DNA of 64,000 nucleotides. Origin: Comamonas testosteroni. Its GTDB lineage: Bacteria; Pseudomonadota; Gammaproteobacteria; Burkholderiales; Burkholderiaceae_C. Shown piece by piece: positions 1-64,000 of this stretch. The translations under genes and the position numbers were made by a program. Positions within the stretch are counted from its first letter, which is position 1, and every line of letters begins with the position of its first letter. Where the stretch lies: NCBI RefSeq assembly GCF_003569915.1, contig NZ_KZ984440.1, positions 124,001 through 188,000 on the forward strand, read 5' to 3'. The notes below the pieces were generated by a model. The model did not search any database, was not told the origin of the DNA, and saw nothing but the letters and a program-made list of their open reading frames with translations.

Positions 1-41
1 CGAAGCTCTGGGGGAGGCAGAATCTTTTTGAGTCGGGGCAT
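1..41 (-). CDS. Phage tail-region gene, 5' end only
   Basis: An ATG at 41 on the minus strand opens a frame (M-P-R-L-K-K-I-L-P) that runs off the left edge of the window. It lies downstream of the tape measure gene, after a hairpin terminator and a GCTACACG promoter-like element, so it should be the first gene of the next tail unit. Only 13 codons are visible, and no function can be given. Confidence 0.45.
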   Translation of the reverse strand, partial: MPRLKKILPPPEL

Positions 42-54
42 GTTGGACGGTCGT

Positions 55-78
55 AGTGCTATCCAACGTGTAGCGAAC
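55..78 (-). promoter_or_regulatory. GCTACACG promoter-like element
   Basis: The minus strand reads GTTCGCTACACGTTGGATAG, one copy of the recurring phage element. It sits between the terminator at 96-126 and the partial gene starting at 41. Confidence 0.5.
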
Positions 79-95
79 GCGGTTTAGTCGGGCAC

Positions 96-126
96 AAAAA
101 AGGCCCCCCGGGGATACCGAGGGGCC
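96..126 (-). terminator. Rho-independent terminator after the tape measure gene
   Basis: On the minus strand a GGCCCC/GGGGCC stem is followed by six T residues. It closes the transcription unit ending with the tape measure gene. Confidence 0.7.
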
Positions 127-162
127 AACCACTTCCTTCGAGAGAACGATGGGTTTCCCGTC

Positions 163-186
163 CCATCACTAACGTATAGGGAGTGG
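163..186 (-). promoter_or_regulatory. CTATACG promoter-like element
   Basis: The minus strand reads CCACTCCCTATACGTTAGTG, a weaker member of the recurring family, just past the tape measure stop codon and upstream of the terminator at 96-126. Its role is unclear, since it would drive only a short untranslated stretch. Confidence 0.3.
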
Positions 187-198
187 TTTTATATTGCC

Positions 199-3100
199 TC
201 AGCGCTGGCCGAGCCTGCCGCGGTTATCGTTGAACATTCGCACGAAGACTTGCTCGAAGCGAGGGTCCCTCGACAGAGCGTCGATGACGTGGCCTGTCTC
301 GATGACAACCTGAGGCGAAACGCTGATGTTGTTCTGCATCGTGCCTCCGAAGCCACCACCACCGCCGAGCGCAGCAGAGGGGATTTGGCCGATAGGGCCA
401 CCCGTGGCGCGCATCGCAGGCAGGTTCCCGGTGCTGTTCAGGTAGTTCAACAGCGAGAAGTGCTTCTTCACGACCGCAGCGCGCATCATGAATTCGCCAT
501 TCGACGCCAGGATGGGGACTTGGTCCGAGGTGCCGGTGCCCGGCCCGCGAATCAAGCCGCCGTTGGCAAAGGCTCCGCCGAAGATGCTCATCAGCCCGCC
601 GAGCCAGCCACCGCCGGCCTTTGCGCCACCTGCGTTAGCGAACAGCTGGTCAAAGCCTTGCTTTGCGAACTTGTCGGCGATTGCGCTGAGCAGGCTCGTG
701 AACAGGTCCAGCAGGCCATCTGAGAAGCTCTTTGCTCCCGTCGCGATATCTTTGAATGCGCCGGCAAACGCGGACTTCAGCCCTACCACGGTGGTCTGCT
801 GTAGTTCTCGGGTCTTGTGGTCTAGTTCGGTGACAGCTCCCGCTGCTTCCTGAGCCTGGGCTACCAGCTGCTTGTTGCCGGTAGCGTCAGCAGCCTTCTT
901 CATCTCGTCTGTAGCAGCTTTCAGTGCTTCTGCAGATTCGACTCGCAGGTCACGCAGTTGCTTCTCACGGTCGAGCATTGAGATGGTAGCGTCAGCCGCT
1001 TGGCGCTCAATAGCAGCTTCAGCCAGCGCCAGCTTGGTGTGGACGGCATCTACCTTCGCGGCAGCCTCTTCAAAGCGTTGATTTGCTTCCTTCGCATCGA
1101 AGACGTTATTCACCAGCGATTGCAGCTCGGGAGAAACTTTGACCAGCTCATTCTTCAGAGCCTCAATGCGGCCCGCAGCCAGGTCTTCAGGCTTGCCTTG
1201 GAGTTGACGCAGCTGCTCATTCAAGCTCTTTGCCATCTCGGCAATCTGCTTGTCCAGCGCCAGCTTATCCAGCTCAGCCTTGATTTTCAGCACCTTCCCT
1301 TTGTTCGCAAGAGTGGCGAGTTGCGTGTCAATCTTGACGATTTCAGCGCGCAGGGCTTCAGCCTGGACGGGGTCGAGGGTCTTGGCCAGCTCGGCCTTGA
1401 CCTTGGACTTTGCTGCGGCAGCGGTCTTTGTCTCGAACGCCAGGGCGTCGGCTTCCAGCTTTTGACGCTCAGCCAGCTCTTGACGCTTGTTCGTGATGCC
1501 CAGCTGGACACGCTTGTCCAGCTCCGCGCGTAGCAGGTCCTGCTCGTCGGCGAAGGCCTGACGAACAGCAGCGAGGCGGGCAGCGGCCAGGGCTTCAGCG
1601 GCCTTCTTTTCGGCTTCAAGGTCAGCGGCACTCAGGGCGACGGGCTTGGCGGAAAGGTTTGCAGGGGAGTCAACCTTCCCCGTCTTAGGGGTCTTCTGAG
1701 GAGCCTCATAGCGGTAGCCCTGCATCGAGCGGACCAGCCGCTTGGCCCGGCGCTCAGAGATGGCGTCGGCCGTGGCGAGCGTTGCAGTAAAGGCGAGTCC
1801 TTCCTTGAACGTCGCTTTCCCGTTCTCGCGCATCTTGCTGGAGGACTTTTCGAGACGCTCGGAGGCCTCGGCAAGCTTGTCCATGCCCAGACCCTTGCCC
1901 ACCGTCTTACCCCAATCGCCGACAGCCATGCCAACCCCGCCGACCACGGCAGAAATACCGCCGGCAGCGGTCTTTCCCAGGTCAGAAATTGCAGCGAATA
2001 CGCGCTCGACAGTCTCGAAGACGGCGAGCAGCAGCTGGCCGCCTTCTGTGGCGTCGTCAATGCCTGTGGCAACTTCAGACAGTGGCCGTAGCGTGCGCGC
2101 GATGCTGTCCGCTATGCCGTCGAACGAGGCACCGACGTCGGCCAAGTTCTCCTTGTTCCGGGCAAGCCAGTCCGAGATGCCTCCCAGCTTCTCGAGTACG
2201 AACGAGACGCCATTCTCGAAAGCCTTGGCCAGGACGTTGAACAGCCGCATAGCCCAGTCGTAAAGGGCGGCGTAACGAGGGGCAATATCGCCGTCCTTGT
2301 CAAACAGCTTTGAGAGCGTGTCCTGCAGGGTGCGCTTGACCGTCTCGTAGGCGCCTGCGGAGGCCTTCTCGAGTGCCTTTGACACGTTGTCGCTGAGAAT
2401 GCCCTGAAGCTGGCTCATGCCCTTCTCAGCGTTCGCTGCCACGTCGAGCAGCGGAGTCAAGCGGGTGTTAAGCTCTTTGACCAGGGTGCCCTGCTTCTGC
2501 CAGGACTGCAGCACCTGCGGGGAGATGGCCAGAGCGTCACCCAGCTTGCTGCGATTCAGGCCTTGGCCAGACAGCAGCGCATTTACCTCACTCACCAAGT
2601 CGCTGCCGGCCACGCCCACGGCGGTGCTGGCCTTCGTAATGTCGGCCACGAGCTTCTGGGCAGCGTCCGCATCAATCCCCGCTGCAGCCCCCTTCGACAG
2701 CCCAACGTCGAGGGCCGCGGCGCGGTCCTTCATGGCGTAACCAGTCTGCGCGGTTTCCTTCCGGAATTCCTCCAGTCGCTGTTTTGCCTGTTCGGTAGCA
2801 GCCCGGAAGCGTTCCATCCCCTGCAGCGGAACCCCCGACGCGTCGTTCAACTCGTAGAGCGACGACACGGTCGCGCTTATCCCCGTCTGCAGGTCATCCA
2901 GCTCGGAGTTATGCCCAATGCCCTTCCTCAGGGCAGCTCCGATGCCAACGCCGATAGCCGCCACTGCGGCGGCAGCTGCGGCAGCGACGGCCAGCAGGGC
3001 GGTACGGAGCACAGCCAGGGTCTTCGCCAGGGCCGGGCCAAAGGTCTGGTTGAATTTCAGCTGCACTGCATTCAGCTTTGTGCGAAGTGCATCGAGTTGC

Positions 3101-3237
3101 GCGCCGGTGGAGGCCAAGCCGTTGGACTTGGTCTTGACGTCGCCTAGTGCTTGGAGCTTCTTGCGAAGCTCATCAGCGGCGGCCGAGGCCGCCTTTGTGT
3201 CGAAGTCGACACCGAATTTGACGGAGTTATCGCTCAT
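199..3237 (-). CDS. Phage tail tape measure protein
   Basis: This 1012-residue protein is the largest of the prophage. It sits immediately downstream of the tail chaperone frameshift pair, the invariant position of tape measure genes in long-tailed phages. It has an N-terminal coiled segment, an Ala-rich hydrophobic stretch (about residues 77-105), extended Ala/Lys/Glu-rich helices (about 560-830), and a Gly-rich C-terminus ending in the GGLIRGPGTGTSD-type segment common in lambda-H/Mu-like tape measures. The protein sets tail length and helps DNA exit. By the usual scaling of about 1.5 angstrom per residue, the tail would be roughly 150 nm. The next gene upstream ends one base before this start, so translation is coupled. 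Confidence 0.9.
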   Translation of the reverse strand: MSDNSVKFGVDFDTKAASAAADELRKKLQALGDVKTKSNGLASTGAQLDALRTKLNAVQLKFNQTFGPALAKTLAVLRTALLAVAAAAAAAVAAIGVGIGAALRKGIGHNSELDDLQTGISATVSSLYELNDASGVPLQGMERFRAATEQAKQRLEEFRKETAQTGYAMKDRAAALDVGLSKGAAAGIDADAAQKLVADITKASTAVGVAGSDLVSEVNALLSGQGLNRSKLGDALAISPQVLQSWQKQGTLVKELNTRLTPLLDVAANAEKGMSQLQGILSDNVSKALEKASAGAYETVKRTLQDTLSKLFDKDGDIAPRYAALYDWAMRLFNVLAKAFENGVSFVLEKLGGISDWLARNKENLADVGASFDGIADSIARTLRPLSEVATGIDDATEGGQLLLAVFETVERVFAAISDLGKTAAGGISAVVGGVGMAVGDWGKTVGKGLGMDKLAEASERLEKSSSKMRENGKATFKEGLAFTATLATADAISERRAKRLVRSMQGYRYEAPQKTPKTGKVDSPANLSAKPVALSAADLEAEKKAAEALAAARLAAVRQAFADEQDLLRAELDKRVQLGITNKRQELAERQKLEADALAFETKTAAAAKSKVKAELAKTLDPVQAEALRAEIVKIDTQLATLANKGKVLKIKAELDKLALDKQIAEMAKSLNEQLRQLQGKPEDLAAGRIEALKNELVKVSPELQSLVNNVFDAKEANQRFEEAAAKVDAVHTKLALAEAAIERQAADATISMLDREKQLRDLRVESAEALKAATDEMKKAADATGNKQLVAQAQEAAGAVTELDHKTRELQQTTVVGLKSAFAGAFKDIATGAKSFSDGLLDLFTSLLSAIADKFAKQGFDQLFANAGGAKAGGGWLGGLMSIFGGAFANGGLIRGPGTGTSDQVPILASNGEFMMRAAVVKKHFSLLNYLNSTGNLPAMRATGGPIGQIPSAALGGGGGFGGTMQNNISVSPQVVIETGHVIDALSRDPRFEQVFVRMFNDNRGRLGQR

Positions 3238-3896
3238 CTAAATCTCAATGACGTTCGTGTTGTTGCTACCCTTTGTGTAGCTACCGTCAGTGGCTGCTGA
3301 GGAAGGTGCTGCAATGGCGACCAGTGAGTCCAAGTGCTCCTGGACGTGCTCGGTGCCGGAGATGGCGGAGATGGCTGCCAGGGTGTCGATGACCGCGGCA
3401 GCACGGCGAGCAGCGGTGTCCCGGGCGTGCTCTTCATAGAAGTAGACGAGCTGGGCCGGAGTCAGCGCCAACGCGTCATTGAGGGAGAAGACATTGGCTC
3501 GCACGAGGGAGCCAATGACGTCCTCAAGGGTGAGACTTAGGTTGGAATCAGTCGGGCCATCAGGTTGCCCAGCAACTTGGGAGTTTTTTTTTGCGCGGCA
3601 ATGTTCAGGCTGACCAGCTTGGCTCCGATGGCCAGCATGTCTGGAAGAGAGATTGCAGTCACCCACTCGAGAGGCTTCCCTGTGGAGATGGCGATGAGGT
3701 TGAGAACGTCCGCCTCATGCGTAGCAACGGCGTCGACGATGACGGCCAGAATGTCCTTGCCTTCCCCCATATTTACGAGCTGGGCGCGAAGGAACCCTTG
3801 CATGCGGAGAATCTCTACGGCGGTCAGCGCTCGGACTGGCAGAACCTCACCGGATTCGAGGGTGACTGTGGTGGATTTGGGCAGGAGGTTGGACAT
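3238..3896 (-). CDS. Tail assembly chaperone, frameshifted GT-like fusion
   Basis: The shorter product (3896-3537) contains a run of nine A residues on the coding strand. A -1 slip there enters an open frame that continues to 3238, giving a fusion of about 219 residues. The downstream frame has no convincing start of its own: its first ATG lies inside the upstream gene, in the other frame. It reads as a plausible helical extension (S-L-T-L-E-D-V-I-G-S). This is the lambda G/GT arrangement, where the fusion recruits tail tube subunits to the tape measure protein and is absent from the virion. The call rests on position, overlap and the slippery run. Confidence 0.75.
3537..3896 (-). CDS. Tail assembly chaperone, G-like
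   Basis: This 119-residue frame lies between the tail tube and tape measure genes. It begins M-S-N-L-L-P-K-S-T-T-V-T-L and resembles small tail chaperones such as lambda gpG or Mu gp41-type proteins. It is the zero-frame product of the frameshift pair and should be the more abundant form. A CGCTATAGG promoter-like element lies about 20-40 bases upstream, preceded by the terminator of the tail tube unit, so the chaperones and tape measure probably form one transcript. Confidence 0.75.
   Translation of the reverse strand: MSNLLPKSTTVTLESGEVLPVRALTAVEILRMQGFLRAQLVNMGEGKDILAVIVDAVATHEADVLNLIAISTGKPLEWVTAISLPDMLAIGAKLVSLNIAAQKKTPKLLGNLMARLIPT
3584..3592 (-). other. Programmed -1 ribosomal frameshift site
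   Basis: On the coding strand the zero-frame codons CAA AAA AAA ACT contain the slippery heptamer A-AAA-AAA within nine consecutive A residues. A -1 slip gives AAA AAA AAC and opens the downstream frame to 3238. The run is exceptional in this GC-rich region. Confidence 0.7.
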
Positions 3897-3911
3897 CAGA
3901 AGAAGTCAGTA

Positions 3912-3935
3912 GTTGATTACTACTCCTATAGCGAC
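3912..3935 (-). promoter_or_regulatory. GCTATAGG promoter-like element
   Basis: The minus strand reads GTCGCTATAGGAGTAGTAAT upstream of the tail chaperone start at 3896 and downstream of the terminator at 3976-3994. It is one copy of the recurring phage element. Confidence 0.55.
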
Positions 3936-3975
3936 ATGATTTAAATGCGCCCACAGCTCTGACTTGGTGCATAAG

Positions 3976-3994
3976 AAAAAGGCCCCGAAGGGCC
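3976..3994 (-). terminator. Terminator after the tail tube gene
   Basis: A GGCCC/GGGCC stem with a CGAA-type loop is followed on the minus strand by TTTTTCTTAT, 30 bases past the tail tube stop codon. Confidence 0.75.
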
Positions 3995-4023
3995 TTATTC
4001 ACCAGCTGAAAGCTGGGCGGGAA

Positions 4024-4749
4024 TTAGGAAACGCGCACAACGCGGCCGAACTTCCCGAGCATCTCATCAGAGCTGACAGCGTCAGAGGCGACCAGTGCAC
4101 CGGTCACTGCCAGGGACGAGTGTTCGTTACCGGCGTTGATAGCGATGTTCTGAGCGGGGCTGGGCTTCCACTTGAACATCTGCAGGCGCATGCCGCCGCT
4201 GCCCGTTGCGTCGTACATCAGCTCCAGCTCGATGCCGGAGCTGGCCAAGATGCCCATTTCCACCGTTGCAGAGGTGGTGTAGGTGCCCTCGGTCTCGGCG
4301 ACAGTCTTCAGCGCGGTGATGCGGCCGGAGGCCTTGTCCAGCGAGTAGTCCTCGCCTTCAACCAGGCTGCCGAGCGTGAGCTTGGTCACGTTGGCGAACT
4401 GCAGGAAGAACGTCTGGCCGACAGCCAGCGAAGGCACGGTCACGGGCTCGTCAGTCTTCGCAGCAATCTCACGAATGGCGGACTGCAGCGCGATTGCGAG
4501 GTTCGAGTCGCTCAGGGACTGCAGTGTCACGCTGAACGTAGCAGTCTTTGCAGTCTGCTGCTCATCAAGCACAGAGCCGTCGTCGCCGGAAATCAGCGTA
4601 GCCTTCTCCACGCCCAGCTCAAGGGAAGCGTCCTTGGTCGGGCCGAATGGCGTCCAGGCGCCGCCCTCGCCGAAAATGCGGAAGTACAAAGGACCACGCA
4701 CCAGGGCGTAGCGGTTCTTGAAGTTTTCAACTTTGGTAGTCGTAGTCAT
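4024..4749 (-). CDS. Phage major tail tube protein (probable)
   Basis: A 241-residue protein lies directly upstream of the tail chaperones, where siphoviruses encode the tail tube. It is rich in beta-strand-like Thr/Val/Gly segments and begins M-T-T-T-T-K-V-E-N-F. The start was taken at 4749; the frame extends three codons further. Its own promoter-like element (GATAGCTACACATGTAG) lies about 20-45 bases upstream and its own terminator follows, so it is a separate unit suited to high expression. The call rests on position and size rather than on a diagnostic motif. Confidence 0.7.
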   Translation of the reverse strand: MTTTTKVENFKNRYALVRGPLYFRIFGEGGAWTPFGPTKDASLELGVEKATLISGDDGSVLDEQQTAKTATFSVTLQSLSDSNLAIALQSAIREIAAKTDEPVTVPSLAVGQTFFLQFANVTKLTLGSLVEGEDYSLDKASGRITALKTVAETEGTYTTSATVEMGILASSGIELELMYDATGSGGMRLQMFKWKPSPAQNIAINAGNEHSSLAVTGALVASDAVSSDEMLGKFGRVVRVS

Positions 4750-4766
4750 TGCGTACAAAGAAAAAA

Positions 4767-4794
4767 GGTTGTTATGACTACATGTGTAGCTATC
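4767..4794 (-). promoter_or_regulatory. GCTACACA promoter-like element
   Basis: The minus strand reads GATAGCTACACATGTAGTCA, ahead of the tail tube gene. It lies just past the terminator at 4830-4853 in the direction of transcription. Confidence 0.55.
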
Positions 4795-4829
4795 GTTTTA
4801 GCGAGTTGGCGATAGCTGAAGGCGAAAAG

Positions 4830-4853
4830 AAAAAACCCGCCGGGAGGGGCGGG
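4830..4853 (-). terminator. Terminator after the restriction-modification insert
   Basis: A CCCGCC/GGCGGG stem is followed on the minus strand by six T residues. It would stop minus-strand transcription coming through the methyltransferase before the tail tube promoter. Confidence 0.7.
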
Positions 4854-4954
4854 TGGGGCGGCTTGTTCGTGCACCAGAGTAGTCTGCTATCGTTTTTCAG
4901 CCGGCGTTGCGTTTTGCGACAATGCTCCAAATTCTGACTTTGAAGGGTAGATAC

Positions 4955-5800
4955 GTGTCACAGGAAGAGCATCAACCAGCAGCCACCCAAAATTCGCTTC
5001 AGGCTCTGATTGATAAGGGTTTTGAAGTGCTGTATGTGTCGCATGCAGCGGCTATTTTGGCGGGGGACTTTCCAGATGCTAGCTCAGAGATAGCAAACGT
5101 GCTGAATGAGATGGACCTGCCCATTACTGAAATTATTGGTTCGGGCGGTGGTGAATCAAAATTCACTCAGAGGCTGCGAAAGGCACTGGCTGCCCTCGAC
5201 TGGAAGAAGCACAACTTCGTTATCGGAAAGACGATTGACGGCATTCCTAGGGAATCAACGTCTCATGAGGTTGACCACGTTAAGCGATATCCCTCGGGTG
5301 TCATAGCCTGCGAAATTGAGTGGAATAACAAAGACCCATTTTTCGACAGAGACCTTGAAAACTTCAAGCGGTTGCATGCAGAAGGCGCGATATCAGTGGG
5401 AGTCTTGATTACGCGGGGCTCTAGCTTGCAAGATTCATTGTCGAGACTGGTTTCTCGATTTGCGGAGGAACGAGGTATCGTGGACTCTGACTCACTCGCC
5501 GCGGCGGGAGTAACTCCTACTCCGCGCCAGAGGGCCAACATTGAGCGAAGAGTCACACGAACACGAGACCCTGTACCCTTTGCTGACGCATGGGTTGATA
5601 ATTTTGTGTCGAATAAATACGGCGCGGCAACAACCCACTGGGCTAAGTTAATCCACCGCGTGGAGCGAGGGGTGGGCAACCCCTGTCCTCTTTTGCTTAT
5701 CGGACTGCCCGCATCAATCGTTAGGTTCGATGCAGCAAAGGTCGACGAAATCAGTGAGGCAGACGTATCGGACGACGGAAATTCCTCCGATACGCAATAA
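4955..5800 (+). CDS. BglII/BstYI-type type II restriction endonuclease
   Basis: This 281-residue protein carries a conserved block near residues 101-130: STSHEVDHVK, then CEIEWNNKDPFFDRDL. That is characteristic of the BglII/BstYI/BamHI-like endonuclease group. D107 and the E120-x-E122 pair fit a PD-(D/E)xK site; the E-x-E form recalls BamHI rather than the E-x-Q of BglII. Relatives cut sequences with a GATC core, so RGATCY-like recognition is possible but unproven. The start was set at GTG 4955, behind GAAGGG; an ATG at 4922 is an alternative. It is plus-stranded against the phage direction and runs tail-to-tail with the methyltransferase, with two bases between them. Confidence 0.8.
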   Translation: MSQEEHQPAATQNSLQALIDKGFEVLYVSHAAAILAGDFPDASSEIANVLNEMDLPITEIIGSGGGESKFTQRLRKALAALDWKKHNFVIGKTIDGIPRESTSHEVDHVKRYPSGVIACEIEWNNKDPFFDRDLENFKRLHAEGAISVGVLITRGSSLQDSLSRLVSRFAEERGIVDSDSLAAAGVTPTPRQRANIERRVTRTRDPVPFADAWVDNFVSNKYGAATTHWAKLIHRVERGVGNPCPLLLIGLPASIVRFDAAKVDEISEADVSDDGNSSDTQ

Positions 5801-5802
5801 AC

Positions 5803-6480
5803 CTATCTGCCGACCGTCTCGAGCGTATCCACCAGATGAGTGCGTGAGTGGTTCGAGTAGGTAGACCACGTGGGCACGTAGCTCTCATCTGCTTGATTGC
5901 CCCAAATATCCCACCCAGGACGCTCTCCCCGGGCAAACATCTCTAAATAGGGTCCCGGGCTGCATGACTGAATAAGGTCGTACTGCTCGTCGGGTTTGCG
6001 TGAGTGCTCGCGCTTTCTGGTGCCAATGTAGTTAACCTGCGTGCGGCCGGGGTCCAGTGTTCGAGCATTTTTTCCGCGTACGCCGAACAGAATAAGTTCT
6101 GTGACGTTGCGGAAATAGAATCCAACACCGCGGCCGTCACTGCCTCCGTCCTTGCGAAGCTTGTGCCAAACGAGATTGCTCTTGTATTTAAAGCCCCATG
6201 CGGCCATGACTGCGAGGCCCTCGGGGAGCAGGGCGTTTGGCACCCACAGATAAAGGTGCGCTGTGTCCTCAGCAGCGGACTCGACAGGTAGCGCCTTAAT
6301 GTCGTCTAGCGTCATCGTGCCATAGCGATTTAAGCGATGGTGCTCTGGAGCAACTTTTCCGGTTCGATTCTGAAATTGCCAAGGTGGGTCGGCGAGGATG
6401 GTCTTGAACTTTCGGCCATCCACAAATTTCTTAAAGTCTGCAACTGCCAAGTCGCCGACGGAGTTATCTTGCTGCGTCAT
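5803..6480 (-). CDS. MT-A70 family adenine-N6 DNA methyltransferase
   Basis: This 225-residue protein has the catalytic DPPW motif at about residues 31-34 (ILADPPWQF). Later segments are typical of the MT-A70 family (LYLWVPNALLPEGL, then KSNLVWHK). It should transfer a methyl group from S-adenosylmethionine to adenine N6 and protect host and phage DNA from the adjacent endonuclease. The start at 6480 follows a good GAGGAAA ribosome site. An earlier in-frame ATG at 6525 would overlap the preceding gene. It is probably co-transcribed with the small RHH protein 7 bases upstream. Confidence 0.85.
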   Translation of the reverse strand: MTQQDNSVGDLAVADFKKFVDGRKFKTILADPPWQFQNRTGKVAPEHHRLNRYGTMTLDDIKALPVESAAEDTAHLYLWVPNALLPEGLAVMAAWGFKYKSNLVWHKLRKDGGSDGRGVGFYFRNVTELILFGVRGKNARTLDPGRTQVNYIGTRKREHSRKPDEQYDLIQSCSPGPYLEMFARGERPGWDIWGNQADESYVPTWSTYSNHSRTHLVDTLETVGR

Positions 6481-6487
6481 CTTTTCC

Positions 6488-6709
6488 TCAAAACGTTCTG
6501 CCGCGACCTGCAAACTCTTTTTCAAGAGCGGAAATTATTAGTGATTGCACCGTGCAACGTTCATCGATGGACAGTTGTTGTAAGCGTGCCCACCTGCTGC
6601 GGGGTAACCGAAAGCTGGTTTGAATCACTTCCTCGACAGAAGCAGGTCGGGCAGTCGGCCCGTCTGGGGGGCGAGGTGTCTTCCTTGGTTTCGTGCCATC
6701 AATAGTCAT
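6488..6709 (-). CDS. Ribbon-helix-helix-like small DNA-binding protein
   Basis: This 73-residue basic protein has a Pro/Arg-rich N-terminus followed by a segment (about 30-68) resembling Arc/MetJ-type ribbon-helix-helix proteins: a short strand with T-S-F-R-L-P, then two helices. It is encoded just before the methyltransferase. It lies downstream of a region with nested inverted repeats, so it may act as the transcriptional regulator of the restriction-modification cassette. That role is inferred from position only. No strong ribosome site is seen before the ATG. Confidence 0.6.
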   Translation of the reverse strand: MTIDGTKPRKTPRPPDGPTARPASVEEVIQTSFRLPRSRWARLQQLSIDERCTVQSLIISALEKEFAGRGRTF

Positions 6710-6752
6710 ACGTTGTGCGTGATGAGTAGTCCTACTTCAGTCTGATGGTAGG

Positions 6753-6802
6753 TTGGTAGCACTTTACCATGCATTTTTGGTAACTTGGGGGCGCGCTACC
6801 AA
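6753..6802 (-). promoter_or_regulatory. Nested inverted repeats upstream of the R-M regulator
   Basis: TTGGTAGC (6753-6760) is the inverse of GCTACCAA (6795-6802). Between them lies TTACCA (6764-6769), paired with TGGTAA (6778-6783). These sites lie between the tail terminator gene and the RHH-like gene and are good operator candidates. Confidence 0.5.
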
Positions 6803-6819
6803 AAAATTAGGGCTCCTGT

Positions 6820-7209
6820 CTAGCTCAGTTCTTGCACGCGCGTGGTCTTGAAAGTGAGCGTGTAGTAACGTGCGTTGTCTTCAAAGTCGCTCTCGCACGA
6901 GACGTAGCGGAGACGCTGGAAGTAATGCAGGGCGCGGATTGCGGCGAAGATGGCTTGGCCGTCTTCTTTGCCGGAGGTAGAGGCGCCACGGCACATGACC
7001 ACGACGTCGTAAGTCTGGGAGGCCTCGAAAGCCTCGTCGCCAATCTCTTCAGTGACTTGCTCACCGCCAAAGCAAACGACGGCCGTGGTGCCGGCCGGTG
7101 CGCCGCGATGGGTAGCAGCTTGCTCGGAAGTGATGGCGCGGATTGCGGGTACTTCGGCAGCCAGGCGGTTAGCGATGACTTCGCAGAAGTCGAAATAGTC
7201 AGGTGTCAT
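6820..7209 (-). CDS. Phage tail terminator-like protein
   Basis: This 129-residue protein follows the Mu G-like gene with an ATGA overlap and is the last head-tail connector gene before the R-M insert. Position and size (first codons M-T-P-D-Y-F-D-F) fit a tail terminator or tail completion protein that caps the tail tube. No diagnostic motif was recognised, so the name rests on synteny. Confidence 0.55.
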   Translation of the reverse strand: MTPDYFDFCEVIANRLAAEVPAIRAITSEQAATHRGAPAGTTAVVCFGGEQVTEEIGDEAFEASQTYDVVVMCRGASTSGKEDGQAIFAAIRALHYFQRLRYVSCESDFEDNARYYTLTFKTTRVQELS

Positions 7210-7673
7210 TTGCGGTTCAGGGCAGCTTTGCGGAGTTGATAGCGCACGGCGTTGAGTAAGTACTGCTCGTCGGCAGGTGCCAGCGCGCGATGGTTATTCC
7301 GTGTAGAGAACGCAAAGGAACGACGAGGAGTCTTCCGCCCACCCAATTCGTGGTGAATGCCGTAGGCTGCGCCAAACTTGAGCCAGAGGCCCTTCTTGGT
7401 AGCCCGGAACTGGGTGCCGTCGCGGAGTGCCCGGGTAGACAGCATCAGCTTCTGGCCGGGCTTTGCAGCAAGGCGAGTAGACCGGGCCCAAGGCTTCCAG
7501 CGTTGGCCATCGGGGTCACGCTTGAATGCGAACCGGTACCAAATGCGGCGCGTCAGCTCATGAGCAGCGTTGTCCAGTGGCTCGCTCAAGTCGTCGAACT
7601 GAGCGCGCAGACGGTCGATAGCGCGCACAGTGGCGCGCGTGTCGGGCTTGAGCTTGAGCATTCCCGCGGGCAT
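7206..7673 (-). CDS. Mu G-like virion morphogenesis (tail completion) protein
   Basis: A basic 155-residue protein contains the block R-D-P-D-G-Q-R-W-K-P, then KLMLSTRALRD, and later a Y-G-I-H-H-E-L-G-G segment. This pattern is typical of the phage virion morphogenesis family (Mu gpG, P2 gpS). It acts in joining or completing head and tail. Its start overlaps the preceding gene's stop as TAATG, and its stop overlaps the next start as ATGA, indicating a tightly coupled connector operon. Confidence 0.75.
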   Translation of the reverse strand: MPAGMLKLKPDTRATVRAIDRLRAQFDDLSEPLDNAAHELTRRIWYRFAFKRDPDGQRWKPWARSTRLAAKPGQKLMLSTRALRDGTQFRATKKGLWLKFGAAYGIHHELGGRKTPRRSFAFSTRNNHRALAPADEQYLLNAVRYQLRKAALNRK

Positions 7674-8083
7674 TAGCGAGACCTGTCAGAAAGAATTCGG
7701 GGAGCGCTGCTGAACGCGAAGCGAAAACCGGACCTGCAGGGGCCAGGGCCTTCGCAAACGGCAGGCTCGGTATGCAGCAGCACCTTACCGGCCGCTACGT
7801 TTTCGAGGAAACGGCGTGCTTCCTGGGCAGACGCGGTCAACGCCTCAGAAGGCGCTTGAACATTCAGCTGATGAGCGATGAGCTTTGCTGCAGCGGGACG
7901 GACCTGCGCAACCGCTTCGCTTGTGGGCGGCATTTGCACTTGCTTCGAGACATAGGCGTCTACTTCCGAGTGAATGCTATCGAGCACGGCTTCGAGAGAA
8001 GCGCCCTCTTTCAATGCTTCAGCCATGAAGTGCGGGCCGTACAGTGCTTCAAGCTGTTCCGGGGTCACGTACGGGGTTGGCAT
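7673..8083 (-). CDS. DUF1320 (Mu gp36-like) head-tail connector protein
   Basis: This 136-residue protein begins M-P-T-P-Y-V-T-P-E-Q-L and continues with a helical body containing H-S-E-V-D-A-Y-V. That is the usual start of DUF1320/gp36 proteins, which lie downstream of the Mu-like major capsid gene and are taken as head-completion factors. The Shine-Dalgarno sequence AAGGAG lies 8 bases before the ATG. It overlaps the end of the small reading frame upstream. Confidence 0.75.
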   Translation of the reverse strand: MPTPYVTPEQLEALYGPHFMAEALKEGASLEAVLDSIHSEVDAYVSKQVQMPPTSEAVAQVRPAAAKLIAHQLNVQAPSEALTASAQEARRFLENVAAGKVLLHTEPAVCEGPGPCRSGFRFAFSSAPRILSDRSR

Positions 8084-8216
8084 TCTTCTGCTCCTTGCCG
8101 CGCTTCGGCGCGCGTTGATTCACCAGAGAAGGTGCGGGGTCGGTGGAGGGGCTGTCTGCGAGCTGAGCCTTGCGGAGCTGCTTCAGCAACTTGATGGCTT
8201 GGGGTGAATTAATCAT
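8049..8216 (-). CDS. Small basic phage protein, 55 residues
   Basis: This reading frame fills the gap between the major capsid and DUF1320 genes. It starts M-I-N-S-P-Q-A-I-K-L-L and carries a basic C-terminal half (N-Q-R-A-P-K-R-G-K-E-Q-K). Mu-like head clusters often have a short gene at this position. No good Shine-Dalgarno sequence is visible before the ATG, which directly follows a hairpin, so expression is uncertain. No function can be assigned. Confidence 0.4.
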   Translation of the reverse strand: MINSPQAIKLLKQLRKAQLADSPSTDPAPSLVNQRAPKRGKEQKNANPVRDPGTA

Positions 8217-8224
8217 TGAAGGAA

Positions 8225-8242
8225 GGGGCCCCGAAGGGCCCC
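8225..8242 (-). terminator. Hairpin after the major capsid gene
   Basis: A perfect 7-bp GGGGCCC/GGGCCCC stem with a four-base loop lies 12 bases past the capsid stop codon. The following T-tract is weak on the minus strand, so it may attenuate transcription or stabilise the capsid mRNA end rather than fully terminate. Confidence 0.55.
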
Positions 8243-8253
8243 ACTTTCTCGGG

Positions 8254-9183
8254 TTAGATGGTCACAATCTTGATGCCACGAGTGGTGTAGATGTTGCTCT
8301 CACCGTTGGCCTTCTGAGCCTGGTTCACCAAGTAGTCGGCGGCCAGGGCAGGGGCGGTACCGGCCTCGACCACGAGGTAGGGGTACTTACGCAGCATGCG
8401 CTCGCCGGCAGGGTTGCGGAAGCTGTAAGCCAGGTCCAGAGCTTCTTGGTAGTTCTCGGGAGTCAGAGGCTTGTTGGAGCGAACGTGCGTGTAGCACAGG
8501 CCGGGGCAGTATGCCTTGCGAGCGCGGATACCTGCGGTCAGCACGTCGTAGAAGAAGGCGCGTTCGCTGTCACCGGCGAGGTGCTGAGCCGTGAATTCTT
8601 CTTGCGTGATGGCCAGGATGGCGCGGTCAGCCATGACGTACCAGTACGCACCGCCTTGGCCCTCGGGAGCAACGATGTCGTTCACGATAGTTTGGGCGAC
8701 CACGGGCTTACCGTCTTCGTCCTTCACGACGTTGCCGCTGTTGTCGGTCTGCAGGAACGTGTGGGTGCCAAACATGGGGGAGCCGGTGAAGGGGCTTTCC
8801 TTGTTCAGGCGCAGAACGTCCAGGATTTCTTCCTGCTCGGTAGTTTGAGCGGCCTCGAACAGCTGCTTGCCCAGCACTTGGCCGTTTTCGAAGGCGGAGT
8901 GGTCTTCGACATCCGTCAGCGGGATATCGTAGGTGTCTTCGAACAGGTCGATGGGGATGGAGAGGCCCATGGCCTTCAGGCGCTTGATGAAGCGCTCGCC
9001 AATCCACAGGCGACCACGGCTGCCCGGAGGGATGAGCATCGCTGCGCGATACACGCCACCGGTGGCCTTATCGTGAAACACGATACCGCCCAGTTCGTTC
9101 AGGAAACCGGCCTTCAGGCCAGCGAGGAATGCGAGGGTGCTTCCGCCTGCGATTGCGTTCAGGCCTTCTTTTGTCAATGCCAT
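8254..9183 (-). CDS. Mu T-like major capsid protein
   Basis: This 309-residue protein lies directly after the protease/scaffold gene. It begins M-A-L-T-K-E-G-L-N-A-I and contains W-I-G-E-R-F-I and D-I-P-L-T-D-V-E-D segments typical of Mu gpT-type major heads (HK97 fold). The length fits the family (about 300). It forms the icosahedral head after scaffold removal by the upstream Mu I-like protease. A hairpin follows the gene directly, consistent with a separately stabilised abundant message. Confidence 0.85.
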   Translation of the reverse strand: MALTKEGLNAIAGGSTLAFLAGLKAGFLNELGGIVFHDKATGGVYRAAMLIPPGSRGRLWIGERFIKRLKAMGLSIPIDLFEDTYDIPLTDVEDHSAFENGQVLGKQLFEAAQTTEQEEILDVLRLNKESPFTGSPMFGTHTFLQTDNSGNVVKDEDGKPVVAQTIVNDIVAPEGQGGAYWYVMADRAILAITQEEFTAQHLAGDSERAFFYDVLTAGIRARKAYCPGLCYTHVRSNKPLTPENYQEALDLAYSFRNPAGERMLRKYPYLVVEAGTAPALAADYLVNQAQKANGESNIYTTRGIKIVTI

Positions 9184-9215
9184 TTCGGTACTTTCTATTG
9201 CGTAGGGTGGGGGGG

Positions 9216-9635
9216 TTACAGGACGCGGCCGGAGCGGGCCATGTCTGAGGCAGCCTTGGCGAACACGTCGTACGAGTAGCCCAGTGCGTCGGCACGCTTC
9301 ATCTGGTCAGCGGTAAGGCCGAAGGTGGCCTTGCCGGAGGCAGCAGCAGAAGCGGCGGCCGGAGTTGCGGGGGTCACTTGCTTGGACAGGTTCGCGCTGA
9401 AAGCGGCGCTCTTGCCCTTGACGGCCTGCACGTCGGTTGCCAGCGCATCGACCTTCTCGGTCAGTGCGGTGAGGGCCGTCATGGCAGCGGCAACGGCCTC
9501 GGCGGTGGAGTCCGTAGCGGCAGGAGCTGCTTCAGCAGCAGCGGCGGCAGCCGTCACAAGCGCCTGCACGGCGGCTGCGACATCAGCTTCGGTGGAGCCT
9601 TCAGCGAGGCCCAAAATTGCGATGAGTTGTTCCAT
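9216..9635 (-). CDS. Internal in-frame scaffold (Mu Z-like) product
   Basis: Within the protease gene an in-frame ATG at 9635 (M-E-Q-L-I-A-I-L) would give a 139-residue Ala/Thr-rich helical protein that ends with the protease. Mu encodes its scaffold Z as exactly such an internal product of gene I. A promoter-like element lies 17-43 bases upstream inside the coding sequence, which strengthens the case. The ribosome site is poor. Confidence 0.5.
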   Translation of the reverse strand: MEQLIAILGLAEGSTEADVAAAVQALVTAAAAAAEAAPAATDSTAEAVAAAMTALTALTEKVDALATDVQAVKGKSAAFSANLSKQVTPATPAAASAAASGKATFGLTADQMKRADALGYSYDVFAKAASDMARSGRVL

Positions 9636-10232
9636 TCCGGTAGAGGAAAAAGAGTTGCGATGCGATGTATAGGCATCGTTTCCAGCTACTGAAGAGGGAG
9701 CAGGCATGCGCGTAAATGCGACCGGCATCTCGGTGGCAGGGTTGTTAGTGAGAGCGTTCGACTTCACCGACGTGATGCGAAACGAGGACTCAGAAGTGAC
9801 GCCCCCAAGGGACACAGCGCTCGTGTATCCAAAGTGCTTGTTGGCCAGCGCCTCCAAACCCAGCTCATTCAGCTCGAACAGGCCGTACAGAACGCCAGGC
9901 TCCAACCCCAAATCTGGTGCATGGTCTGCGGTGACCAGCGCGTAGGCCCAGCCGCGAGAGCGCGTGTCGGCCGCACCGGTCTCAGTTGCATGCTCCACGT
10001 CCAGCGGCAAAGGACGCGCGGGGTCAAAGTTGCCGATGACTTCAGCAGCGTCGTATGTGTATTCGATGCCGTGGCGGGCGTCATCAGAGAACGTGCGGAA
10101 CGGCGAGGCCGGCAGCACAGGGATAGCGTGAACGGTCACTTCAGTGCCGTCGGGCTTTGGAATCGTCGTTGTTGGCGTCTTCACGGGAGAAGCTGCAAAC
10201 GACGTCTTTGCTTCAGACTTGATAGCGGGCAT
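9216..10232 (-). CDS. Mu I-like prohead protease/scaffold
   Basis: This 338-residue protein precedes the major capsid gene. Its N-terminal half (about 1-190) resembles Mu I-type serine proteases, with L-P-L-D-V-E-H-A-T-E and a G-Y-T-S-A-V-S-L-G segment supplying candidate catalytic His and Ser. The C-terminal half is a low-complexity Ala-rich helical scaffold. The start was set at ATG 10232; an in-frame GTG at 10259 is possible. A terminator and a promoter-like element (GTTAGCTACACGTGC) stand just upstream. Confidence 0.8.
   Translation of the reverse strand: MPAIKSEAKTSFAASPVKTPTTTIPKPDGTEVTVHAIPVLPASPFRTFSDDARHGIEYTYDAAEVIGNFDPARPLPLDVEHATETGAADTRSRGWAYALVTADHAPDLGLEPGVLYGLFELNELGLEALANKHFGYTSAVSLGGVTSESSFRITSVKSNALTNNPATEMPVAFTRMPAPSSVAGNDAYTSHRNSFSSTGMEQLIAILGLAEGSTEADVAAAVQALVTAAAAAAEAAPAATDSTAEAVAAAMTALTALTEKVDALATDVQAVKGKSAAFSANLSKQVTPATPAAASAAASGKATFGLTADQMKRADALGYSYDVFAKAASDMARSGRVL
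9652..9678 (-). promoter_or_regulatory. CTATACATC promoter-like element inside the protease gene
   Basis: The minus strand reads GATGCCTATACATCGCATCG, then CAACTCTTTTTCC. It matches the elements before the trfA-like gene and the gene starting at 22647, including the downstream CAACnnCTCTTT-like part. It lies upstream of the internal scaffold ATG at 9635. Confidence 0.45.
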
Positions 10233-10246
10233 TGCACGTACGTAAT

Positions 10247-10270
10247 GGTTGATATGCACGTGTAGCTAAC
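10247..10270 (-). promoter_or_regulatory. GCTACACG promoter-like element
   Basis: The minus strand reads GTTAGCTACACGTGCATATC upstream of the protease gene. The previous unit's terminator stem ends only a few bases earlier. Confidence 0.55.
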
Positions 10271-10271
10271 G

Positions 10272-10292
10272 AAAAAGCCCTCCGAAGAGGGC
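10272..10292 (-). terminator. Terminator upstream of the protease unit
   Basis: A GCCCTC/GAGGGC stem with a CGAA-type loop is followed by TTTTT on the minus strand. It ends the unit containing the propeller gene and the 65-residue gene. Confidence 0.75.
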
Positions 10293-10332
10293 TCCCTTAT
10301 TCACCAGTGTTGTGGCCGGGTGGCGGGGCGGG

Positions 10333-10530
10333 TTACGCCTCGGGGTCAGGTGCTGCAGCGGCAGAGGCTTGAATCTCTGCAATCAAAGCAAGAGCGGCAG
10401 CTTCTGCTTCGTCGGGCTCCATCGGGCGAAAGCCGGGGCCTTCAAGGGAGAAGGGCTGGCGGATACGGATGCGGCCGTCGTCGCTTTCGATGATGAATCC
10501 ACCGGGGATGAGGGTGTAGTTCAGTTCCAT
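10333..10530 (-). CDS. Small phage protein, 65 residues
   Basis: This short acidic protein begins M-E-L-N-Y-T-L-I-P-G-G-F-I-I and ends in an Ala/Pro/Glu-rich tail. It follows the beta-propeller gene by 11 bases and is closed by a terminator, so it is the last gene of that unit. An upstream GGAG (from 'gagcctc' on the plus strand) serves as ribosome site. No function is recognised. Confidence 0.6.
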   Translation of the reverse strand: MELNYTLIPGGFIIESDDGRIRIRQPFSLEGPGFRPMEPDEAEAAALALIAEIQASAAAAPDPEA

Positions 10531-10541
10531 GAGAGGCTCCT

Positions 10542-11588
10542 TCAGAGTTTGCGGGCGTAGAAGATGGAAGACTGCGGAAGCTCTGCGTCAAGGTCGGAAA
10601 GTGAGAGCAGGCCAGCAGCTGCTGCTGAGCCTGACTGCAAAAACAGCCTCACGAACAGGTTGTTGCCAAGAACCTTGCCAACGTCGCAGCTGAAAGAGGG
10701 CAGTATCTGGTGGCCAAGAGTCTCCAGGCCGGCAATCTGCAGCGGGCGCAGCACAGGGCCCGCCTCCGTCAGGGATAGCAGGGCTGCAGGAGAGCCGTAA
10801 GCAGCGCTGCTGATGCTCAAGAAAGCCAGCTCGTCGCTAAGCGTGACGACAGGGCAAGCGGAGGTGAGTCCCGGCACGTCGTGCTCGGTAAGCACCATGG
10901 TCCGTAGGTCGATGGTGCACAAGCGGTAAGAGCCAGTAGCGCCAGCAGCACGTCCGAAGCCGACAAACGTATCGCCCAGGATGGTCACAGCGTACGAGTA
11001 AAACTCGTGAGTAAGCTCGGGCAGCTCAGTCACGGTGCGAGTACCTAGGTCAAAGACGCAGGTTCGATTCCCGGTCCCGCCTACTGCGCGCACGACCAGG
11101 AGGCGGTTGCGGCGTCTGTCGTAAAGAGGAATAGTCGAGTAGCCGGGGTTACCCAGCACTGAGCCGAGACGGGACCAAGTCTCACTTTCCGGCTCGTAGA
11201 ACCAAACCGCAGTTCCTTGCACGAGATAAAGCCCGTCGTCACCTGCGGCCCCGTACGGGTAAGTGGTGGCCATTCCGTTTTTCGGGCAGACGGCGCCTTC
11301 CCCCGTCAAGATGTTGTGGCGGCGCAAGGCATTGGTGGTGAACATGTAGACATGCTCGTCGCTTAGCGGGTCGCGTAGCCATCCGACATTAGTCGCGCCA
11401 GGGCTGGAAATAGAGCTATCTCCCTTCGTGAACGGCAGGAGCATCAAGCGGGCACCGAGCGTGCCGTGGATTGCGGGGTCGACGCGGACTTCGCGCATGC
11501 GTTTCCAACCGCGAGGCGTATCCGGGCGCGCGAACAGCTCAATGGTGCCTGGGATGACGGGCGTAGCGCCGGCAGAGACGAGGCTCAT
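10542..11588 (-). CDS. Kelch/beta-propeller-like phage protein
   Basis: A 348-residue protein shows repeated blade-like segments of about 45-55 residues with patterns such as Y-L-V-Q-G-T-A-V-W-F-Y-E-P and L-Y-D-R-R-R-N-R-L-L-V, suggesting a six- or seven-bladed propeller. It lies between the decoration-like gene and the protease and overlaps the former as ATGA. A virion surface or receptor/glycan-binding role is plausible but not shown. It could also be a host-gene-derived decoration; no catalytic motif was seen. Confidence 0.5.
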   Translation of the reverse strand: MSLVSAGATPVIPGTIELFARPDTPRGWKRMREVRVDPAIHGTLGARLMLLPFTKGDSSISSPGATNVGWLRDPLSDEHVYMFTTNALRRHNILTGEGAVCPKNGMATTYPYGAAGDDGLYLVQGTAVWFYEPESETWSRLGSVLGNPGYSTIPLYDRRRNRLLVVRAVGGTGNRTCVFDLGTRTVTELPELTHEFYSYAVTILGDTFVGFGRAAGATGSYRLCTIDLRTMVLTEHDVPGLTSACPVVTLSDELAFLSISSAAYGSPAALLSLTEAGPVLRPLQIAGLETLGHQILPSFSCDVGKVLGNNLFVRLFLQSGSAAAAGLLSLSDLDAELPQSSIFYARKL

Positions 11589-11902
11589 TGCAGCACCTCC
11601 ACGATGACAGTACCGGGCCCAGAGGCGGTAACCCGAATTGCGGACAGCTTTGTGCGAATTTCTTCAATCGCTTGCGAGCCTGCAGTCACTACTCCGGCGT
11701 CGCCGATGGCGGCAGGGATGAAGACGGGGTCGAGGGAGGCGTGCGACAGGCTCACTTCAACCATGGCTGTAGTGTTTGCGTCACACGAGACGGAAAACGT
11801 CGAATTCGGGAGAAGATTCGACGCTAGAAAAGGCTTGTCAGCTGTGACAGAGCCGCGTGTATGCGTGCCCAGCGTAGACACGTTTGTGATTGTTTTCGTC
11901 AT
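11585..11902 (-). CDS. Putative head decoration-like protein
   Basis: This 105-residue, beta-rich protein begins M-T-K-T-I-T-N-V-S-T-L-G and is rich in Thr/Ser/Val. It overlaps the propeller gene start by four bases, so the two are made together. Size, composition and location next to the head genes suggest a decoration or minor virion protein; no motif proves it. The start at 11902 was chosen over 11962 because the extra N-terminus is unlike phage proteins. A weak CTCTACAC copy of the promoter-like element lies about 30 bases upstream. Confidence 0.45.
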   Translation of the reverse strand: MTKTITNVSTLGTHTRGSVTADKPFLASNLLPNSTFSVSCDANTTAMVEVSLSHASLDPVFIPAAIGDAGVVTAGSQAIEEIRTKLSAIRVTASGPGTVIVEVLQ

Positions 11903-11985
11903 CGGAATCCAATGGAGTTGTTGGAGGAGATGACTTGTGTAGAGAGCGAAAGTGAGTATCAACCCCCGAAGTGGAGGACGGACAT

Positions 11986-12285
11986 ATGAAGTGGATTACG
12001 GGACTCGTCGGCGATTTATTCTCCGGAAGAGACAGCCTGCACGAGGCGCTGGAGGAGCGAGACTTTCTGAGTGCGCAAGTTGACGCGATGGAGGCGGGAA
12101 AGCCCATGGTCAACATCGACGGCTCACCGATGATGGGTGACGTCGACATTCACGGGAACCCCTTCGGCGTCACCAGTCCTGACTCGTTCGGTGGTGGATT
12201 GAGCGGCGGCGTCGATGATTCGTGGAGCAGCGGTGGCGGCTTCAACGACGACTCGTTCGGTGGCGGGATGGGCGGCGGCTTCTAA
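11986..12285 (+). CDS. Glycine-rich small protein on the opposite strand
   Basis: A 99-residue protein has a helical, charged N-terminus (M-K-W-I-T-G-L-V-G-D-L-F) and a C-terminal third made of Gly/Ser/Asp/Phe repeats. GGAGG lies 8 bases before the ATG, a clear start. It runs against the surrounding phage genes, beside the putative replication origin. It is a likely moron or a regulator linked to replication; the family is not recognised. Confidence 0.55.
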   Translation: MKWITGLVGDLFSGRDSLHEALEERDFLSAQVDAMEAGKPMVNIDGSPMMGDVDIHGNPFGVTSPDSFGGGLSGGVDDSWSSGGGFNDDSFGGGMGGGF

Positions 12286-12450
12286 CGCTGGAGGCGCTTC
12301 GCGTATGCACCAGGGCAGAGCTGCCGGGGAACCGCCTTTTAAAATTCATGAAGAGGTTCACATACAAGAAGTCTCAGCTCAGCGCAGCACTTGCTTGGTG
12401 AATACGACGCGCAGCGTCTATTTGCATCCTCTGCGGGGAATCACCTTGGT

Positions 12451-12492
12451 AACGAACAAATCCTGGAGAAGCTTTTCTCGGTTTTGTTCGTT
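12451..12492. repeat. 10-bp inverted repeat in the origin region
   Basis: AACGAACAAA (12451-12460) is perfectly inverted at 12483-12492 (TTTGTTCGTT). It lies between the opposite-strand Gly-rich gene and the AT-rich stretch at 12515-12532. Confidence 0.55.
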
Positions 12493-12514
12493 TTCAGGTT
12501 TCAAGAATTTCCCT

Positions 12515-12687
12515 GATTTAATATATTATTTCGGCCCCTCAAACGCCTACTGCTGCAACGCTTTTTCGGCGTGGTGGTGTGTAATTTCGCCGAAACTGGT
12601 GTGTGGTTTCGCCAAAGTCTGCTTGGTTTTTAAGCAAATTTCTCCTCCTGACCATTCCTTGCCGCCTCGCCGGTGTGTAATTTCGCC
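12515..12687. other. Candidate iteron-type replication origin
   Basis: Two copies of a 16-mer, GGTGTGTAATTTCGCC (12576-12591 and 12672-12687), and one variant, GGTGTGTGGTTTCGCC (12598-12613), lie 3' of the TrfA-like gene. The first two copies are spaced exactly 22 bp, the helical spacing usual for iterons. An AT-rich tract (TTAATATATTATTT, about 12517-12530) adjoins them. A Rep gene, iterons, an AT-rich segment and a nearby inverted repeat together form the layout of an iteron plasmid origin. Function is inferred. Confidence 0.6.
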
Positions 12688-12705
12688 AATTGCTTTTGGC
12701 CAAAG

Positions 12706-12726
12706 AAAAAGGGCCCCGGAGGGCCC
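12706..12726 (-). terminator. Terminator of the trfA-like gene
   Basis: A 6-bp GGGCCC/GGGCCC stem with a CGGA-type loop is followed by TTTTT on the minus strand, 19 bases past the stop codon. Confidence 0.75.
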
Positions 12727-12744
12727 TAACTAAACCTTGTCGAC

Positions 12745-13527
12745 TCAGTGTACTTGCTCTGAGCCACCGCGCTTGGTGATGCGCACTTTTCCATCCTTGA
12801 CGTCGAAGCTGTCAATCTCTCCAGCCTCCACCAGCCCACTCAGCTCTTTCTTCAGCACACGAGCAAATTCTTTGCCGGTATAGCCCGTCAGTCCGGACCA
12901 CTCTTGAACGTCTTCGAGTTTGAAGGGGACGAAGCACGCATCAGCTTTGACGAACGAGTAGAGCCAGCTTTCCAGGCCGTCCTTCGCAGCGAAGCGGACG
13001 GCTTTGTCGATGCATGTGAATGTGCTGTCAGCGAGCATGTTGGCTACGCGCTCGCTGAGCCACACGCGCCAGCGGCCACGCTCAAATTCAACGTCAGACA
13101 CGAAAGAGTACAGTGCTTCCTTCTCGAGCGTCAGGAGGCGTACTCGGGCGCGCTGGAGGCGCTTCAAGCTGTCTTTCAGCACTTGTACGCTGGAGGAGCT
13201 ATCCGCACGGCCCATCGCGACGCAAAACTCGCGAGGAGAGAACTGCAGTGCACGTGTGGCCAGCGAGCCTTCGCGCATCTTGATGAGCATCAACAAGACG
13301 CGCAGGTCATCTTGCTGCAGCTCTTCGCCAGCGTAAAAGAGGCGCACGCGCTTATTGTGCGTCGGCACTTCGACTTCCTGCTCATGCACCAAGCGAGAGC
13401 CCTTTGAGGCCTTGAACAGCGCGGACTTCAGCAGAGCGGGGGCGAACATCAGGGTGTCGCGGTGCATCTTCGGGATGAAGCCTTCGGCGGCTTCGGTTCG
13501 TGCTGTTGCGAGGGAGATTTGGGGCAT
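12745..13527 (-). CDS. TrfA-like plasmid replication initiator
   Basis: This 260-residue protein resembles the TrfA family of broad-host-range plasmid initiators. An M-F-A-P-A-L-L-K-S-A-L-F segment precedes two winged-helix-like halves, with L-Q-Q-D-D-L-R-V-L-L-M-L and later F-A-A-K-D-G-L-E-S-W-L-Y-S-F, which match the TrfA layout. Such proteins bind iterons, open the origin and recruit host DnaA/DnaB. Iteron-like repeats lie just 3' of the gene. It has its own promoter-like element and terminator. Finding it in the head-gene block of a prophage is unusual. Confidence 0.8.
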   Translation of the reverse strand: MPQISLATARTEAAEGFIPKMHRDTLMFAPALLKSALFKASKGSRLVHEQEVEVPTHNKRVRLFYAGEELQQDDLRVLLMLIKMREGSLATRALQFSPREFCVAMGRADSSSSVQVLKDSLKRLQRARVRLLTLEKEALYSFVSDVEFERGRWRVWLSERVANMLADSTFTCIDKAVRFAAKDGLESWLYSFVKADACFVPFKLEDVQEWSGLTGYTGKEFARVLKKELSGLVEAGEIDSFDVKDGKVRITKRGGSEQVH

Positions 13528-13548
13528 TGTGGTTCTCGAAAAAGAGTG

Positions 13549-13569
13549 GTTGATACTGCGTATAGCAAC
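13549..13569 (-). promoter_or_regulatory. GCTATACG promoter-like element before the trfA-like gene
   Basis: The minus strand reads GTTGCTATACGCAGTATCAA, almost identical to the copy at 22671-22691. It ends about 20 bases before the initiator ATG. Confidence 0.6.
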
Positions 13570-13606
13570 TGCGCAATCGTTCCCTCTTCCTCCCCGCCTT
13601 GCTCAT

Positions 13607-13634
13607 AAAAAAAGCTACCACGAAGGTAGCTTTT
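13607..13634. terminator. Terminator after the small membrane protein pair
   Basis: A long AAAAGCTACC/GGTAGCTTTT stem is flanked by A and T runs, so it may work in both directions. It separates the small membrane genes from the trfA-like unit. Confidence 0.75.
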
Positions 13635-13654
13635 ATGAATCAAGAAATCAGGGG

Positions 13655-13780
13655 TTAGCCGCCGCGGTAGCGGGGGTTGCCGTCTCTCTCGTAGAGCTTC
13701 TGAAGTTGCACGTACTCGTAATACAAGTACCCGGTCCCGGCTGCAAGCAGCAGAACAAGAACAACAAATAGCTTCTTCAT
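13655..13780 (-). CDS. Small membrane/secreted phage protein, 41 residues
   Basis: The frame reads M-K-K-L-F-V-V-L-V-L-L-L-A-A-G-T-G, then a polar tail ending N-P-R-Y-R-G-G. It is either a single membrane anchor or a signal-like peptide. Its ATG overlaps the stop codon of the preceding gene (ATGA), indicating coupled translation, and a terminator follows. No function is recognised. Confidence 0.6.
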   Translation of the reverse strand: MKKLFVVLVLLLAAGTGYLYYEYVQLQKLYERDGNPRYRGG

Positions 13781-14058
13781 TTCCTAGGGCTCCCGAAAAC
13801 GTACGTCAAGAGACGCATCGTCAGCTTAGCCTGGGACTCTTTCATCAGCTGCACTTTGTCGTTCGCTCTGCGTAGCTCGGTGAGCGCTGCAGCACTTTGC
13901 ATGGTGCCTTCTCGATTGAGTCTTTCAACTGCAAGCACGAGCTGGCATGTCAGCTTGTTGTACGCAATGCGGAATCGCAGCTCCTGGATGAAGACAAGCA
14001 AGAAGACGATGACCGCGAGGTACAGCAGAAGAGCGAGGACGGTTTGGATTTCAGACAT
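13777..14058 (-). CDS. Small inner-membrane coiled-coil phage protein, 93 residues
   Basis: One N-terminal membrane segment (about residues 5-22, V-L-A-L-L-L-Y-L-A-V-I-V-F-L-L-V-F) is followed by a charged helical cytoplasmic region. AAAGGAAACC stands before the ATG at 14058. A GCTATACG element lies about 46-66 bases upstream. It is translationally coupled to the 41-residue gene downstream. Membrane location suggests superinfection exclusion or replication anchoring, but nothing in the sequence decides this. Confidence 0.6.
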   Translation of the reverse strand: MSEIQTVLALLLYLAVIVFLLVFIQELRFRIAYNKLTCQLVLAVERLNREGTMQSAAALTELRRANDKVQLMKESQAKLTMRLLTYVFGSPRK

Positions 14059-14103
14059 GTGGTTTCCTTTCAATAGTTGCCTGGCGTGAGCTGAGTTATT
14101 TCC

Positions 14104-14124
14104 TCTCACACTTCGTATAGCAAC
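14104..14124 (-). promoter_or_regulatory. GCTATACG promoter-like element
   Basis: The minus strand reads GTTGCTATACGAAGTGTGAG upstream of the coiled-coil membrane gene starting at 14058. Confidence 0.55.
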
Positions 14125-14134
14125 GTGCTGAAAG

Positions 14135-14260
14135 TCAGTACCTGTCGTCTTGCTGCTTGTCAGCGATGCGTTTTCCGAGACATGCGCCCACGTAGAGACC
14201 GGTCAAGACCCACATGACCGCCGCTGTCGCTGCGGTCGGCCAATCCATACCCCAGTCCAT
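14135..14260 (-). CDS. Tiny membrane protein, 41 residues
   Basis: The frame M-D-W-G-M-D-W-P-T-A-A-T-A-A-V-M-W-V-L-T carries one membrane segment, followed by a basic end (G-K-R-I-A-D-K-Q-Q-D-D-R-Y). No standard Shine-Dalgarno sequence is visible. However, a variant of the recurring promoter element (TAGCTATGAGATTAGT) lies 11-30 bases upstream, as for its neighbours. It is the first of three small membrane proteins in a row. Confidence 0.4.
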   Translation of the reverse strand: MDWGMDWPTAATAAVMWVLTGLYVGACLGKRIADKQQDDRY

Positions 14261-14270
14261 AAAAATTTTT

Positions 14271-14290
14271 ACTAATCTCATAGCTACAAA
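14271..14290 (-). promoter_or_regulatory. GCTATGAG promoter-like element (variant)
   Basis: The minus strand reads TTTGTAGCTATGAGATTAGT before the 41-residue membrane gene at 14260. The match is weaker than at other sites. Confidence 0.3.
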
Positions 14291-14445
14291 TCATCGCATC
14301 GCTTTGCCGATTTCAGGCTCGATGGCGAAAGTACAACGCATCAGAAAGATGCCCCTCACTTTAATTAGACTTGTAATTATTTGTAAGTTTTTCTTGTCGC
14401 TGAAATCTGTAAGTTGTTGAAGTTATTGATGAATTGTCCGATGGC

Positions 14446-14463
14446 GGGCTTGCTCTCAAGCCC
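14446..14463. other. Hairpin in the moron leader
   Basis: GGGCTT and AAGCCC form a 6-bp stem about 75 bases before the first moron gene. No T-tract follows, so it is not a standard terminator; it might shape the leader RNA. Confidence 0.3.
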
Positions 14464-14536
14464 TCGGATGTAGCAGCTTTAAGGCCTGTGCCAGCGGGCT
14501 TAGCATCACGTTCCCTTCCCCTTTAGGAGAACGTCA

Positions 14537-14920
14537 ATGCCTGCCGAAATTAAGCGTCTTGCCCACGTTCGGCTTCACCAGCACCCTTTTTTCGGACTTT
14601 GTTATCTGGTCTTCACCCCCGCGGCTGATGCGCCGTATGACGATGTTTTTCACAGCGGCTTCTATGACGAAGTTGCGGAAGAGAGCTACGTCTACTGCAT
14701 GACTCGGGACTTAGTCGAGACGGTCTCGCACATCGCGCCCCGGTATCAACTAGCTGCTCCGCAGCTGAGCGGTCACTTCCCCGGCGAGCCTGTGTACATG
14801 CACATTTTTGAAGCCTTGCGCTTTCTCGTTAGTGCTTTGCCGCTGCGGCCCGTCGTTGAGCTGTGCTTCAAACGTGCGTTCAACTTCGATGCAGATAGCG
14901 AAGCTTGGGGTCCGTACTGA
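14537..14920 (+). CDS. Moron protein A, first of a paralogous pair
   Basis: A 127-residue protein is transcribed against the phage genes, with TTTAGGAGAAC before the ATG. It is related to the next gene: both have an H-P-F...G-x-Y/C-L-V-F/Y block near the N-terminus, I-A-P-x-Y-x-L-A in the middle and P-G-x-P followed by A-L-x-R/x-F near the end. No known family was recognised. Position and strand mark it as a lysogeny-expressed accessory gene, perhaps for superinfection exclusion or anti-defence; that is inference. Confidence 0.65.
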   Translation: MPAEIKRLAHVRLHQHPFFGLCYLVFTPAADAPYDDVFHSGFYDEVAEESYVYCMTRDLVETVSHIAPRYQLAAPQLSGHFPGEPVYMHIFEALRFLVSALPLRPVVELCFKRAFNFDADSEAWGPY

Positions 14921-14956
14921 CCCCCCTGAATTTTTCTTGATTTTTTGGAGAGAGTA

Positions 14957-15337
14957 GTGATTACAGACAACAGACCCCTCGCTTTCGTGCGCACGCACCC
15001 GTTCCAAGAGGGCGCTTATCTCGTGTATGTGCCGGACTTAGTTCCGCGCGGCGAAGAATGGTCAACTGCGGGCGAAGACTCAGACGACTGCGAAGAGGAC
15101 TGCTGCGCTTATGCTGCGCGAATCGCCCATGATGCAGCTGAAATCACGCAACTCATTGCGCCACATTACAAGCTTGCAAGCGCGGGAGAAAGCGAGCGCT
15201 ACCCTGGCGGCCCGCTGCCTGTCGACGTGCTCGCGCTGGTGCGGGCCAGGCTCGACTTTTGGCCTCTGCCTCCGTTTATTTCCGAGTGCATGCGCACTCC
15301 CGTTGAGCCTGAAGACCCGGACGAGTACTTAGGCTGA
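14957..15337 (+). CDS. Moron protein B, acidic paralogue
   Basis: This 126-residue protein follows moron A by 36 bases. The start is taken at GTG 14957, with GGAG 7-10 bases upstream. It is strongly acidic, with a Glu/Asp/Cys cluster near residues 38-50 (E-D-S-D-D-C-E-E-D-C-C) and a C-terminal P-E-D-P-D-E-Y. Its 3' end overlaps the convergent Mu F-like gene by 9 bases. The charge is reminiscent of DNA-mimic anti-restriction proteins, but no such family match can be claimed from reading alone. Confidence 0.65.
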   Translation: MITDNRPLAFVRTHPFQEGAYLVYVPDLVPRGEEWSTAGEDSDDCEEDCCAYAARIAHDAAEITQLIAPHYKLASAGESERYPGGPLPVDVLALVRARLDFWPLPPFISECMRTPVEPEDPDEYLG

Positions 15338-16015
15338 AAGCTCGCGCATGCGCTTGTCTAGGAATTGCTGCAGGTCCCTCGCCCTCGCAGAAGGTGGTGC
15401 ATTGAACCCCGGGGTTACGAGCACTTCAACGTTGCCCGGGGCCACCAGCTTGATTCGCTTGGAGGCTCCTTGCAAGTACGTCGCTTGCTTGATAGTCAGC
15501 GAGTCAACGCGGCAGCGGCAGCCGTGGCCATTCGGCGGGTAGATGACTTTCCAGATTGGGTCGGATGCGGGGAGCATCAAGCCCTCAAGCTGGCTGTGTT
15601 CCAGGCGAACACGGCTGTCGCGCATAGTGCGGTAGAGCAGGTACGGCCGAGTATCGTCGGTGAGCTGATACTCATAGCGGCCAGCGTTGTACGCGCTGCG
15701 CAAGAGCGTCTGCATCACTTGCCCGGCGGCCGGCGTGGACAGTGCCTCGCCAGCGATATCTCGAAGCTTCTGCACGTCCAGGGCATTCGCATCCATCTGC
15801 CCCGCTGCGACGGCCGCGCGTACGCGGTTCAGGATGCGCTGGGCCTTTTCGGCCGCAACAAGCGAAGTGATGTACTCTGCGCTGTCGTATGAGGCAGCAG
15901 TGGCGACGTTAAGAATGTCTTCCTTCTTTGCGGCACTGACCGCCACCTTCACTTTGCCGAGGAAGCCTCGGGCTTTTTCCGCGATGCGTGCTTGAGCAGC
16001 TTTCGATAGAGGCAT
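15329..16015 (-). CDS. Mu F-like minor head protein
   Basis: This 228-residue protein ends with the block Y-R-T-M-R-D-S-R-V-R-L-E-H, then Y-P-P-N-G-H-G-C-R-C, the signature of phage Mu F / SPP1 gp7-type minor head proteins. It lies next to the portal gene with a one-base start/stop overlap. It is shorter than many Mu F proteins (about 400), so it may represent mainly the conserved C-terminal module. It helps portal incorporation and DNA packaging initiation. Confidence 0.8.
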   Translation of the reverse strand: MPLSKAAQARIAEKARGFLGKVKVAVSAAKKEDILNVATAASYDSAEYITSLVAAEKAQRILNRVRAAVAAGQMDANALDVQKLRDIAGEALSTPAAGQVMQTLLRSAYNAGRYEYQLTDDTRPYLLYRTMRDSRVRLEHSQLEGLMLPASDPIWKVIYPPNGHGCRCRVDSLTIKQATYLQGASKRIKLVAPGNVEVLVTPGFNAPPSARARDLQQFLDKRMRELSA

Positions 16016-17637
16016 TACGCGCCTCCAAGATTAGCGCCAGCACTCCCTGCAGCAGAGCAGCACGCGCAAGCAGCGGCAGATTGCTCAGCGAACCCCGGCG
16101 CCTGCTCCCCAGCATCCTTGGTGAATGCCTGGAGGGCAGCTTGCAGCTCGACCAGTGACTTGGCACCCTTGATAGCCGTCAGCAGCTTGCGGTCCATCTC
16201 GGCTTCATCAAGCTCTTTGATGATTGCGTCGATTTCATCCCCTTCTTCCGCGGAGAAAGACGACGTTGTCGATGCACCAGAGAACGACTGAGCGGAGAAG
16301 AGCGGTTGGCCAAATGTGTCAGGGGCAGCGGGTGCCTCCAGCAGCTCCTCATCAGTCTCCGGCTCGCGCAGGCCCAGCATTTCGCGCATTTCAGTCTGCG
16401 AGACCTTCAGGCCATACGGCAGCAGCTTGGCGACGTTTTCAACAGTCGCCTGCACGTCCTTACCCGTTTCGGCTTGGAAGTAAACCTCAGGGACTTCGAC
16501 GTCGTCACCGAAATTCAGGCGAACGAATGGCTCGAGAATGTCGCGCTTCACCGTCAACGCCAGCGCTTCTTTGTCGGCGCGTGTGTATTCTTGGCGCACT
16601 TCGTTGTGCACGTTGCCGAGTGCGTTCGTGTTGGAGCCGGCGGCACTTGTGCCCGAAGTGAGCGATGCGCCGAGGATTACGGTAGCGATGATTTCGTCGG
16701 CGTAGCGCAGCAGCACTTGATGCAGAGCGCCGGTCGAATTGCTGGAAGCGGCTTCAATCAGCTCAATCTTTGCACCGGCCGGCAGCAGGCCGTACGCGTC
16801 GGAGCCCAGCGACTGAAGGGCTTCAAGCAGCACCTTGGCCAGCTGTTCTTCCTCGTCAGGCGTGAGGCGGGACGTTTCGGGGTCCGGCATGTTGCCGACG
16901 CGAATGGGCTCGCCGTAGCGCTCAATCAGGCCCAGCAGCAGGCCGACAACGGCTGGGGACGTGAACGCAATAGGCAGCAGCTGGAACGCCAGCCCAGATT
17001 CGTACACGTGGCCAAAGCTATGCTCAGGCACGTGAATAGCGAACTTGAAGGGGTCCAGTTCCAGTGGAGTGCCCCCGGCCTCGGCGGGCAGCAGCAAGGG
17101 CACGCGCCCCGTGCTGTCGAATGTCAGGTTACGAGGCGACACAGGCACCGAGCGCTCAAGCTTGCGCAGCTTGCCGGGCCGGTCTTCTTCCCACACCAGC
17201 TCCACCGCGGCTAGGCCGAGGTAGATGCCCAGCAGTAGTGGGCTAAATGTCTTACGCACCTCAACAGAGCGCAGGAAGTCGAGACAAGCTTTGTCGACCG
17301 CTTCGTTTCCCGTCTCAACTACATAGGGAATTTGCCCCGTTACGGCCAGCTTTCGCGTGTTCCAGGTCGAAGCAAGCTTCGGGATGGAGCGCAGGGCGGT
17401 TTCCATCAGCTCCGCGTATGCACCAGGGTCTTGGTGGGTGCGCAGCTTCTCCATCGCGTTTCGCACGTTGGCCTGCGAAACCTTGAGCCCAAAAGCTCCG
17501 CGGGGCGTGTTAGACCGGGCGGAGAGCATGCTATTCAAGCGCTGGTACAGATTGTTGCCCGGCTTGACCGCCGAGGTTTCGCTTACAAGCGCCTTTTCGG
17601 CCGGCGCTTTGCGAGATTTGAAGAGTTGTTTGAGCAT
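16015..17637 (-). CDS. Mu gp29-like portal protein (DUF935)
   Basis: This 540-residue protein begins M-L-K-Q-L-F-K-S-R. It matches DUF935 portals along its length, including T-G-Q-I-P-Y-V-V-E-T and L-L-G-L-I-E-R-Y-G-E-P-I-R-V-G. It forms the dodecameric DNA gate at one vertex. The start at 17637 was chosen because upstream in-frame codons fall inside the terminase gene. The C-terminus (from about 480) is a Glu-rich and then Ala/Cys-rich tail. Confidence 0.85.
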   Translation of the reverse strand: MLKQLFKSRKAPAEKALVSETSAVKPGNNLYQRLNSMLSARSNTPRGAFGLKVSQANVRNAMEKLRTHQDPGAYAELMETALRSIPKLASTWNTRKLAVTGQIPYVVETGNEAVDKACLDFLRSVEVRKTFSPLLLGIYLGLAAVELVWEEDRPGKLRKLERSVPVSPRNLTFDSTGRVPLLLPAEAGGTPLELDPFKFAIHVPEHSFGHVYESGLAFQLLPIAFTSPAVVGLLLGLIERYGEPIRVGNMPDPETSRLTPDEEEQLAKVLLEALQSLGSDAYGLLPAGAKIELIEAASSNSTGALHQVLLRYADEIIATVILGASLTSGTSAAGSNTNALGNVHNEVRQEYTRADKEALALTVKRDILEPFVRLNFGDDVEVPEVYFQAETGKDVQATVENVAKLLPYGLKVSQTEMREMLGLREPETDEELLEAPAAPDTFGQPLFSAQSFSGASTTSSFSAEEGDEIDAIIKELDEAEMDRKLLTAIKGAKSLVELQAALQAFTKDAGEQAPGFAEQSAAACACCSAAGSAGANLGGA

Positions 17638-17647
17638 CAGACGTTCG

Positions 17648-19141
17648 TTAGCTTTTACGAGCGCCTCCTCCCCCGATGTACTTGAAACGCGAGGGCGCGG
17701 ACTCTGGGACGCTCTCAAACGTGTAGCGACTGAAAAGGTAGAGCCAAGCTTGAATGGCTGAGTCGACGACGTCCCGCGGCTTGCTCTTCGGGAATGCGTC
17801 ACTCATCGACAGGAAGTACTCGTTGTCTGGGTCGTCTTCAATCAGCCAGACCTTCCCCTGCTCCAGGTAAGTAGAAGCCAGGCGGGCCCGTTCTGTCTTG
17901 CCCAGCGTAGGCCTGTAGGCGACGATAGGGAGCCCGGACCTTGCGGCCTTCAACTGCTGAATGAGCCCTTTACCGCTTGGGCCCGCCTCTTCGATAATGA
18001 GGATGGTCCCAGCCGGCCACTGCTTCGCATACGCAGGGACACGCTTGTGCAGCTCGGGAACAGTCAAGTACTCTTCCAGCTGTCCGAGCTTGAACACGCC
18101 TTCTTTGCCGGCTTCGTTCGACAGCCCCCAGACGGTCGCCCCCGTCGGGTCATTTGCCTCGTTGTCAGAGGCCGCCGTGTCAAAGCTGATGTAGTGCGCA
18201 AAGAACTTCGGAAGCATCTTGCGCTTGATGAACTTGTAGTGTGCGCGCTTCAAGATGCCGCCGCCTCGCGGGGCGGGACGTTGCTGCAGCTGCCCGGCTG
18301 TGCCGTACTCCTTCAAGCTAGCTTTTAGCTCGTTGATGCGCTTGAGCGGCATGAATTCAGGCCACAGCAGCTGACCCTCCTCAGTGCGAGGGTCCTTGAA
18401 TATGCTGGTCGAGCAGGCCCGTGCTCTCTCAAATTCGGCGGGAAGCATCAAATGTTCCCAGCCTCCGGTTTCGAGAGCCACAGAGCTAAGGTCAGACGCC
18501 GAAAGGCGCTGCATCGTCAGCACCATCGCAGATGTAGGGCCGTTAAGCCGGGTGCTGAACACCACGTTCCACCACTCAGTAGTGGCCTCGATGTACGCGT
18601 CTGAGTCCATCTTTATGGAGTTTTGCGGGTCATCGGCAATGAGGATGTCGCCGCCTTCGCCCACGCCACCGGCCGGAGTCATGAGAATGCGGTGACCCAT
18701 GTGCGTGTTCTCGTAGCGAGTCTTTTCGTTCTGGTCTCGCTGCATTGAAAAGGCGTCACCGAACCTGGCCTGAAACCATGTGCTCTGAATCACACGACGG
18801 CTCTTCAGGGCGTCTCGGATAGCGAGGCGTTCCCGGTAAGAAGCGGTCAAGAATTGACGGCTGGGGTTACGCAGCCAGTCCCAGACTGGCCAGAGGACGC
18901 TAACCAGCAGCGACTTCATGTGCCGAGGTGGCACATTGATAAGCAAGCGCGAAATCTGGCCTTCGCTTACTGCCTGTAGGTGTTCACAGATGGCGTGAAT
19001 GTGCCAGCCGTCCACAAACGGCTTCCCTGGCTCAAGCACATGCCATGCGCGCTTGGCAAACTCATAGAGGGAACGACGGCAAATCTCCGCCTCGATATCG
19101 AGAGCGGAGAGTAGGTGGAGCAGTGTTTGACGGTCGGTCAA
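17648..19141 (-). CDS. Terminase large subunit (TerL)
   Basis: This 497-residue protein has the Walker-A-like loop PPRHMKS at 71-77 and a Walker B strand ILIADDP near 166-172. A C-terminal nuclease domain starts around YISFDTAASD (about 315). The P-P-R-H-x-K-S form is common in Mu/T7-like large terminases. It powers DNA packaging into the head and cuts concatemers. The start overlaps the small subunit stop as ATGA. Confidence 0.9.
   Translation of the reverse strand: MTDRQTLLHLLSALDIEAEICRRSLYEFAKRAWHVLEPGKPFVDGWHIHAICEHLQAVSEGQISRLLINVPPRHMKSLLVSVLWPVWDWLRNPSRQFLTASYRERLAIRDALKSRRVIQSTWFQARFGDAFSMQRDQNEKTRYENTHMGHRILMTPAGGVGEGGDILIADDPQNSIKMDSDAYIEATTEWWNVVFSTRLNGPTSAMVLTMQRLSASDLSSVALETGGWEHLMLPAEFERARACSTSIFKDPRTEEGQLLWPEFMPLKRINELKASLKEYGTAGQLQQRPAPRGGGILKRAHYKFIKRKMLPKFFAHYISFDTAASDNEANDPTGATVWGLSNEAGKEGVFKLGQLEEYLTVPELHKRVPAYAKQWPAGTILIIEEAGPSGKGLIQQLKAARSGLPIVAYRPTLGKTERARLASTYLEQGKVWLIEDDPDNEYFLSMSDAFPKSKPRDVVDSAIQAWLYLFSRYTFESVPESAPSRFKYIGGGGARKS
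17711..17730 (-). promoter_or_regulatory. GCTACACG element inside the terminase gene
   Basis: The minus strand reads GTCGCTACACGTTTGAGAGC near the 3' end of TerL, about 75 bases before the portal start. It may give an extra promoter for the portal, or match by chance because it lies in coding sequence. Confidence 0.3.
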
Positions 19142-19632
19142 TCGGCCCCCGCTTTTTGCTGCAGGGCTTCCAGCTGCTGTAGTTCCTCAAGAGACAGCGC
19201 GCCTAGGTCCACTGTCTTCTCTACCTTGACCGCACCGCCATCTGCACCAGTCAGCTCGGTTTTGGCAGCCGCGAATGCACCAGTCAGCTGCGCTTCGTGG
19301 CCCATGACCTTCAACAGGGCCTGCAAGTCGGGTGCGACAGCGTCCGCGCCAAGCACTCTAGGCATCCACTTGGCCATGATTTGCTCAAGTTGCTCCAGCT
19401 GCTTAGCCCGGTACTCGGTCGAAAGCTCCCGTGTGTCCTCAATCAATGCACCACGTTCCCGCGCCAGCACGGCGTGGACACGGCCGACAGACAGGGAGAA
19501 TTCATCAGCAAGCTCACGAATCGTCTTGCCCTCAATGCGAGCCTCTACTATCTTTTTGTCACGCGCGGCGCGGCTCAGCGCCTTGACTGCGGGCGCTGGC
19601 TTCTTCTTTGGAGTGGGTGCGCGAGTGGCCAT
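19138..19632 (-). CDS. Terminase small subunit-like protein
   Basis: A basic N-terminus is followed by a helix-turn-helix segment (about 35-60: T-I-R-E-L-A-D-E-F-S-L-S-V-G-R-V). The rest is a long helical region and a Leu/Glu/Gln-rich tail. It lies directly before TerL with an ATGA overlap. Size (164 residues) and domain order fit a small terminase that recognises phage DNA and loads TerL. Confidence 0.8.
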   Translation of the reverse strand: MATRAPTPKKKPAPAVKALSRAARDKKIVEARIEGKTIRELADEFSLSVGRVHAVLARERGALIEDTRELSTEYRAKQLEQLEQIMAKWMPRVLGADAVAPDLQALLKVMGHEAQLTGAFAAAKTELTGADGGAVKVEKTVDLGALSLEELQQLEALQQKAGAD

Positions 19633-19641
19633 CGGTGTTCC

Positions 19642-19926
19642 TTAGACCCCCACCAAGGCCTTCACCGCGTAAGGCAGTAGCATCCCCAGAAGGCCCGCTG
19701 CACCAGCAGCCTTTGCTATCAAGAGCGAGTTGGCTTGCTGGGCGGCGCGGAGAGCCGAGACGTCTGCGGCGAGCTGTGTGAAAGCGCGGTCGCGGTGGGT
19801 AGACTCCGTTTCGGCAACAGCCAGGCGCTCCAGAATCTGGGTCTGGGCGGACAGGATGGCTTCGATGCGCTGAGTGACGAGAACCAGCTCGTCACGAGAT
19901 GCAGAGGGGGAGAAGGGGGCGTTCAT
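19642..19926 (-). CDS. Membrane protein with coiled coil, lysis cassette
   Basis: This 94-residue protein has a long heptad-like helix (about 10-70) and a C-terminal membrane segment (A-G-A-A-G-L-L-G-M-L-L-P-Y). That topology resembles XhlA-type or phage holin-accessory proteins. Its start overlaps the Rz1-like stop. It is the last lysis gene before the terminases. Confidence 0.5.
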   Translation of the reverse strand: MNAPFSPSASRDELVLVTQRIEAILSAQTQILERLAVAETESTHRDRAFTQLAADVSALRAAQQANSLLIAKAAGAAGLLGMLLPYAVKALVGV

Positions 19927-20201
19927 TGGCAGGCGTCTAATAGTTTTTCGAGCGCCTCCTCACGAGAACGGTGCTCAGTTATGGAAATCGCGAAAGCCTT
20001 TACGACAGCACCTGGGGAGGTGCCTTCGAGGTTGGCCAGCCGCGTTGGCAGAGAGGGGGGACGATTTTCAGGAGCTGCTGCGGAGCAGGGCAGTTGAACT
20101 GTCACTACTCGTGTAGCTACTGAAACGGGAGCGCGGGAAGCACAGCCCGTCAGAAGAATTGCGAAAAGCAGCCCTGCTGCTTGGTGCATGCGGAAGTTCA
20201 T
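19923..20201 (-). CDS. Rz1-like outer-membrane spanin lipoprotein
   Basis: This 92-residue protein has a signal peptide ending in the lipobox L-L-T-G-C (Cys at about 20), followed by a Pro-containing short periplasmic region. It overlaps the upstream Rz-like gene by four bases (ATGA). Paired with the inner-membrane Rz-like protein it should fuse the two membranes during lysis. Confidence 0.75.
   Translation of the reverse strand: MNFRMHQAAGLLFAILLTGCASRAPVSVATRVVTVQLPCSAAAPENRPPSLPTRLANLEGTSPGAVVKAFAISITEHRSREEALEKLLDACQ
20101..20120 (-). promoter_or_regulatory. GCTACACG element inside the Rz1-like gene
   Basis: The minus strand reads GTAGCTACACGAGTAGTGAC within coding sequence, close to the consensus. 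It could supply extra transcription for the downstream genes. Confidence 0.3.
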
Positions 20202-20569
20202 TTCCCGGCTCCTTCCAGCTCGGAGCCGAACCGCACGAGGTAGTCAATTGCGTCGGGGCAGGTGGCCGGCTCGGGCTCACGCTCGATATAGACGAGCTTC
20301 TCTTTCACACGAGTGCGTTCCAGCGCCAGCTCCTCGGTCAGGGCATTAGCCTTCTCCTGCCGGGCAAAGCTTTCGTGCTCTATTTCCGATAGCGCGGCCA
20401 TCGCGGACTCATAGCCAGCGTTGGCAAGGGCAGCCCTTGCGTCAGCAGCTTCTGCACGAGCGTCGGCCCTGCCGATTTGCACGCGCTGGTACTGAAACAA
20501 GGCGACCAGCGCCAGCAGCACCAGGGCGGCCGGCATGAGGGTGCGGAGTCTTCCGACGAGGGCAAGCAT
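20198..20569 (-). CDS. Rz-like inner-membrane spanin
   Basis: This 123-residue protein has one N-terminal membrane anchor (about residues 12-26, P-A-A-L-V-L-L-A-L-V-A-L-F), followed by a long periplasmic coiled coil rich in Ala/Glu/Arg. That is the standard i-spanin layout. It lies between the holin-like gene and the Rz1-like lipoprotein and overlaps the latter. Confidence 0.75.
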   Translation of the reverse strand: MLALVGRLRTLMPAALVLLALVALFQYQRVQIGRADARAEAADARAALANAGYESAMAALSEIEHESFARQEKANALTEELALERTRVKEKLVYIEREPEPATCPDAIDYLVRFGSELEGAGK

Positions 20570-20574
20570 TCCGC

Positions 20575-20832
20575 TTACTCCTCGTCGCAGTCCGCGTTGC
20601 CGTGCTTACGCTTGCAAGCTGCACGGCGCTTCCTGGCGCGCAGCCATGCAAGGGCGAACGACACGAAGCCCGTCAAAGCGACGAGCTGCCAGCCGCTGAG
20701 GGTGCCAGCGATGAGGGGGAGGTAGTCGGAGAACCCCTCAAAGCCGCCCAGCAGAACGGTGACCGCCAAAGCGGCCCAGGTCTCCCAGTTGCTCTTGATA
20801 TAAGAGCAGAAAGTCTTGATGCGGGCGAACAT
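20575..20832 (-). CDS. Holin-like protein
   Basis: This 85-residue protein has two membrane segments (about 20-36 and 46-64, the latter G-W-Q-L-V-A-L-T-G-F-V-S-F-A-L-A-W-L), then a strongly basic C-terminus with Arg/Lys pairs. It is the first gene of the lysis cassette and is preceded by a terminator and a GCTACACGAG element. No endolysin follows it. Confidence 0.65.
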   Translation of the reverse strand: MFARIKTFCSYIKSNWETWAALAVTVLLGGFEGFSDYLPLIAGTLSGWQLVALTGFVSFALAWLRARKRRAACKRKHGNADCDEE

Positions 20833-20850
20833 TGCTACAAATTCCGAGTT

Positions 20851-20872
20851 AGTAATAACTCGTGTAGCGAAC
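20851..20872 (-). promoter_or_regulatory. GCTACACG promoter-like element before the lysis cassette
   Basis: The minus strand reads GTTCGCTACACGAGTTATTA. It starts immediately after the T-tract of the terminator at 20874-20895 and lies about 20 bases before the holin-like ATG. Confidence 0.6.
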
Positions 20873-20873
20873 C

Positions 20874-20895
20874 AAAAAGCCTCCTGGCGGAGGCT
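20874..20895 (-). terminator. Terminator upstream of the lysis cassette
   Basis: A 7-bp AGCCTCC/GGAGGCT stem with a TGGC loop is followed by TTTTT on the minus strand. Confidence 0.75.
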
Positions 20896-20922
20896 CCTAT
20901 GCACCACTGGGAAGCTGGCTGG

Positions 20923-21516
20923 TCACTGAAGCATTGCCGGCGCGGGGCAGTGCACTAAATAGAAGTTGTCACCCCCGCGCACCCCGGGCCGTTCTTCCCA
21001 AGCGTCAGGCCGGGCCTTGCAGCACCAGACGTGCATCTTCTTGTCCGCAGTAATCTCCACGAAAATCACCGCGTCGTAGCCGCCTGCAACGCTTTTTGCG
21101 ACAGCAAAGCTATGGCCAGGGCGGTTGTAAGCTGCTTTTATGTCGAACCGAATGTTGGAGAGCAGGACGTCTGGCCGGGCGTCAACGCCGGCAACTACTG
21201 GGGCAGCCTGGACGGAAATCAGGCCCTCGATGGCGCCCTCGGCGAGTCGGCCCATCTCATCAAGCGTGAAGGGATTGCCGCCCCAGGTCTGGCGCTCGCG
21301 GTACTTGCAGCCCAAGCGCAGGCGGTTTGCATCGGTGCGGGCTCGGCCTTCAGCCCGGAGGCATGCAACACGGTGGCCTGGCAGTGCAATGCGGCCGATG
21401 TAGACGGGCACTTCAGACTCAGCCGCTGCTATCAAAGCAGAAGCGAAGATGGCTTTATGGCTGTGATTCTCTGCAGAAAAGCGGAGAGGAGTTGCGGTTG
21501 TGATGGCGGTATTCAT
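20923..21516 (-). CDS. Unknown phage protein, 197 residues
   Basis: It begins M-N-T-A-I-T-T-A-T-P and follows GGAGACC. A central R-P-D-V-L-L-S-N-I-R-F-D-I-K segment and a C-terminal half rich in Trp/Cys suggest a compact globular protein. It is translated after the 185-residue gene and before a terminator, so these two form the second early unit. The D-I-K and V-E-I-T-A-D-K-K segments might suggest a nuclease-like fold, but no active site can be defended. Confidence 0.6.
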   Translation of the reverse strand: MNTAITTATPLRFSAENHSHKAIFASALIAAAESEVPVYIGRIALPGHRVACLRAEGRARTDANRLRLGCKYRERQTWGGNPFTLDEMGRLAEGAIEGLISVQAAPVVAGVDARPDVLLSNIRFDIKAAYNRPGHSFAVAKSVAGGYDAVIFVEITADKKMHVWCCKARPDAWEERPGVRGGDNFYLVHCPAPAMLQ

Positions 21517-21640
21517 TCAAGGTCTCCGCGCCGTTTTCCTTCTGCGCCGGCGCTGCGCTGTTTAGTGACCTGTGTGAATGAACGAGAGGGGGTCCGGGGA
21601 TGTAGAAGCGCCAGCCGAGAGGGCTGGCGAGGGCGGGGTG

Positions 21641-22198
21641 TTAGTCGGCGGAGTCGAACAAGTCGGTGCTGTCGCCCTGCAGGAAGACTGCGATGCGCTT
21701 GGCAGCTTCGACAACGTGGTCGTGCACCTCGTCGCAGCCGGCGTTCTTCATCAGCGGCACGCTGAACGGCACGCTCCAGCGAGCGATGCTGAAGATTTCG
21801 ATGGCGACGAAGCGAGCTTCAGGGGAGGACTCGTTCAGAGTGCGGAGCACGTTGTACGGGGTGTCCCACGTAGCAGCGCCAGCGTCTGCGTAGTCGTCAG
21901 GGTTCTCACGGTCGTACTTGACGAACTTCTTGTGCTTTGCCGCGATGCCGCGAACTTTGGAGGCTTCCAGCTCGAGTGCGCGGAACAAGTGGCTGGCACG
22001 TGTGTACGTGAACTGGGCAGCCGGGGCGTAGGTGGTGTCTTGGCCAGTCAGCTCTTCAACGGCGAGGACTTCCGGGGCGGTGACACGCACGGCCGGGGCG
22101 TCCTTTTTCACAGGAGCCGAGAAGTCCAGCTCGGGATTCTTGAACGCTGCTTGGCGCTTTGCGATGGTGCGCTTGATTTGCTTAGAAGTAGTAGCCAT
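21641..22198 (-). CDS. Unknown phage protein, 185 residues
   Basis: A Lys-rich N-terminus (M-A-T-T-S-K-Q-I-K-R-T-I-A-K-R) is followed by a helical body and a C-terminal block, V-H-D-H-V-V-E-A-A-K-R-I-A-V-F. The ATG is preceded by TTCCCACGGAGAAC, the same leader as the gene at 22647, suggesting a common early expression design. It lies between promoter-like element 22242-22262 and the lysis region. No family recognised. Confidence 0.6.
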   Translation of the reverse strand: MATTSKQIKRTIAKRQAAFKNPELDFSAPVKKDAPAVRVTAPEVLAVEELTGQDTTYAPAAQFTYTRASHLFRALELEASKVRGIAAKHKKFVKYDRENPDDYADAGAATWDTPYNVLRTLNESSPEARFVAIEIFSIARWSVPFSVPLMKNAGCDEVHDHVVEAAKRIAVFLQGDSTDLFDSAD

Positions 22199-22241
22199 TT
22201 TGTTCTCCGTGGGAAGTGGTTTGGGAAATCAGAAGTCGTGT

Positions 22242-22262
22242 GCTTCTACTTCGTATAGCAAC
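22242..22262 (-). promoter_or_regulatory. GCTATACG promoter-like element
   Basis: The minus strand reads GTTGCTATACGAAGTAGAAG, ahead of the 185-residue early gene. Confidence 0.55.
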
Positions 22263-22355
22263 GTGTTTTTATATGCACCCCCTCTGCCTCGATAACATAT
22301 AAAACTCGATATTCACCGGTCCGGTATTCACCAGAGTTGAGCTGGCTCGGAAATG

Positions 22356-22379
22356 AAAAAAGCCCAGAAACTCTGGGCT
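22356..22379 (-). terminator. Terminator of the 81-residue early gene
   Basis: An 8-bp AGCCCAGA/TCTGGGCT stem is followed by TTTTTTC on the minus strand. Confidence 0.75.
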
Positions 22380-22401
22380 TTGGTGAATAAGTCGGGATGG
22401 T

Positions 22402-22647
22402 TTAGGACCAGCGGTATTCGCGGTAGCGGGTGTGGAGTTTCTCAACTTCCTGAGTAACCAGTGCCTCGAATTCCTCGGCGCTCACATCCTTGATTGCTTT
22501 CAGTCGGGTAATCGACGTGTACGCGAAAGACGTGAAGTACGAACCGCGTTTGCCGAGAATACTGCTCATGCGGTTAATCTCGCTGCGCACCTTGCGGAGC
22601 TTGATGTGACGAGAAAAAGAATTGCGAATTTTACGAATGATTGCCAT
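22402..22647 (-). CDS. Small basic early phage protein, 81 residues
   Basis: The gene begins M-A-I-I-R-K-I-R-N-S-F-S-R and is very rich in Arg/Lys, with helical character. CACGGAGAAC stands before the ATG at 22647. It has its own promoter-like element and terminator, directly downstream of the integrase unit. A DNA- or RNA-binding regulatory role (excision factor or early regulator) is possible by charge and position but unproven. Confidence 0.55.
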   Translation of the reverse strand: MAIIRKIRNSFSRHIKLRKVRSEINRMSSILGKRGSYFTSFAYTSITRLKAIKDVSAEEFEALVTQEVEKLHTRYREYRWS

Positions 22648-22670
22648 GAAGTTCTCCGTGGGAAAGAGTG

Positions 22671-22691
22671 GTTGATACTTCGTATAGCAAC
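22671..22691 (-). promoter_or_regulatory. GCTATACG promoter-like element (reference copy)
   Basis: The minus strand reads GTTGCTATACGAAGTATCAA and continues CCACTC. A TGnTATAcg extended -10 box can be read in it, but no -35 box is seen. It lies 24 bases before the ATG at 22647. Confidence 0.6.
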
Positions 22692-22754
22692 TGCGCATCA
22701 AGAAGCCAGGGTGTCGGCTGCAGACGTATAAAACTGGATATTCATCCGTCAAAG

Positions 22755-22774
22755 AAAAAGGCCCCGAAGGGCCT
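22755..22774 (-). terminator. Terminator of the prophage integrase gene
   Basis: A 6-bp AGGCCC/GGGCCT stem with a CGAA-type loop is followed by TTTTTCTTT on the minus strand, 24 bases past the integrase stop. Confidence 0.75.
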
Positions 22775-22797
22775 ATCTTGGTGTATGCGTAGCTGAT

Positions 22798-24294
22798 TTA
22801 TGGCGTCCAGGTAATGCCGAGGTTGTAGCGCTTGTGGCTCGCAATCTGGCGAGCTTCTGCAACAGCGATAGCGGCATCAGACTCAGCGTCAAGCTGCTTG
22901 AGAATGAACTGCGGTATGACATAGCTGCGCACATCTTTAGTCAGTGCTGACTTCGGTCGCTTTCCAATGATTTCCTCAATTGCGTAGCCTACACTGTCCG
23001 CTACAGTGCGCATCGCGGACTCCTGCCCTTTGATATAGTCGAGCGTAATCTGCGGCACTCCGATGAAACTTGCAATCATCTTATTAGAGTGCATCAGCAG
23101 CAGTGAGATATGCGGCAAGTGCTGCGGTGCAACGGTACACGCGAGAGACGCAAACGTTCTGCGCAAGTCGTGCTTTGAGACATGCATGCCGATGTATTCC
23201 TCGAGGGCTCGCCACGCGCTTCTTGGGTCTTGAAGTCGTTCGCTGCCCTTTCGAGTTTTATCTCCCGACTCTCCGTAAAACACCCACGGATTATCTTTGG
23301 GCGCGAAGTGGCGGCGGTAGCGGAGAATCTCAAGTGCAAGCTCGGAGAGGGGCAGGCGCTTGTCTATTAACCGAGCGGCTGCGGATAGGTGGGCTTTGCG
23401 GTCTTTCGCGCCCGGTGAGAGGGGCTTAATGTAAAGCACGCCTTCCTCTAAGTCGATATTCTCCCAGCGTAAATCCCGCACGAGGGAGTCGCGCAGGCCC
23501 GTGAGCAGATATATGCGAAACATATCGCGCCATCCAGGCGCCATTAATTCACCAGAGCCCAGCCAGGCCTTGCCGAGTTTATCGAGGGGAATGAAAGTGC
23601 TGCGCTGATTAGCCGGCTCAGTTTTTTTCATCGCAGCAAGTGCGGGGTTCCAGCCCAGCGGCTCGTCCACGATTCCGTTATTCTCGTGTGCGATTGAATA
23701 TAGGCGGCTAATGCAGCTGAATATGCCTTCAATGGTGGCAACCGAGAGCGGCTGTTTCTTCTTATTAACCGCAAGCTCTCCAGTGCGAAGTCCATCCCGG
23801 AAGGATTTCCAAAATGGAACTTTCAGGTCCTCCAGGCCTTTGTGCTCAAGGGGCTGTAAATAGTTTCGATAGTTGTTGCGTAGCTTGACTTTATAAGACT
23901 CTGACTCAACCGAAAAAGGAGAGTCCAGGCTGTCGTGAAGAAGTCCTGCCGCTTCTCCTACGGTCATTTTGATGCGCTGGCCGGAGGAGTTTGCTTTCGT
24001 CCTTGTGATGTAGCGCAGAGCAATCGTCTTGGCGTCATCGAACGTCAAGACGTTCTCCCCCGTGCCCAGGTCCTTCGCAATCCCCAGCGTCTTCTTCTTG
24101 TCTTTGTACTTGCCCGTCGACTGCAGCTCTTTGTAGCGGACAACGTAGTAGCGCTTGTGCTCTCCGCGCGCTGTCGTTGCAGAGACGCGGGCGATGAAAC
24201 CGGGCTGGCTTGAGTGAGACATCTCAACGAAGGGCTTGCCGTCCGCCGGGGGAGGCGCGTTGAGGACATCGCTGAAAGAAGAAAAAGTTGCCAT
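22798..24294 (-). CDS. Prophage tyrosine integrase
   Basis: This 498-residue tyrosine recombinase has catalytic residues R268 (T-G-L-R-D-S), H375 and R378 (K-H-D-L-R-R-T), H402 and the nucleophile Y420 (Q-I-T-L-D-Y). An N-terminal arm-binding region (about 1-100) and a SAM-like core-binding domain (about 110-235) precede the catalytic part. It is the outermost prophage gene, with its start facing the intron-bearing tRNA-Ile. Unlike most phage units here it lacks a GCTAYACG element upstream, so it is probably under separate control. Confidence 0.9.
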   Translation of the reverse strand: MATFSSFSDVLNAPPPADGKPFVEMSHSSQPGFIARVSATTARGEHKRYYVVRYKELQSTGKYKDKKKTLGIAKDLGTGENVLTFDDAKTIALRYITRTKANSSGQRIKMTVGEAAGLLHDSLDSPFSVESESYKVKLRNNYRNYLQPLEHKGLEDLKVPFWKSFRDGLRTGELAVNKKKQPLSVATIEGIFSCISRLYSIAHENNGIVDEPLGWNPALAAMKKTEPANQRSTFIPLDKLGKAWLGSGELMAPGWRDMFRIYLLTGLRDSLVRDLRWENIDLEEGVLYIKPLSPGAKDRKAHLSAAARLIDKRLPLSELALEILRYRRHFAPKDNPWVFYGESGDKTRKGSERLQDPRSAWRALEEYIGMHVSKHDLRRTFASLACTVAPQHLPHISLLLMHSNKMIASFIGVPQITLDYIKGQESAMRTVADSVGYAIEEIIGKRPKSALTKDVRSYVIPQFILKQLDAESDAAIAVAEARQIASHKRYNLGITWTP

Positions 24295-24772
24295 GACAGT
24301 TTTTTAGCGAGGAAAAGGGAAAAATTTCTTTTCCACGATTTTTCCACGGAAAAAATGGAAATCAGGGCTAACGTTTCCAAAGAGTTGGGCTTTTTCCGCC
24401 TGAAAAGCATCTTTGAAGCATGAGTGGCTACGAAATGAGTAGCACAAAAGCTAGTGTTTGCGGGGTCTCAGAGCATTCTTTGGTCGAAATCAGGAATCAA
24501 TTCTTGGCCATATTTTTCCAATGATGGTTAGGGCAGACTACTCATAATCAAGAGGCCAGAGCGATTAACCGTCACTTTTTTCGGACTGGTTGCTTGATTC
24601 CAACGCTTTGAAATCAAGCACTTACAGCGTTCTGGCGATTTCGCCGGATTGCTACCGAGGAAGCTGGAGGGTAGGCGCTTGCTACGTTCTTGCTACTGAA
24701 GGAGAAATGGCGTTTTTTTCGGCGTCCCTCTGGGTCGCTGAAAGCGCGGAGAGTTGAAGTTGTTTTATGAAT
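24295..24772. other. Non-coding prophage right border
   Basis: This 478-bp stretch lies between the integrase start and the tRNA-Ile and should contain the attachment site. It carries A/T-rich runs near the integrase start and the nonamer CTCATAATC (24541-24549), identical to the spliced tRNA anticodon loop. It also has a short palindrome GGCGATTTCGCC near 24634. No protein gene could be supported. Confidence 0.4.
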
Positions 24773-25113
24773 GGGCCGTTAGCTCAGTTGGTTAGAGCAG
24801 AGGACTCATCGAAATGGTGACCTTGCCGTGAAAGCGGCAATGGAAAAACCGGGTGAACTCAGGGAAACCGTCAGCCAGTCAATGGCCCGGCAATCCTGAG
24901 CCAAGCTCGCCGAAGGCAGGTCGAAGGACCGGTAGGCGAGAAGGTGCAGAGACTAGGGTGTGAGGAGCCAATCCGATAAGCATCCCAAGAGCGCCCGGCA
25001 CCCTAACGCGCGAAGCAATTCGCGGCGAGGGTGGTGAGATAGTCCAGGGAATGGGGAAACTCATGCAAACCTGAATCCTTTGGTCGTTGGTTCAAGTCCA
25101 ACACGGCCTACCA
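24773..25113 (+). tRNA. tRNA-Ile(CAU) interrupted by a group I intron
   Basis: Exon 1 is 24773-24809 and exon 2 is 25074-25113. Joined, they form a complete cloverleaf: acceptor GGGCCGT/ACGGCCT (one G-U pair), D-stem GCTC/GAGC, anticodon stem GAGGA/TCCTT with loop CTCATAA, T-stem GTTGG/CCAAC and an encoded CCA. The CAU anticodon with this body fits the elongator-type tRNA-Ile whose C34 becomes lysidine and reads AUA, rather than tRNA-Met. The intron follows the third anticodon base. Confidence 0.9.
24810..25073 (+). ncRNA. Self-splicing group I intron in the tRNA-Ile anticodon loop
   Basis: This 264-nt insert has the marks of a group I intron. Exon UCAU plus intron C pair with GGUGA (24816-24820) to make a 5-bp P1 with the conserved U-G at the 5' splice site. 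GCAGAGACTAG (24946-24956) and GATAGTCC (25038-25045) supply the P7 strands. The last intron base is G (25073). It has no reading frame for a homing endonuclease. Known relatives are the tRNA-Ile(CAU) intron of Azoarcus (205 nt) and tRNA-Arg introns in Agrobacterium. Confidence 0.88.
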
Positions 25114-25133
25114 TTCATAAGACAATTGGACCC

Positions 25134-26327
25134 ATGCCCCGCACGCCTTCAAGCCCCGCAGACCGCCCCAAGTGGCTGCGCTTCGAGGCTGGCAACGAAG
25201 TGTCCGAACGGTTGTTTAAAAACGGTGCTGATTGGCGCAAGCGCAAGCAGTATCCCGAGATCAAGCCACTCGTCGACTACACCCGTGACGATTACTTGCG
25301 GCTGGCGTGGGAACTGCTGCGGCGCATGCCGCGCTACAGGCATCAAATCTTCAAGCTGGCAGAGTTTGGAATTGCTTCGCCGAGTTTTTTCAGAACCAGC
25401 AAGCACCATTTCTATTCCAGTGAAAATCCGCCTCGGTTTCCTGGATGGCGAAACTATCCTTTGTTGGGTCACTACTGTGACCCGCCTATTCACAAAGGCG
25501 ACAGCTTCGAAGCCTATCTTGCCAGGCTCGGTTGGTCCGACGAGAAAAAGGACAACGAAGGCCAGCCTTGGTTCGTGATGAACCGTCATAAGTGGGTGAC
25601 GGACTTCTGGGGGCTGGAGTACCTGCCCAACCCTCAGACTGAGTACGAGGCTCTGCGCGGCAAGCGCGTATTTGCTTCACCTGCAACGTTGATAACTCAT
25701 GTGTCCGCCGATTCGCCCGCAGATCGGCCCCAGGTATTGAACACCTATCTTCGGTCGAATGAGGTTATGTCACGATTGCGCCTGGACGTGTCGTTTGACC
25801 TCCAGGTTCAAGCATTGCAAAAGGAATTCGCTCATGCGCAGCGAGTCGCCTTGGATCGCAAGGAAAGGGCCCTTGATCCTTTGCCTCGGCCGGGTCGGCG
25901 AAAGCCTGGCAAAGCCGTGGTCGTTGGAGATGACGACGACTTCCACATTCAGTCACGGGACGTGGCTAAGGCCGGCCGGGTGGTCATCAAGCACATCGAG
26001 TTGCACCCTTTTTGGCTGCGGACGTGGGATGCCGTCGCTGAGGCTCGAATTCGTCAAGGAACCATGAACCCTCGAATGGATCGCAGCGAAATCAGCGGTC
26101 TCTTTGCATCAGAGTACAACAAGTACGGCATCAAACAGCCGTCGCGCCCCAATGCCGCGCTCAACTTGCGTCGGCAAAACACTGATCTGGACAAGATGGT
26201 TATTGAGGCGACCAAGAATTCGGCAATGGTGCCGAATTGGCGGGCGCGCAGCGAGAAGTACATTGAAGAAAGCGACGACGCCTTCCGGCAGATCGTCGCC
26301 ATGGCCTTCGCGATGAAGGCAGATTGA
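25134..26327 (+). CDS. Mobile-element protein with DUF6499-like N-terminus
   Basis: This 397-residue protein is encoded 20 bases downstream of the tRNA-Ile. An N-terminal block Y-T-R-D-D-Y-L-R-L-A-W-E-L-L-R-R (about 35-55) resembles the DUF6499 'transcriptional regulator' domain of integrative elements. The start was set at ATG 25134; upstream codons fall inside the tRNA. The remainder is basic and helical, with R-P-G-R-R-K-P-G-K, so nucleic-acid binding is likely. It may be a regulator or element-maintenance protein; the precise role is unknown. Confidence 0.6.
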   Translation: MPRTPSSPADRPKWLRFEAGNEVSERLFKNGADWRKRKQYPEIKPLVDYTRDDYLRLAWELLRRMPRYRHQIFKLAEFGIASPSFFRTSKHHFYSSENPPRFPGWRNYPLLGHYCDPPIHKGDSFEAYLARLGWSDEKKDNEGQPWFVMNRHKWVTDFWGLEYLPNPQTEYEALRGKRVFASPATLITHVSADSPADRPQVLNTYLRSNEVMSRLRLDVSFDLQVQALQKEFAHAQRVALDRKERALDPLPRPGRRKPGKAVVVGDDDDFHIQSRDVAKAGRVVIKHIELHPFWLRTWDAVAEARIRQGTMNPRMDRSEISGLFASEYNKYGIKQPSRPNAALNLRRQNTDLDKMVIEATKNSAMVPNWRARSEKYIEESDDAFRQIVAMAFAMKAD

Positions 26328-26378
26328 CCGGGCTTCAGGGCGGTGATGCGCCACGCGATAGACGCATCACGAGCCTGG

Positions 26379-27410
26379 TCAGCATTCGACGGCTTCCGCA
26401 TCGTCATCGTCGCCCCACAGTTCGGGCGGCGGCTCCACCGCATTGGACAGCGTGAAGATGTCGCCCAACGGGATTTCCTCGCCGCTCACGGGCGGAGCAG
26501 TCGTGATGTCGAATCCGATAGACGCGAAATAGGCCACCTGACGCTTGTATGCCTTGGGCTCCAGCAAGGTCTCCAAATCATCGCCATGTTCCCAGCAGCG
26601 ATAGGTCGTGTGGTACATCGGCTTCACATCGCGGAGATCAAGTGCCGTCAGCCCCACGCGCACGCTCCGCTTGAGATTCATGCGCCCGATGGCGTTTTCC
26701 AATTCAGACTTCAGCAAGGTGAAAGTGCAGTCTTTCGGCTTCGTCATTTCCATGGCTTTCAGCTTGGGGTGACGCAGCACGACCTCGCAGCGAATGACAG
26801 ACTTGGCGAAGCCCATAATGGCCTCGCGATTCGGCAGATTTGCCGGCAGTCCTTTGTTGTCAGTCAACTCCTTTGCCTTGTCGTAGAACTTCAGGGCGGA
26901 GCTTTGCGAGTGCTGGTTGCGGTACACCGTTTCGCCGTACCCGTAGGTTGCGGTGTTCATGCCTTTGTCGATCATCTCGTGTGCCAATTCGACGAGTGCA
27001 CGGGTGACCGAAACGCCATCGGGCAGGGCGAAATTTACGCCGATGTCGAGACGCTTCAATTCCACAATGCTGCCATCTTGAACTCGCAGTCGGTCCTGCT
27101 TGGACAGCGTGAACGCGGCACTTTTATGCATCGCCTTGTGTGCGTCCAGAACCAGGCCCGGCACGTCACAAGATCCAAACACGTTATGGCCTTGATAGTA
27201 GCCAATCACGCTACCTTCGAGCATCAGGATGCCTTTGCCGGGAAAGTGCACGGCATGCAAGTTTTTGTCCTGGTACGTACCAGGAACCACGATGCGCTTG
27301 GCCCGGGGCGGGCCGTCATTAGACTCCTCGGTCTCGAGCAAATCGCCTGAACTCAGCAGCGAGAGCTGAGTCACGATGGTGTCTACAAATACTTTCTTGG
27401 GGGTCAACAT
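26379..27410 (-). CDS. Phage/plasmid replication protein, gene II/X family
   Basis: This 343-residue protein has the features of filamentous-phage-type Rep (II/X family): a Y-R-N-Q-H-S-Q-S-S-A-L-K-F-Y-D-K segment, and C-E-V-V-L-R-H-P-K-L-K. Such proteins nick a double-strand origin and start rolling-circle replication. The start at 27410 was chosen behind GGAAGTGAG. The following 175 bp contain inverted repeats and could hold its origin. It implies that the island can replicate, or is derived from a filamentous phage or plasmid. Confidence 0.75.
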   Translation of the reverse strand: MLTPKKVFVDTIVTQLSLLSSGDLLETEESNDGPPRAKRIVVPGTYQDKNLHAVHFPGKGILMLEGSVIGYYQGHNVFGSCDVPGLVLDAHKAMHKSAAFTLSKQDRLRVQDGSIVELKRLDIGVNFALPDGVSVTRALVELAHEMIDKGMNTATYGYGETVYRNQHSQSSALKFYDKAKELTDNKGLPANLPNREAIMGFAKSVIRCEVVLRHPKLKAMEMTKPKDCTFTLLKSELENAIGRMNLKRSVRVGLTALDLRDVKPMYHTTYRCWEHGDDLETLLEPKAYKRQVAYFASIGFDITTAPPVSGEEIPLGDIFTLSNAVEPPPELWGDDDDAEAVEC

Positions 27411-27440
27411 CTCAATCTCACTTCCTTCATGCCATAGACC

Positions 27441-27515
27441 CATATTGGTAGTGGTAGGTCTATAAGCTGGTATGTCTTATCAAGTCATACATGGCATATC
27501 TGCATAACCAATATG
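27441..27515. repeat. Inverted repeats upstream of the Rep gene
   Basis: CATATTGGT (27441-27449) is inverted at 27507-27515 (ACCAATATG). Between them GTATG (27470-27474) and CATAC (27486-27490) form a smaller repeat. The region is AT-rich relative to its surroundings and is a candidate operator or rolling-circle origin. Confidence 0.4.
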
Positions 27516-27585
27516 AACAGCTATTCATGTATTACACGGTGTGGTCACGCCGAGACCCGGCGCAAAATGGTCAAGGTCTACGGCG

Positions 27586-27807
27586 TCATTTGTTGACCTC
27601 CAGTGCTTGAATGCGGGTCACGCCTGACTCGATGAAGGCGTCCAGGTCCTTGCGGCGGTATCGCACCGTGCGCCCGTACTTCACGAAGGTCAGCGGGTAT
27701 CGCTTGGTGCATCGCCAGACCGCCAGCGTTTTCGGGTTCTTCAACCCCAAGTAGGCTGCGGCCTGGGCCTCGGTCAGCAACTCGTTGTTGATCTCAATCT
27801 GCTTCAT
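27586..27807 (-). CDS. AlpA/excisionase-like helix-turn-helix protein
   Basis: This 73-residue protein has an N-terminal MerR-type helix-turn-helix: E-A-Q-A-A-A-Y-L-G-L (about 13-22), then the wing T-V-R-Y-R-R-K-D-L-D-A-F-I. That is the standard form of P4 AlpA-like regulators and excisionases. It lies upstream of the Rep gene on the same strand and may control Rep or island excision. Confidence 0.8.
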   Translation of the reverse strand: MKQIEINNELLTEAQAAAYLGLKNPKTLAVWRCTKRYPLTFVKYGRTVRYRRKDLDAFIESGVTRIQALEVNK

Positions 27808-28186
27808 TCATCGCTCCGTCGTTTCGATGGGTCCAATGTAGGTTTCGGTTAACGCAGAGCGCGCAGTTTGTTGATCTGCAAATCGCACGTTTTGTGGGCG
27901 AGAGATCTTGCGAAGGACCACGATGACCGGTATCCAGAACTCGTGTCTGGCGAAGTCACACGGCACTTGTCACGCCTGATCGCAGGCGGCTAAAACGGTA
28001 AAGCGCGAGCCGAAACGGCCACCGACCAGACTGGCCGCTGCGCTCGCGACTCACTGCGGCTCCGCCGCAAATCCCCCACCGCACACATGACAGCCCGTGC
28101 CCTTGGCAGCACTGGCGCGCCGCTGCATGCCGTGCTCAACCTCGAAAGGAACGAGAGATGAACCGAATCGGCAAAGGAGAGACGAA
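27808..28186. other. Non-coding region before the C39-like gene
   Basis: This 379-bp GC-rich stretch includes the short repeats GGCCACCGACCAGACTGGCC and GCGGCTCCGCCGC (about 28053-28065). A 12-codon frame (28158-28196, M-N-R-I-G-K-G-E) behind AAAGGAACGAG overlaps the next gene's start and could be a leader peptide. No other gene is supported. Confidence 0.4.
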
Positions 28187-28903
28187 ATGGCTGTGAAGCT
28201 GGTTACCCAAGAGACGCTGACGGACTGCGGCTTGGCTTGCGTCGCTATGGTCAGTGGTCAGTCCCTGGCAACGGTGCGCAAGGTCGCGATCAAGGAGTTG
28301 GGCTATCCGAAAGACGGCCCGTACACGACCACCCACGAAAACCTGTTCAAACTACTTGCCCATTTCGGCATCGGCCACGGCAAGAAGGCACCGTTCAAGA
28401 GCCTGGCTGCCATGCCCTCGCTGGCGATCATGGAGACGCGCAAGATGCCCAGCACAGGCAATTCGCACTTGGTCGTTTTCGAGCGGTTGCCGGACGGCGA
28501 CGAGCGCGTGCTAGACCCCGGCTTCTGGCTCAAGCAGCAGGAGCGGCGGGACTGGAATCGCATCAAGCTGGACACCTTCGTGCCGGTACTTCTTAGTGAG
28601 CAAGCAGGATCGCCCAAGAAGGGCACCAAGAAGGCTGAGGCTGAAGTGGTCGAGTCGGCGAGCCCAGACGTCAAGACGGCTGGGGAGGCAAAGGGCAAGC
28701 CTGCCAAAACGGCAAGGGTCAAGGCAGCGGCGGGAAAGCCCAAACCGGCCGCAAAGAAGAAGGCACCGGTGACGCCGACTGGGTCGGCTGAAGGCGGCGG
28801 CGCGTCGCCAGCTTCGGAGCCAACGTCCCCCGGCGCTTTTGCCGGCGACACCTCCGAAGAGACAGCCACCGAGAGCGGCACAGGCAACGAGTCGTCGGAG
28901 TGA
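28187..28903 (+). CDS. C39-like cysteine peptidase with basic tail
   Basis: The N-terminal domain (about 1-140) resembles C39/papain-like peptidases. The nucleophile Cys14 lies in T-D-C-G-L-A-C, a candidate His is in G-N-S-H-L-V-V-F, and an Asp is in V-L-D-P-G. The last 90 residues are a Lys/Ala/Pro-rich, then Ser/Glu-rich, low-complexity tail. AAAGGAGAGACGAA stands before the ATG. There is no signal peptide or ABC transporter nearby, so bacteriocin export is unlikely. It is coupled to the next gene and may belong to a two-gene accessory or defence unit. Confidence 0.65.
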   Translation: MAVKLVTQETLTDCGLACVAMVSGQSLATVRKVAIKELGYPKDGPYTTTHENLFKLLAHFGIGHGKKAPFKSLAAMPSLAIMETRKMPSTGNSHLVVFERLPDGDERVLDPGFWLKQQERRDWNRIKLDTFVPVLLSEQAGSPKKGTKKAEAEVVESASPDVKTAGEAKGKPAKTARVKAAAGKPKPAAKKKAPVTPTGSAEGGGASPASEPTSPGAFAGDTSEETATESGTGNESSE

Positions 28904-28908
28904 TCCCC

Positions 28909-29712
28909 ATGCTGCTGGAACAGCTGCTGATTCAGCCCATCAGGCGAATCGACCTGATCCAGCCATGGCGTGCAGCTGGCAAGAACGTTGGCATGGTGGC
29001 CGACAGCTTGCTGGCTGGCGCCATGGCGATCCACTTCGCGGACTCCGCGCTGGTGTTCAGGTCACCCCTGCGGTTTGCCTGCTGCCAAACTGGCACGGTC
29101 ATTGGGGTTCGGTCCAGCGGTGCGCCACTGACGCTGGGCTATCGGTTCGACGTGGTGCCGTCCGAGGACGTCGATGGGCTCTTCGCCGCATGCGAGCCCA
29201 GGCTTTCACTGCCTCCCGACCAGTGGTCAGGCCTCAGCCGCTTCGGAAAGGCGGAGTCCGTGTTCTTCCTGGCAGATCTGAGTTGCCTCGGCAAGGACTA
29301 CTTCTTGCGCCTTCGGCTGCTGGACCGGGGTTGGTGCAGCGTCAGGTACCGGCCAGACCTGGACGGTGCCATTGAGTTCTCACCAGAGAACGAGCGAGTG
29401 GAGGTTCCTCGCGTTGTCGTGAACTCTCCGGGCGACGAGTTCGGCTGGCTGCATCCGGCCAGTGCGTACCCGTTTGTTCTGGATGGGCAGTACTGGCGGA
29501 CGGCGCACCCGCGAGATTGGCCGTGGCCTTTGGCGCGGGCATGGCGAAGTCAGCCAACTGGCAGCGAGTACCGGCGGATCGTGACAGCGGCTTTGCTTGC
29601 TCGGTTTGCGCAAAACGACACTCTGCGCAGGCGCCTCAAGGCCTTGCGTTGGCCTGTCACCGTTGCTGACCTGCCGGAAGGCTTGGTCGAAGAGGTCGCG
29701 GCGTTGATGTAA
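28909..29712 (+). CDS. Unknown partner of the C39-like peptidase, 267 residues
   Basis: It begins M-L-L-E-Q-L-L-I-Q-P-I-R-R-I-D-L-I-Q-P-W-R, with GGAG 8 bases upstream and inside the end of the previous gene, so the two are co-translated. The protein looks soluble, with many Trp/Arg residues and two central beta-rich segments. No known domain or active site was recognised. Constant pairing with the C39-like gene would suggest a substrate or effector role. Confidence 0.6.
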   Translation: MLLEQLLIQPIRRIDLIQPWRAAGKNVGMVADSLLAGAMAIHFADSALVFRSPLRFACCQTGTVIGVRSSGAPLTLGYRFDVVPSEDVDGLFAACEPRLSLPPDQWSGLSRFGKAESVFFLADLSCLGKDYFLRLRLLDRGWCSVRYRPDLDGAIEFSPENERVEVPRVVVNSPGDEFGWLHPASAYPFVLDGQYWRTAHPRDWPWPLARAWRSQPTGSEYRRIVTAALLARFAQNDTLRRRLKALRWPVTVADLPEGLVEEVAALM

Positions 29713-29781
29713 GGGGGGCATTGGCAGCTCCAACAAACGGACCGGCCGGCACTGGTCTCGCTCTGGAGCGAGATGAGACGA

Positions 29782-29810
29782 TCAATGTCATCATTTTGAT
29801 GATATATTGA
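29782..29810. promoter_or_regulatory. Palindromic operator before the WYL regulator
   Basis: TCATCATTTTGATGA (29788-29802) is a perfect 6-bp inverted repeat around TTT, flanked by TCAAT and ATTGA. BrxR/CapW-type WYL regulators bind such repeats upstream of their own genes. The site lies 56 bases before the ATG. Confidence 0.6.
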
Positions 29811-29857
29811 GGCCGATATGTGCCCATCTATAGCCTGTCAGATAGAGAGACTTGCTC

Positions 29858-30775
29858 ATGACTGATGCCATCCGCGGCATGGGCCAGCGCGTCGAGAGCT
29901 TGAGCCACGGGCAACGCGAGCGGCTGGCCTACATCGACTTCCGGCTCTACTTCTTCGGCGAGCTTGGCCGTCCTGACCTCATTGAACGCTTCGGTGTAGC
30001 TCCTGCCGGTGCGACCCGCGACTTGGCTCTGTACCGTGAGGTCGCGCCGCAGAACATCACTTTTGATGGCAGCAACAAGGTCTACCGTATCGGGCAGGCC
30101 TTCGCCCCACTGTTCGATCACGCATCCCAGCGCGTCTTGTCGGCTCTGGCCTTGGGCTTCGGCGATGGGGTGGACGGTGCAAAGCAGCCGCTGTTGCCCT
30201 GCGAGTCACCCACTGCCTTGTGCAATCCGCGCATGGACGTGCTGGCTCCGATTTGCCGGGCGATCCACGCCAAGCAGCCAGTTTCCATCCGCTACCACTC
30301 AATGAGCAGCGGGGAGTCCGAACGGGTCATCGTGCCGTTTGCGCTTGTTGATACCGGTCTGCGCTGGCATGTCCGGGCATTTGATCGCAAGAGCGGCGAA
30401 TTCCGCGACTTCGTTCTTACACGTATCGAAACCCCCGCCTTGCTTGATGAGGAGCCGCCAGTCAACGAGCGGCCTGACAGCGACATCCAATGGACACGCA
30501 TCGTGGAGTTGGACTTCGTGCCGCACCCGCGACTTGAGCGCCCCGAGATCATCAAGATGGACTACGGGATGAGCGACGGCTCGATCCGGATGCGCGTTCG
30601 CGCCGCCGTCGCGGGCTACATGTTGCTGCGCTGGAGTGTGGACTGTTCGCCAGACCATCGACTCAAGGAAGAGCAATACCGCCTATGGCTCAGCGATCCG
30701 CTGGCGCTGTACGGCGTTGAGAACGCCAATCTGGCCCCGGGCTATCAAGCTCCGAGCAGTTTCAAGAAACGATAG
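29858..30775 (+). CDS. WYL-domain transcriptional regulator (BrxR/CapW-like)
   Basis: This 305-residue protein has an N-terminal winged helix (about 15-90), a WYL domain (about 130-215, with V-S-I-R-Y-H-S-M-S-S, then R-W-H-V-R-A-F-D) and a C-terminal helical extension. This three-part layout is that of BrxR/CapW repressors that head anti-phage operons. It starts behind AGAGAGAC. The palindrome at 29782-29810 is its likely operator. It probably represses the defence genes downstream until infection. Confidence 0.8.
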   Translation: MTDAIRGMGQRVESLSHGQRERLAYIDFRLYFFGELGRPDLIERFGVAPAGATRDLALYREVAPQNITFDGSNKVYRIGQAFAPLFDHASQRVLSALALGFGDGVDGAKQPLLPCESPTALCNPRMDVLAPICRAIHAKQPVSIRYHSMSSGESERVIVPFALVDTGLRWHVRAFDRKSGEFRDFVLTRIETPALLDEEPPVNERPDSDIQWTRIVELDFVPHPRLERPEIIKMDYGMSDGSIRMRVRAAVAGYMLLRWSVDCSPDHRLKEEQYRLWLSDPLALYGVENANLAPGYQAPSSFKKR

Positions 30776-30790
30776 GGAGGAACAAAACCA

Positions 30791-32521
30791 ATGGCCAAGT
30801 CACTTGAAGCCCACGACAAACTGATCCGCGAGATTTTCGAGGGCAGCTACCAGTTCGAGATTCCGGACTACCAGCGTCCATACGCCTGGACAACCGAACA
30901 GGCGGGCGAGCTGTTCGACGACTTGATGTCCGCCATGCAGGATGCGCGCGTCTCGGGGGCCACCAGTCAATACTTTCTTGGCAGCATCGTTCTGATTAAA
31001 AACGACCGGGAGCCGAAGTCTTCAGTAGTCGATGGGCAACAGCGCCTGTCCACGTTGACGATGCTCTTCGCCGTGCTGCGCGAAGCCATGCCGCACGCGG
31101 CAGACGACATCACAGACTTTCTCTACAAGAAGGGCAAGGTCAGCCTTGGCGAGAAGAACGAGTACCGCCTGACTGCCCGCGAGGAAGATGCTGACTTCTT
31201 CCGCACCAACATACAAGAGCCGGGCGGGATTGCGCAGTTGGTCACCAGCACCGACAAGCTGGAAGACAGCCGCCTGCGTTACCGTGAAAACGCCTCGCTG
31301 CTGCTGGGCAAGGCCAAGGCGCTGCCGCCTGCGGACCTGATTGCGTTGTGGCAGTTCCTTGCCAACGACTGTTCGCTGGTCGTCATCTCCACGCCTGACC
31401 TCGAAGCCGCGTACCGAATCTTCTCCGTGCTCAATAACCGGGGGCTCGACCTCGCGCCTATCGACATCATCAAGGCGCAGGTGCTTGGCTTGATCCGAAC
31501 CACGGCTGGCGAAACCAAGAGCCAGACCTACGCCAAGGAGTGGAGCCGCATCGAAAGCGCATAGGGCCGTGACGCCTTTGGTGATCTATTTGGGCACATC
31601 CGCACCATCTACGCCAAGCAGAAGCAGCGATCCACGTTGGTCAAGGAGTTTCAGGAATACGTCACCGAGTACAAGGCTCCCATCGACCTCGTAGATAAGG
31701 TCATCAAGCCCTACGCTGAAGTGTGGGACTTCGTGCGCGACGCCGACTTCGAGGCTACCGAGCACGCCGAGACGATCAATGAGCATCTGTCCTGGCTGAA
31801 CCGCGTGGACTTCAAAGACTGGGTGCCTCCTGCGCTGGTCTATTTCAAGCGATTCAGGCAGCAGCCCAAACGGCTGGCCGAGTTCTTCCAGTCGCTGGAG
31901 CGTCTGACCTATTTCCTGCTGGTCACCAAGGTGGGCATCAACGAGCGCATTGAAACCTATGCCGCGCTCACCAAGGAAATCGAACCCGAGAGCTACAAGG
32001 GGGAGCTGGATGCGCTCGCCACGCTGACTTTGACGGACGCGCAAAAGCGCAAGTTCGTCGCGGCACTCGATGGAGACGTTTACGACGATCTGCCCAAGGC
32101 ACGAATGGCGCTGGTATTGCGCCTCGAATCGTTGGTGCGTGCTCCCGGTGTGCAATTGCAGAATGCCGTGTCGCTGGAACACGTTCTGCCGCAAACGCCA
32201 CCTGAAGGTTCGGATTGGGTGAAGTGGTTCCCCAACAAGGGTGAGCGTGAAGCCTGGACGCACCGTCTGGCCAACCTGGTTCCGCTCGACCGGAACAAGA
32301 ACTCCTCCGCCAGCAATTACGACTTTGCCAAGAAGAAGAACGTGTACTTCAAGGGCAAAGGCACCGCCTCGCCGTTTGTGCTGACCCAAGAGGTCAGATC
32401 AGAAAACGAATGGACGTCCACGTTGCTGACCGAGCGTCAGGAGCGTCTGGTGGGTGTCCTCAAAAGTCATTGGAATCTCGCGGTCGCCGAGGGCACGGCC
32501 CCTGGCGCGGCAGCGAGCTGA
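30791..32521 (+). pseudogene. DUF262-DUF1524 (GmrSD-like) nuclease gene, amber-interrupted
   Basis: The first part (30791-31564, 257 codons) holds a DUF262 domain with the signature V-D-G-Q-Q-R-L-S-T-L. An in-frame TAG at 31562-31564 stops it. The same frame continues without another stop as G-R-D-A-F-G-D-L-F to 32521, where a DUF1524 HNH domain appears (L-E-H-V-L-P-Q and later N-L-V-P-L-D-R-N-K-N). The intact product would be about 576 residues, like type IV GmrSD restriction enzymes acting on modified DNA. One substitution (for example TTG to TAG) explains the break. Re-initiation at 31637 could yield a C-terminal part. Confidence 0.8.
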
Positions 32522-32532
32522 GGAACGAATTC

Positions 32533-34917
32533 ATGCAGAAGAAGCAACAACAAGACCAAAGCCAGATCAAGTGGATCTCCGACTTCATCTGGAACATTGC
32601 CGACGACCGCCTGCGCGATGTCTATGTGCGCGGCAAGTACCGCGACGTGATCCTGCCCTTCACCGTGCTGCGGCGGCTCGACGCCGTGCTCGAAGCCACG
32701 AAGGATGCGGTGCTGGAGCGCAAGAAGTTCCTCGACACTCACAAGGTGGCCGAGCAGGACGGCGCGCTGCGCATGGCAGCGGGGCAGGCCTTCTACAACG
32801 TCTCGGAGTTCACGCTCGCCAAGCTAAAGGCCAGCGCGGCGGGCCAGCGCCTGCGTGATGACTTCATCGCCTACCTCGATGGGTTCTCGCCCAACGTGCA
32901 GGAAATCCTCACCAAGTTCAACTTCCGCAACCAGATTCAGAAACTGGTGGATTCCCATGTCCTCGGGTTCCTGATTGAAGACTTCCTCGACCCTGAGGTC
33001 AACCTTGCGCCACTACCCGTCAAGGATGTTGATGGCCGTATCAAGCTGCCCGCGCTGGACAACCACGGCATGGGCACAGTGTTCGAGGAGCTGATCCGTC
33101 GCTTCAACGAAGACAACAATGAAGAGGCGGGCGAGCACTTCACCCCGCGCGACGTGGTGCAGCTCATGGCCAAACTGCTGTTCCTGCCTGTTGCCGACCG
33201 CATCGAGTCCAGCACCTATTCGCTCTACGACGGCTCCTGCGGCACCGGCGGCATGCTCACCGTGGCCGAGGAAGCCTTGCACGAGCTGGCCGAGCAGCAT
33301 GGCAAGGAAGTCTCTATCCACCTTTTCGGGCAGGAAATCAGTGACGAGACCTACGCCATCTGCAAGGCCGACCTGCTTTTGAAGGGTGAAGGCGAAGAGG
33401 CCGAGAACATTGTGGGCGGCGCGGACAAATCCACTTTGTCTGCCGACCAGTTCCGCAGCCGTGAGTTCGACTTCATGATCTCCAACCCGCCCTACGGCAA
33501 GAGTTGGAAGACCGATTTGGAGCGCATGGGCGGCAAGAAGGAATTCAACGACCCGCGCTTCATCGTCAGCCACGGGGGCAACGCCGAGTTCAAGCTTCTG
33601 ACCCGCTCCAGCGATGGGCAGCTCATGTTCCAGGTGAACAAGCTGCAGAAGATGAAGCACAACACGGCGCTGGGTAGTCGCATTGCGCTGGTGCACAACG
33701 GCTCCGCGCTGTTCACCGGCGACGCGGGCCAGGGCGAGAGCAACATCCGCCGCTGGGTGCTGGAGAACGACTGGCTCGAAGCCATCATCGCCCTGCCGCT
33801 CAACATCTTCTACAACACCGGCATTGCCACCTACATCTGGGTGCTGGCCAACAAGAAGTCCGAAGCACGCCGTGGTAAGGTGCAGTTGATCGACGCCAGC
33901 GGCTGGTCCCAACCGATGCGCCGCAACCTCGGCAAGAAGAATTGCGAACTTTCGGACGGAGACATCCAGCAAATCGTCAACCTCTACCTTGGCGATGCAA
34001 AGGAAACAGCCCAATCCAAGTGGTTCGACACTCAGGACTTTGGCTACTGGAAGATCACCGTCGAGCGCCCGCTGCGCCTGAAAAGCCAGCTCTCGGACGA
34101 ACGCATCGAGGCCTTGCGCTTTGCCACCGGCGACGAGGCACTGCGCGCCGAAATCTACGCGGCCCACGGCGAGGCGCTCTATACAGAGTTCGCCAAGAGT
34201 AAGCCGGTCATCGAGGCGTGGCTGAAGGGCGAGGACGAAGCTGAAGACGACGACAGCGAAGAAGGCGACAGCGGTGATGACGGTGAGGCCCCCGCAGCCC
34301 GCAAGGCCGTGCCCGCTAAGCGCCGCAAGAAGCTGCTCGACATCTCGACTTGGCAGCGTGACAAGGGGCTGATGGAAGTGGCGCAAAGGGCTCAGAAGAC
34401 TCTGGGTAGTTCCGTGTTCGACGACCACAATGAGTTCCGCACCCGCTTCGATGCTGCACTCAAGGCGCAGGGAGACAAGCTCGGCGCGCCGGAGAAGAAG
34501 GCCATCTACAAGGCGGTGAGCTGGCGCGACGAAACCGCGCCGCCGGTCATCGCCAAGCGCAGCAAGCTCAAGGCCGGCGAGCATTTCGAGCCCGGCTTCG
34601 ATGGCGCGTACCTGCAGACAGTGGGCAAGGATCGCTTCATCGTCGAGTACGAGCCCGACAGCGAGCTGCGCGACACCGAGCAGGTGCCGTTGAAGGAGCC
34701 GGGCGGCATAGATGCCTTCTTCGCCCGCGAGGTGCTGCCACACGCACCGGACGCCTGGATTGCCACCGACAAGACTCAGATCGGTTACGAAATTTCTTTC
34801 GCCCGCTATTTTTACAAGCCCGCGCCGCTGCGAACGCTGGCCGAAATCCGCGCCGACATCCTCGCGCTGGAGCAGCAGAGCGAAGGTTTGCTGCATCGGA
34901 TCGTGGGGGGCGCGTGA
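32533..34917 (+). CDS. hsdM: Type I restriction-modification methyltransferase (HsdM)
   Basis: This 794-residue protein has an N-terminal helical HsdM_N domain (about 10-150), a SAM-binding D-G-S-C-G-T-G-G motif near 233 and the catalytic N-P-P-Y motif near 317 (adenine-N6). It is longer than classical HsdM (about 500), with an acidic linker (about 565-590) and a C-terminal extension. The start was set at ATG 32533 behind GAGGAAC; an upstream extension overlaps the DUF262 frame. Its stop overlaps hsdS as TGATG. Confidence 0.9.
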   Translation: MQKKQQQDQSQIKWISDFIWNIADDRLRDVYVRGKYRDVILPFTVLRRLDAVLEATKDAVLERKKFLDTHKVAEQDGALRMAAGQAFYNVSEFTLAKLKASAAGQRLRDDFIAYLDGFSPNVQEILTKFNFRNQIQKLVDSHVLGFLIEDFLDPEVNLAPLPVKDVDGRIKLPALDNHGMGTVFEELIRRFNEDNNEEAGEHFTPRDVVQLMAKLLFLPVADRIESSTYSLYDGSCGTGGMLTVAEEALHELAEQHGKEVSIHLFGQEISDETYAICKADLLLKGEGEEAENIVGGADKSTLSADQFRSREFDFMISNPPYGKSWKTDLERMGGKKEFNDPRFIVSHGGNAEFKLLTRSSDGQLMFQVNKLQKMKHNTALGSRIALVHNGSALFTGDAGQGESNIRRWVLENDWLEAIIALPLNIFYNTGIATYIWVLANKKSEARRGKVQLIDASGWSQPMRRNLGKKNCELSDGDIQQIVNLYLGDAKETAQSKWFDTQDFGYWKITVERPLRLKSQLSDERIEALRFATGDEALRAEIYAAHGEALYTEFAKSKPVIEAWLKGEDEAEDDDSEEGDSGDDGEAPAARKAVPAKRRKKLLDISTWQRDKGLMEVAQRAQKTLGSSVFDDHNEFRTRFDAALKAQGDKLGAPEKKAIYKAVSWRDETAPPVIAKRSKLKAGEHFEPGFDGAYLQTVGKDRFIVEYEPDSELRDTEQVPLKEPGGIDAFFAREVLPHAPDAWIATDKTQIGYEISFARYFYKPAPLRTLAEIRADILALEQQSEGLLHRIVGGA

Positions 34918-36341
34918 TGGCGGTTGAGACCACTTATCCGAACTACCAGCCACTTCGGTCGCGCTGGGTGCCGCGCGTGCCGGAGCACTGGTCGCCGCTG
35001 CGCGCCAAGAATTTCTTGCGGGAGATCGACGACCGGTCGAAGACCGGCGAGGAAACGCTTCTGTCAATGCGGATGCAGCGGGGCTTGGTGCCGCACAACG
35101 ATGTCTCGGTTAAGCGCATCGCCCCAGAGAATCTCATCGGCTACAAGAAGGCACAACCGGACGAGCTGGTGTTGAACCGGATGCAGGCGGGCAACGCCAT
35201 GTTCTTCCGCAACCGCCAGTCAGGTTTGGTCAGCCCGGACTACGCCGTATTCCGCTTGCTCCGAGACGACAACCCCGAATATCTCGGCCACCTGTTCCGT
35301 TCGTGGCCAATGCGCGGGTTGTTCCGCTCGGAATCGAAGGGGCTTGGGACAGGCACGTCGGGCTTCTTGCGCCTCTACTCCGATCGTTTCGCGTCGCTGG
35401 AAATTCCGTTACCCTCGCGCCCCGAGCAAGACCAGATCGTCGCCTACCTGCGCGCGCAGGACGCGCACATCGCCCGCTTCATCCAGGCCAAACGGGATCT
35501 GATCAAGCTGCTCACCGAACAAAAGCTGCGCATCATCGACCACGCCGTCACACGTGGCCTCAACGCGGCGGTCGCGCTGAAACCTTCCAGCATCGAATGG
35601 CTGGGCGAGGTGCCGGAGCATTGGGAAGTAGCCCTCATTAAGCACGTCGCGGATGTTCGCTTCAGCGGTGTGGACAAACATTCACACGATCACGAAACAC
35701 CGGTGCGCCTGTGTAATTACACCGACGTCTACAAGAATGACCGCATCACTGACGATATGGAATTGATGCACGCCACAGCGACGGCGGCGGAGATCGCCCG
35801 CCTGACGCTGAAAGCGGGCGATGTCATTCTTACGAAAGATTCCGAAACACCGGACGACATCGGTATACCCGCGTGGGTGCCGGAGGATTTGCCAGGCGTG
35901 GTTTGCGCGTATCACCTCGGCCTGCTGCGCCCCGTACCGGATCGCGTGTTGGGCGAGTTCCTGTTTCGCGCCGTCGGCTCGGCGCGCACGGCGCAGCAGT
36001 TCCACGTTCTCGCCACCGGCGTCACGCGCTTTGCACTCGGCAAGCACGATGTGAAGAACGCAGTCATCGCGTTACCTCCCGTCGAAGAGCAAAAGGCCAT
36101 CTGCCGCTGGATCACCGACGAATGCAAGCCAATGGACGACGCCATCACCCGCACAGAAGAGGAAATCAAGCTGATCCGTGAATACCGCGACCGTCTGATT
36201 GCCGATGTGGTCACAGGGCAAGTGGACGTGCGCAGCTGGCAACCGAGCCCGGATGATGTTGTGGCCGAAGAGGACTTGGCAGCACTGGCGGCCGATGAAG
36301 AAATCGAAACCGATGGGGAGGATGACGATGTCGACGAATAA
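34917..36341 (+). CDS. hsdS: Type I specificity subunit (HsdS)
   Basis: This 474-residue protein contains two target-recognition halves, each preceded by a V-P-E-H-W motif (about residues 20 and 235: R-V-P-E-H-W and E-V-P-E-H-W). Conserved helical spacers follow R-P-E-Q-D-Q-I and P-V-E-E-Q-K-A-I. It sets the bipartite DNA target for both HsdM and HsdR. An acidic tail (E-D-D-D-V-D-E) ends it. Confidence 0.9.
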   Translation: MAVETTYPNYQPLRSRWVPRVPEHWSPLRAKNFLREIDDRSKTGEETLLSMRMQRGLVPHNDVSVKRIAPENLIGYKKAQPDELVLNRMQAGNAMFFRNRQSGLVSPDYAVFRLLRDDNPEYLGHLFRSWPMRGLFRSESKGLGTGTSGFLRLYSDRFASLEIPLPSRPEQDQIVAYLRAQDAHIARFIQAKRDLIKLLTEQKLRIIDHAVTRGLNAAVALKPSSIEWLGEVPEHWEVALIKHVADVRFSGVDKHSHDHETPVRLCNYTDVYKNDRITDDMELMHATATAAEIARLTLKAGDVILTKDSETPDDIGIPAWVPEDLPGVVCAYHLGLLRPVPDRVLGEFLFRAVGSARTAQQFHVLATGVTRFALGKHDVKNAVIALPPVEEQKAICRWITDECKPMDDAITRTEEEIKLIREYRDRLIADVVTGQVDVRSWQPSPDDVVAEEDLAALAADEEIETDGEDDDVDE

Positions 36342-36394
36342 GCACACCTCAATCGAGCGGCAATGCTTCTCGCTGGCCAATGAGAGGCAATGAC

Positions 36395-37717
36395 ATGCAC
36401 AAGACGCTGAAAACAATCCAGGCGCGTTTGGTGGAGGTTGTCGCTCAAGTGAAGGCTTCCGTCCCCAACGATGAGCCCTTCGGGAACGCTCATACAAACT
36501 GGAGCTTTCCGGGACTAACCCGTGCGGAGTTGATCGAAGAGGCAGAGTCAATCGTTGACCTGATTGCAGGGCAAGGTGGCGATGATTTGGGCGAGCATGA
36601 AGCTCGTCTGCAAGACTACGGGCGTCGCCTTCAGCATCTGCAACAGCAAACCGTCGCACAGCTGTGGAGCAATGCGGGGCAGGCAGTGCCCGCGTATATG
36701 CTGACGCTCCAAGGGTTGCGCAAAGCACTTAGCCCGGTGTTGACCCGAGATGAACATGCAGAGGCGGCGTCCAAGCTGAAACGCCTGACGCAACAACTGC
36801 GCGGAATGGAGTCGCGCCTGAACGGCCTTGATCCTCGCGCGGCAGAACTCAGCACGATGGTTGAGCGAATCGAGCAGGCGTATCACGCGGCTGACCAGTT
36901 GCCAACAGATCTGGAGACTTTGGACGAGGCTCGGCAGAAGATCGCCGATCTCATCAAAGACGCTACGCGAGATCAAGGTGACGTGCTGCGGATCAGAGAG
37001 GGCGCAGGAGAACTCGACACGCAATTGAAGAAGATTGCAGACGACGCCAAGGCAGTTCTGGATCGCTGTGAGACCGCGTACTCAGCCGCTACCAGTGTTG
37101 GGCTGGCAGCAGCGTTCAGCGAACGCTCAAGCACCTTGTCTAAGTCCATGTGGTTTTGGGTTGCAGGATTGGTCGCGGCACTGGCGGCTGGGAGTTACTT
37201 CGGCTCTGCGCAACTGCACTCATTGACGGAGCTGTTCAAGACTCCCAACGTCGCGACATCCGTGGTGCTCCTTAACCTGCTGCTTTCGGTGCTGTCGGTC
37301 GGCGCTCCAGTTTGGTTTGCGTGGCTGTCTACAAAACAGATTGGGCAGAGGTTCCGGCTTGCAGAGGACTATGCCTTCAAGGCCTCGATTTCCAGAGCCT
37401 ACGAGGGTTTCCGTCGCGAAGCAGCAAGATTCGACAAGGACATGGAGGCAAAACTCCTGTCGTCTGCGCTGACTAGGCTTGATGAGTTGCCGCTTCGATT
37501 GGTGGAAGCCGACAGCCACGGCAGCCCTTGGCATGAACTCGCATCGTCGAATGCGGTGAAACAGGCCATGCGGGCGGTGCCAGGGTTTTCTGAACAGATC
37601 AAAGACTTGGCAAGCAAAGCTCTTGCGGCGGCCACAGCACCAAGAGTGCCCGCCCCTTCGATGTCCAGCGGAGAGGCCGCTCCTGCGGCCGGAAAAGCGA
37701 AGGGCGGTGATGCATGA
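36395..37717 (+). CDS. Membrane coiled-coil protein inside the type I R-M operon
   Basis: This 440-residue protein lies between hsdS and hsdR and overlaps hsdR as ATGA, so it is made with the enzyme subunits. The N-terminal 230 residues are long Ala/Leu/Glu/Arg helices. Two membrane segments follow (about 237-257, W-V-A-G-L-V-A-A-L-A-A-G, and about 275-298, V-V-L-L-N-L-L-L-S-V-L-S). A cytoplasmic helical tail ends Ala/Pro-rich. It is not a known Hsd subunit. It may anchor or regulate the restriction complex at the membrane, or be an added effector. Confidence 0.65.
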   Translation: MHKTLKTIQARLVEVVAQVKASVPNDEPFGNAHTNWSFPGLTRAELIEEAESIVDLIAGQGGDDLGEHEARLQDYGRRLQHLQQQTVAQLWSNAGQAVPAYMLTLQGLRKALSPVLTRDEHAEAASKLKRLTQQLRGMESRLNGLDPRAAELSTMVERIEQAYHAADQLPTDLETLDEARQKIADLIKDATRDQGDVLRIREGAGELDTQLKKIADDAKAVLDRCETAYSAATSVGLAAAFSERSSTLSKSMWFWVAGLVAALAAGSYFGSAQLHSLTELFKTPNVATSVVLLNLLLSVLSVGAPVWFAWLSTKQIGQRFRLAEDYAFKASISRAYEGFRREAARFDKDMEAKLLSSALTRLDELPLRLVEADSHGSPWHELASSNAVKQAMRAVPGFSEQIKDLASKALAAATAPRVPAPSMSSGEAAPAAGKAKGGDA

Positions 37718-40700
37718 AGCACTCTGACACTAGCGAGCGTTGGTTCGAGGCGCGCGTTGTGCGCGGCCTGACCGGTGTGCCGCAGCCCGAGTACAGCCAT
37801 GCGCTGGCGCCCACGGACTTCGCTGCCACCCACAACGGTTTCGTGCAAGGCAAACCCACCGACTACAACCGTGACGTGGCGCTGGATGTGGCGCAGTTGC
37901 TGGCCTTCTTGCAGGCCACTCAACCCAAGGCGGTGGAAACGCTGGAACTGGCGGCGGAAGGCATCAAGCGCACTCAGTTTCTTCACCGACTGCAAGGCGA
38001 GATCACCAAGCGTGGCGTGGTGGACGTGTTGCGCAAGGGCGTGAGCCACGGCCCGGTACACGTCGATCTCTACAAGCTGCTGCCTACGCCGGGCAATGCC
38101 GCCGCAGCGGACGCCTTCGGCAAAAATGTCTTCAGCGTCACCCGGCAGGTGCGCTACAGCAACGACTCCGGCAACGAGCTGGACTTGGCGATCTTCATCA
38201 ACGGCCTGCCTGTGCTCACCTTCGAGCTGAAGAACTCGCTGACCAAACAGACCTTGGCTGACGCAATCGTCCAGTACCAGACTACACGCAGCCCGCAGGA
38301 ACTGCTGTTCCAGTTGGGTCGTTGCGTGGCGCACATTGCGGTAGATGACGCGGAGGCCGCTTTCTGCACGGAGCTGAAGGGCAAGGCCTCTTGGTTTCTA
38401 CCGTTCAACCAGGGCTGGAACAGCGGCGCGGGCAATCCCCCCAACCCGGAAGGCCTGAAGACCGATTACCTGTGGAAGCAGGTGCTGACCCGCGAATCGC
38501 TGGCCAACATCATCGAGAGCTATGCGCAGGTGGTGGAAGAGGAAGAGGCAGACGCCAGCGGCAAGAAGAAGAAAAAGCGCAAGCAAATCTTCCCGCGCTT
38601 CCATCAGCTGCGCACGGTGCGTGCCTTGCTGTACCGCGCCCATGCCGATGGGGTGGGCAAGCGGTATTTGATCCAGCATTCGGCAGGCAGCGGCAAGAGC
38701 AACACCATCGCCTGGCTGGCGCACCAACTGGTGGAGTTGCGCCAGAAGGATGACCCGCTGACGGCGCAGTTCGATTCCGTCATCGTCATCACCGACCGAC
38801 GTGCGCTGGACACACAGATTGCCCGCACCATCAAAGGATATGACCATGTGGCGGCAATCTTCGGCCACTCCGACAACGCTCAGGAACTGCGAGGCTTCCT
38901 GCAGAAGGGCAAGAAAATCATCGTCACCACGGTGCAGAAATTCCCGTTCATCCTCGATGAGCTGGGCGACCTCTCAGGCAAGAGCTTCGCGCTGTTAATC
39001 GACGAGGCGCATTCCAGCCAAGGCGGCAAGACCACGGCGCGGATGCACGAAGCCCTTGGCGGCAAGGTGGCCGAGGAAGAGTTCGAGGAGGACAGCACGC
39101 AGGATGCGGTCAACGCGGAAATCGAGAAGCGCATCGCCTCCCGCAAACTGCTGGTCAACGCCAGCTACTTTGCGTTCACCGCCACACCCAAGAACAAGAC
39201 GCTGGAGTTGTTCGGCGAGAAGACGCTGGTCGGTGACAAGGTGCAGTTCCGTTCGCCCGAGGAACTGACCTACACCACGAAGCAGGCGATCCAAGAGAAG
39301 TTCATCCTTGACGTGGTGGAGAACTACACCCCTTACGACAGCTTCTACCAAGTGGCGAAGACGGTGGCAGACGACCCGGAATTCGACAAGGTGAAGGCGC
39401 TGAAGAAAATTCGCTACTACGTCGAATCACACGACAAGGCCATCCGCCGCAAGGCGGAGATCATGGTGGATCACTTCACCGCGCAGGTGGCAGGCAAACA
39501 GAAGATTGGTGGCAAGGCGCGGGCGATGATCGTTTGCAGCGGTATTGCGCGGGCCATTGACTACTACCGCGAAGTGGCCGACTACCTCACGCAGATCAAG
39601 AGCCCTTACAAGGCCATCGTGGCCTACTCGGGCGACTTCGAGATTGGCGGCCAGAAGAAGACCGAGGCCGATCTCAACGGGTTTCCGAGCAAGGACATTC
39701 CTGCCAATCTCAAGCAAGACCCGTATCGCTTCCTGATCGTCGCCAACAAGTTCGTGACCGGCTTCGATGAGCCCTTGTTGCACACGATGTACGTGGACAA
39801 GCCGCTGGCGGGTGTTCTGGCGGTGCAGACCTTGTCACGCCTGAACCGTGCGCATCCGCAAAAGCACGACACCTTCGTGCTCGACTTCGCGGACAACGCC
39901 GAGGCGGTGAAGGCAGCCTTCCAGGACTACTACCGCGCCACCATCCAGACCGGCGAAACCGACGCCAACAAGCTGCACGACATCAAGGCTGAACTCGACG
40001 GGCAGCAGGTGTACAGCTGGCAGCAGGTGGAAGACTTGGTGGCGCTGTATTTGAGTGGCGCAGACCGGGACAAGCTCGACCCCATCCTTGATGCTTGCGT
40101 GGCCGAATACACCGACAAGCTCGGCGAGGACGATCAGGTCAAGTTCAAGGGCAAGGCCAAGGCCTTCGTGCGCAGCTATGGCTTCCTAGCCGCCATCCTG
40201 AGTTACGGCCACCCCGCGTGGGAAAAGCTGTCGATCTTTCTGAACTTCCTCATCCCCAAGCTGCCCGCGCCCAAGGAAGAGGACTTGTCCAAAGGGGTGC
40301 TGGAGACCATTGACATGGACAGCTACCGGGTGGAGGCCAACGCGGCGCTGAAGATGGCGATGGACGACGCGGATGCCACGGTCGAGCCCGTACCCCCGGG
40401 CGGCGGTGGTGGCAAGGGCGAGGCTGACATCGACAAGCTCTCCGCGATCATCAAGACCTTCAATGACCTGTTCGGCAACATCGAGTGGAAGGACGAGGAC
40501 AAGATTCGCAAGGTCATTGCCGAGGAAATCCCGGCACGGGTGGCCCAGGACAAGGCCTATCAGAATGCGCAGGCGAACTCCGACAAGCAGAACGCGAAGC
40601 TGGAGCATGACAAGGCGCTGAATCGCGTGGTGTTGGAACTGCTGTCCGACCACACTGAGCTGTTCAAGCAGTTCAGCGACAACCCCAACTTCAAACGCTG

Positions 40701-40785
40701 GCTGACGGACACGGTGTTCGATGCGACCTATCACCGTGGGGCGATGCCGCCGAAGGCACCGCCGCAGACCGGGCTGTCGGCTTGA
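37714..40785 (+). CDS. hsdR: Type I restriction endonuclease (HsdR)
   Basis: This 1023-residue protein has the HsdR N-terminal nuclease with D157 and E171-x-K173 (F-E-L-K-N). It also has a Walker A H-S-A-G-S-G-K-S (about 323-330), a DEAH box L-L-I-D-E-A-H-S-S (about 427-435) and later helicase motifs including T-A-T-P. It translocates DNA and cleaves far from the HsdS target. It follows the membrane coiled-coil gene with a four-base overlap. Confidence 0.92.
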   Translation: MKHSDTSERWFEARVVRGLTGVPQPEYSHALAPTDFAATHNGFVQGKPTDYNRDVALDVAQLLAFLQATQPKAVETLELAAEGIKRTQFLHRLQGEITKRGVVDVLRKGVSHGPVHVDLYKLLPTPGNAAAADAFGKNVFSVTRQVRYSNDSGNELDLAIFINGLPVLTFELKNSLTKQTLADAIVQYQTTRSPQELLFQLGRCVAHIAVDDAEAAFCTELKGKASWFLPFNQGWNSGAGNPPNPEGLKTDYLWKQVLTRESLANIIESYAQVVEEEEADASGKKKKKRKQIFPRFHQLRTVRALLYRAHADGVGKRYLIQHSAGSGKSNTIAWLAHQLVELRQKDDPLTAQFDSVIVITDRRALDTQIARTIKGYDHVAAIFGHSDNAQELRGFLQKGKKIIVTTVQKFPFILDELGDLSGKSFALLIDEAHSSQGGKTTARMHEALGGKVAEEEFEEDSTQDAVNAEIEKRIASRKLLVNASYFAFTATPKNKTLELFGEKTLVGDKVQFRSPEELTYTTKQAIQEKFILDVVENYTPYDSFYQVAKTVADDPEFDKVKALKKIRYYVESHDKAIRRKAEIMVDHFTAQVAGKQKIGGKARAMIVCSGIARAIDYYREVADYLTQIKSPYKAIVAYSGDFEIGGQKKTEADLNGFPSKDIPANLKQDPYRFLIVANKFVTGFDEPLLHTMYVDKPLAGVLAVQTLSRLNRAHPQKHDTFVLDFADNAEAVKAAFQDYYRATIQTGETDANKLHDIKAELDGQQVYSWQQVEDLVALYLSGADRDKLDPILDACVAEYTDKLGEDDQVKFKGKAKAFVRSYGFLAAILSYGHPAWEKLSIFLNFLIPKLPAPKEEDLSKGVLETIDMDSYRVEANAALKMAMDDADATVEPVPPGGGGGKGEADIDKLSAIIKTFNDLFGNIEWKDEDKIRKVIAEEIPARVAQDKAYQNAQANSDKQNAKLEHDKALNRVVLELLSDHTELFKQFSDNPNFKRWLTDTVFDATYHRGAMPPKAPPQTGLSA

Positions 40786-40846
40786 TCGGACCAGTCTTAA
40801 GGAGCTTGCAGATTTACTGCGCCCAGCCACTGCGGAGGAGCTTAGT

Positions 40847-42151
40847 TTGAGGCCTTATCACGTTCACCAGTGCTTTCATGCCGTCGGTCATGGAACGTTC
40901 ATGACTGGCGTAGTTATTGGAAAAGATGAGAATGCATTCAGCTGGGTATACGACTGCGGCTCTAAAAGCTCCAATGCTATGGGTAGTGCGTTGGCACGTA
41001 CCGCTTCTTGGTCTGTGTGGCCAGATCGCATCAATATGCTGGTCTTGTCACACTTTGACGACGACCATGTGAATGGTCTAGAGGATCTTCTTAAGCAGTG
41101 CGAAGTTGATTTTCTGATATTGCCATTTTCGGAGTGGCAGCAGCGTGTCCGGGATGTCGCCGTTGGGGGGCTCAAGGGTATCAGCGCCTCGACTGCGCAG
41201 TTGCAACTTTCGCCTATTACGTGGTTGCAGTCTAAAGATCTGACGGCAAAGGTGGGAACGTTGCTACTTGTTCGTGGCGGATCTTCCGAGCAGCAGGAAG
41301 ATCGTGAACCTATGCGATTGCCTACTGGCACCAATCCAAACGAGTTGGGCGGCGACAGGCAGCGTCAAGACAGCCTTGAGCAACGCGAATTGCGTATGGT
41401 TGCGTCGACCCATGTGGCTGGTCCGACCGTCCAAGTAATGCAGCATGGCACGCCGGTTCATCCTGATGGATTCCCAATGGAGTTCATGTTCTATAACGCT
41501 GAAGTTAGCGGCAAGGATTTGGACATCATTAAGACGGCTCATACTGGTGATCTAATCTCAAAGAGGTCTAGATTGCCTTTGCATGAGGTGAGGAAAGAGA
41601 TCGAAGCGGAGATATCCGCTCTTGGGCTCGATATGCCATTGTCTTCATGGCCTTTGGGTTGGAGGGCTAAACTGAAGAAGTGCTACGAGAGCCATTTCGG
41701 CTCCAGCAGTGCCGCAAAGAACAATATTTCGCTTTGTATGTATGCGGCCCCTCGATTGGATGCGCAGGAACTCGACTTGTGCGCGTTGTTTCAGGAACAC
41801 GACACCCCGCCTGACGTAGATGCCGGATACTCTTTCTGTTCGGATCGTCCAGCCGTGCTCTGCACAGGTGATTTGCGAATTGATGCCAACGTTATCTCCA
41901 CTATGCAATCTCACTTCAATAGGATCAGGTGGAATCGAATTGGTATCACGCAGGTTCCCCACCACGGCTCCGAACATTCGTGGGTATCCGGTAATGCAAA
42001 GAGCCTCGCGCCGTCTGCGTTTGTCCACTGTGCGCCTGGCAAAGGAGCTCATCCTCACGCGAGTGTCGTCACCGATCTGATTGGCCACACGGTCTTCACC
42101 GCCGATTACAAGAGCTCCGTCGGTTTGAAATACCATTTCTTGGTGCCATAG
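40847..42151 (+). CDS. MBL-fold hydrolase, ComEC-like
   Basis: This 434-residue protein has the metallo-beta-lactamase motif S-H-F-D-D-D-H-V-N-G-L (about 65-75) and a late V-P-H-H-G-S-E-H-S-W motif, as in ComEC C-terminal and related MBL-fold nucleases. The start is taken at TTG 40847 behind GGAGGAG; the frame is open further upstream into hsdR but lacks a good ribosome site there. It lies 61 bases after hsdR, probably in the same operon, and may be a further nuclease or phosphodiesterase effector. Confidence 0.75.
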   Translation: MRPYHVHQCFHAVGHGTFMTGVVIGKDENAFSWVYDCGSKSSNAMGSALARTASWSVWPDRINMLVLSHFDDDHVNGLEDLLKQCEVDFLILPFSEWQQRVRDVAVGGLKGISASTAQLQLSPITWLQSKDLTAKVGTLLLVRGGSSEQQEDREPMRLPTGTNPNELGGDRQRQDSLEQRELRMVASTHVAGPTVQVMQHGTPVHPDGFPMEFMFYNAEVSGKDLDIIKTAHTGDLISKRSRLPLHEVRKEIEAEISALGLDMPLSSWPLGWRAKLKKCYESHFGSSSAAKNNISLCMYAAPRLDAQELDLCALFQEHDTPPDVDAGYSFCSDRPAVLCTGDLRIDANVISTMQSHFNRIRWNRIGITQVPHHGSEHSWVSGNAKSLAPSAFVHCAPGKGAHPHASVVTDLIGHTVFTADYKSSVGLKYHFLVP

Positions 42152-42237
42152 GAATAGATTGCGAAGACGAAAATACTTCGCTTGGTAGGCCCTCGGCCAC
42201 CCTTAACGTGAAACCCTGCATTGGGCGGAGCCATGGC

Positions 42238-42261
42238 CGTGGCGGCTTTTGGGCCGCCACG
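42238..42261 (+). terminator. Terminator after the MBL-fold gene
   Basis: A perfect 9-bp CGTGGCGGC/GCCGCCACG stem is followed by ATTTCT. It closes the plus-strand defence operon opposite the convergent small gene at 42273. Confidence 0.6.
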
Positions 42262-42272
42262 ATTTCTCTGCA

Positions 42273-42518
42273 TTACTTCTTGGCACGCGAGAACTGCCAC
42301 GCGGTGTCGAAGGGCAGACTCTTGCGAATCCCCGGCAAGGGGTCGTAGGGATAAGGGAACGCGCGGATGCGGCCTTGAACGACCACGCTGCCGGTGTCGT
42401 AGACGTTGACGATGAGACCGCACCAGAGGTCAAAGCGGGTGTAGTTACCCATCCGCACTTGGTTGTTGATGAAGACCCGGTTTGCCTTGAAGCGGCGTTC
42501 GATGGTCTGAGCTTGCAT
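42273..42518 (-). CDS. Small basic protein, 81 residues
   Basis: It begins M-Q-A-Q-T-I-E-R-R-F-K-A-N-R behind CCAGGAGCAATCC, a good ribosome site. The G-S-V-V-V-Q-G-R-I segment resembles strands of TBP-like nucleic-acid-binding domains, but the family is not recognised. It is divergent from the AbrB-type antitoxin gene at 42661, with 142 bp between their starts, so a shared regulatory region or a toxin-antitoxin relation is conceivable. Confidence 0.55.
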   Translation of the reverse strand: MQAQTIERRFKANRVFINNQVRMGNYTRFDLWCGLIVNVYDTGSVVVQGRIRAFPYPYDPLPGIRKSLPFDTAWQFSRAKK

Positions 42519-42660
42519 GGTGGATTGCTCCTGGTAGATGCGGGGAATTCCGCCCGGAGCCTTTACAAGACAGCACGACAGAGACAGAAGCATGGTTGGC
42601 AAGGGCACCTGCTGCCAATTTGCAATAGCCAATGTGTATCAATGAAGTGAGTGCAACACC

Positions 42661-42900
42661 ATGCCAAGCAAGCTGTCGAAATGGGGTAACTCGCTCGGTG
42701 TTCGAGTGCCGAGCCATATTGCCGAGCGGGCCGGTCTGCAATGCGGCGACCAGCTCTACATCCGTCTGCTCGATTCGGGCGACATTCTGGTGAGGGCGGC
42801 TCGTCCGGGCGCGGTCCCACCGGGCTACGCCGTCCCGAATGGCAGCGCGCCCACACTTGAGGCCAAGTCGTCCGATGACGGCAGCTGGGATGTGTGGTGA
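42661..42900 (+). CDS. AbrB/MazE-type antitoxin-like protein
   Basis: This 79-residue protein begins with the swapped-hairpin AbrB segment K-L-S-K-W-G-N-S-L-G-V-R-V-P and A-G-L-Q-C-G-D-Q-L-Y-I, typical of MazE/VapB antitoxins and AbrB regulators. No toxin of the MazF or PIN type follows on this strand. The divergent 81-residue gene is the only nearby small partner. Confidence 0.75.
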   Translation: MPSKLSKWGNSLGVRVPSHIAERAGLQCGDQLYIRLLDSGDILVRAARPGAVPPGYAVPNGSAPTLEAKSSDDGSWDVW

Positions 42901-43043
42901 TCTCTGGTTCGTCTGAAGCGAAGTCACACCGAGATTGCGGCCGGTTTCGCCCCGCGCTACTGTGACGACGCGGCGATGGCTGGCTTCAACTGGTCAGCCG
43001 CGCCGCACTAGCAAATCTGCCGACCGCTGCCGGTCACCTCCAA

Positions 43044-43071
43044 GGGCTGAGACGTTTTGTCTCAGCCCTTT
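43044..43071 (+). terminator. Terminator after the antitoxin-like gene
   Basis: A 10-bp GGGCTGAGAC/GTCTCAGCCC stem with a GTTTT-type loop is followed by TTTGTCGTTT. It separates the antitoxin-like gene from the plasmid-type gene at 43120. Confidence 0.75.
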
Positions 43072-43119
43072 GTCGTTTCTGGCGGGCAGGTTGGCGCAAC
43101 CCCATCTGAAGGAACCCCC

Positions 43120-43482
43120 ATGTCTCAAGAATCCGCCATGCCGCCCAAGGCAGGCCCCGCATCGCCCAACGATCCTTTGCCAATCGCCATCCACCCGCCC
43201 GTGCTCTTCGAGTTGGGCGATGTCGTCGCCACGCCGCCCGCGCTGCGGTTGATCGAAAAGCGCGGCGCAAACGTCCTCGACCTGCTGCGCCGTCATCAGC
43301 GGTGCGAGTGGGACGCCATGTGCGCGGAGGATCGCGATGCCAACTGGCAGGCTGTTTTGTCCGGTGAGTCACGCATCTTCTCTTCGTTCGACATCGGCAA
43401 GGAAGGCGACCCGGCGGTCGTGTGGGTCATCACCGAGTGGGACCGGTCGGTCACCACGGTGCTGCTGCCCAGCTGCTACTAA
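43120..43482 (+). CDS. Conserved small plasmid/ICE-type protein, 120 residues
   Basis: The core reads V-L-F-E-L-G-D-V-V-A-T-P-P-A-L-R, followed by L-L-R-R-H-Q, then S-R-I-F-S-S-F and V-I-T-E-W-D-R-S-V-T-T-V-L-L-P. This matches a small protein family very common on plasmids and integrative elements, without known biochemical function. GAAGGAACCCCC stands before the ATG. A terminator follows. Confidence 0.65.
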   Translation: MSQESAMPPKAGPASPNDPLPIAIHPPVLFELGDVVATPPALRLIEKRGANVLDLLRRHQRCEWDAMCAEDRDANWQAVLSGESRIFSSFDIGKEGDPAVVWVITEWDRSVTTVLLPSCY

Positions 43483-43534
43483 CTCCAAATCACCGTCCGC
43501 AGGCCGCAGCGCAAAGTTGCGGCCAGTTCATTCC

Positions 43535-43566
43535 GCCGTGCCGCGTTCGCGCCGCACGGCTTTTTT
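43535..43566 (+). terminator. Terminator before the tyrosine recombinase
   Basis: A GCCGTGC/GCACGGC stem is followed by six T residues. Confidence 0.75.
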
Positions 43567-43609
43567 GTCGCTGCGTTCGTAGCGATAGCACGCACTTATC
43601 ACTACCAAA

Positions 43610-44602
43610 ATGACCACCAAAAAGCCGCACGCATCGGCTGGCACCAAATCGCCAGCGTCGAGCGAAGAATCCACCGCCAGCACCGCAGCCAAAACGGCAG
43701 AGAAGCCGCCGACTGGCTCCGTGGCTGGCTACGTCGCCTCTGCCAGCTCGAAAGCCACCAAGCGGGCCTATGCCAGCGATGTGCGCCATTTCATCCAGCA
43801 CGGCGGGGCCATACCGGCAACTCCGGCCATGGTGGCGGAGTACTTGGCAAAGTTGGCCCCGGCCATGAAAGTGGCGACGCTGGAGCGGCGTTGCGTGTCC
43901 ATCGCGCAGGCCCACCGCGACCAAGGGCTGAAGTCACCGACGCGGGCCGATGTGGTCGTGGCGACCATGAAAGGCATCCGCCGCCAGCACGGCACCCGCC
44001 AGCGTGCGGTGAAGCCGATCACCCGCGATGTGCTGCTGGAGATGCTGGCCGTGCTCGATCAGCAGAAGTCACACCCCACCAAGGCAGCGCGAGACAGGGC
44101 TTTGCTGCTGGTCGGTTTCGCCGGTGCGTTCCGCCGCGCTGAGTTGGTGGCCTTGCGAGTGGAGGACGTGACTTTCCATGAGACCCATGCCGAGGTACTG
44201 CTGCGGTTCTCCAAGACCGATCAGTTTGGCAAGGGGCGTTCGGTGTTCTTGCCGCAGGCCAGCGGCGAGCGGTGCCCCATTCAGAGCCTCAGGGCGTGGC
44301 TGGCGGTGGCGGGCATCGAGACCGGCTGGCTGTTCCGCTCGGTGACCAAGGGCGGCGTGGTGTCAGATGATCCGCTGACGGCGCAGTCGGTGGCCTTGAT
44401 CGTGAAGCGCGCAGCCAAAGCCATGGGGCGTGAGCCGGAGGAGTTTTCGGGCCACAGCCTTCGCGCAGGCTACGTGACCACTGCGGCGATGGCATCGCTG
44501 CCCACATGGCTCATCCGAGAGCAGACCGGGCACCGCAGCGATGCCGTGCTGGCCCGCTACATCCGGCCGGTCGAGAAGAGGAAGATTCCGTCGCTGCTTT
44601 GA
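43610..44602 (+). CDS. XerD-like tyrosine recombinase
   Basis: This 330-residue recombinase has the catalytic set Arg in A-F-R-R-A-E-L, H-S-L-R (G-H-S-L-R-A-G-Y), His in T-G-H-R-S-D and Tyr in L-A-R-Y-I-R. A Ser/Thr/Ala-rich N-terminus (about 1-40) precedes a core-binding domain. It is not next to an element border, unlike the P4-type integrase at 47500. It may therefore be a relic of an inner element or serve resolution or site-specific rearrangement. Confidence 0.85.
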   Translation: MTTKKPHASAGTKSPASSEESTASTAAKTAEKPPTGSVAGYVASASSKATKRAYASDVRHFIQHGGAIPATPAMVAEYLAKLAPAMKVATLERRCVSIAQAHRDQGLKSPTRADVVVATMKGIRRQHGTRQRAVKPITRDVLLEMLAVLDQQKSHPTKAARDRALLLVGFAGAFRRAELVALRVEDVTFHETHAEVLLRFSKTDQFGKGRSVFLPQASGERCPIQSLRAWLAVAGIETGWLFRSVTKGGVVSDDPLTAQSVALIVKRAAKAMGREPEEFSGHSLRAGYVTTAAMASLPTWLIREQTGHRSDAVLARYIRPVEKRKIPSLL

Positions 44603-44644
44603 CTGGTACCAGCAGAATGTAGGCCTGCGAAGAAGGGAGGGGAT

Positions 44645-45916
44645 TTGCAGGTCGAGCTATATACCGGGGACATCCCGTCAGTTTTTGAGCGGTTCAGTGA
44701 CTTGGTCGGTGCGCAGCACTGGAAGAAGCGAGTTGACCTTCTCAAGGCCGATATCCGAGGCAACAAGCTGCTGAGGGAGCACCTGCTCCAAGAGAATGAG
44801 TTTGCTTTTGGCTTGCAGGCGGCGTCCGAACTCACGAAGAAGTATGGCGGGTTGCCCGTGCACCAGATGGACATCAGCCCGCTGTATCCGTGCATGGCCT
44901 TTGCCGCTCAGATACTGTCGATTGCTGAATCCTCCGCCGGCCCCCAGCGAGCCCAGCTGGTGCGCCGTGTTCACGGTGCGCTGAAGAACCCTGATGACTT
45001 GCGCGGCATGCGCCTGGAGCTGACGGCCGCGACTCACTTCCTTCGACGTGGTCTCGAAGTTCAATGGCCCGAAGTGACCGGGGGAGGCACGATGGATCTC
45101 TTGATCCCGGCTCTCGGACCACAAGGGCTTGAAATCGAGTGCAAATCTATCTCCGATGACAAAGGGCGCAAAATTCCAAAGCGTGACGCCTTGGATTTCT
45201 GCGCACTTGTGGCGCCCAAGCTGGATGCTCTTGGGAAAGGGCTGAAAGTAGGTGTCGCGGCTGTACTGACCCTTGATGGGCGCATGCCAGGGAACTTCTT
45301 GGAACGTCGGAAGTTGGCGGAATCATTGGTTCGTCATGTGCTGTCTGGCGTCAGCAACTGCCAGTTGGATGGGGCGAATCTGCGAATTCACGAATTCGAT
45401 CCCCTTCTGCTTGGAGATGTTGGAGACGACGGGCGGCCCGTGATCTCAAGAGACCAAGTCGATACGATTACCGGGACGACAAACAGGCAGGCTCTGATCG
45501 TTGGTCGAAAGAGTGGAGGCGCCATCGTCCTAGTGCTTCAGAGCGCGCAAGACGACTCTCTGCTGACCTACACGTTTGACACCCTGTCCCGGTCGGCCAA
45601 CAGGCAGCTGTCTGGACAAAGAGCCGGGATGTTCCTGGTGGGCCTCGACGGGCTGGAGGCGGAATCGTTGTTGGACCTTGCTCAGCAGGATGGAGCTGGC
45701 GATCAGCCACCAACGGCCCTTCGCGTTCGGGTCAGTGAATTTCTGGCCAGCCACGGCCGGGACCATGTCATTGGGGTTGGGTTTATCAGCAAAGGAGGAC
45801 TACGCCCCGCTGCTGGTGGCGTGACTGACAGTGGGGGCTCCGCCTATGTTTTCCCGAAACGCGAAAGTCCCTTTTGGCATGACGATTTCGCCGGGCTGTT
45901 TGCCGAGAGGGCATGA
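44645..45916 (+). CDS. PD-(D/E)xK-like nuclease, 423 residues
   Basis: A candidate restriction-like core lies near residues 140-172: G-G-G-T-M-D-L-L-I, then G-L-E-I-E-C-K-S-I, giving D..E-x-x-K. An N-terminal helical region and a long C-terminal half without known motifs complete it. The start is TTG 44645 behind GGGAGGGG, 42 bases after the recombinase. It may be a single-gene restriction or abortive-infection effector in the defence island; family not recognised. Confidence 0.6.
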   Translation: MQVELYTGDIPSVFERFSDLVGAQHWKKRVDLLKADIRGNKLLREHLLQENEFAFGLQAASELTKKYGGLPVHQMDISPLYPCMAFAAQILSIAESSAGPQRAQLVRRVHGALKNPDDLRGMRLELTAATHFLRRGLEVQWPEVTGGGTMDLLIPALGPQGLEIECKSISDDKGRKIPKRDALDFCALVAPKLDALGKGLKVGVAAVLTLDGRMPGNFLERRKLAESLVRHVLSGVSNCQLDGANLRIHEFDPLLLGDVGDDGRPVISRDQVDTITGTTNRQALIVGRKSGGAIVLVLQSAQDDSLLTYTFDTLSRSANRQLSGQRAGMFLVGLDGLEAESLLDLAQQDGAGDQPPTALRVRVSEFLASHGRDHVIGVGFISKGGLRPAAGGVTDSGGSAYVFPKRESPFWHDDFAGLFAERA

Positions 45917-45928
45917 ACGGCTTGGCGC

Positions 45929-46831
45929 TTAGACCCAGCGCATGGCTTCAGGGCGCCAAGTGGCCGTTGCCTGACTGCTGGCGGTGGCGACCTGCGTCGG
46001 TGGCCACAGCAGGTCGTCCAGCAGTGCGACGGTCTCGCCCAGGCTCGCGGCTTCGATGCGGTTCTTGTTCAGGAAGGCCTGCCACTGACGCAGCTTTGCG
46101 GCGTCTTCGCTGAACTGCTGGGTCAGTGCCAAGGGCCGCTCGGTGGGCAGGGCGGTCTGGCGTCGGGCAAAGGTGGCGGCAATGGCTGCTGCCAGTGTGG
46201 CACCGTCCAGTTCCGTGCGCCGTGCGATCACCGCCAGGTCGAAGAAGTCCTTCATGCGGCTGTTCGCTTGCCCCAGCATCACTATGGCCTGGTATTTCTC
46301 TGCGATCACGGTGTAGACCGGATAGACCCGCAGCGTGGGGGCTGGGAAGTCACCCAGCAGAGTCGGGTAAGCCACCGTCTGTGGCCCCGGCGTGACGGCA
46401 TCGCCGAAGCCCACGTCGATCTGAAGGGCGCAGCGTGCGGAACCGATGCGTGCCACCAGCGTGATGCGGGTGCCGCCGTAGGTGTTGTCCTCGCGAATGG
46501 CGTCGGCCTTCACGGATTCGGGGTCAAACACGATGCCGTCGCCCAGGTCCATGGCGGCGATGTCGCGGAAAGTGGCGATCAGGTTCGCCTCGTCGTCAGG
46601 GCCAAAGCCCAGCAAGTCAGCGTCCCGCGTCGGGCGGTGCGGGGTGTCGTACCACAGCGCAAAGAGCAGGGCGCCCTTGAGCAGAAAGCGGTCAGCATGC
46701 GGGGACGTGCTGACGCGGGCCAGCAGGCGCTCCATGCCGTAGCGGTTCAGCAGCAGGTTGTAGTCGTCGCCGCGCTGTTTGGCGAGGGTCAGCAGTCGGG
46801 CCAGGATCGACGCGGATAGGTTGCCGGTCAT
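45929..46831 (-). CDS. abiEii: AbiEii-family nucleotidyltransferase toxin
   Basis: This 300-residue protein carries the AbiEii/MNT-type core: F-L-L-K-G-A-L-L-F-A-L-W followed by R-P-T-R-D-A-D-L-L-G-F and later E-K-Y-Q-A-I-V-M. As the toxin of a type IV TA / abortive infection pair it transfers nucleotides and arrests growth during infection. It overlaps the antitoxin gene as ATGA. Confidence 0.88.
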   Translation of the reverse strand: MTGNLSASILARLLTLAKQRGDDYNLLLNRYGMERLLARVSTSPHADRFLLKGALLFALWYDTPHRPTRDADLLGFGPDDEANLIATFRDIAAMDLGDGIVFDPESVKADAIREDNTYGGTRITLVARIGSARCALQIDVGFGDAVTPGPQTVAYPTLLGDFPAPTLRVYPVYTVIAEKYQAIVMLGQANSRMKDFFDLAVIARRTELDGATLAAAIAATFARRQTALPTERPLALTQQFSEDAAKLRQWQAFLNKNRIEAASLGETVALLDDLLWPPTQVATASSQATATWRPEAMRWV

Positions 46832-47427
46832 TGCGTCACCGCCTCCAGATAGGGCTGCATGACACGGTCGACCCGGTTGATCTTGGCGAAGTGGCTCAGT
46901 TCGGCCATGGTGACCTTGCGGCTGCGCCATGCATCTTTCAGCGCCTCCAGCGCCACGTCCAGGCCAATCTTGTTGCGGAACTTGAAGCAGTCGGCCACAG
47001 TCTTGGCGGCGCTGTACACGCGGATGGGGGCACCGTGTTCGGTCACGGTCTGGATACCGTCGCTGTAGGCGGTGCCGCGCAGGCGCGTGATGCGCAGCGT
47101 GGGGTAGCTCAGCGCCGGGGTCTGTGTCGCTTCGGGCAGCGCAATCCACACTTCATGCGGCAGTTGCGTGCCGATCTCATGAAATTGCAGCGCACTCAGC
47201 AGGCACAGCACTGCCTTGGGCACGCGCTGGCAGACCTCGATCAGCGTCTGGTGCTCGGTGACTTCAGCATCGGGCAGTCCATACAGGCCACGGCCCAGCC
47301 GTTGCAGCTTTCCGGCCTGGTGTAGCCGGATCAGCAGCTGCGGTGACCAGCCATGCTCGCGCACATCCGCTGCCCGCAGCACGCGCCGGTGCCGGGCCAG
47401 TTCGAGGATGTGGTCAGACTGGTTCAT
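46828..47427 (-). CDS. abiEi: AbiEi-family antitoxin and repressor
   Basis: This 199-residue protein has an N-terminal winged helix (R-A-A-D-V-R-E-H-G-W-S-P-Q-L-L-I-R-L) and the AbiEi C-terminal domain (V-W-I-A-L-P-E-A-T, Y-S-A-A-K-T-V-A-D-C-F). It represses its own operon and counteracts AbiEii. The start at 47427 was preferred to 47451. The ribosome site is weak, which suits low expression. Confidence 0.88.
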   Translation of the reverse strand: MNQSDHILELARHRRVLRAADVREHGWSPQLLIRLHQAGKLQRLGRGLYGLPDAEVTEHQTLIEVCQRVPKAVLCLLSALQFHEIGTQLPHEVWIALPEATQTPALSYPTLRITRLRGTAYSDGIQTVTEHGAPIRVYSAAKTVADCFKFRNKIGLDVALEALKDAWRSRKVTMAELSHFAKINRVDRVMQPYLEAVTQ

Positions 47428-47499
47428 GAGGGGGTAGTTTAATATCCACATTACTTTTATTCAAGTGATGCGAAATTCAATCAGTCCCGCGCCGTGGTT

Positions 47500-48849
47500 C
47501 TACTGCTCGCCGATCTTGCGCATGGCCGCCGTGGCTTCTTCCATGGCGTTGCGAACCGGGGCGACGATCAATCGAGCGTAGACCTTGGTGGCTTCCGGGG
47601 TCTTGTGGTTCAGAACCCTGCCGATGATGGGCAGGCTGGTGCCGTTGCTGGCCAGCCAAGAGCCTAGCGTGCGGCGCAGGTCGTGGATTTTTAGGTCACG
47701 CATCTCGTAGTGCTGCAAGTGCAGTCCGTGCTTCTCCGCCAATGGCGTGTAGCGTTCGATGGTCTGGACCGGGAAGTCGATGGCCTCTTCCAGGGCCAGT
47801 TGGTAGTCGAAGGTCTTGGCCGTTGCCTTCTCTGCCAACGCCTCCACCAAACCCAACGCCGTGCCGCGCGCCAGCATGCGCTCCCAAGCCCCTCGTGGCT
47901 CCACCAAATGACCGCATTCGCCGGAACCAGGGAACACGAAAAGAGAATCGCTGCTTTGGGCAGCCTTCTTTCTTCGTTCCAGAACCTCGATGGCCTCGGG
48001 GGTCAGCAGCACGGTCTGTGGCTCGCCATTCTTTGTTCTCTCGATGTTCCATTCCTTGCGTTCAAGGTGAACATCCGGCCATTGCATCGACATGACGTTG
48101 CTGCGGCGTGCTCCCGTGTACAGGGCGAGTTTCACGAAGTCACGCACCAGCTCGTTCGTTTCATGCTCCATGGCCAGCATGAGGCGGGGCATCTCATCGG
48201 GGAGTACGAATCTTGAGCGGGACTTCTCCCTGTACTTGTCCATTCCCCGGCAAGGATGGTTGCCGTCGAAGTAGCCCCACTGGATGGCACGGCTGTACAT
48301 CGAGCTGATGAGTGCAATCACGCGGTTGGCCGTCGTCGGGATATGGCCCATCTTTGCGTGATGGGAGATCAGCTGAGCGCGCGTGATGTCTGACAGCCGC
48401 AGCTTTGCAAGGTTGACGCCGTACCTGTTCGTGTCGATGTGGCGCTCGAATTTTTCGATGTCCTCCTTGTGGGACACCTTGCGGACGGACGAGTGCCGCT
48501 CGTAGTAGACCTTGAAGAAGTCGGCCAGCGTTATCTCGCTGCGTCGTTCGCGCATCGACTCGGCAGGGTTGAGGTCCTGCGCGATGTCTGCATTCAGCGC
48601 CGCGACCGTCTTGCGAGCTTGCTCGATGCTCACATCCGGGTAGCGCCCGATCTTGATGCGCTCTGGCCTGCCTTGGATGCGTCGGTAGAGCAAGAAACTC
48701 TTCCGGCCGGTCTTGCCGACGCTGATCGCGAGTCCTTTGGTGTCCGTGTCGTAGAAGTAGGCCACACCTTCGGACGGCAGCGTCAGCCGGTCGAGGGCGC
48801 GCTTGGTGAAATTTAGGCGGTTGCTGGGGGTCGGTTGGTCTTTGTGCAT
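47500..48849 (-). CDS. P4-type integrase of the genomic island
   Basis: This 449-residue integrase has the DUF4102-like arm-binding domain (about 15-100, with F-Y-D-T-D-T-K-G-L-A-I) and a tyrosine recombinase domain with T-G-A-R-R-S-N, H-D-L-R-R-T, N-H-K and the nucleophile in T-K-V-Y-A. It lies at the right end of the island, its start facing the tRNA-like fragment at 49052-49096. That is the normal arrangement for islands using a tRNA 3' end. Confidence 0.9.
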   Translation of the reverse strand: MHKDQPTPSNRLNFTKRALDRLTLPSEGVAYFYDTDTKGLAISVGKTGRKSFLLYRRIQGRPERIKIGRYPDVSIEQARKTVAALNADIAQDLNPAESMRERRSEITLADFFKVYYERHSSVRKVSHKEDIEKFERHIDTNRYGVNLAKLRLSDITRAQLISHHAKMGHIPTTANRVIALISSMYSRAIQWGYFDGNHPCRGMDKYREKSRSRFVLPDEMPRLMLAMEHETNELVRDFVKLALYTGARRSNVMSMQWPDVHLERKEWNIERTKNGEPQTVLLTPEAIEVLERRKKAAQSSDSLFVFPGSGECGHLVEPRGAWERMLARGTALGLVEALAEKATAKTFDYQLALEEAIDFPVQTIERYTPLAEKHGLHLQHYEMRDLKIHDLRRTLGSWLASNGTSLPIIGRVLNHKTPEATKVYARLIVAPVRNAMEEATAAMRKIGEQ

Positions 48850-49051
48850 GCGGGAAATCTTGCTACGCGGTGGCTACGAGCCCCGTGCCTTTTGCAGAGA
48901 TAGATCGCACGCTTGCTACGCCGAGCGTTGATCGAGGCCGGTCACGGTTTACCGAGACTTGCCGTTTGACCCGCAGGGCTGTTGAGGTTGTTAACGTCCG
49001 TTGTCCGCAGATGGCGACGAGTGGCGAAAAACAACATTAGCCGTAACCATG

Positions 49052-49096
49052 CTCATAATCCTTTGGTCGCGGGTTCAAGTCCCTCACGCCCTACCA
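49052..49096 (+). other. tRNA-Ile 3'-half, probable att site of the island
   Basis: CTCATAATCCTTTGGTCG, then GGTTCAAGTCC and CCTACCA, repeat the spliced 3' half of the tRNA-Ile at 25074 with about five differences. No 5' half precedes it, and its own T-stem has a mismatch, so it is not a full tRNA. It is the right boundary of the island and shows an allele without the intron. Confidence 0.7.
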
Positions 49097-49108
49097 AGAC
49101 ATCTATGG

Positions 49109-49146
49109 AAAGCCCGCTATCGAAGAGGTAGCGGGCTTTTTCTTTT
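49109..49146. terminator. Terminator downstream of the att fragment
   Basis: An 11-bp AAAGCCCGCTA/TAGCGGGCTTT stem is followed by TTTTCTTTT. It resembles the terminators normally found behind tRNA genes, so it may be the original terminator of the split tRNA. Confidence 0.75.
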
Positions 49147-49247
49147 GTGCGAGCTTTGCCCGTTGCGAACTTTTTTCGCCTGATTGCGAAAAAGTTCGGG
49201 ATTTGGTCTGAAGGGCGTTTTTGCGCTGCTACAATTCATCCTGTGTT

Positions 49248-49324
49248 GCGGCTGTAGCTCAGCTGGATAGAGTACTTGGCTACGAACCAAGGGGTCGTGG
49301 GTTCGATTCCTGCCAGCCGCACCA
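49248..49324 (+). tRNA. tRNA-Arg(ACG)
   Basis: A complete cloverleaf: acceptor GCGGCTG/CAGCCGC, D-stem GCTC/GAGT, anticodon stem CTTGG/CCAAG with loop CTACGAA (anticodon ACG, A34 read as inosine), T-stem GTGGG-type and encoded CCA. It reads CGU/CGC/CGA codons. A weak hairpin (TCAGAACT/AGTTCTGG) and T-run follow. Confidence 0.95.
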
Positions 49325-49417
49325 AAAAACGTCAATCCTCAGAACTGAAAAGTTCTGGGGATTTTTCGTTTCTGGTGTCTGTTCGAGTCGTTTGCTGGAG
49401 CGGTTTGCCCCCAAGTT

Positions 49418-51766
49418 TCAGGCTTTGGGGATCAGCAGCGTGAAGGTGCTGCCATGGCCCAGCTGGCTCTGGATTTGCAACTGCCCGCCATGGCGCTGGG
49501 CCACGGTGCGTACAAAGGCCAGGCCCAGGCCCACGCCGTCCATACGTTGATGCTGCAGCAGGCGTTCAAAAGGCTGGCTCAGGCGGGCCAGTGAAGCTTC
49601 ATCCATGCCGGGGCCATGATCGCGCACGGCCAGGGCCCAGAAATTGTCGCTTTGGGTCACGCTGCATTCCACGCGGGCGATGGTGTCTGGTTGCTCGGGC
49701 TTGCCGTATTTGATGGCATTGCTCAGCAGGTTGACGGTTGCGCGGTAGAGCAGGCCGGGGTCGCCTTGCACTATGGCTTCGGCTTCGGGCAGGTCGAACT
49801 GCAGTTGCACATTCTGTTTTTGCGCAGCGGTCCAGCTGTCCGAGACGGCCTGGTCGGCAAGCAAACCCAAATCCAGTGCTTCGCTGCGGTAGTTTTGCTC
49901 CTGCGCGCGGGCCAGGTGCACGAAGTCGTCGGCCAGCTTCAGCGAGGATTGGGCATAGCTCTCGATGCGGCCAAACAGGGCTTCGTCCGCCTGCAGCGTG
50001 CCATTGCCTCGCTGCATTTCCAGCAAGGTGATGATGGAGCCAATGGGCGCGCGGATATCGTGCGAGATGAATTGCATGGCCTGGTCGCGCTGGGCCTGTG
50101 CGCCGCGCAAGTCGCTGATATCGACCAGCGTGATCAGCCAGCCTGAGGTGGGCGGGGCTTCAAACGGCTGGCTCAGCAGCATCAGGTGGCGGCCTTGCGC
50201 ATCGCGGCCTTCGCTGTGGCGTGGCAGGCAGCCTTGTTGCAGGGCTTTGCGTGGCAGCAAGGGGGAGATGGTGGCGGGCTGGCTGCTGCGGCCTGCAGAT
50301 TCTCCCGTGCTGCCAAGGCCTGCCAAAAGCGTGACGAGGTCGCTGCCCAGCGTCAGCGCGGCACCCAGGCTTTGCACATAGGCATCAGCTGCTGTATTGG
50401 CCAGCAGGATGCGGCCTTCGCGGTCGCAGACAAACGTGGCCGATGGCAGCTGGCGCAGGCTTTCGCTGACGAAATGGTGCAGGGCGCGCAGCTGGCGCGA
50501 GGCTTGCTCGACCGCTGCAATGCGCTGGTCCAGTACATCGCCAGTCAACGCATTGGGGTTGCTGACGGGCAGGCCCTGGCCCTGCAGGTCGCGTAGCTCC
50601 AGCGCCAGAAAACGGGTGGCGGCGCGCAGGCGCAGCCAGCTCCACAGTGGGTAGGCCAGAGCCAGACCCAGCAGGGCGGCGGCGGGGGCCGTCTGAATAT
50701 GACCCCAGCGCGGAGCCAGCCCGGCAGCGAGCAAAATCAAGATGCCAAGCCCGGCGCAGGCCAGCAGCCCGCCCGATGGGCCAAACCAGGCCAGAGCCAG
50801 CAGTCCCAGCAGCACGGGCAGCAGATTGAGGGCGCGGTTGAGGTTGGCCGATGCAGGCTCCAGATGCAGATCAAGCTGTATGCCGCTGAGCACATGGCCC
50901 AGCATTTCCACGTTAGAGACCAGCCGGGCACCAAAGCCCACGGGCGCTGTGAATTTCTCACCCAGGCCTGTGGCCGTGGCACCGATCAGCACATATTTGC
51001 CGCGAAAGGCGGCGGCAGGAATATTGCCGCGCAGCACATCGATATAGGAGTAGGTGGCAAAGGGTGAGCTGCTTTTCTGATCGCGGTCCTGATGGGGCGC
51101 GGCAAAGGCAATCACCTCGGGCTGAAGCTGTAGCCAGCGGTTGTCTGGCGCATCGGTAGGGGCGCTGGGCTTGAGGCAGGGCACACCTGTCTGCCCCACG
51201 CAGTGCAGGCTGAGTGCCATATGCCATTGCAGTGCATTTTTCGGGCCTTCGATGGCGTTGAAGCGGCGCACGATGCCGTCGTCTTCCACCGGCATTTGCG
51301 TGTGACCCAGTGCCGTGGCGGCGCGGGCCAGGCTGGGCAGGGGCTGGCTGACCTGAACTTGCTCGCTGCGGGTGACGGGCAGCACCACACGGCCACTTTT
51401 TTGCAGAGCGCGCTGCAGCAGCAGATCGTCGCCGGGGTAGTCCAGATCTTCTTCGCTGAAGACGATGTCCATGCCTATGGCGCGGGGCTGGCCTTCGGAG
51501 ATGCGCTCTATGGCCGCCGCATGCAGGGCGCGCCGCCAGGGCCAGCGGCCTATGGCGTCAATGCTGTCGTCATCAATGGCGACGATGACGATATCGGGCG
51601 AGGCGGGGCGCTGGTGCAGCCAGGTGGATGCGTCCTGAATGGCGGCGTTGAAGCGCGTGAGCTGGCCCGGCGCGCTGAGAGCGTAGACCAGCGTCAGCAA
51701 AAAAGCGCTGAGCAGCAGCCAGCTGTAGCGCAGCTTTTGCGGTTTGCGCTGGGGGGCTTCAGGCAT
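49418..51766 (-). CDS. CHASE2-domain sensor histidine kinase
   Basis: This 782-residue protein has an N-terminal membrane anchor and a periplasmic CHASE2 domain (about 40-300: P-D-I-V-I-V-A-I-D-D-D-S-I). Three membrane segments (about 305-375), a PAS-like region, and a HisKA domain with F-I-S-H-D-I-R-A-P-I-G follow. The HATPase has N-L-L-S-N-A-I-K and D-H-G-P-G-M. It is last in a three-gene cluster with a LysM-FecR protein and an OmpR-type regulator, probably its partner. Confidence 0.88.
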   Translation of the reverse strand: MPEAPQRKPQKLRYSWLLLSAFLLTLVYALSAPGQLTRFNAAIQDASTWLHQRPASPDIVIVAIDDDSIDAIGRWPWRRALHAAAIERISEGQPRAIGMDIVFSEEDLDYPGDDLLLQRALQKSGRVVLPVTRSEQVQVSQPLPSLARAATALGHTQMPVEDDGIVRRFNAIEGPKNALQWHMALSLHCVGQTGVPCLKPSAPTDAPDNRWLQLQPEVIAFAAPHQDRDQKSSSPFATYSYIDVLRGNIPAAAFRGKYVLIGATATGLGEKFTAPVGFGARLVSNVEMLGHVLSGIQLDLHLEPASANLNRALNLLPVLLGLLALAWFGPSGGLLACAGLGILILLAAGLAPRWGHIQTAPAAALLGLALAYPLWSWLRLRAATRFLALELRDLQGQGLPVSNPNALTGDVLDQRIAAVEQASRQLRALHHFVSESLRQLPSATFVCDREGRILLANTAADAYVQSLGAALTLGSDLVTLLAGLGSTGESAGRSSQPATISPLLPRKALQQGCLPRHSEGRDAQGRHLMLLSQPFEAPPTSGWLITLVDISDLRGAQAQRDQAMQFISHDIRAPIGSIITLLEMQRGNGTLQADEALFGRIESYAQSSLKLADDFVHLARAQEQNYRSEALDLGLLADQAVSDSWTAAQKQNVQLQFDLPEAEAIVQGDPGLLYRATVNLLSNAIKYGKPEQPDTIARVECSVTQSDNFWALAVRDHGPGMDEASLARLSQPFERLLQHQRMDGVGLGLAFVRTVAQRHGGQLQIQSQLGHGSTFTLLIPKA

Positions 51767-51892
51767 GGGGGCGGCTGGTGCGGCAGCTGAATATGCTCAC
51801 AAATTTATAGCTGCTTGCGTATTTGATATAAGGACTTGAGGCCAAAAACGCATGAAAACAGGTGCCGGGCATGCGCTGGTGGCCTGCTGAGC

Positions 51893-53653
51893 TTACTGGC
51901 GCATCAGGCGCGCGCCGTCGCCCGAGGTCAGGGTCTGGCCATCACCGGTGGTGACCCAGTTGCCGGTCTGGAACTTGCGCGCGGCCGTGAAGTTGCTGCG
52001 CAGGCCGTTGCTGTCTTCCACCTGCATCTGCATGTAGTAGTTGCCTGCAGGCAGGTCCTGGGTGGACCATTGCGGCTCGGTCAGCCAGGTGTCCACCAGC
52101 GGCTTGGCAAAGTCATTGTCCTGAGCGACGACGACATGGTAGCGATGGCCTTCTTCGCCCGCCCAGCGGATATTGCGGCTGCCTTCACCCGCGCCACCGC
52201 CCATTTGCAGCTCGGGGGACTTGGGAGCCTCGGCCAGCTTCATTTTCTGAGCCGGTGCAAACGGGCCGGGGTCTAGCTTGCCATCGGCCAGCGTGCGGAT
52301 GCTGGCCACGCGCCACAGATATTCGCCCACGGGCAGGGCCGCCAGTGCCTGTGCGGGCAGGGTGCAGTCCTGCAACTGGTTGGCGTCCACGGCGGGTTTG
52401 GCAAAGTCGCCGCCAGCGGCCACGACCTGAATGCGATAGGCCGAAGCCTGATCGACCTTGGTGCACTGCAGGCCGCGCTGGCCCAGGCCGATCACGGCGT
52501 TGGGTTCGGGCGATTCATACAGCGGCGGCACGGGCGTGGCCTTGACGCGCAGGCTGTGCGTGCTGCGCGCTCCGGGAATGCCGTTGGCATCAATGGCGCG
52601 AATGGCGACCAGATAGTCGCCGTCGGCCACGCCGGTCAGGCGTGCGGGCGATTGCTGGAACATGCCGCTACGCACGACCTGGTTCAGATCCTTGTGCTCG
52701 GCCAGCTGCACCTGATAGCGCACAGCGCCATTCATCACGGGCAGGGGCAGGCTGACCCAGTTGGCGTCTTCTGCCAAAGCGGGCCAGTTGGCGATGTCGG
52801 GCGCGGGCAGCATGGGCGCGGCCTTACCCAGCTTGCCGTCGGCAGACACGGCCACGCCCTGGCCGGGCTTGAGCAAGGTGGAGGGCTGGCCCGATTGCAC
52901 AGCGACCGAGCCTTCATCGACCGCTGCTGCGGTCTGGCCCTTGGCATCGGTCAGCACCATGAACTGGGTGCCACGCACGCTGGTGGATGCTGCGGGGGTG
53001 CGCACTTCAAAGCGGCGATCGGTCTGCGCCTGTTTGGTGACGGAGGCCTCCACCCCGCCTTCGCGCAAGTCCAGCACGGACTGCAGGCTGCCTGCGCGGC
53101 CCTTGCGGCGCATCTGGCGCAGCTCTACATCGGACTCGGACTGCACGCGCACCAGTGAGCCATCGGCCAGTCGCACGGAAACAAAGCCATTGGCCGGAAC
53201 CTTGAGCGAATCGCCTTCCTGCAGCAACTGGCCTTTTTGCACGGCCTGATTGCCTGCGGGGGCGCTATCGGCCAGGTGATTGAGCGAGCGGGTGCTGCGC
53301 ACATCGCCCTGCACATATTCGACGGAAGCGGTCGCCGCGCGCAGCAGCTTGGTTGGGATCTCCAGCACCGAGCCGGGGCGCAGACGCAGCGGGTCTGGCA
53401 CGCGGTTATGGCTTTGCAGCGCTGTCCAGCGCGTATGGTCGCCCAGATAGCGCGCTGCCAAATGCTCCAGCGTATCGCCGGTAGACACTTTGTGCTGCAG
53501 CACATCGCCCGTGGGTGATGCAGGGCGAATCTGCGCCGCGGCACTGCCTGCCAGTGCCATGCCAGCAGCGCCCGTACAAGCCAGCACCATGCGCATACCG
53601 GTCAGAGAGGTCCTGGAAGGGCAGACAGACTGGTTTGAGGGCTGAATTGGCAT
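51893..53653 (-). CDS. LysM-FecR-domain periplasmic protein
   Basis: A signal peptide ends near G-S-A-A-A-Q (about 40). A LysM domain (S-T-G-D-T-L-E-H-L-A-A-R-Y-L, about 53-100) is followed by a FecR domain (about 120-260, including A-S-T-S-V-R-G-T-Q-F). Fibronectin-like repeats fill the rest of the 586 residues. Such proteins accompany CHASE2 kinases in betaproteobacteria and may sense cell-wall state. Confidence 0.8.
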   Translation of the reverse strand: MPIQPSNQSVCPSRTSLTGMRMVLACTGAAGMALAGSAAAQIRPASPTGDVLQHKVSTGDTLEHLAARYLGDHTRWTALQSHNRVPDPLRLRPGSVLEIPTKLLRAATASVEYVQGDVRSTRSLNHLADSAPAGNQAVQKGQLLQEGDSLKVPANGFVSVRLADGSLVRVQSESDVELRQMRRKGRAGSLQSVLDLREGGVEASVTKQAQTDRRFEVRTPAASTSVRGTQFMVLTDAKGQTAAAVDEGSVAVQSGQPSTLLKPGQGVAVSADGKLGKAAPMLPAPDIANWPALAEDANWVSLPLPVMNGAVRYQVQLAEHKDLNQVVRSGMFQQSPARLTGVADGDYLVAIRAIDANGIPGARSTHSLRVKATPVPPLYESPEPNAVIGLGQRGLQCTKVDQASAYRIQVVAAGGDFAKPAVDANQLQDCTLPAQALAALPVGEYLWRVASIRTLADGKLDPGPFAPAQKMKLAEAPKSPELQMGGGAGEGSRNIRWAGEEGHRYHVVVAQDNDFAKPLVDTWLTEPQWSTQDLPAGNYYMQMQVEDSNGLRSNFTAARKFQTGNWVTTGDGQTLTSGDGARLMRQ

Positions 53654-53705
53654 AGAGTGCTGGTGGTATATACGGTTGTTGCTATTAAAAGTGTAGTTTT
53701 TTGAC

Positions 53706-54419
53706 TTAGCTGGCGCTGGAGACGGCAGATGCCTCGGTCTCGGGAATGTCTAGCCGGTAGCCATAGCCATAGATGGCAGAGATGGAATAGGGCTGGCCTG
53801 CGCGCAGATTGAGCAGATTGCGCAGGCGCGAGACATGGGTGTCCAGAGAGCGCGACTGCACTTCGGCGTTGTGGCCCCAGACGACCTCGCGCAGATGATC
53901 GCGCGAGAGCAGGCGTCCCTGGTTCTGGAACATGGTCAGCGCCAGCGTGTACTCGCGGTGCGTCACTTCCACGGGCTTGCCGTCCATCTCGATGCCGTTG
54001 GTGGCCGTGATGAAGCGGTAGGGGCCAAAGGTCAGTACGCTTTGCGCTGCCAGCGGGTAGGCGCGGCGCAGCAGGGCGGACATGCGGGCGCGCAGCTCGG
54101 CCGCACGCACGGGCTTGATCATGAAGTCATCGGCGCCACAGCTCAGGCCTTCGACAATGTCGGCCTCTTCGCTGCGGTGGGTGATGAAGATGATGGGCAG
54201 CTCTTTGCTGACCTGCTCACGCACCCAGCGCACGATCTCCGTGCCCTGAATATCGGGCAGCTCCCAGTCCACCAGCAGCAGATCAAAGCTTTCGCGGCGC
54301 AGCGCTTGCTGCAAGGCTGCGCCCTTGAGAAAGGTGTGGCAGCTGTGGCCTGCATCCGTCACGACCTGCTCCAGCAGCTGTAGCTGCAGGGCGTCGTCAT
54401 CCAAGGCGGCAATACGCAT
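53706..54419 (-). CDS. OmpR-family response regulator
   Basis: This 237-residue regulator has a receiver domain (phospho-acceptor Asp in L-L-L-V-D-W-E-L-P, switch region F-M-I-K-P-V) and a winged-helix DNA-binding domain ending Y-G-Y-G-Y-R-L-D. It heads the FecR and CHASE2 kinase genes on the same strand, suggesting one signalling operon. Confidence 0.9.
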   Translation of the reverse strand: MRIAALDDDALQLQLLEQVVTDAGHSCHTFLKGAALQQALRRESFDLLLVDWELPDIQGTEIVRWVREQVSKELPIIFITHRSEEADIVEGLSCGADDFMIKPVRAAELRARMSALLRRAYPLAAQSVLTFGPYRFITATNGIEMDGKPVEVTHREYTLALTMFQNQGRLLSRDHLREVVWGHNAEVQSRSLDTHVSRLRNLLNLRAGQPYSISAIYGYGYRLDIPETEASAVSSAS

Positions 54420-54511
54420 TTGTCAGTCCTTTCGTCCGAAGGATTCTCTCCCTTGCTCCCTGCCCAACAAGCGGCAGACGCAAAGGCCCCTCATCCTCCC
54501 AGGCACACAGT

Positions 54512-55813
54512 TTACTGTTCAGCAGCCTCACGTAGTTGGTCCAGTGCTTGTACCACTTGCTGGTCCTGAACGCCATCCACGGTTTGCAGACGTGGCTTGA
54601 GGGCTGCCAGAGCGCTGGCGCCTTCGCGCTGCAATTGGGCAATGCTCTGGCCGGCCTCCTTGGGAGCGGCAAAGCCCTGGCTTTGCAGCAGCAACTGGCC
54701 GTCGGCGGCCACCAGCTTGAAGTAGAACTGGCCGTCGGCTTCGCGGTACTGCTTGAACTGGGGCAGAGCCGTCTTAGCGGCCTTGGCCGCTTTCTTGACG
54801 GTGGCTGCCAGGTTGCGGATGCCCACGGCGCTGCGCAGTTGCTGCACAAAAGGCGTGGCCAGCTTGCGGGCCTTGGCGGCGCCGGCCAGCAGAATTTCTT
54901 CCAGCTCGGCAGGGTGAGCAATCAGGTACTCGTAGCGCTCGCGCATGGGGGCGATTTCGCGGTCGATGCGCTCGAACAGCATCTGCTTGGCGTCGCCCCA
55001 GGTGATGCCGGCTGCGTATTGCTGGCGCAGGGCTTCGGTTTCTTCTTCGCTGGCAAAGGCCTGATAGATCTGGAACAGGGCTGAGCCTTCGACTTCCTTG
55101 GGCTCGCCGGGCGCGCGCGAGTCGGTGGTGATGCTGTTGATGAGCTTCTTGAGCTGGTCGCGCGGCGTGAACAGCGGGATGGTGTTGTTGTAGCTCTTGC
55201 TCATCTTGCGGCCATCCAGGCCGGGCAGAGTGGCCACAGACTCTTCCACCACGGCTTCGGGCAGGGTGAAGTACTCGCCGCCGTAGATGTGGTTGAAGCT
55301 CGACGCCATGTCACGCGCCATTTCCAGATGCTGCACCTGGTCGCGGCCCACGGGCACCTTGTGGGCGTTGAAAGCCAGAATGTCGGCGCCCATCAGCACG
55401 GGGTACATGAACAGACCTGCGGTCACGCCGTCATCGGCGTCCACGCCTGCGGCATGGTTCTTGTCCACGGAAGCCTTGTAGGCATGGGCGCGGTTGAGCA
55501 GGCCTTTGCCGGTCACGCAGGTCAGAAACCAGGTCAGTTCAGGAATCTCGGGGATGTCCGACTGGCGGTAGAAGGTCACATGCTCGGGGTTCAGGCCCGC
55601 AGCCAGCCAGCTGGCGGCAATTTCGATGGTGGAGCGCTGCACGCGCTCGGGGTCCTGGCACTTGATGAGGGCGTGGTAGTCGGCCAGAAAGTAGAAGTTC
55701 TCCACATTCTGGGCGCGGCTGGCCTCGATGGCGGGACGCATCATGCCTGCGTAGTTGCCCAGGTGCGGCGTGCCGCTGGGGGTGATGCCAGTCAGAAAAC
55801 GGGTAGTGCTCAT
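54512..55813 (-). CDS. trpS: Tryptophan-tRNA ligase with C-terminal extension
   Basis: This 433-residue enzyme charges tRNA-Trp. The HIGH-like T-P-H-L-G-N-Y (about 13-19) and K-M-S-K-S motif mark a class I synthetase. Bacterial TrpRS is usually about 330 residues. Here about 85 more follow, including F-Y-F-K-L-V-A-A-D-G-Q-L-L, which resembles the YegP/DUF1508 fold. The start at 55813 excludes an implausible 14-codon N-terminal extension. Confidence 0.92.
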   Translation of the reverse strand: MSTTRFLTGITPSGTPHLGNYAGMMRPAIEASRAQNVENFYFLADYHALIKCQDPERVQRSTIEIAASWLAAGLNPEHVTFYRQSDIPEIPELTWFLTCVTGKGLLNRAHAYKASVDKNHAAGVDADDGVTAGLFMYPVLMGADILAFNAHKVPVGRDQVQHLEMARDMASSFNHIYGGEYFTLPEAVVEESVATLPGLDGRKMSKSYNNTIPLFTPRDQLKKLINSITTDSRAPGEPKEVEGSALFQIYQAFASEEETEALRQQYAAGITWGDAKQMLFERIDREIAPMRERYEYLIAHPAELEEILLAGAAKARKLATPFVQQLRSAVGIRNLAATVKKAAKAAKTALPQFKQYREADGQFYFKLVAADGQLLLQSQGFAAPKEAGQSIAQLQREGASALAALKPRLQTVDGVQDQQVVQALDQLREAAEQ

Positions 55814-55855
55814 AGGATCAACAGCAAATATCAGTAGCGGTTCGTGGTGCTGCAA

Positions 55856-56524
55856 TCAGCGCAGCAAAGCCATGAGGGGGTAGAGAACAAAATCAATGGC
55901 GGCGTAGCCCAGGCTCATCAGCGGGCGCAGCCAGTAACTGCCCACCACGCCGGCAATCACCAGCGCCATGACGATGAAAAAGCCGTAGGGCTCGACGCGG
56001 GCCACAACCTGGGCCTGCTTCCAGGGCAGCAGGCCGACCAGAATGCGGCCACCATCGAGCGGTGGCAGCGGAAACAGGTTGAAGGCCCACATCACAAGAT
56101 TGACCATGATGCCGGCCCGGCACATTTCGAGGAAAAAGCGCTCGTGCAAGCCCAAGGCAACCATCAGCACCAGCATCAGTGCCCAGAAGATCGCCTGCAC
56201 GAAGTTGGACGCAGGGCCGGCCAGTGCCACCCAGATCATGTCACGCTTGGGGTTGCGCAGGTGGCCGAAGTTCACCGGCACCGGCTTGGCATAGCCGAAC
56301 AGAAACGCCCCCGAGGTTGCAAAGTACAGCAGCAGCGGCATCAGGATGGTGCCGATGGGGTCGATGTGCTTGATGGGGTTGAGCGTGATGCGCCCCATCA
56401 TGGCAGCCGTGTTGTCACCAAAGTGACGCGCTGCATAGCCGTGTGCTGCCTCATGGATGGTGATGGCAAACAGCACGGGCAGGGCGTAGATCAGTACGGT
56501 CTGTATGAGTTGTTGGATTTCCAC
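55856..56524 (-). CDS. Site-2 protease family (M50) membrane metalloprotease
   Basis: This 222-residue protein has the zinc motif H-E-A-A-H-G (about 24-29) in the first half and a late D-G-G-R-I segment that supplies the third ligand. Several membrane segments are visible. It belongs to the compact rhomboid-like S2P group found beside trpS in this family of bacteria and cleaves membrane proteins within the bilayer. Confidence 0.85.
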   Translation of the reverse strand: MEIQQLIQTVLIYALPVLFAITIHEAAHGYAARHFGDNTAAMMGRITLNPIKHIDPIGTILMPLLLYFATSGAFLFGYAKPVPVNFGHLRNPKRDMIWVALAGPASNFVQAIFWALMLVLMVALGLHERFFLEMCRAGIMVNLVMWAFNLFPLPPLDGGRILVGLLPWKQAQVVARVEPYGFFIVMALVIAGVVGSYWLRPLMSLGYAAIDFVLYPLMALLR

Positions 56525-56678
56525 AGCTTGATTGTCTCAGACCACAAGCCTGCACGCAGACGATGAGGAAGAAGACGCCATATTTGCGGCAAGCACTTGC
56601 TTGTGTTGTGCACTGATTGTTGCAAAATGCAACACGTGCGTGTCATAAGCACTGAAGACAAGGCGAGAGGGAGACATC

Positions 56679-57953
56679 ATGGGAATTTTTGCAAGACTGC
56701 CCATCAGCATGAGGCTGGTGATCGTATTTGGTTCCATCAGCCTCTGGATGATGATTCTGATGACCTTGGTCTTGATGTCGTTCTCGCAACTGGACCAGGG
56801 CCTGCAGGCAGGGGCGCTGACTGCCGCCCAGCAGCAGGATTTGCTGGCCGAAGTGCGCAGCACCCGCATCTGGGTGCTGGCTATTGGCGGCTTTGTCTGC
56901 GCGCTTTGCGCCTTTGCCTGGTTCAGCCTGCGCCGGGGCATTGTGCAGCCGCTACAGCAAGCCATTGTGATTGCTGAAACCGTGGCCTCCGGTGATCTGA
57001 GCCAGGAGTTTTCATCCGACATCCAGGGCGATTTTGGGCGTTTGCTCACGGCGCTGGGCACGATGGAGGACACGCTGACCGAGCTGGTCGGGCGCATCAA
57101 GCAGTCCACCGACGCCATCACGGTCTCGGCCAGTGAAATCGATGCGGGCAATGACAATCTCTCCAGCCGTACCCAGGCCCAGGTCAGCGCGCTGACCGAG
57201 ACTGCAGCCAGCATGGAGCAACTCACCGCCACCGTGCGCCAGAACGCCGAGCGCGCGCATTCCGCCAGCTCTCTGGCCGTCACGGCGTCGGCCAAGGCCG
57301 AGCGCGGAGGCGAGGTGGTGGGACAGGTTGTGCACACCATGGACGAGATCAGCGGCAGCTCGCGCAAGATTGTGGACATCATCCAGGTCATTGAAGGCAT
57401 TGCGTTTCAGACCAATATCCTGGCGCTGAACGCCGCTGTGGAAGCCGCGCGCGCCGGTGAGCAAGGCCGTGGCTTTGCCGTGGTGGCCAGCGAGGTGCGG
57501 TCTCTGGCCCAGCGCAGCGGCGAGGCGGCCAAGCAGATCAAGGAGCTGATTACCGCCAGCGTGAACCAGGTACAAAGCGGTGCGGGGCTGGTCAGCCAGG
57601 CGGGCAGCACCATGCAGGACATCATGCAGACGGCAGGCCAGGTCAGCAGCTTGCTGGGCGAGATTTCACAGGCGCTGCAGGAGCAAAGTGAAGGCATTGC
57701 CCATGTGAACACTGCCGTGGCGCACATGGACAGCACGAATCAGGAAAACGCTGCGCTGGTGCTGCAGGCTGCGCAGACGGCGGGTGAGCTCAATGCCCGC
57801 ACGCAGGACTTGCAGCACGCCGTGGGCGCGTTCAAGCTCGATGATGAGACCCCGCCAGCATTGGCACCCGCAGCCATGGCCGCTCCGCGCAGCGCGGCCC
57901 TGGTGCAGGCCGCACAGTCCCGCCAGAAAGCGCTGGAGTTTGAGCCGTACTGA
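56679..57953 (+). CDS. Methyl-accepting chemotaxis protein with tiny periplasmic loop
   Basis: This 424-residue receptor has two membrane segments (about 12-34 and 66-86) separated by only about 30 periplasmic residues, then HAMP and a signalling domain with the [17 protein letters not shown] hairpin tip. It lacks a ligand-binding domain and the C-terminal W-x-x-F tail. It is plus-stranded between otherwise minus-stranded housekeeping genes. Confidence 0.88.
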
Positions 57954-57964
57954 AACGGCGCTGA

Positions 57965-58276
57965 TTAAAGCCGGTAAAGGCTGTAGATCACCAAAGCGCT
58001 GAAGCACAGATACAAAAGCAGCGACAGCGCCAGAATATTGCGCCGTCGCTCAGGGCTGTCTGTGGCTTCGGCCCAAATGCCCGGCGCGACATGGAAGCGC
58101 TTACCGGCTGCATAGGCGTAGATGCCCCAGCTCGTCCACGCAGCGGCCAGGACGTACACCAGTAAAAGCACTGGCGAATAGATAAAAAAGATAGCAATTA
58201 GCCCAGAAAGAACCAGGACTGCAGGTGCTAAAAGCTTCCAATAGGCTTGAAAGAAGTCCTTGTCCTGACTCTGCAT
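57965..58276 (-). CDS. Small three-helix membrane protein, 103 residues
   Basis: Three hydrophobic segments are visible (about 15-32, 34-56 and 80-100, the last A-L-S-L-L-L-Y-L-C-F-S-A-L-V-I), with charged loops between. It lies 10 bases after the threonylcarbamoyl-AMP synthase gene on the same strand and may be co-transcribed with it. No function recognised. Confidence 0.7.
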   Translation of the reverse strand: MQSQDKDFFQAYWKLLAPAVLVLSGLIAIFFIYSPVLLLVYVLAAAWTSWGIYAYAAGKRFHVAPGIWAEATDSPERRRNILALSLLLYLCFSALVIYSLYRL

Positions 58277-58286
58277 GTGCGGCTGC

Positions 58287-58931
58287 TTACGCGGCTTGAA
58301 GGCCTATGCTCTCCAGGCTGCCACGGCCTTGGCGCACCACGGTGGGCGGGTTGTTCATGGCCATGGGGGTCAGGTCCAGCACGGTGGTGGGTTCCTGAGG
58401 GCAGGCGCCGGAGTCCACCACAGCATCCAGCTCATGGGGAAAACGCTCCAAAATTGCGTCCGCATCATTGAGTGGCTCGGTCTCGCCGGGGGCAATCAGC
58501 GTGGTTGCCAGCAATGGTTCACCCAGTTCTTCCAGCAGCAGTTGCAGGCCTTTGCGGTCTGGCACGCGCAGGCCAATGGTCTTGCGCGAGGGGTGGCTCA
58601 GGCGCTTGGGCACTTCCTTGCTGGCTTCCAGAATAAAGGTGTAGGGGCCGGGCGTTGCCAGCTTGAGCAAACGGTACTGGCGGTTGTCCACGCGCGCATA
58701 GTTGGACAGCTCGGACAGGTCGCGGCACAGCAGCGTGAGGTGGTGCTTGTCGTTGATCTGGCGAATGCGGCGCAGCCTGTCCACGGCATTCTTGTCATCG
58801 AGGTGGCAGACCAGCGCATAGCTGGAGTCCGTGGGCACGGCCATGATGGAGCCTTTGCGCAGCATCTCGGCAGCCTGTTTGATGATGCGGGGCTGAGGGT
58901 TCTCTGGATAGACTTCAAAACGGATTGTCAT
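58287..58931 (-). CDS. TsaC/Sua5/YciO-family threonylcarbamoyl-AMP synthase
   Basis: This 214-residue protein has the YrdC-type core: I-M-A-V-P-T-D-S-S-Y-A-L-V-C (about 30-43), then K-H-H-L-T-L-L-C-R-D-L and T-F-I-L-E-A-S-K-E-V-P. It resembles YciO in length and in the spacing of these motifs, so it may be the YciO-like relative rather than the main TsaC for t6A in tRNA. Start at ATG 58931, excluding a longer frame in the PHP gene. Confidence 0.88.
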   Translation of the reverse strand: MTIRFEVYPENPQPRIIKQAAEMLRKGSIMAVPTDSSYALVCHLDDKNAVDRLRRIRQINDKHHLTLLCRDLSELSNYARVDNRQYRLLKLATPGPYTFILEASKEVPKRLSHPSRKTIGLRVPDRKGLQLLLEELGEPLLATTLIAPGETEPLNDADAILERFPHELDAVVDSGACPQEPTTVLDLTPMAMNNPPTVVRQGRGSLESIGLQAA

Positions 58932-58959
58932 GTTCTTGCTCTTGATTGTGTGTGCACGC

Positions 58960-59850
58960 TCAGGCGCGCTGTATGCGCTCATGCAGCAGCTCCCACACCG
59001 GCGTGAGATGGCCGGGCAGCGGCGGCAGCTCACCGAGGTCGATCTGGGATTCATCGGGACTGTGAAAATCGCTGCCGCGTGAGGCGGCCAGGCCAAACTC
59101 CTGCGCCATCTCGGCATAGATCTGGTATTCATGGGGGCGGTGGCTGCCGGTGACGACTTCCACACCTTGCCCGCCCAGTTGCTTGAAATCTGAAAACAGC
59201 GCGTATTCCAGATTGGTGCTGAAGTCATAACGCGCCGGGTGAGCAATGACGGCGACGCCACCGGCATTGGTAATCCAGTGCACGGCATCACGCAGGCTGG
59301 CCCAGGTATGGGGCACATAACCGGGCTTGCCTTCGGTCAGGTAGCGGCGAAACACGTCATAGGTGTCGTTGCAGACACCGGCTTCCACCAGATAGCGGGC
59401 AAAGTGGGTGCGGGAGATCAACTCGGGGTTGCCTGCAAAGCGCAAAGCGCCCTCGTATGCGCCAGCAATTCCCGCCAGTTCCAGCTGCCGCGCCATCTCG
59501 CGGGCTCTGGGGCCGCGGCCATTGCGGGTGTCATACAGGCCTTGGGTGAGCGCTGCGTTATCGGCATCAAAGCCCAGGCCCACGATATGCACGGTGCTGT
59601 CCGCAAAGCTGACCGAAATTTCCGTGCCCGTCAGATAGTCCAGCCCCGCAGCATGGGCCGCAGCAGCCGCGCGGCGCTGGCCGCCGACTTCATCGTGATC
59701 GGTCAGTGCCCACAGCTCCACCCCCCGCGCTGCAGCGCGCTGGGCCAGTTGTTCGGGCGTCAGTGTCCCGTCGGAGACGACGGAGTGACAGTGCAGATCG
59801 GCGTTTAGATAGGTGTTGGGCACGACTTCATTGTAGGTGCGGCTTTTCAT
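58960..59850 (-). CDS. PHP-domain nucleoside-bisphosphate phosphatase (YciV/TrpH-like)
   Basis: This 296-residue enzyme has metal ligands in D-L-H-C-H-S-V-V-S-D-G-T-L (about 19-31), L-T-D-H-D-E and a late S-D-F-H motif. YciV-type enzymes remove phosphate from 3',5'-nucleoside bisphosphates and trim RNA 5' ends. It neighbours the Sua5-like gene, as in related genomes. Confidence 0.88.
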   Translation of the reverse strand: MKSRTYNEVVPNTYLNADLHCHSVVSDGTLTPEQLAQRAAARGVELWALTDHDEVGGQRRAAAAAHAAGLDYLTGTEISVSFADSTVHIVGLGFDADNAALTQGLYDTRNGRGPRAREMARQLELAGIAGAYEGALRFAGNPELISRTHFARYLVEAGVCNDTYDVFRRYLTEGKPGYVPHTWASLRDAVHWITNAGGVAVIAHPARYDFSTNLEYALFSDFKQLGGQGVEVVTGSHRPHEYQIYAEMAQEFGLAASRGSDFHSPDESQIDLGELPPLPGHLTPVWELLHERIQRA

Positions 59851-59905
59851 CCCCGTTCAGCCTCGGCGGGAATGATTTCGATACCTGAAAATCTGTAACA
59901 AAAAC

Positions 59906-59931
59906 TAAACTTCTACGACAATCTGTCGAAA
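59906..59931 (+). promoter_or_regulatory. Possible flagellar sigma-28-like promoter
   Basis: TAAACTT (59906-59912) and GTCGAAA (59925-59931) resemble the sigma-28 boxes TAAA..GCCGATAA, with 12 bases between. This would fit a chemoreceptor gene, but the -10 match is partial. Confidence 0.3.
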
Positions 59932-60008
59932 TGCAAACAGATCTCGCATATTTGATGTTCAGGTGCGCGCATAGGGATCGGTTGTTCTGTAGTGAGGCAG
60001 GTTGGTAA

Positions 60009-61757
60009 ATGAATGTGAATCAATTTTCGGTATCCCAGAAGCTCTGGGCCCTGGTGGCCGGCTTGCTGGCAGGCCTGCTGCTGGTGTCTGCAGGCAGCCT
60101 GATCTATCTGGATCGTGTCTATGTCGGTATCGCCAAGGAGGCAGGGCGCACACAGGTCGCGGCGGCCTTGGCCAGTGAATGGCGGCACTTGACGGAGCAA
60201 AGTGTGGAGCGCTCCATCGTGGCGGCGATCTCCACCGAGGAAAGCCTGTCCGACCAGCAGCGCAAGCTGGTCAGTGAGGGCATTGCCAAGATCAACGAGC
60301 TGCAAAAGCAACTGGTCGAGATGGCCGACGATCCTGAGTCGCGCAAGGCGCTGGAGTTGGTGGCCGAAAAGCGCAAGAAGACACTGGAGAGCAATGCCGC
60401 CGTGCTCAAGGCGCGCAGCGAGAATGATTTTGCAGGTGCGTTTGACGTGGTTGAAAAGCAGCTGCGCCCCATTGCCAAAGAGTACATCGATGCGCAGCAC
60501 AGCTTTGTGCGGCTGCAGGAAAAGCATCGCAACCAGGCGGTTGCCAATGGTGAAGCCAGCCAGCGCAGCGCCTATATGGTGATTGCTCTGGTCTGCGGCC
60601 TGATCGTGGTGCTGGGTCTGGCCACTGCCACGCTGATTCTGCGCACCATTACCCGCCCCCTGCATGAGGCGGTGGCGCTGGCCGACAGCATTGCCGAAGG
60701 CGATCTGACCGCCAAGGTCAGCATTGATCGCCACGACGAACTGGGCCGCTTGCTCAAGTCCCTCAACGCCATGACCGAGCGCCTGCGCTCCGTGGTGGGT
60801 CAGGTACGCTCGGGTGTGGAGTCCGTGTCTTCTGCTTCAGGTCAGATTGCCACTGGCAACCAGGACCTGTCTGCGCGTACCGAGCAGACCGCTGCCAACC
60901 TCGAAGAAACAGCGGCCAGCATGGAAGAGCTGACCGCCACTGTGACCCAGTCCGCAGACACAGCCCGTCAGGCCAATCAGCTGGCATCGACCGCCGCGCA
61001 GGCCGCCGAACAGGGTGGCCGCGTGGTGGAACAGGTGGTGCACAGCATGGGGCAGATCACCGACAGCAGCCGCAAGATTGCGGACATCATTGGCGTGATT
61101 GACTCCATTGCCTTCCAGACCAATATCCTGGCGCTGAACGCTGCCGTGGAAGCCGCCCGCGCCGGCGAGCAAGGCCGTGGCTTTGCGGTGGTGGCGGGCG
61201 AGGTGCGCACGCTGGCCCAGCGCAGTGCTGAGGCCGCCAAGGAAATCAAGCAGCTCATCACCACCAGCGTGGACAACGTAGCCTCGGGCTCGCAACAGGT
61301 CGAGCTGGCGGGCAAGAGCATGACCGAAATCGTCACCAGCGTGCGCCGCGTGAGCGATCTGATTGGCGAGATAACGGCCTCGTCCACCGAGCAGCGCGAT
61401 GGCATCAGCCAGGTCAATCAGGCCGTGACCAATCTCGATCAAATGACGCAGCAAAACGCCGCGCTGGTGGAAGAGTCCAGCGCCGCAGCGCTTTCGATGC
61501 AGGAACAGGCCAGCCGCCTGGCCGAAGTCGTTGCCATGTTCAAACTGGATTCGGGTTCTGGGGCATTTGCTGCGCGCCCAGCTATGCAGGCCGCACCACG
61601 TACCGCACCCGCCATGGCTGCGGTCAAAACAGCAGCCAAGCCCGCGCCTCAGGTGACGGCCAGGGCTGCAGCGCCCACGACCGCCCCTGCGGCTTTGACG
61701 GCGAGCAAGCCCAAAGCTGCAGCCCAGACCAATGATGATGACTGGGAGACTTTCTGA
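60009..61757 (+). CDS. Methyl-accepting chemotaxis protein A
   Basis: This 582-residue receptor has a membrane segment (about 10-32), a four-helix periplasmic ligand domain (about 33-190) and a second membrane segment (about 191-213). HAMP and a long signalling domain with the [10 protein letters not shown] tip follow. The C-terminus D-D-W-E-T-F matches the NWETF-type tether for CheR/CheB. Its signalling domain is almost identical to that of the receptor at 62118. Confidence 0.92.
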
Positions 61758-61776
61758 GTCTTGCCCGCATTGGCTG

Positions 61777-61815
61777 AAAAGCCCGCATCGGTTGCCCGCT
61801 GATGCGGGCTTTTTT
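61777..61815. terminator. Terminator between the two chemoreceptor genes
   Basis: A 13-bp AAAAGCCCGCATC/GATGCGGGCTTTT stem is followed by further T residues. It closes receptor A. The remaining 300 bp before receptor B hold no gene; they contain AT-rich sequence near 61880-61915 that could be its promoter. Confidence 0.8.
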
Positions 61816-62117
61816 CATGTGCTGTCACACAGGTAGTGGCTTTTCCAAAGCGGGAAAGCCCTGATAAACAGCCGCTCAACGAAATACACAACAGTTGTAA
61901 CAATTATTAAGATTCAGACACTGTCCTGCAGGAGACAACTGCAGACGGGAGGGAGGAGCGTCAGGGGCCAGGAATTGACCGTCAGAGTCATGCCAACCAG
62001 CCTGAGATACACGATGCGGGCGCGCCAGTTGTGGCATTGAGCCATGGAGTCACCTTTGCATGCAGCCATCAGAAGCTGCAGCAGAGGCCGGCTTTGTGCG
62101 TCTCGTATCTTGTGTGA

Positions 62118-63875
62118 ATGGGTTGGTTCATGAAGTTTTTGCAGTTCACCGTAGCCCAGAAGCTATGGGCCCTGGTCATTGGTCTGCTGTTTGGTATGTT
62201 GGTGGTGGTCGCGGGCAGCATGGCCTATGCGAATCGGGTCAATGAAAGCATTCTGGAGCAGGTCGTGCAGGCGCAGACCGCTGCCGCGCAAGCCAGAGAG
62301 TGGCGGCTGCTGACCCAGATGAGCATGGACCGCTTTGCAGCGGCGGCCATGTCCAAGGAAGAAAATCTGGTCGAGCACCAATACAAGCTGATGGCCGGCC
62401 TGATTGCCAGCATCAATGCGCTGCGTGACAAGGTGCTGGCGCGGGTCAGTACCGATGAGGCACGGCGGCTGATGGAGGAGGTCAATGTCCATCGCGACAA
62501 GCTGTTTGCCGTCAACAAGGATGTGGATCAGGCGCGCCGTGCGCAGGAGTTCGAGCGCTCTCAACAACTGATTGCCGAGCAGCTCAATCCGCTGGCGGAG
62601 AAATACTATGCGGCGCTCGATGCCTATGTGGCGCTGCAGGATCGTTACAAGAATCACGCCATTGAAGACGGCAACGCCAGCCGCTCGCGTGCCTATGTGC
62701 TGGTGGCCATGGCCTGCGGGCTCATCATGCTGCTGGGCCTGGTGACGGGCGTGTTCATCATGCGCTCCATCACTCGGCCGCTGTCTCAGGCGGTGGAGCT
62801 GGCCGATGCGATTGCCGATGGCGACTTGAGTGCGCGCACCGGCTACGAGCGTGAGGACGAACTGGGCCATCTGCACCACTCGCTCAACGCCATGACGGAG
62901 CGCTTGCGTTCCGTGGTGGGGCAGGTGAGAGCTGGTGTGGAGTCGGTATCGACGGCTTCAGGCCAGATTGCCACTGGCAACCAGGACTTGTCTGCGCGAA
63001 CCGAGCAGACCGCTGCCAACCTCGAAGAAACAGCGGCCAGCATGGAAGAGCTGACCGCGACTGTCACCCAGTCCGCTGACACAGCCCGGCAGGCCAATCA
63101 GCTGGCATCGACCGCTGCACAAGCCGCGGAACAAGGTGGCCGCGTGGTGGAGCAGGTTGTGCACAGCATGGGGCAGATCACCGACAGCAGCCGCAAGATT
63201 GCGGACATCATTGGCGTGATTGACTCCATTGCCTTTCAGACCAATATCCTGGCGCTGAACGCCGCCGTGGAAGCGGCTCGCGCTGGCGAGCAGGGCCGTG
63301 GCTTTGCGGTGGTGGCGGGCGAGGTGCGCACGCTGGCCCAGCGCAGCGCAGAAGCGGCCAAGGAGATCAAGCAGCTCATCACCACCAGCGTGGACAACGT
63401 GGCTTCGGGCTCACAGCAGGTCGAGCTGGCAGGCAAGAGCATGACCGAAATCGTCACCAGCGTGCGCCGCGTGAGCGATCTGATTGGCGAGATCACGGCC
63501 TCGTCCACCGAGCAGCGCGATGGCATCAGCCAGGTCAATCAGGCGGTGACCAATCTCGATCAGATGACGCAGCAGAACGCCGCGCTGGTGGAAGAGTCCA
63601 GCGCCGCAGCGCTTTCGATGCAGGAGCAGGCCAGACGCCTGGCCGAGGTGGTTGCAGTGTTCAAGCTGGGGCGCGAGTCGGGTGTGATTGGCGTGGCTCC
63701 CGCCATGGCCCCTGCAAAAATGGCGGTGCGACCGGTGGCTGCCCCGAAGTCTGAGCCAATTTCGCTAAAAGTCCATACATCATCTAGGCAGAATGCTCCC
63801 AAAATCGCAGCGCCTGAGAGTAAAAAACCACAACTGGTGGCTGCTGGAGATGACGACAGCTGGGAGCGTTTTTAA
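62118..63875 (+). CDS. Methyl-accepting chemotaxis protein B
   Basis: This 585-residue receptor has the same architecture as receptor A, but its periplasmic domain (about 37-195) differs. From about residue 255 to 525 the two proteins are nearly identical. The C-terminus D-D-D-S-W-E-R-F is a CheR/CheB tether variant. The start may be ATG 62118 or, four codons on, ATG 62130. Confidence 0.92.
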
Positions 63876-63883
63876 GCGCTGAT

Positions 63884-64000
63884 CTACACCGCTCGCTTGA
63901 AGGCGGGCGGTATTTCCCACTGCACTTTGCGGCTGGGGATTTGGACCTCGGCGTCGTCTTGGGGCGCATAGGCCAGTAGCTCTGGGTAGCTGCCGCTTTG
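63884..64000 (-). CDS. Unidentified gene, 3' end only
   Basis: A minus-strand frame open from the right window edge ends at TAG 63884-63886, giving 38 residues that finish K-V-Q-W-E-I-P-P-A-F-K-R-A-V. Composition looks coding and the frame is uninterrupted, but the fragment is too short to name. Confidence 0.45.
   Translation of the reverse strand, partial: QSGSYPELLAYAPQDDAEVQIPSRKVQWEIPPAFKRAV

Follow-up and report, generated by a model that had tools for sequence, protein, structure and literature searches.

A plasmid-type initiator gene and two distant iteron arrays as the probable replication module of an integrated tailed phage

The 64,000-nt window, that is, the whole stretch of DNA analysed here, contains part of an integrated tailed phage with a gene for a plasmid-type replication initiator, rep, an array of exact direct repeats beside it (array B), and, farther off in the same prophage, a second array of the same repeats (array A). 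From the sequence, we consider that Rep and arrays A and B probably constitute a replication module belonging to the phage itself, in use once it has excised or has infected a cell, and give this reading a probability of roughly 0.7. It is favoured by the initiator superfamily to which Rep belongs, the purifying selection on rep, the exact repeats at 22 bp, the AT-rich tract, the retention of both arrays in the phage contig G149 with concerted evolution within each phage, and the runs of 22-23-bp spacings at seven of 13 TrfA-type loci; points against it are that each array has three iterons with the third off the 22-bp register, that a DnaA box and a GC-skew turning point are lacking, that the PF07042 model does not match Rep, that G149 is the one independent relative found, and that six of 13 TrfA-type loci are without a run of 22-23-bp spacings.

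The prophage has two attachment sites and one recognised replication gene

The prophage is 35,777 bp long between 38-nt repeats. Self-BLAST identified the attR-side core (24772..24809, +; 38 nt, 97% identical to the attL side), and the attL-side core lies at C2:112995-113032. The attR-side core falls in the 5′ half of a tRNA gene, which has a CAU anticodon by reading and which we presume to be tRNA-Ile. This gene is interrupted by a group I intron at 24798-25066 (Rfam RF00028, 65 bits), and it was not listed by ARAGORN. Beside the attL side, a second degenerate tRNA 5′ fragment was observed (L011:9260-9299; 87.5% identical to the attL side), which is perhaps the leftover of an earlier integration.

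The integrase noted in the preliminary description is a tyrosine integrase (22798..24294, −; Pfam PF00589, 2.5e-10; PHROG 1). The structural genes include a probable small terminase gene (19138-19632), a Mu-type portal gene (16015..17802, −; Pfam PF06074, 5e-66), a Mu F-like head morphogenesis gene (15329..16015, −; Pfam PF04233, 1.2e-13), a head maturation protease (9216..10259, −; PHROG 328, 2e-20) and the major head protein (8254..9183, −; PHROG 371, 4e-17), and spanin-like genes, the large terminase, connector genes, the tape measure and a tail tip gene are also present. Comparison of 39 further prophage ORFs with Pfam at E≤0.01 gave 17 families, including Mu-like head, tail and lysis families, with Mu-like_Pro and Mu-like_gpT matches falling somewhere among these ORFs and two weak helix-turn-helix matches (E 0.0035 and 0.0083).

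No replication, transposition, partition (ParA/ParB) or lambda-type repressor family was found by Pfam in the 39 ORFs, some short ORFs lying outside the scan. By these family scans of the prophage ORFs Rep is therefore the only recognised replication gene, in agreement with the earlier remark that no other is visible in the phage part, and an unrecognised one may be present in the ~5 kb left of array A or in the unscanned short ORFs. A G2P-type (filamentous phage) replication gene was found next to the right attachment site (26379-27443; PF05144, 3e-22); lying beyond that site, it was rejected as the phage's own, and it is possibly part of a neighbouring inovirus-like element.

Three other observations concern the gene content of the prophage. 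A restriction-modification pair (4907-6525) combines an Endonuc-BglII match (5e-26), presumably that of ORF 4907-5800(+), with a facing adenine methyltransferase (5803-6525, −; MTase_II, 1.8e-95), and no match in G149 is listed for either ORF. A 348-aa protein encoded at 10542-11588, between rep and the protease gene, is 35% identical in G149, and its ORF is perhaps the one behind a weak Kelch_6 match (7.5e-5) among the 39 ORFs. Two adjacent genes at L011:11858-13216 have similar C-terminal ends by eye and are perhaps paralogues.

A plasmid-type initiator and iterons alongside phage structural genes also speak for a phage-plasmid, namely an element that Rep and the arrays would additionally maintain as a low-copy plasmid in lysogens, the integrated copy being one of two states. 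Plasmid-type initiators are known from published phage-plasmids, of which a few P1-like examples occur integrated, according to the consulted part of PMC10879196. Against this, the element has an integrase, lies between two attachment sites at a tRNA gene and is integrated in this assembly, and the ORFs scanned include no ParA/ParB family, while cluster A mycobacteriophages, as described in the part of PMC7157519 consulted, swap the integration cassette for parABS. The life as a plasmid proposed in the preliminary description thus found no support: nothing shows that lysogens keep the element as a plasmid, a state that we regard as unlikely. The use of the plasmid origin in lytic growth, proposed there as the other possibility, would be the better option.

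A divergent initiator of the Rep_3/TrfA superfamily

The rep gene (12745..13527, −) encodes a Rep_3/TrfA-like replication initiator of 260 aa, as judged by Pfam, tblastn, hhalign and dN/dS, and its position between the MuF gene and the protease and capsid genes is the one first described. In the Pfam searches, Rep scored only just above the curated cut-off for Rep3_N (Rep_3 initiator superfamily, PF01051; 23.4 bits against 22.4) and stayed under that of RPA (23.5 bits against 27). The TrfA model (PF07042) did not match Rep at E≤1, and when the model was searched against the phage's own host genome, a gene on contig C47 was the sole match and Rep was not among the matches.

Using tblastn against plasmids, 146 records were found to match Rep, all below 60% identity, 135 of them covering at least 80% of the query; the best 20 are annotated as trfA, with E values down to 8e-21. 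In hhalign, the two phage Reps (of this phage and of G149) aligned with 10 TrfA-type proteins at 99.8% probability (E 3e-30, 29% identity, 227 columns), and the tblastn and hhalign results together indicated that the homology to plasmid TrfA extends over most of the protein. Residue 31 of Rep pairs with column 117 of the TrfA profile, so that most of the N-terminal region is absent and the N-terminal extension of plasmid TrfA is missing. The same search with tblastn against phages found nothing, at 1e-5 or at E≤1.

Foldseek with a low-confidence Rep model (pLDDT 58.5) gave seven PDB matches at E≤0.001 (E 2e-6 to 8e-4, TM 0.33-0.39), namely three RctB chains, two chains of 8ac8 (a Rep-DUE complex) and two chains from a co-crystal series, the last two being taken as initiators because other rows of the series name RepE54. 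With this model the TrfA structure 9a0w ranked 33 (E 0.09), and a PDB sequence search with Rep gave no match. In a tree of 15 proteins the two phage Reps pair on their own long branch; one of the proteins, from G059, was trimmed of its first 280 residues, and its own long branch makes its placement unsure. Between rep and its G149 homologue, dN was 0.19 and dS 2.1 (NG86; dS near saturation), giving a dN/dS of ~0.09, which indicates that rep is under purifying selection.

Since Rep shows homology to plasmid trfA in both tblastn and profile comparison and forms a long branch, yet is unmatched by PF07042, it is best described as a divergent member of the Rep_3/TrfA superfamily, TrfA-like and not TrfA by the Pfam test. 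The preliminary term TrfA-like accordingly holds at the level of hhalign and plasmid tblastn, whereas the TrfA profile, whose failure to match had been named there among the refuting outcomes, did literally return no match.

Directly after rep and ahead of array B lies a terminator-like hairpin (12710..12727, −), a weak candidate, as such hairpins number three in the region against 2.5 expected in shuffles. Upstream of rep lies a TTGCTATACG box (13559..13568, −), common to other prophage sites: seven were found in all, at 13559, 14114, 22252 and 22681 of the window and at 12536, 13563 and 14898 of L011. The prophage also has one TTGCTATACC, and the 58 kb outside it contain one TTGCTATAC; in G149, TTGCTATAC stands before rep and before the gene adjoining array A. 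At four of the seven sites, that of rep not included, TATAAAA occurs 7-8 nt upstream of the box. The box looks like a shared phage promoter or (repressor) operator and is a candidate for either; as it is shared, rep may come on together with further early genes and not be expressed in the manner of a plasmid rep.

Two arrays carry every exact iteron of the genome

Array B (12485-12687) sits just past the 3′ end of rep, between convergent genes, the gene convergent with rep (11986..12285, +) having a G149 homologue (54% over 57 aa). It contains three exact direct repeats of GGTGTGTNNTTTCGCC next to rep, all on the + strand and at the spacings first reported: iteron 1 at 12576..12591, iteron 2 at 12598..12613, 22 bp from iteron 1, and iteron 3 at 12672..12687, 74 bp from iteron 2 and followed by AATTG; the 74-bp spacing is no multiple of 22. 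Iteron 1 and the 22-bp spacing are kept in all four arrays compared, that is, arrays A and B of this phage and of G149. With up to three mismatches to GGTGTGTNNTTTCGCC allowed, the window has nine matches against 6.5 expected, the six non-exact ones all having three mismatches.

To the left of the iterons, an AT-rich tract (12514..12532, +), 43 bp from iteron 1, is a candidate DNA-unwinding element, and the block that holds it, with TGATTTAA and ATTT, aligned and was kept in 4/4 arrays. The AT-rich character noted from the letters proved marked, the best 50-bp window of array B being 76% AT and within the top 0.05% of the prophage's 50-bp windows. Upstream of the tract, the 13-mer TGTTCGTTTTCAG (12485..12497, +) is identical in the four arrays. 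Still farther left is a long-range inverted repeat whose left arm, GCGCTTCGCGTATGCACCA (12294..12312, +), is identical left of 4/4 array regions and whose right arm (12396..12416, +) has a similar block in each of the four; the two arms pair in the predicted fold of the + strand. The shorter inverted repeat pointed out in the preliminary description is present at 12451..12492 with 21-nt arms of 81% complementarity; as its left arm is missing in the other three arrays, it was rejected as a core part of the origin.

No DnaA box (TTWTNCACA, at most one mismatch) was found in array A or B, and the cumulative GC skew turns at neither of them. The group I intron was the only Rfam match at gathering score in window positions 1-30000, and an Rfam RNA at the array was therefore rejected. 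A scan for promoter-like sites in 11900-13700 found none, a result of little weight given that the same scan finds none for rep.

Array A (C2:118471-118794, on contig C2, in the same prophage and outside the window) has exact GGTGTGTNNTTTCGCC iterons at C2:118666, 118688 and 118773, 5.2-5.3 kb left of the window, spaced by 22 and then 85 bp, against 74 bp in array B. Self-BLAST indicated that arrays A and B are 78% identical and directly repeated over 325 columns, and the best AT-rich 50-bp window of array A is in the top 0.1% of the prophage. In the 4.94-Mb genome there are six exact copies of GGTGTGTNNTTTCGCC, three in array A and three in array B, and up to one mismatch gives seven matches, the three of each array and a single one-mismatch site on C13; the reversed-pattern control for this genome-wide count gave 0 and 2. 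The arrays are separated by 17,910 bp, which is 0.5006 of the 35,777-bp prophage, a half-genome distance that may be chance as it was seen in one genome only.

Elsewhere the repeats are rare. Within the genome that carries the phage, BLAST with the array found exactly arrays A and B, and across 298 other genomes of the family sample it gave three matches, 21-36 bp long; the iteron-pair pattern occurred in one of 149 genomes, again the own genome; and searches of plasmid and phage DNA with the array gave no matches. Among contigs, 126 stretches fitted a pattern in the scan with the Rep pair, none of them a relative, and the scan with the iteron pair gave 0 matches, the own genome possibly lying outside the sample in both scans.

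Iteron initiators often repress their own promoters, and array A lies upstream of two divergent genes, both of which could suggest that the Rep-like protein regulates transcription, with the arrays serving as its operators. However, array B lies between convergent 3′ ends, a position more in keeping with an origin than with an operator, the conserved AT-rich tract resembles that of an origin, and no exact iteron occurs upstream of rep; a purely regulatory role is accordingly very unlikely.

Both arrays are kept in the relative G149 and appear to evolve in concert

IMG/VR scans with Rep, with the Rep pair and with the portal pair returned only the own phage (L014, 100% identical over 20,780 bp) and G149 (L015), an uncultured phage contig of 28,738 bp that may be a fragment; a scan with the strict iteron pair returned only the own phage. 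The two phages are 75% identical in Rep, 81% in the portal and 73% in TerL, and share their gene order from C2:117720 to window position 22198 with variable genes interspersed. In G149, the array next to rep has iterons at 19815/19837/19911, and a second array, 17.5 kb off, has them at 2252/2274/2348/2380, so that both arrays are at the same two places in the two phages. Four of these seven iterons are exact and three have one mismatch; the spacing from iteron 2 to iteron 3 is 74 in both G149 arrays. An eighth iteron-like site, with two mismatches, is isolated at 28283.

The inverted-repeat pair, TGTTCGTTTTCAG, an AT-rich block containing TGATTTAA, the first two iterons at their 22-bp distance, TTTAAGCA, and the third iteron together with AATTG are common to the four aligned arrays. 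The AT-rich tracts are weaker in G149 (top 0.7% for B and top 1.5% for A). Invariant columns made up 44 of 48 iteron columns against 86 of 172 other core columns (12 with gaps), with a Fisher p of 4e-8 that is descriptive, the iteron columns having been picked from the same alignment.

Within each phage the cores of A and B are 82.2% (own phage) and 80.3% (G149) identical, whereas between phages the identity is 74.5% for A-A, 71.2% for B-B, and 74.5% and 76.0% for the cross pairs. Because the array cores are closer within each phage than to their counterparts in the other phage, the sequences indicate concerted evolution; the alternative, two independent duplications into the same places, is less likely.

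Distant relatives resemble the phage in the head module and not in replication

Portal matches were found in 15 genomes, the own genome included, and five loci were compared, 10 of their many ORFs being scanned by Pfam. The 20-kb stretches surrounding the portal genes in these five distant relatives (28-35% identity) yielded no Rep homologue. Among the ORFs scanned, L084 has a Mu transposase C-terminal domain and L085 has GemA; L082, L083 and L084 have one AAA_22 ATPase each, MuB-like by our reading of size and place; and L086 gave no match to a Mu-type early gene. By sequence comparison, then, the head module is distantly similar to those of Mu-like phages, and Mu-specific early genes are present in at least two of the latter, while the replication shows no such resemblance. 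In G137, one of the five, a Rep-like match lies on another contig, and in G204 a Rep-like match with an internal stop lies 48 kb from the portal match.

Rep-like matches were found in eight genomes in one search and 12 in another, both including the own genome; at these loci gene context was assigned by Pfam for L069, L070 and L071, and repeats were sought at six. At seven of 13 TrfA-type loci (L010, L070, L071, L072, L074, L077 and L081) there are direct repeats spaced by 22-23 bp at least twice in succession; three loci (L073, L076 and L078) have isolated 22-23-bp spacings, and the other three (L069, L079 and L080) have no repeats so spaced. One of these, L010 (G000:C47:1-3445), is on contig C47 of the own genome and encodes a true TrfA (PF07042, 3e-23) with, by reading, a ParA-like ORF; C47, a 16-kb contig, is probably a plasmid. 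Its five TrfA iterons are spaced 22, 23, 22 and 106 and have another sequence, which sets the phage repeats apart from those of the cell's other TrfA.

The surroundings of L070 include TrbL, T4SS and Mob_Pre families, those of L069 a type I restriction system and those of L071 IS21 genes. Of 18 Arsenophonus plasmid records with a TrfA match, two were viewed whole; both have conjugation genes, and neither has an annotated phage structural gene. Thus the TrfA relatives viewed in other genomes are in plasmid-like or conjugative settings. Beside the TrfA-type gene of L072, six regular near-identical repeats were also observed (6444-6869; ~37 nt kept, 68-72 apart), CRISPR-like by reading.

The missing Rep homologue in the five portal stretches, together with the lack of anything else plasmid-like nearby, could be taken to mean that rep and its array are a decaying plasmid remnant carried as phage cargo. 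This is highly improbable in view of the dN/dS of rep and of arrays that are kept at two places in two phages and evolve in concert, and it would leave the phage without a recognised replication gene. That the arrays are packaging or recombination sites between genome halves, unconnected with Rep, deserves hardly any weight: two directly repeated copies of this identity and distance could recombine, but neither array adjoins the probable small terminase gene, and conservation falls on the iterons and several short blocks and does not extend over a single long identical core.

A possible mechanism and its meaning

Plasmid TrfA and RepE bind their repeats, open AT-rich DNA and load the host helicase. 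Should Rep and the arrays serve the phage as its replication module, Rep would be made after induction or infection and is predicted to bind the direct repeats of arrays A and B; it would then melt the AT-rich tract to the left of the first repeat, and host helicase and replisome would be loaded for theta replication of the circular phage DNA, presumably with lytic timing. Both arrays may be origins, or one may be the origin and the other a control or enhancer site.

A wider scenario, which is tentative and on balance doubtful, is that an integrative phage lineage with Mu-like head genes swapped replicative transposition for a plasmid-type initiator and has a two-site origin, whose near-equivalent iteron/AT-rich units, about half a genome apart on the excised circle and gene-converted, would both be bound by Rep and would either both fire or pair across the circle and so control initiation.

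If Rep and the arrays do replicate the phage, it would be an integrative tailed phage relying on a single plasmid-type initiator and host enzymes for its DNA synthesis, and it would illustrate how plasmids and phages exchange replication modules with no phage-plasmid arising. Its two arrays, which evolve in concert, would offer a small natural system for the role of a second distant array as origin, enhancer or handcuffing partner, and scans for phage-plasmids by rep gene alone could misfile such elements.

Comparison with known systems

Satellite phage P4 has two separated cis-acting repeat regions, ori and crr, both bound by one initiator, which belongs to another protein family than Rep, and the distance between its repeat regions is shorter than in the phage described here. 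The IncP-type TrfA replicons (PF07042) have a homologous initiator and direct repeats beside its gene, whereas the phage Rep is unmatched by PF07042, has a long branch and lacks most of the N-terminal region, and the phage is without a DnaA box, has two arrays 17.9 kb apart, shows no par family and is integrative.

The systems below are compared as described in the consulted parts of the sources named. Among the titles and abstract openings listed for TrfA, iterons and Rep_3 in phages, a set in which subscription literature is mostly uncovered, none describes an integrative phage of the kind found here. A TrfA-related gene occurs in an integrated plasmid region of Arsenophonus (PMC13202766) and another on a plasmid of Piscirickettsia, where ParA and ParB domains also occur (PMC6963756); by what was seen of both accounts, neither case is an integrative phage. 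Lambda-like modules are unlike that of the phage described here (PMC7924643, PMC11131426). The extrachromosomal mycobacteriophages with RepA are similarly temperate with a plasmid-type replication gene, but are without an integrase and carry parABS (PMC7157519).

SGI1 and related islands are likewise integrated and have an iteron origin with an initiator gene, and three yicC-specific islands encode a TrfA (PF07042) homologue; SGI1-type islands are, however, tied to IncC plasmids, whereas the phage has its own head, tail and lysis genes (PMC8409611). Gram-negative PICIs are also integrated, replicate after induction and have an iteron and AT-rich origin immediately 3′ of the initiator gene; in their origins two iteron sets flank one AT-rich region, with a primase and Rep (PMC6092414), whereas the phage has one AT-rich tract per array and its own capsid and tail. 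RepA of the Vibrio cholerae satellite PLE has been shown to bind iterons and drives replication of the integrated element after excision, but belongs to the RepA_N family and needs the helper phage ICP1 (PMC7145576). By way of working, the closest systems are the SGI1 rep-oriV and the TrfA-bearing islands, the Gram-negative PICIs and PLE RepA.
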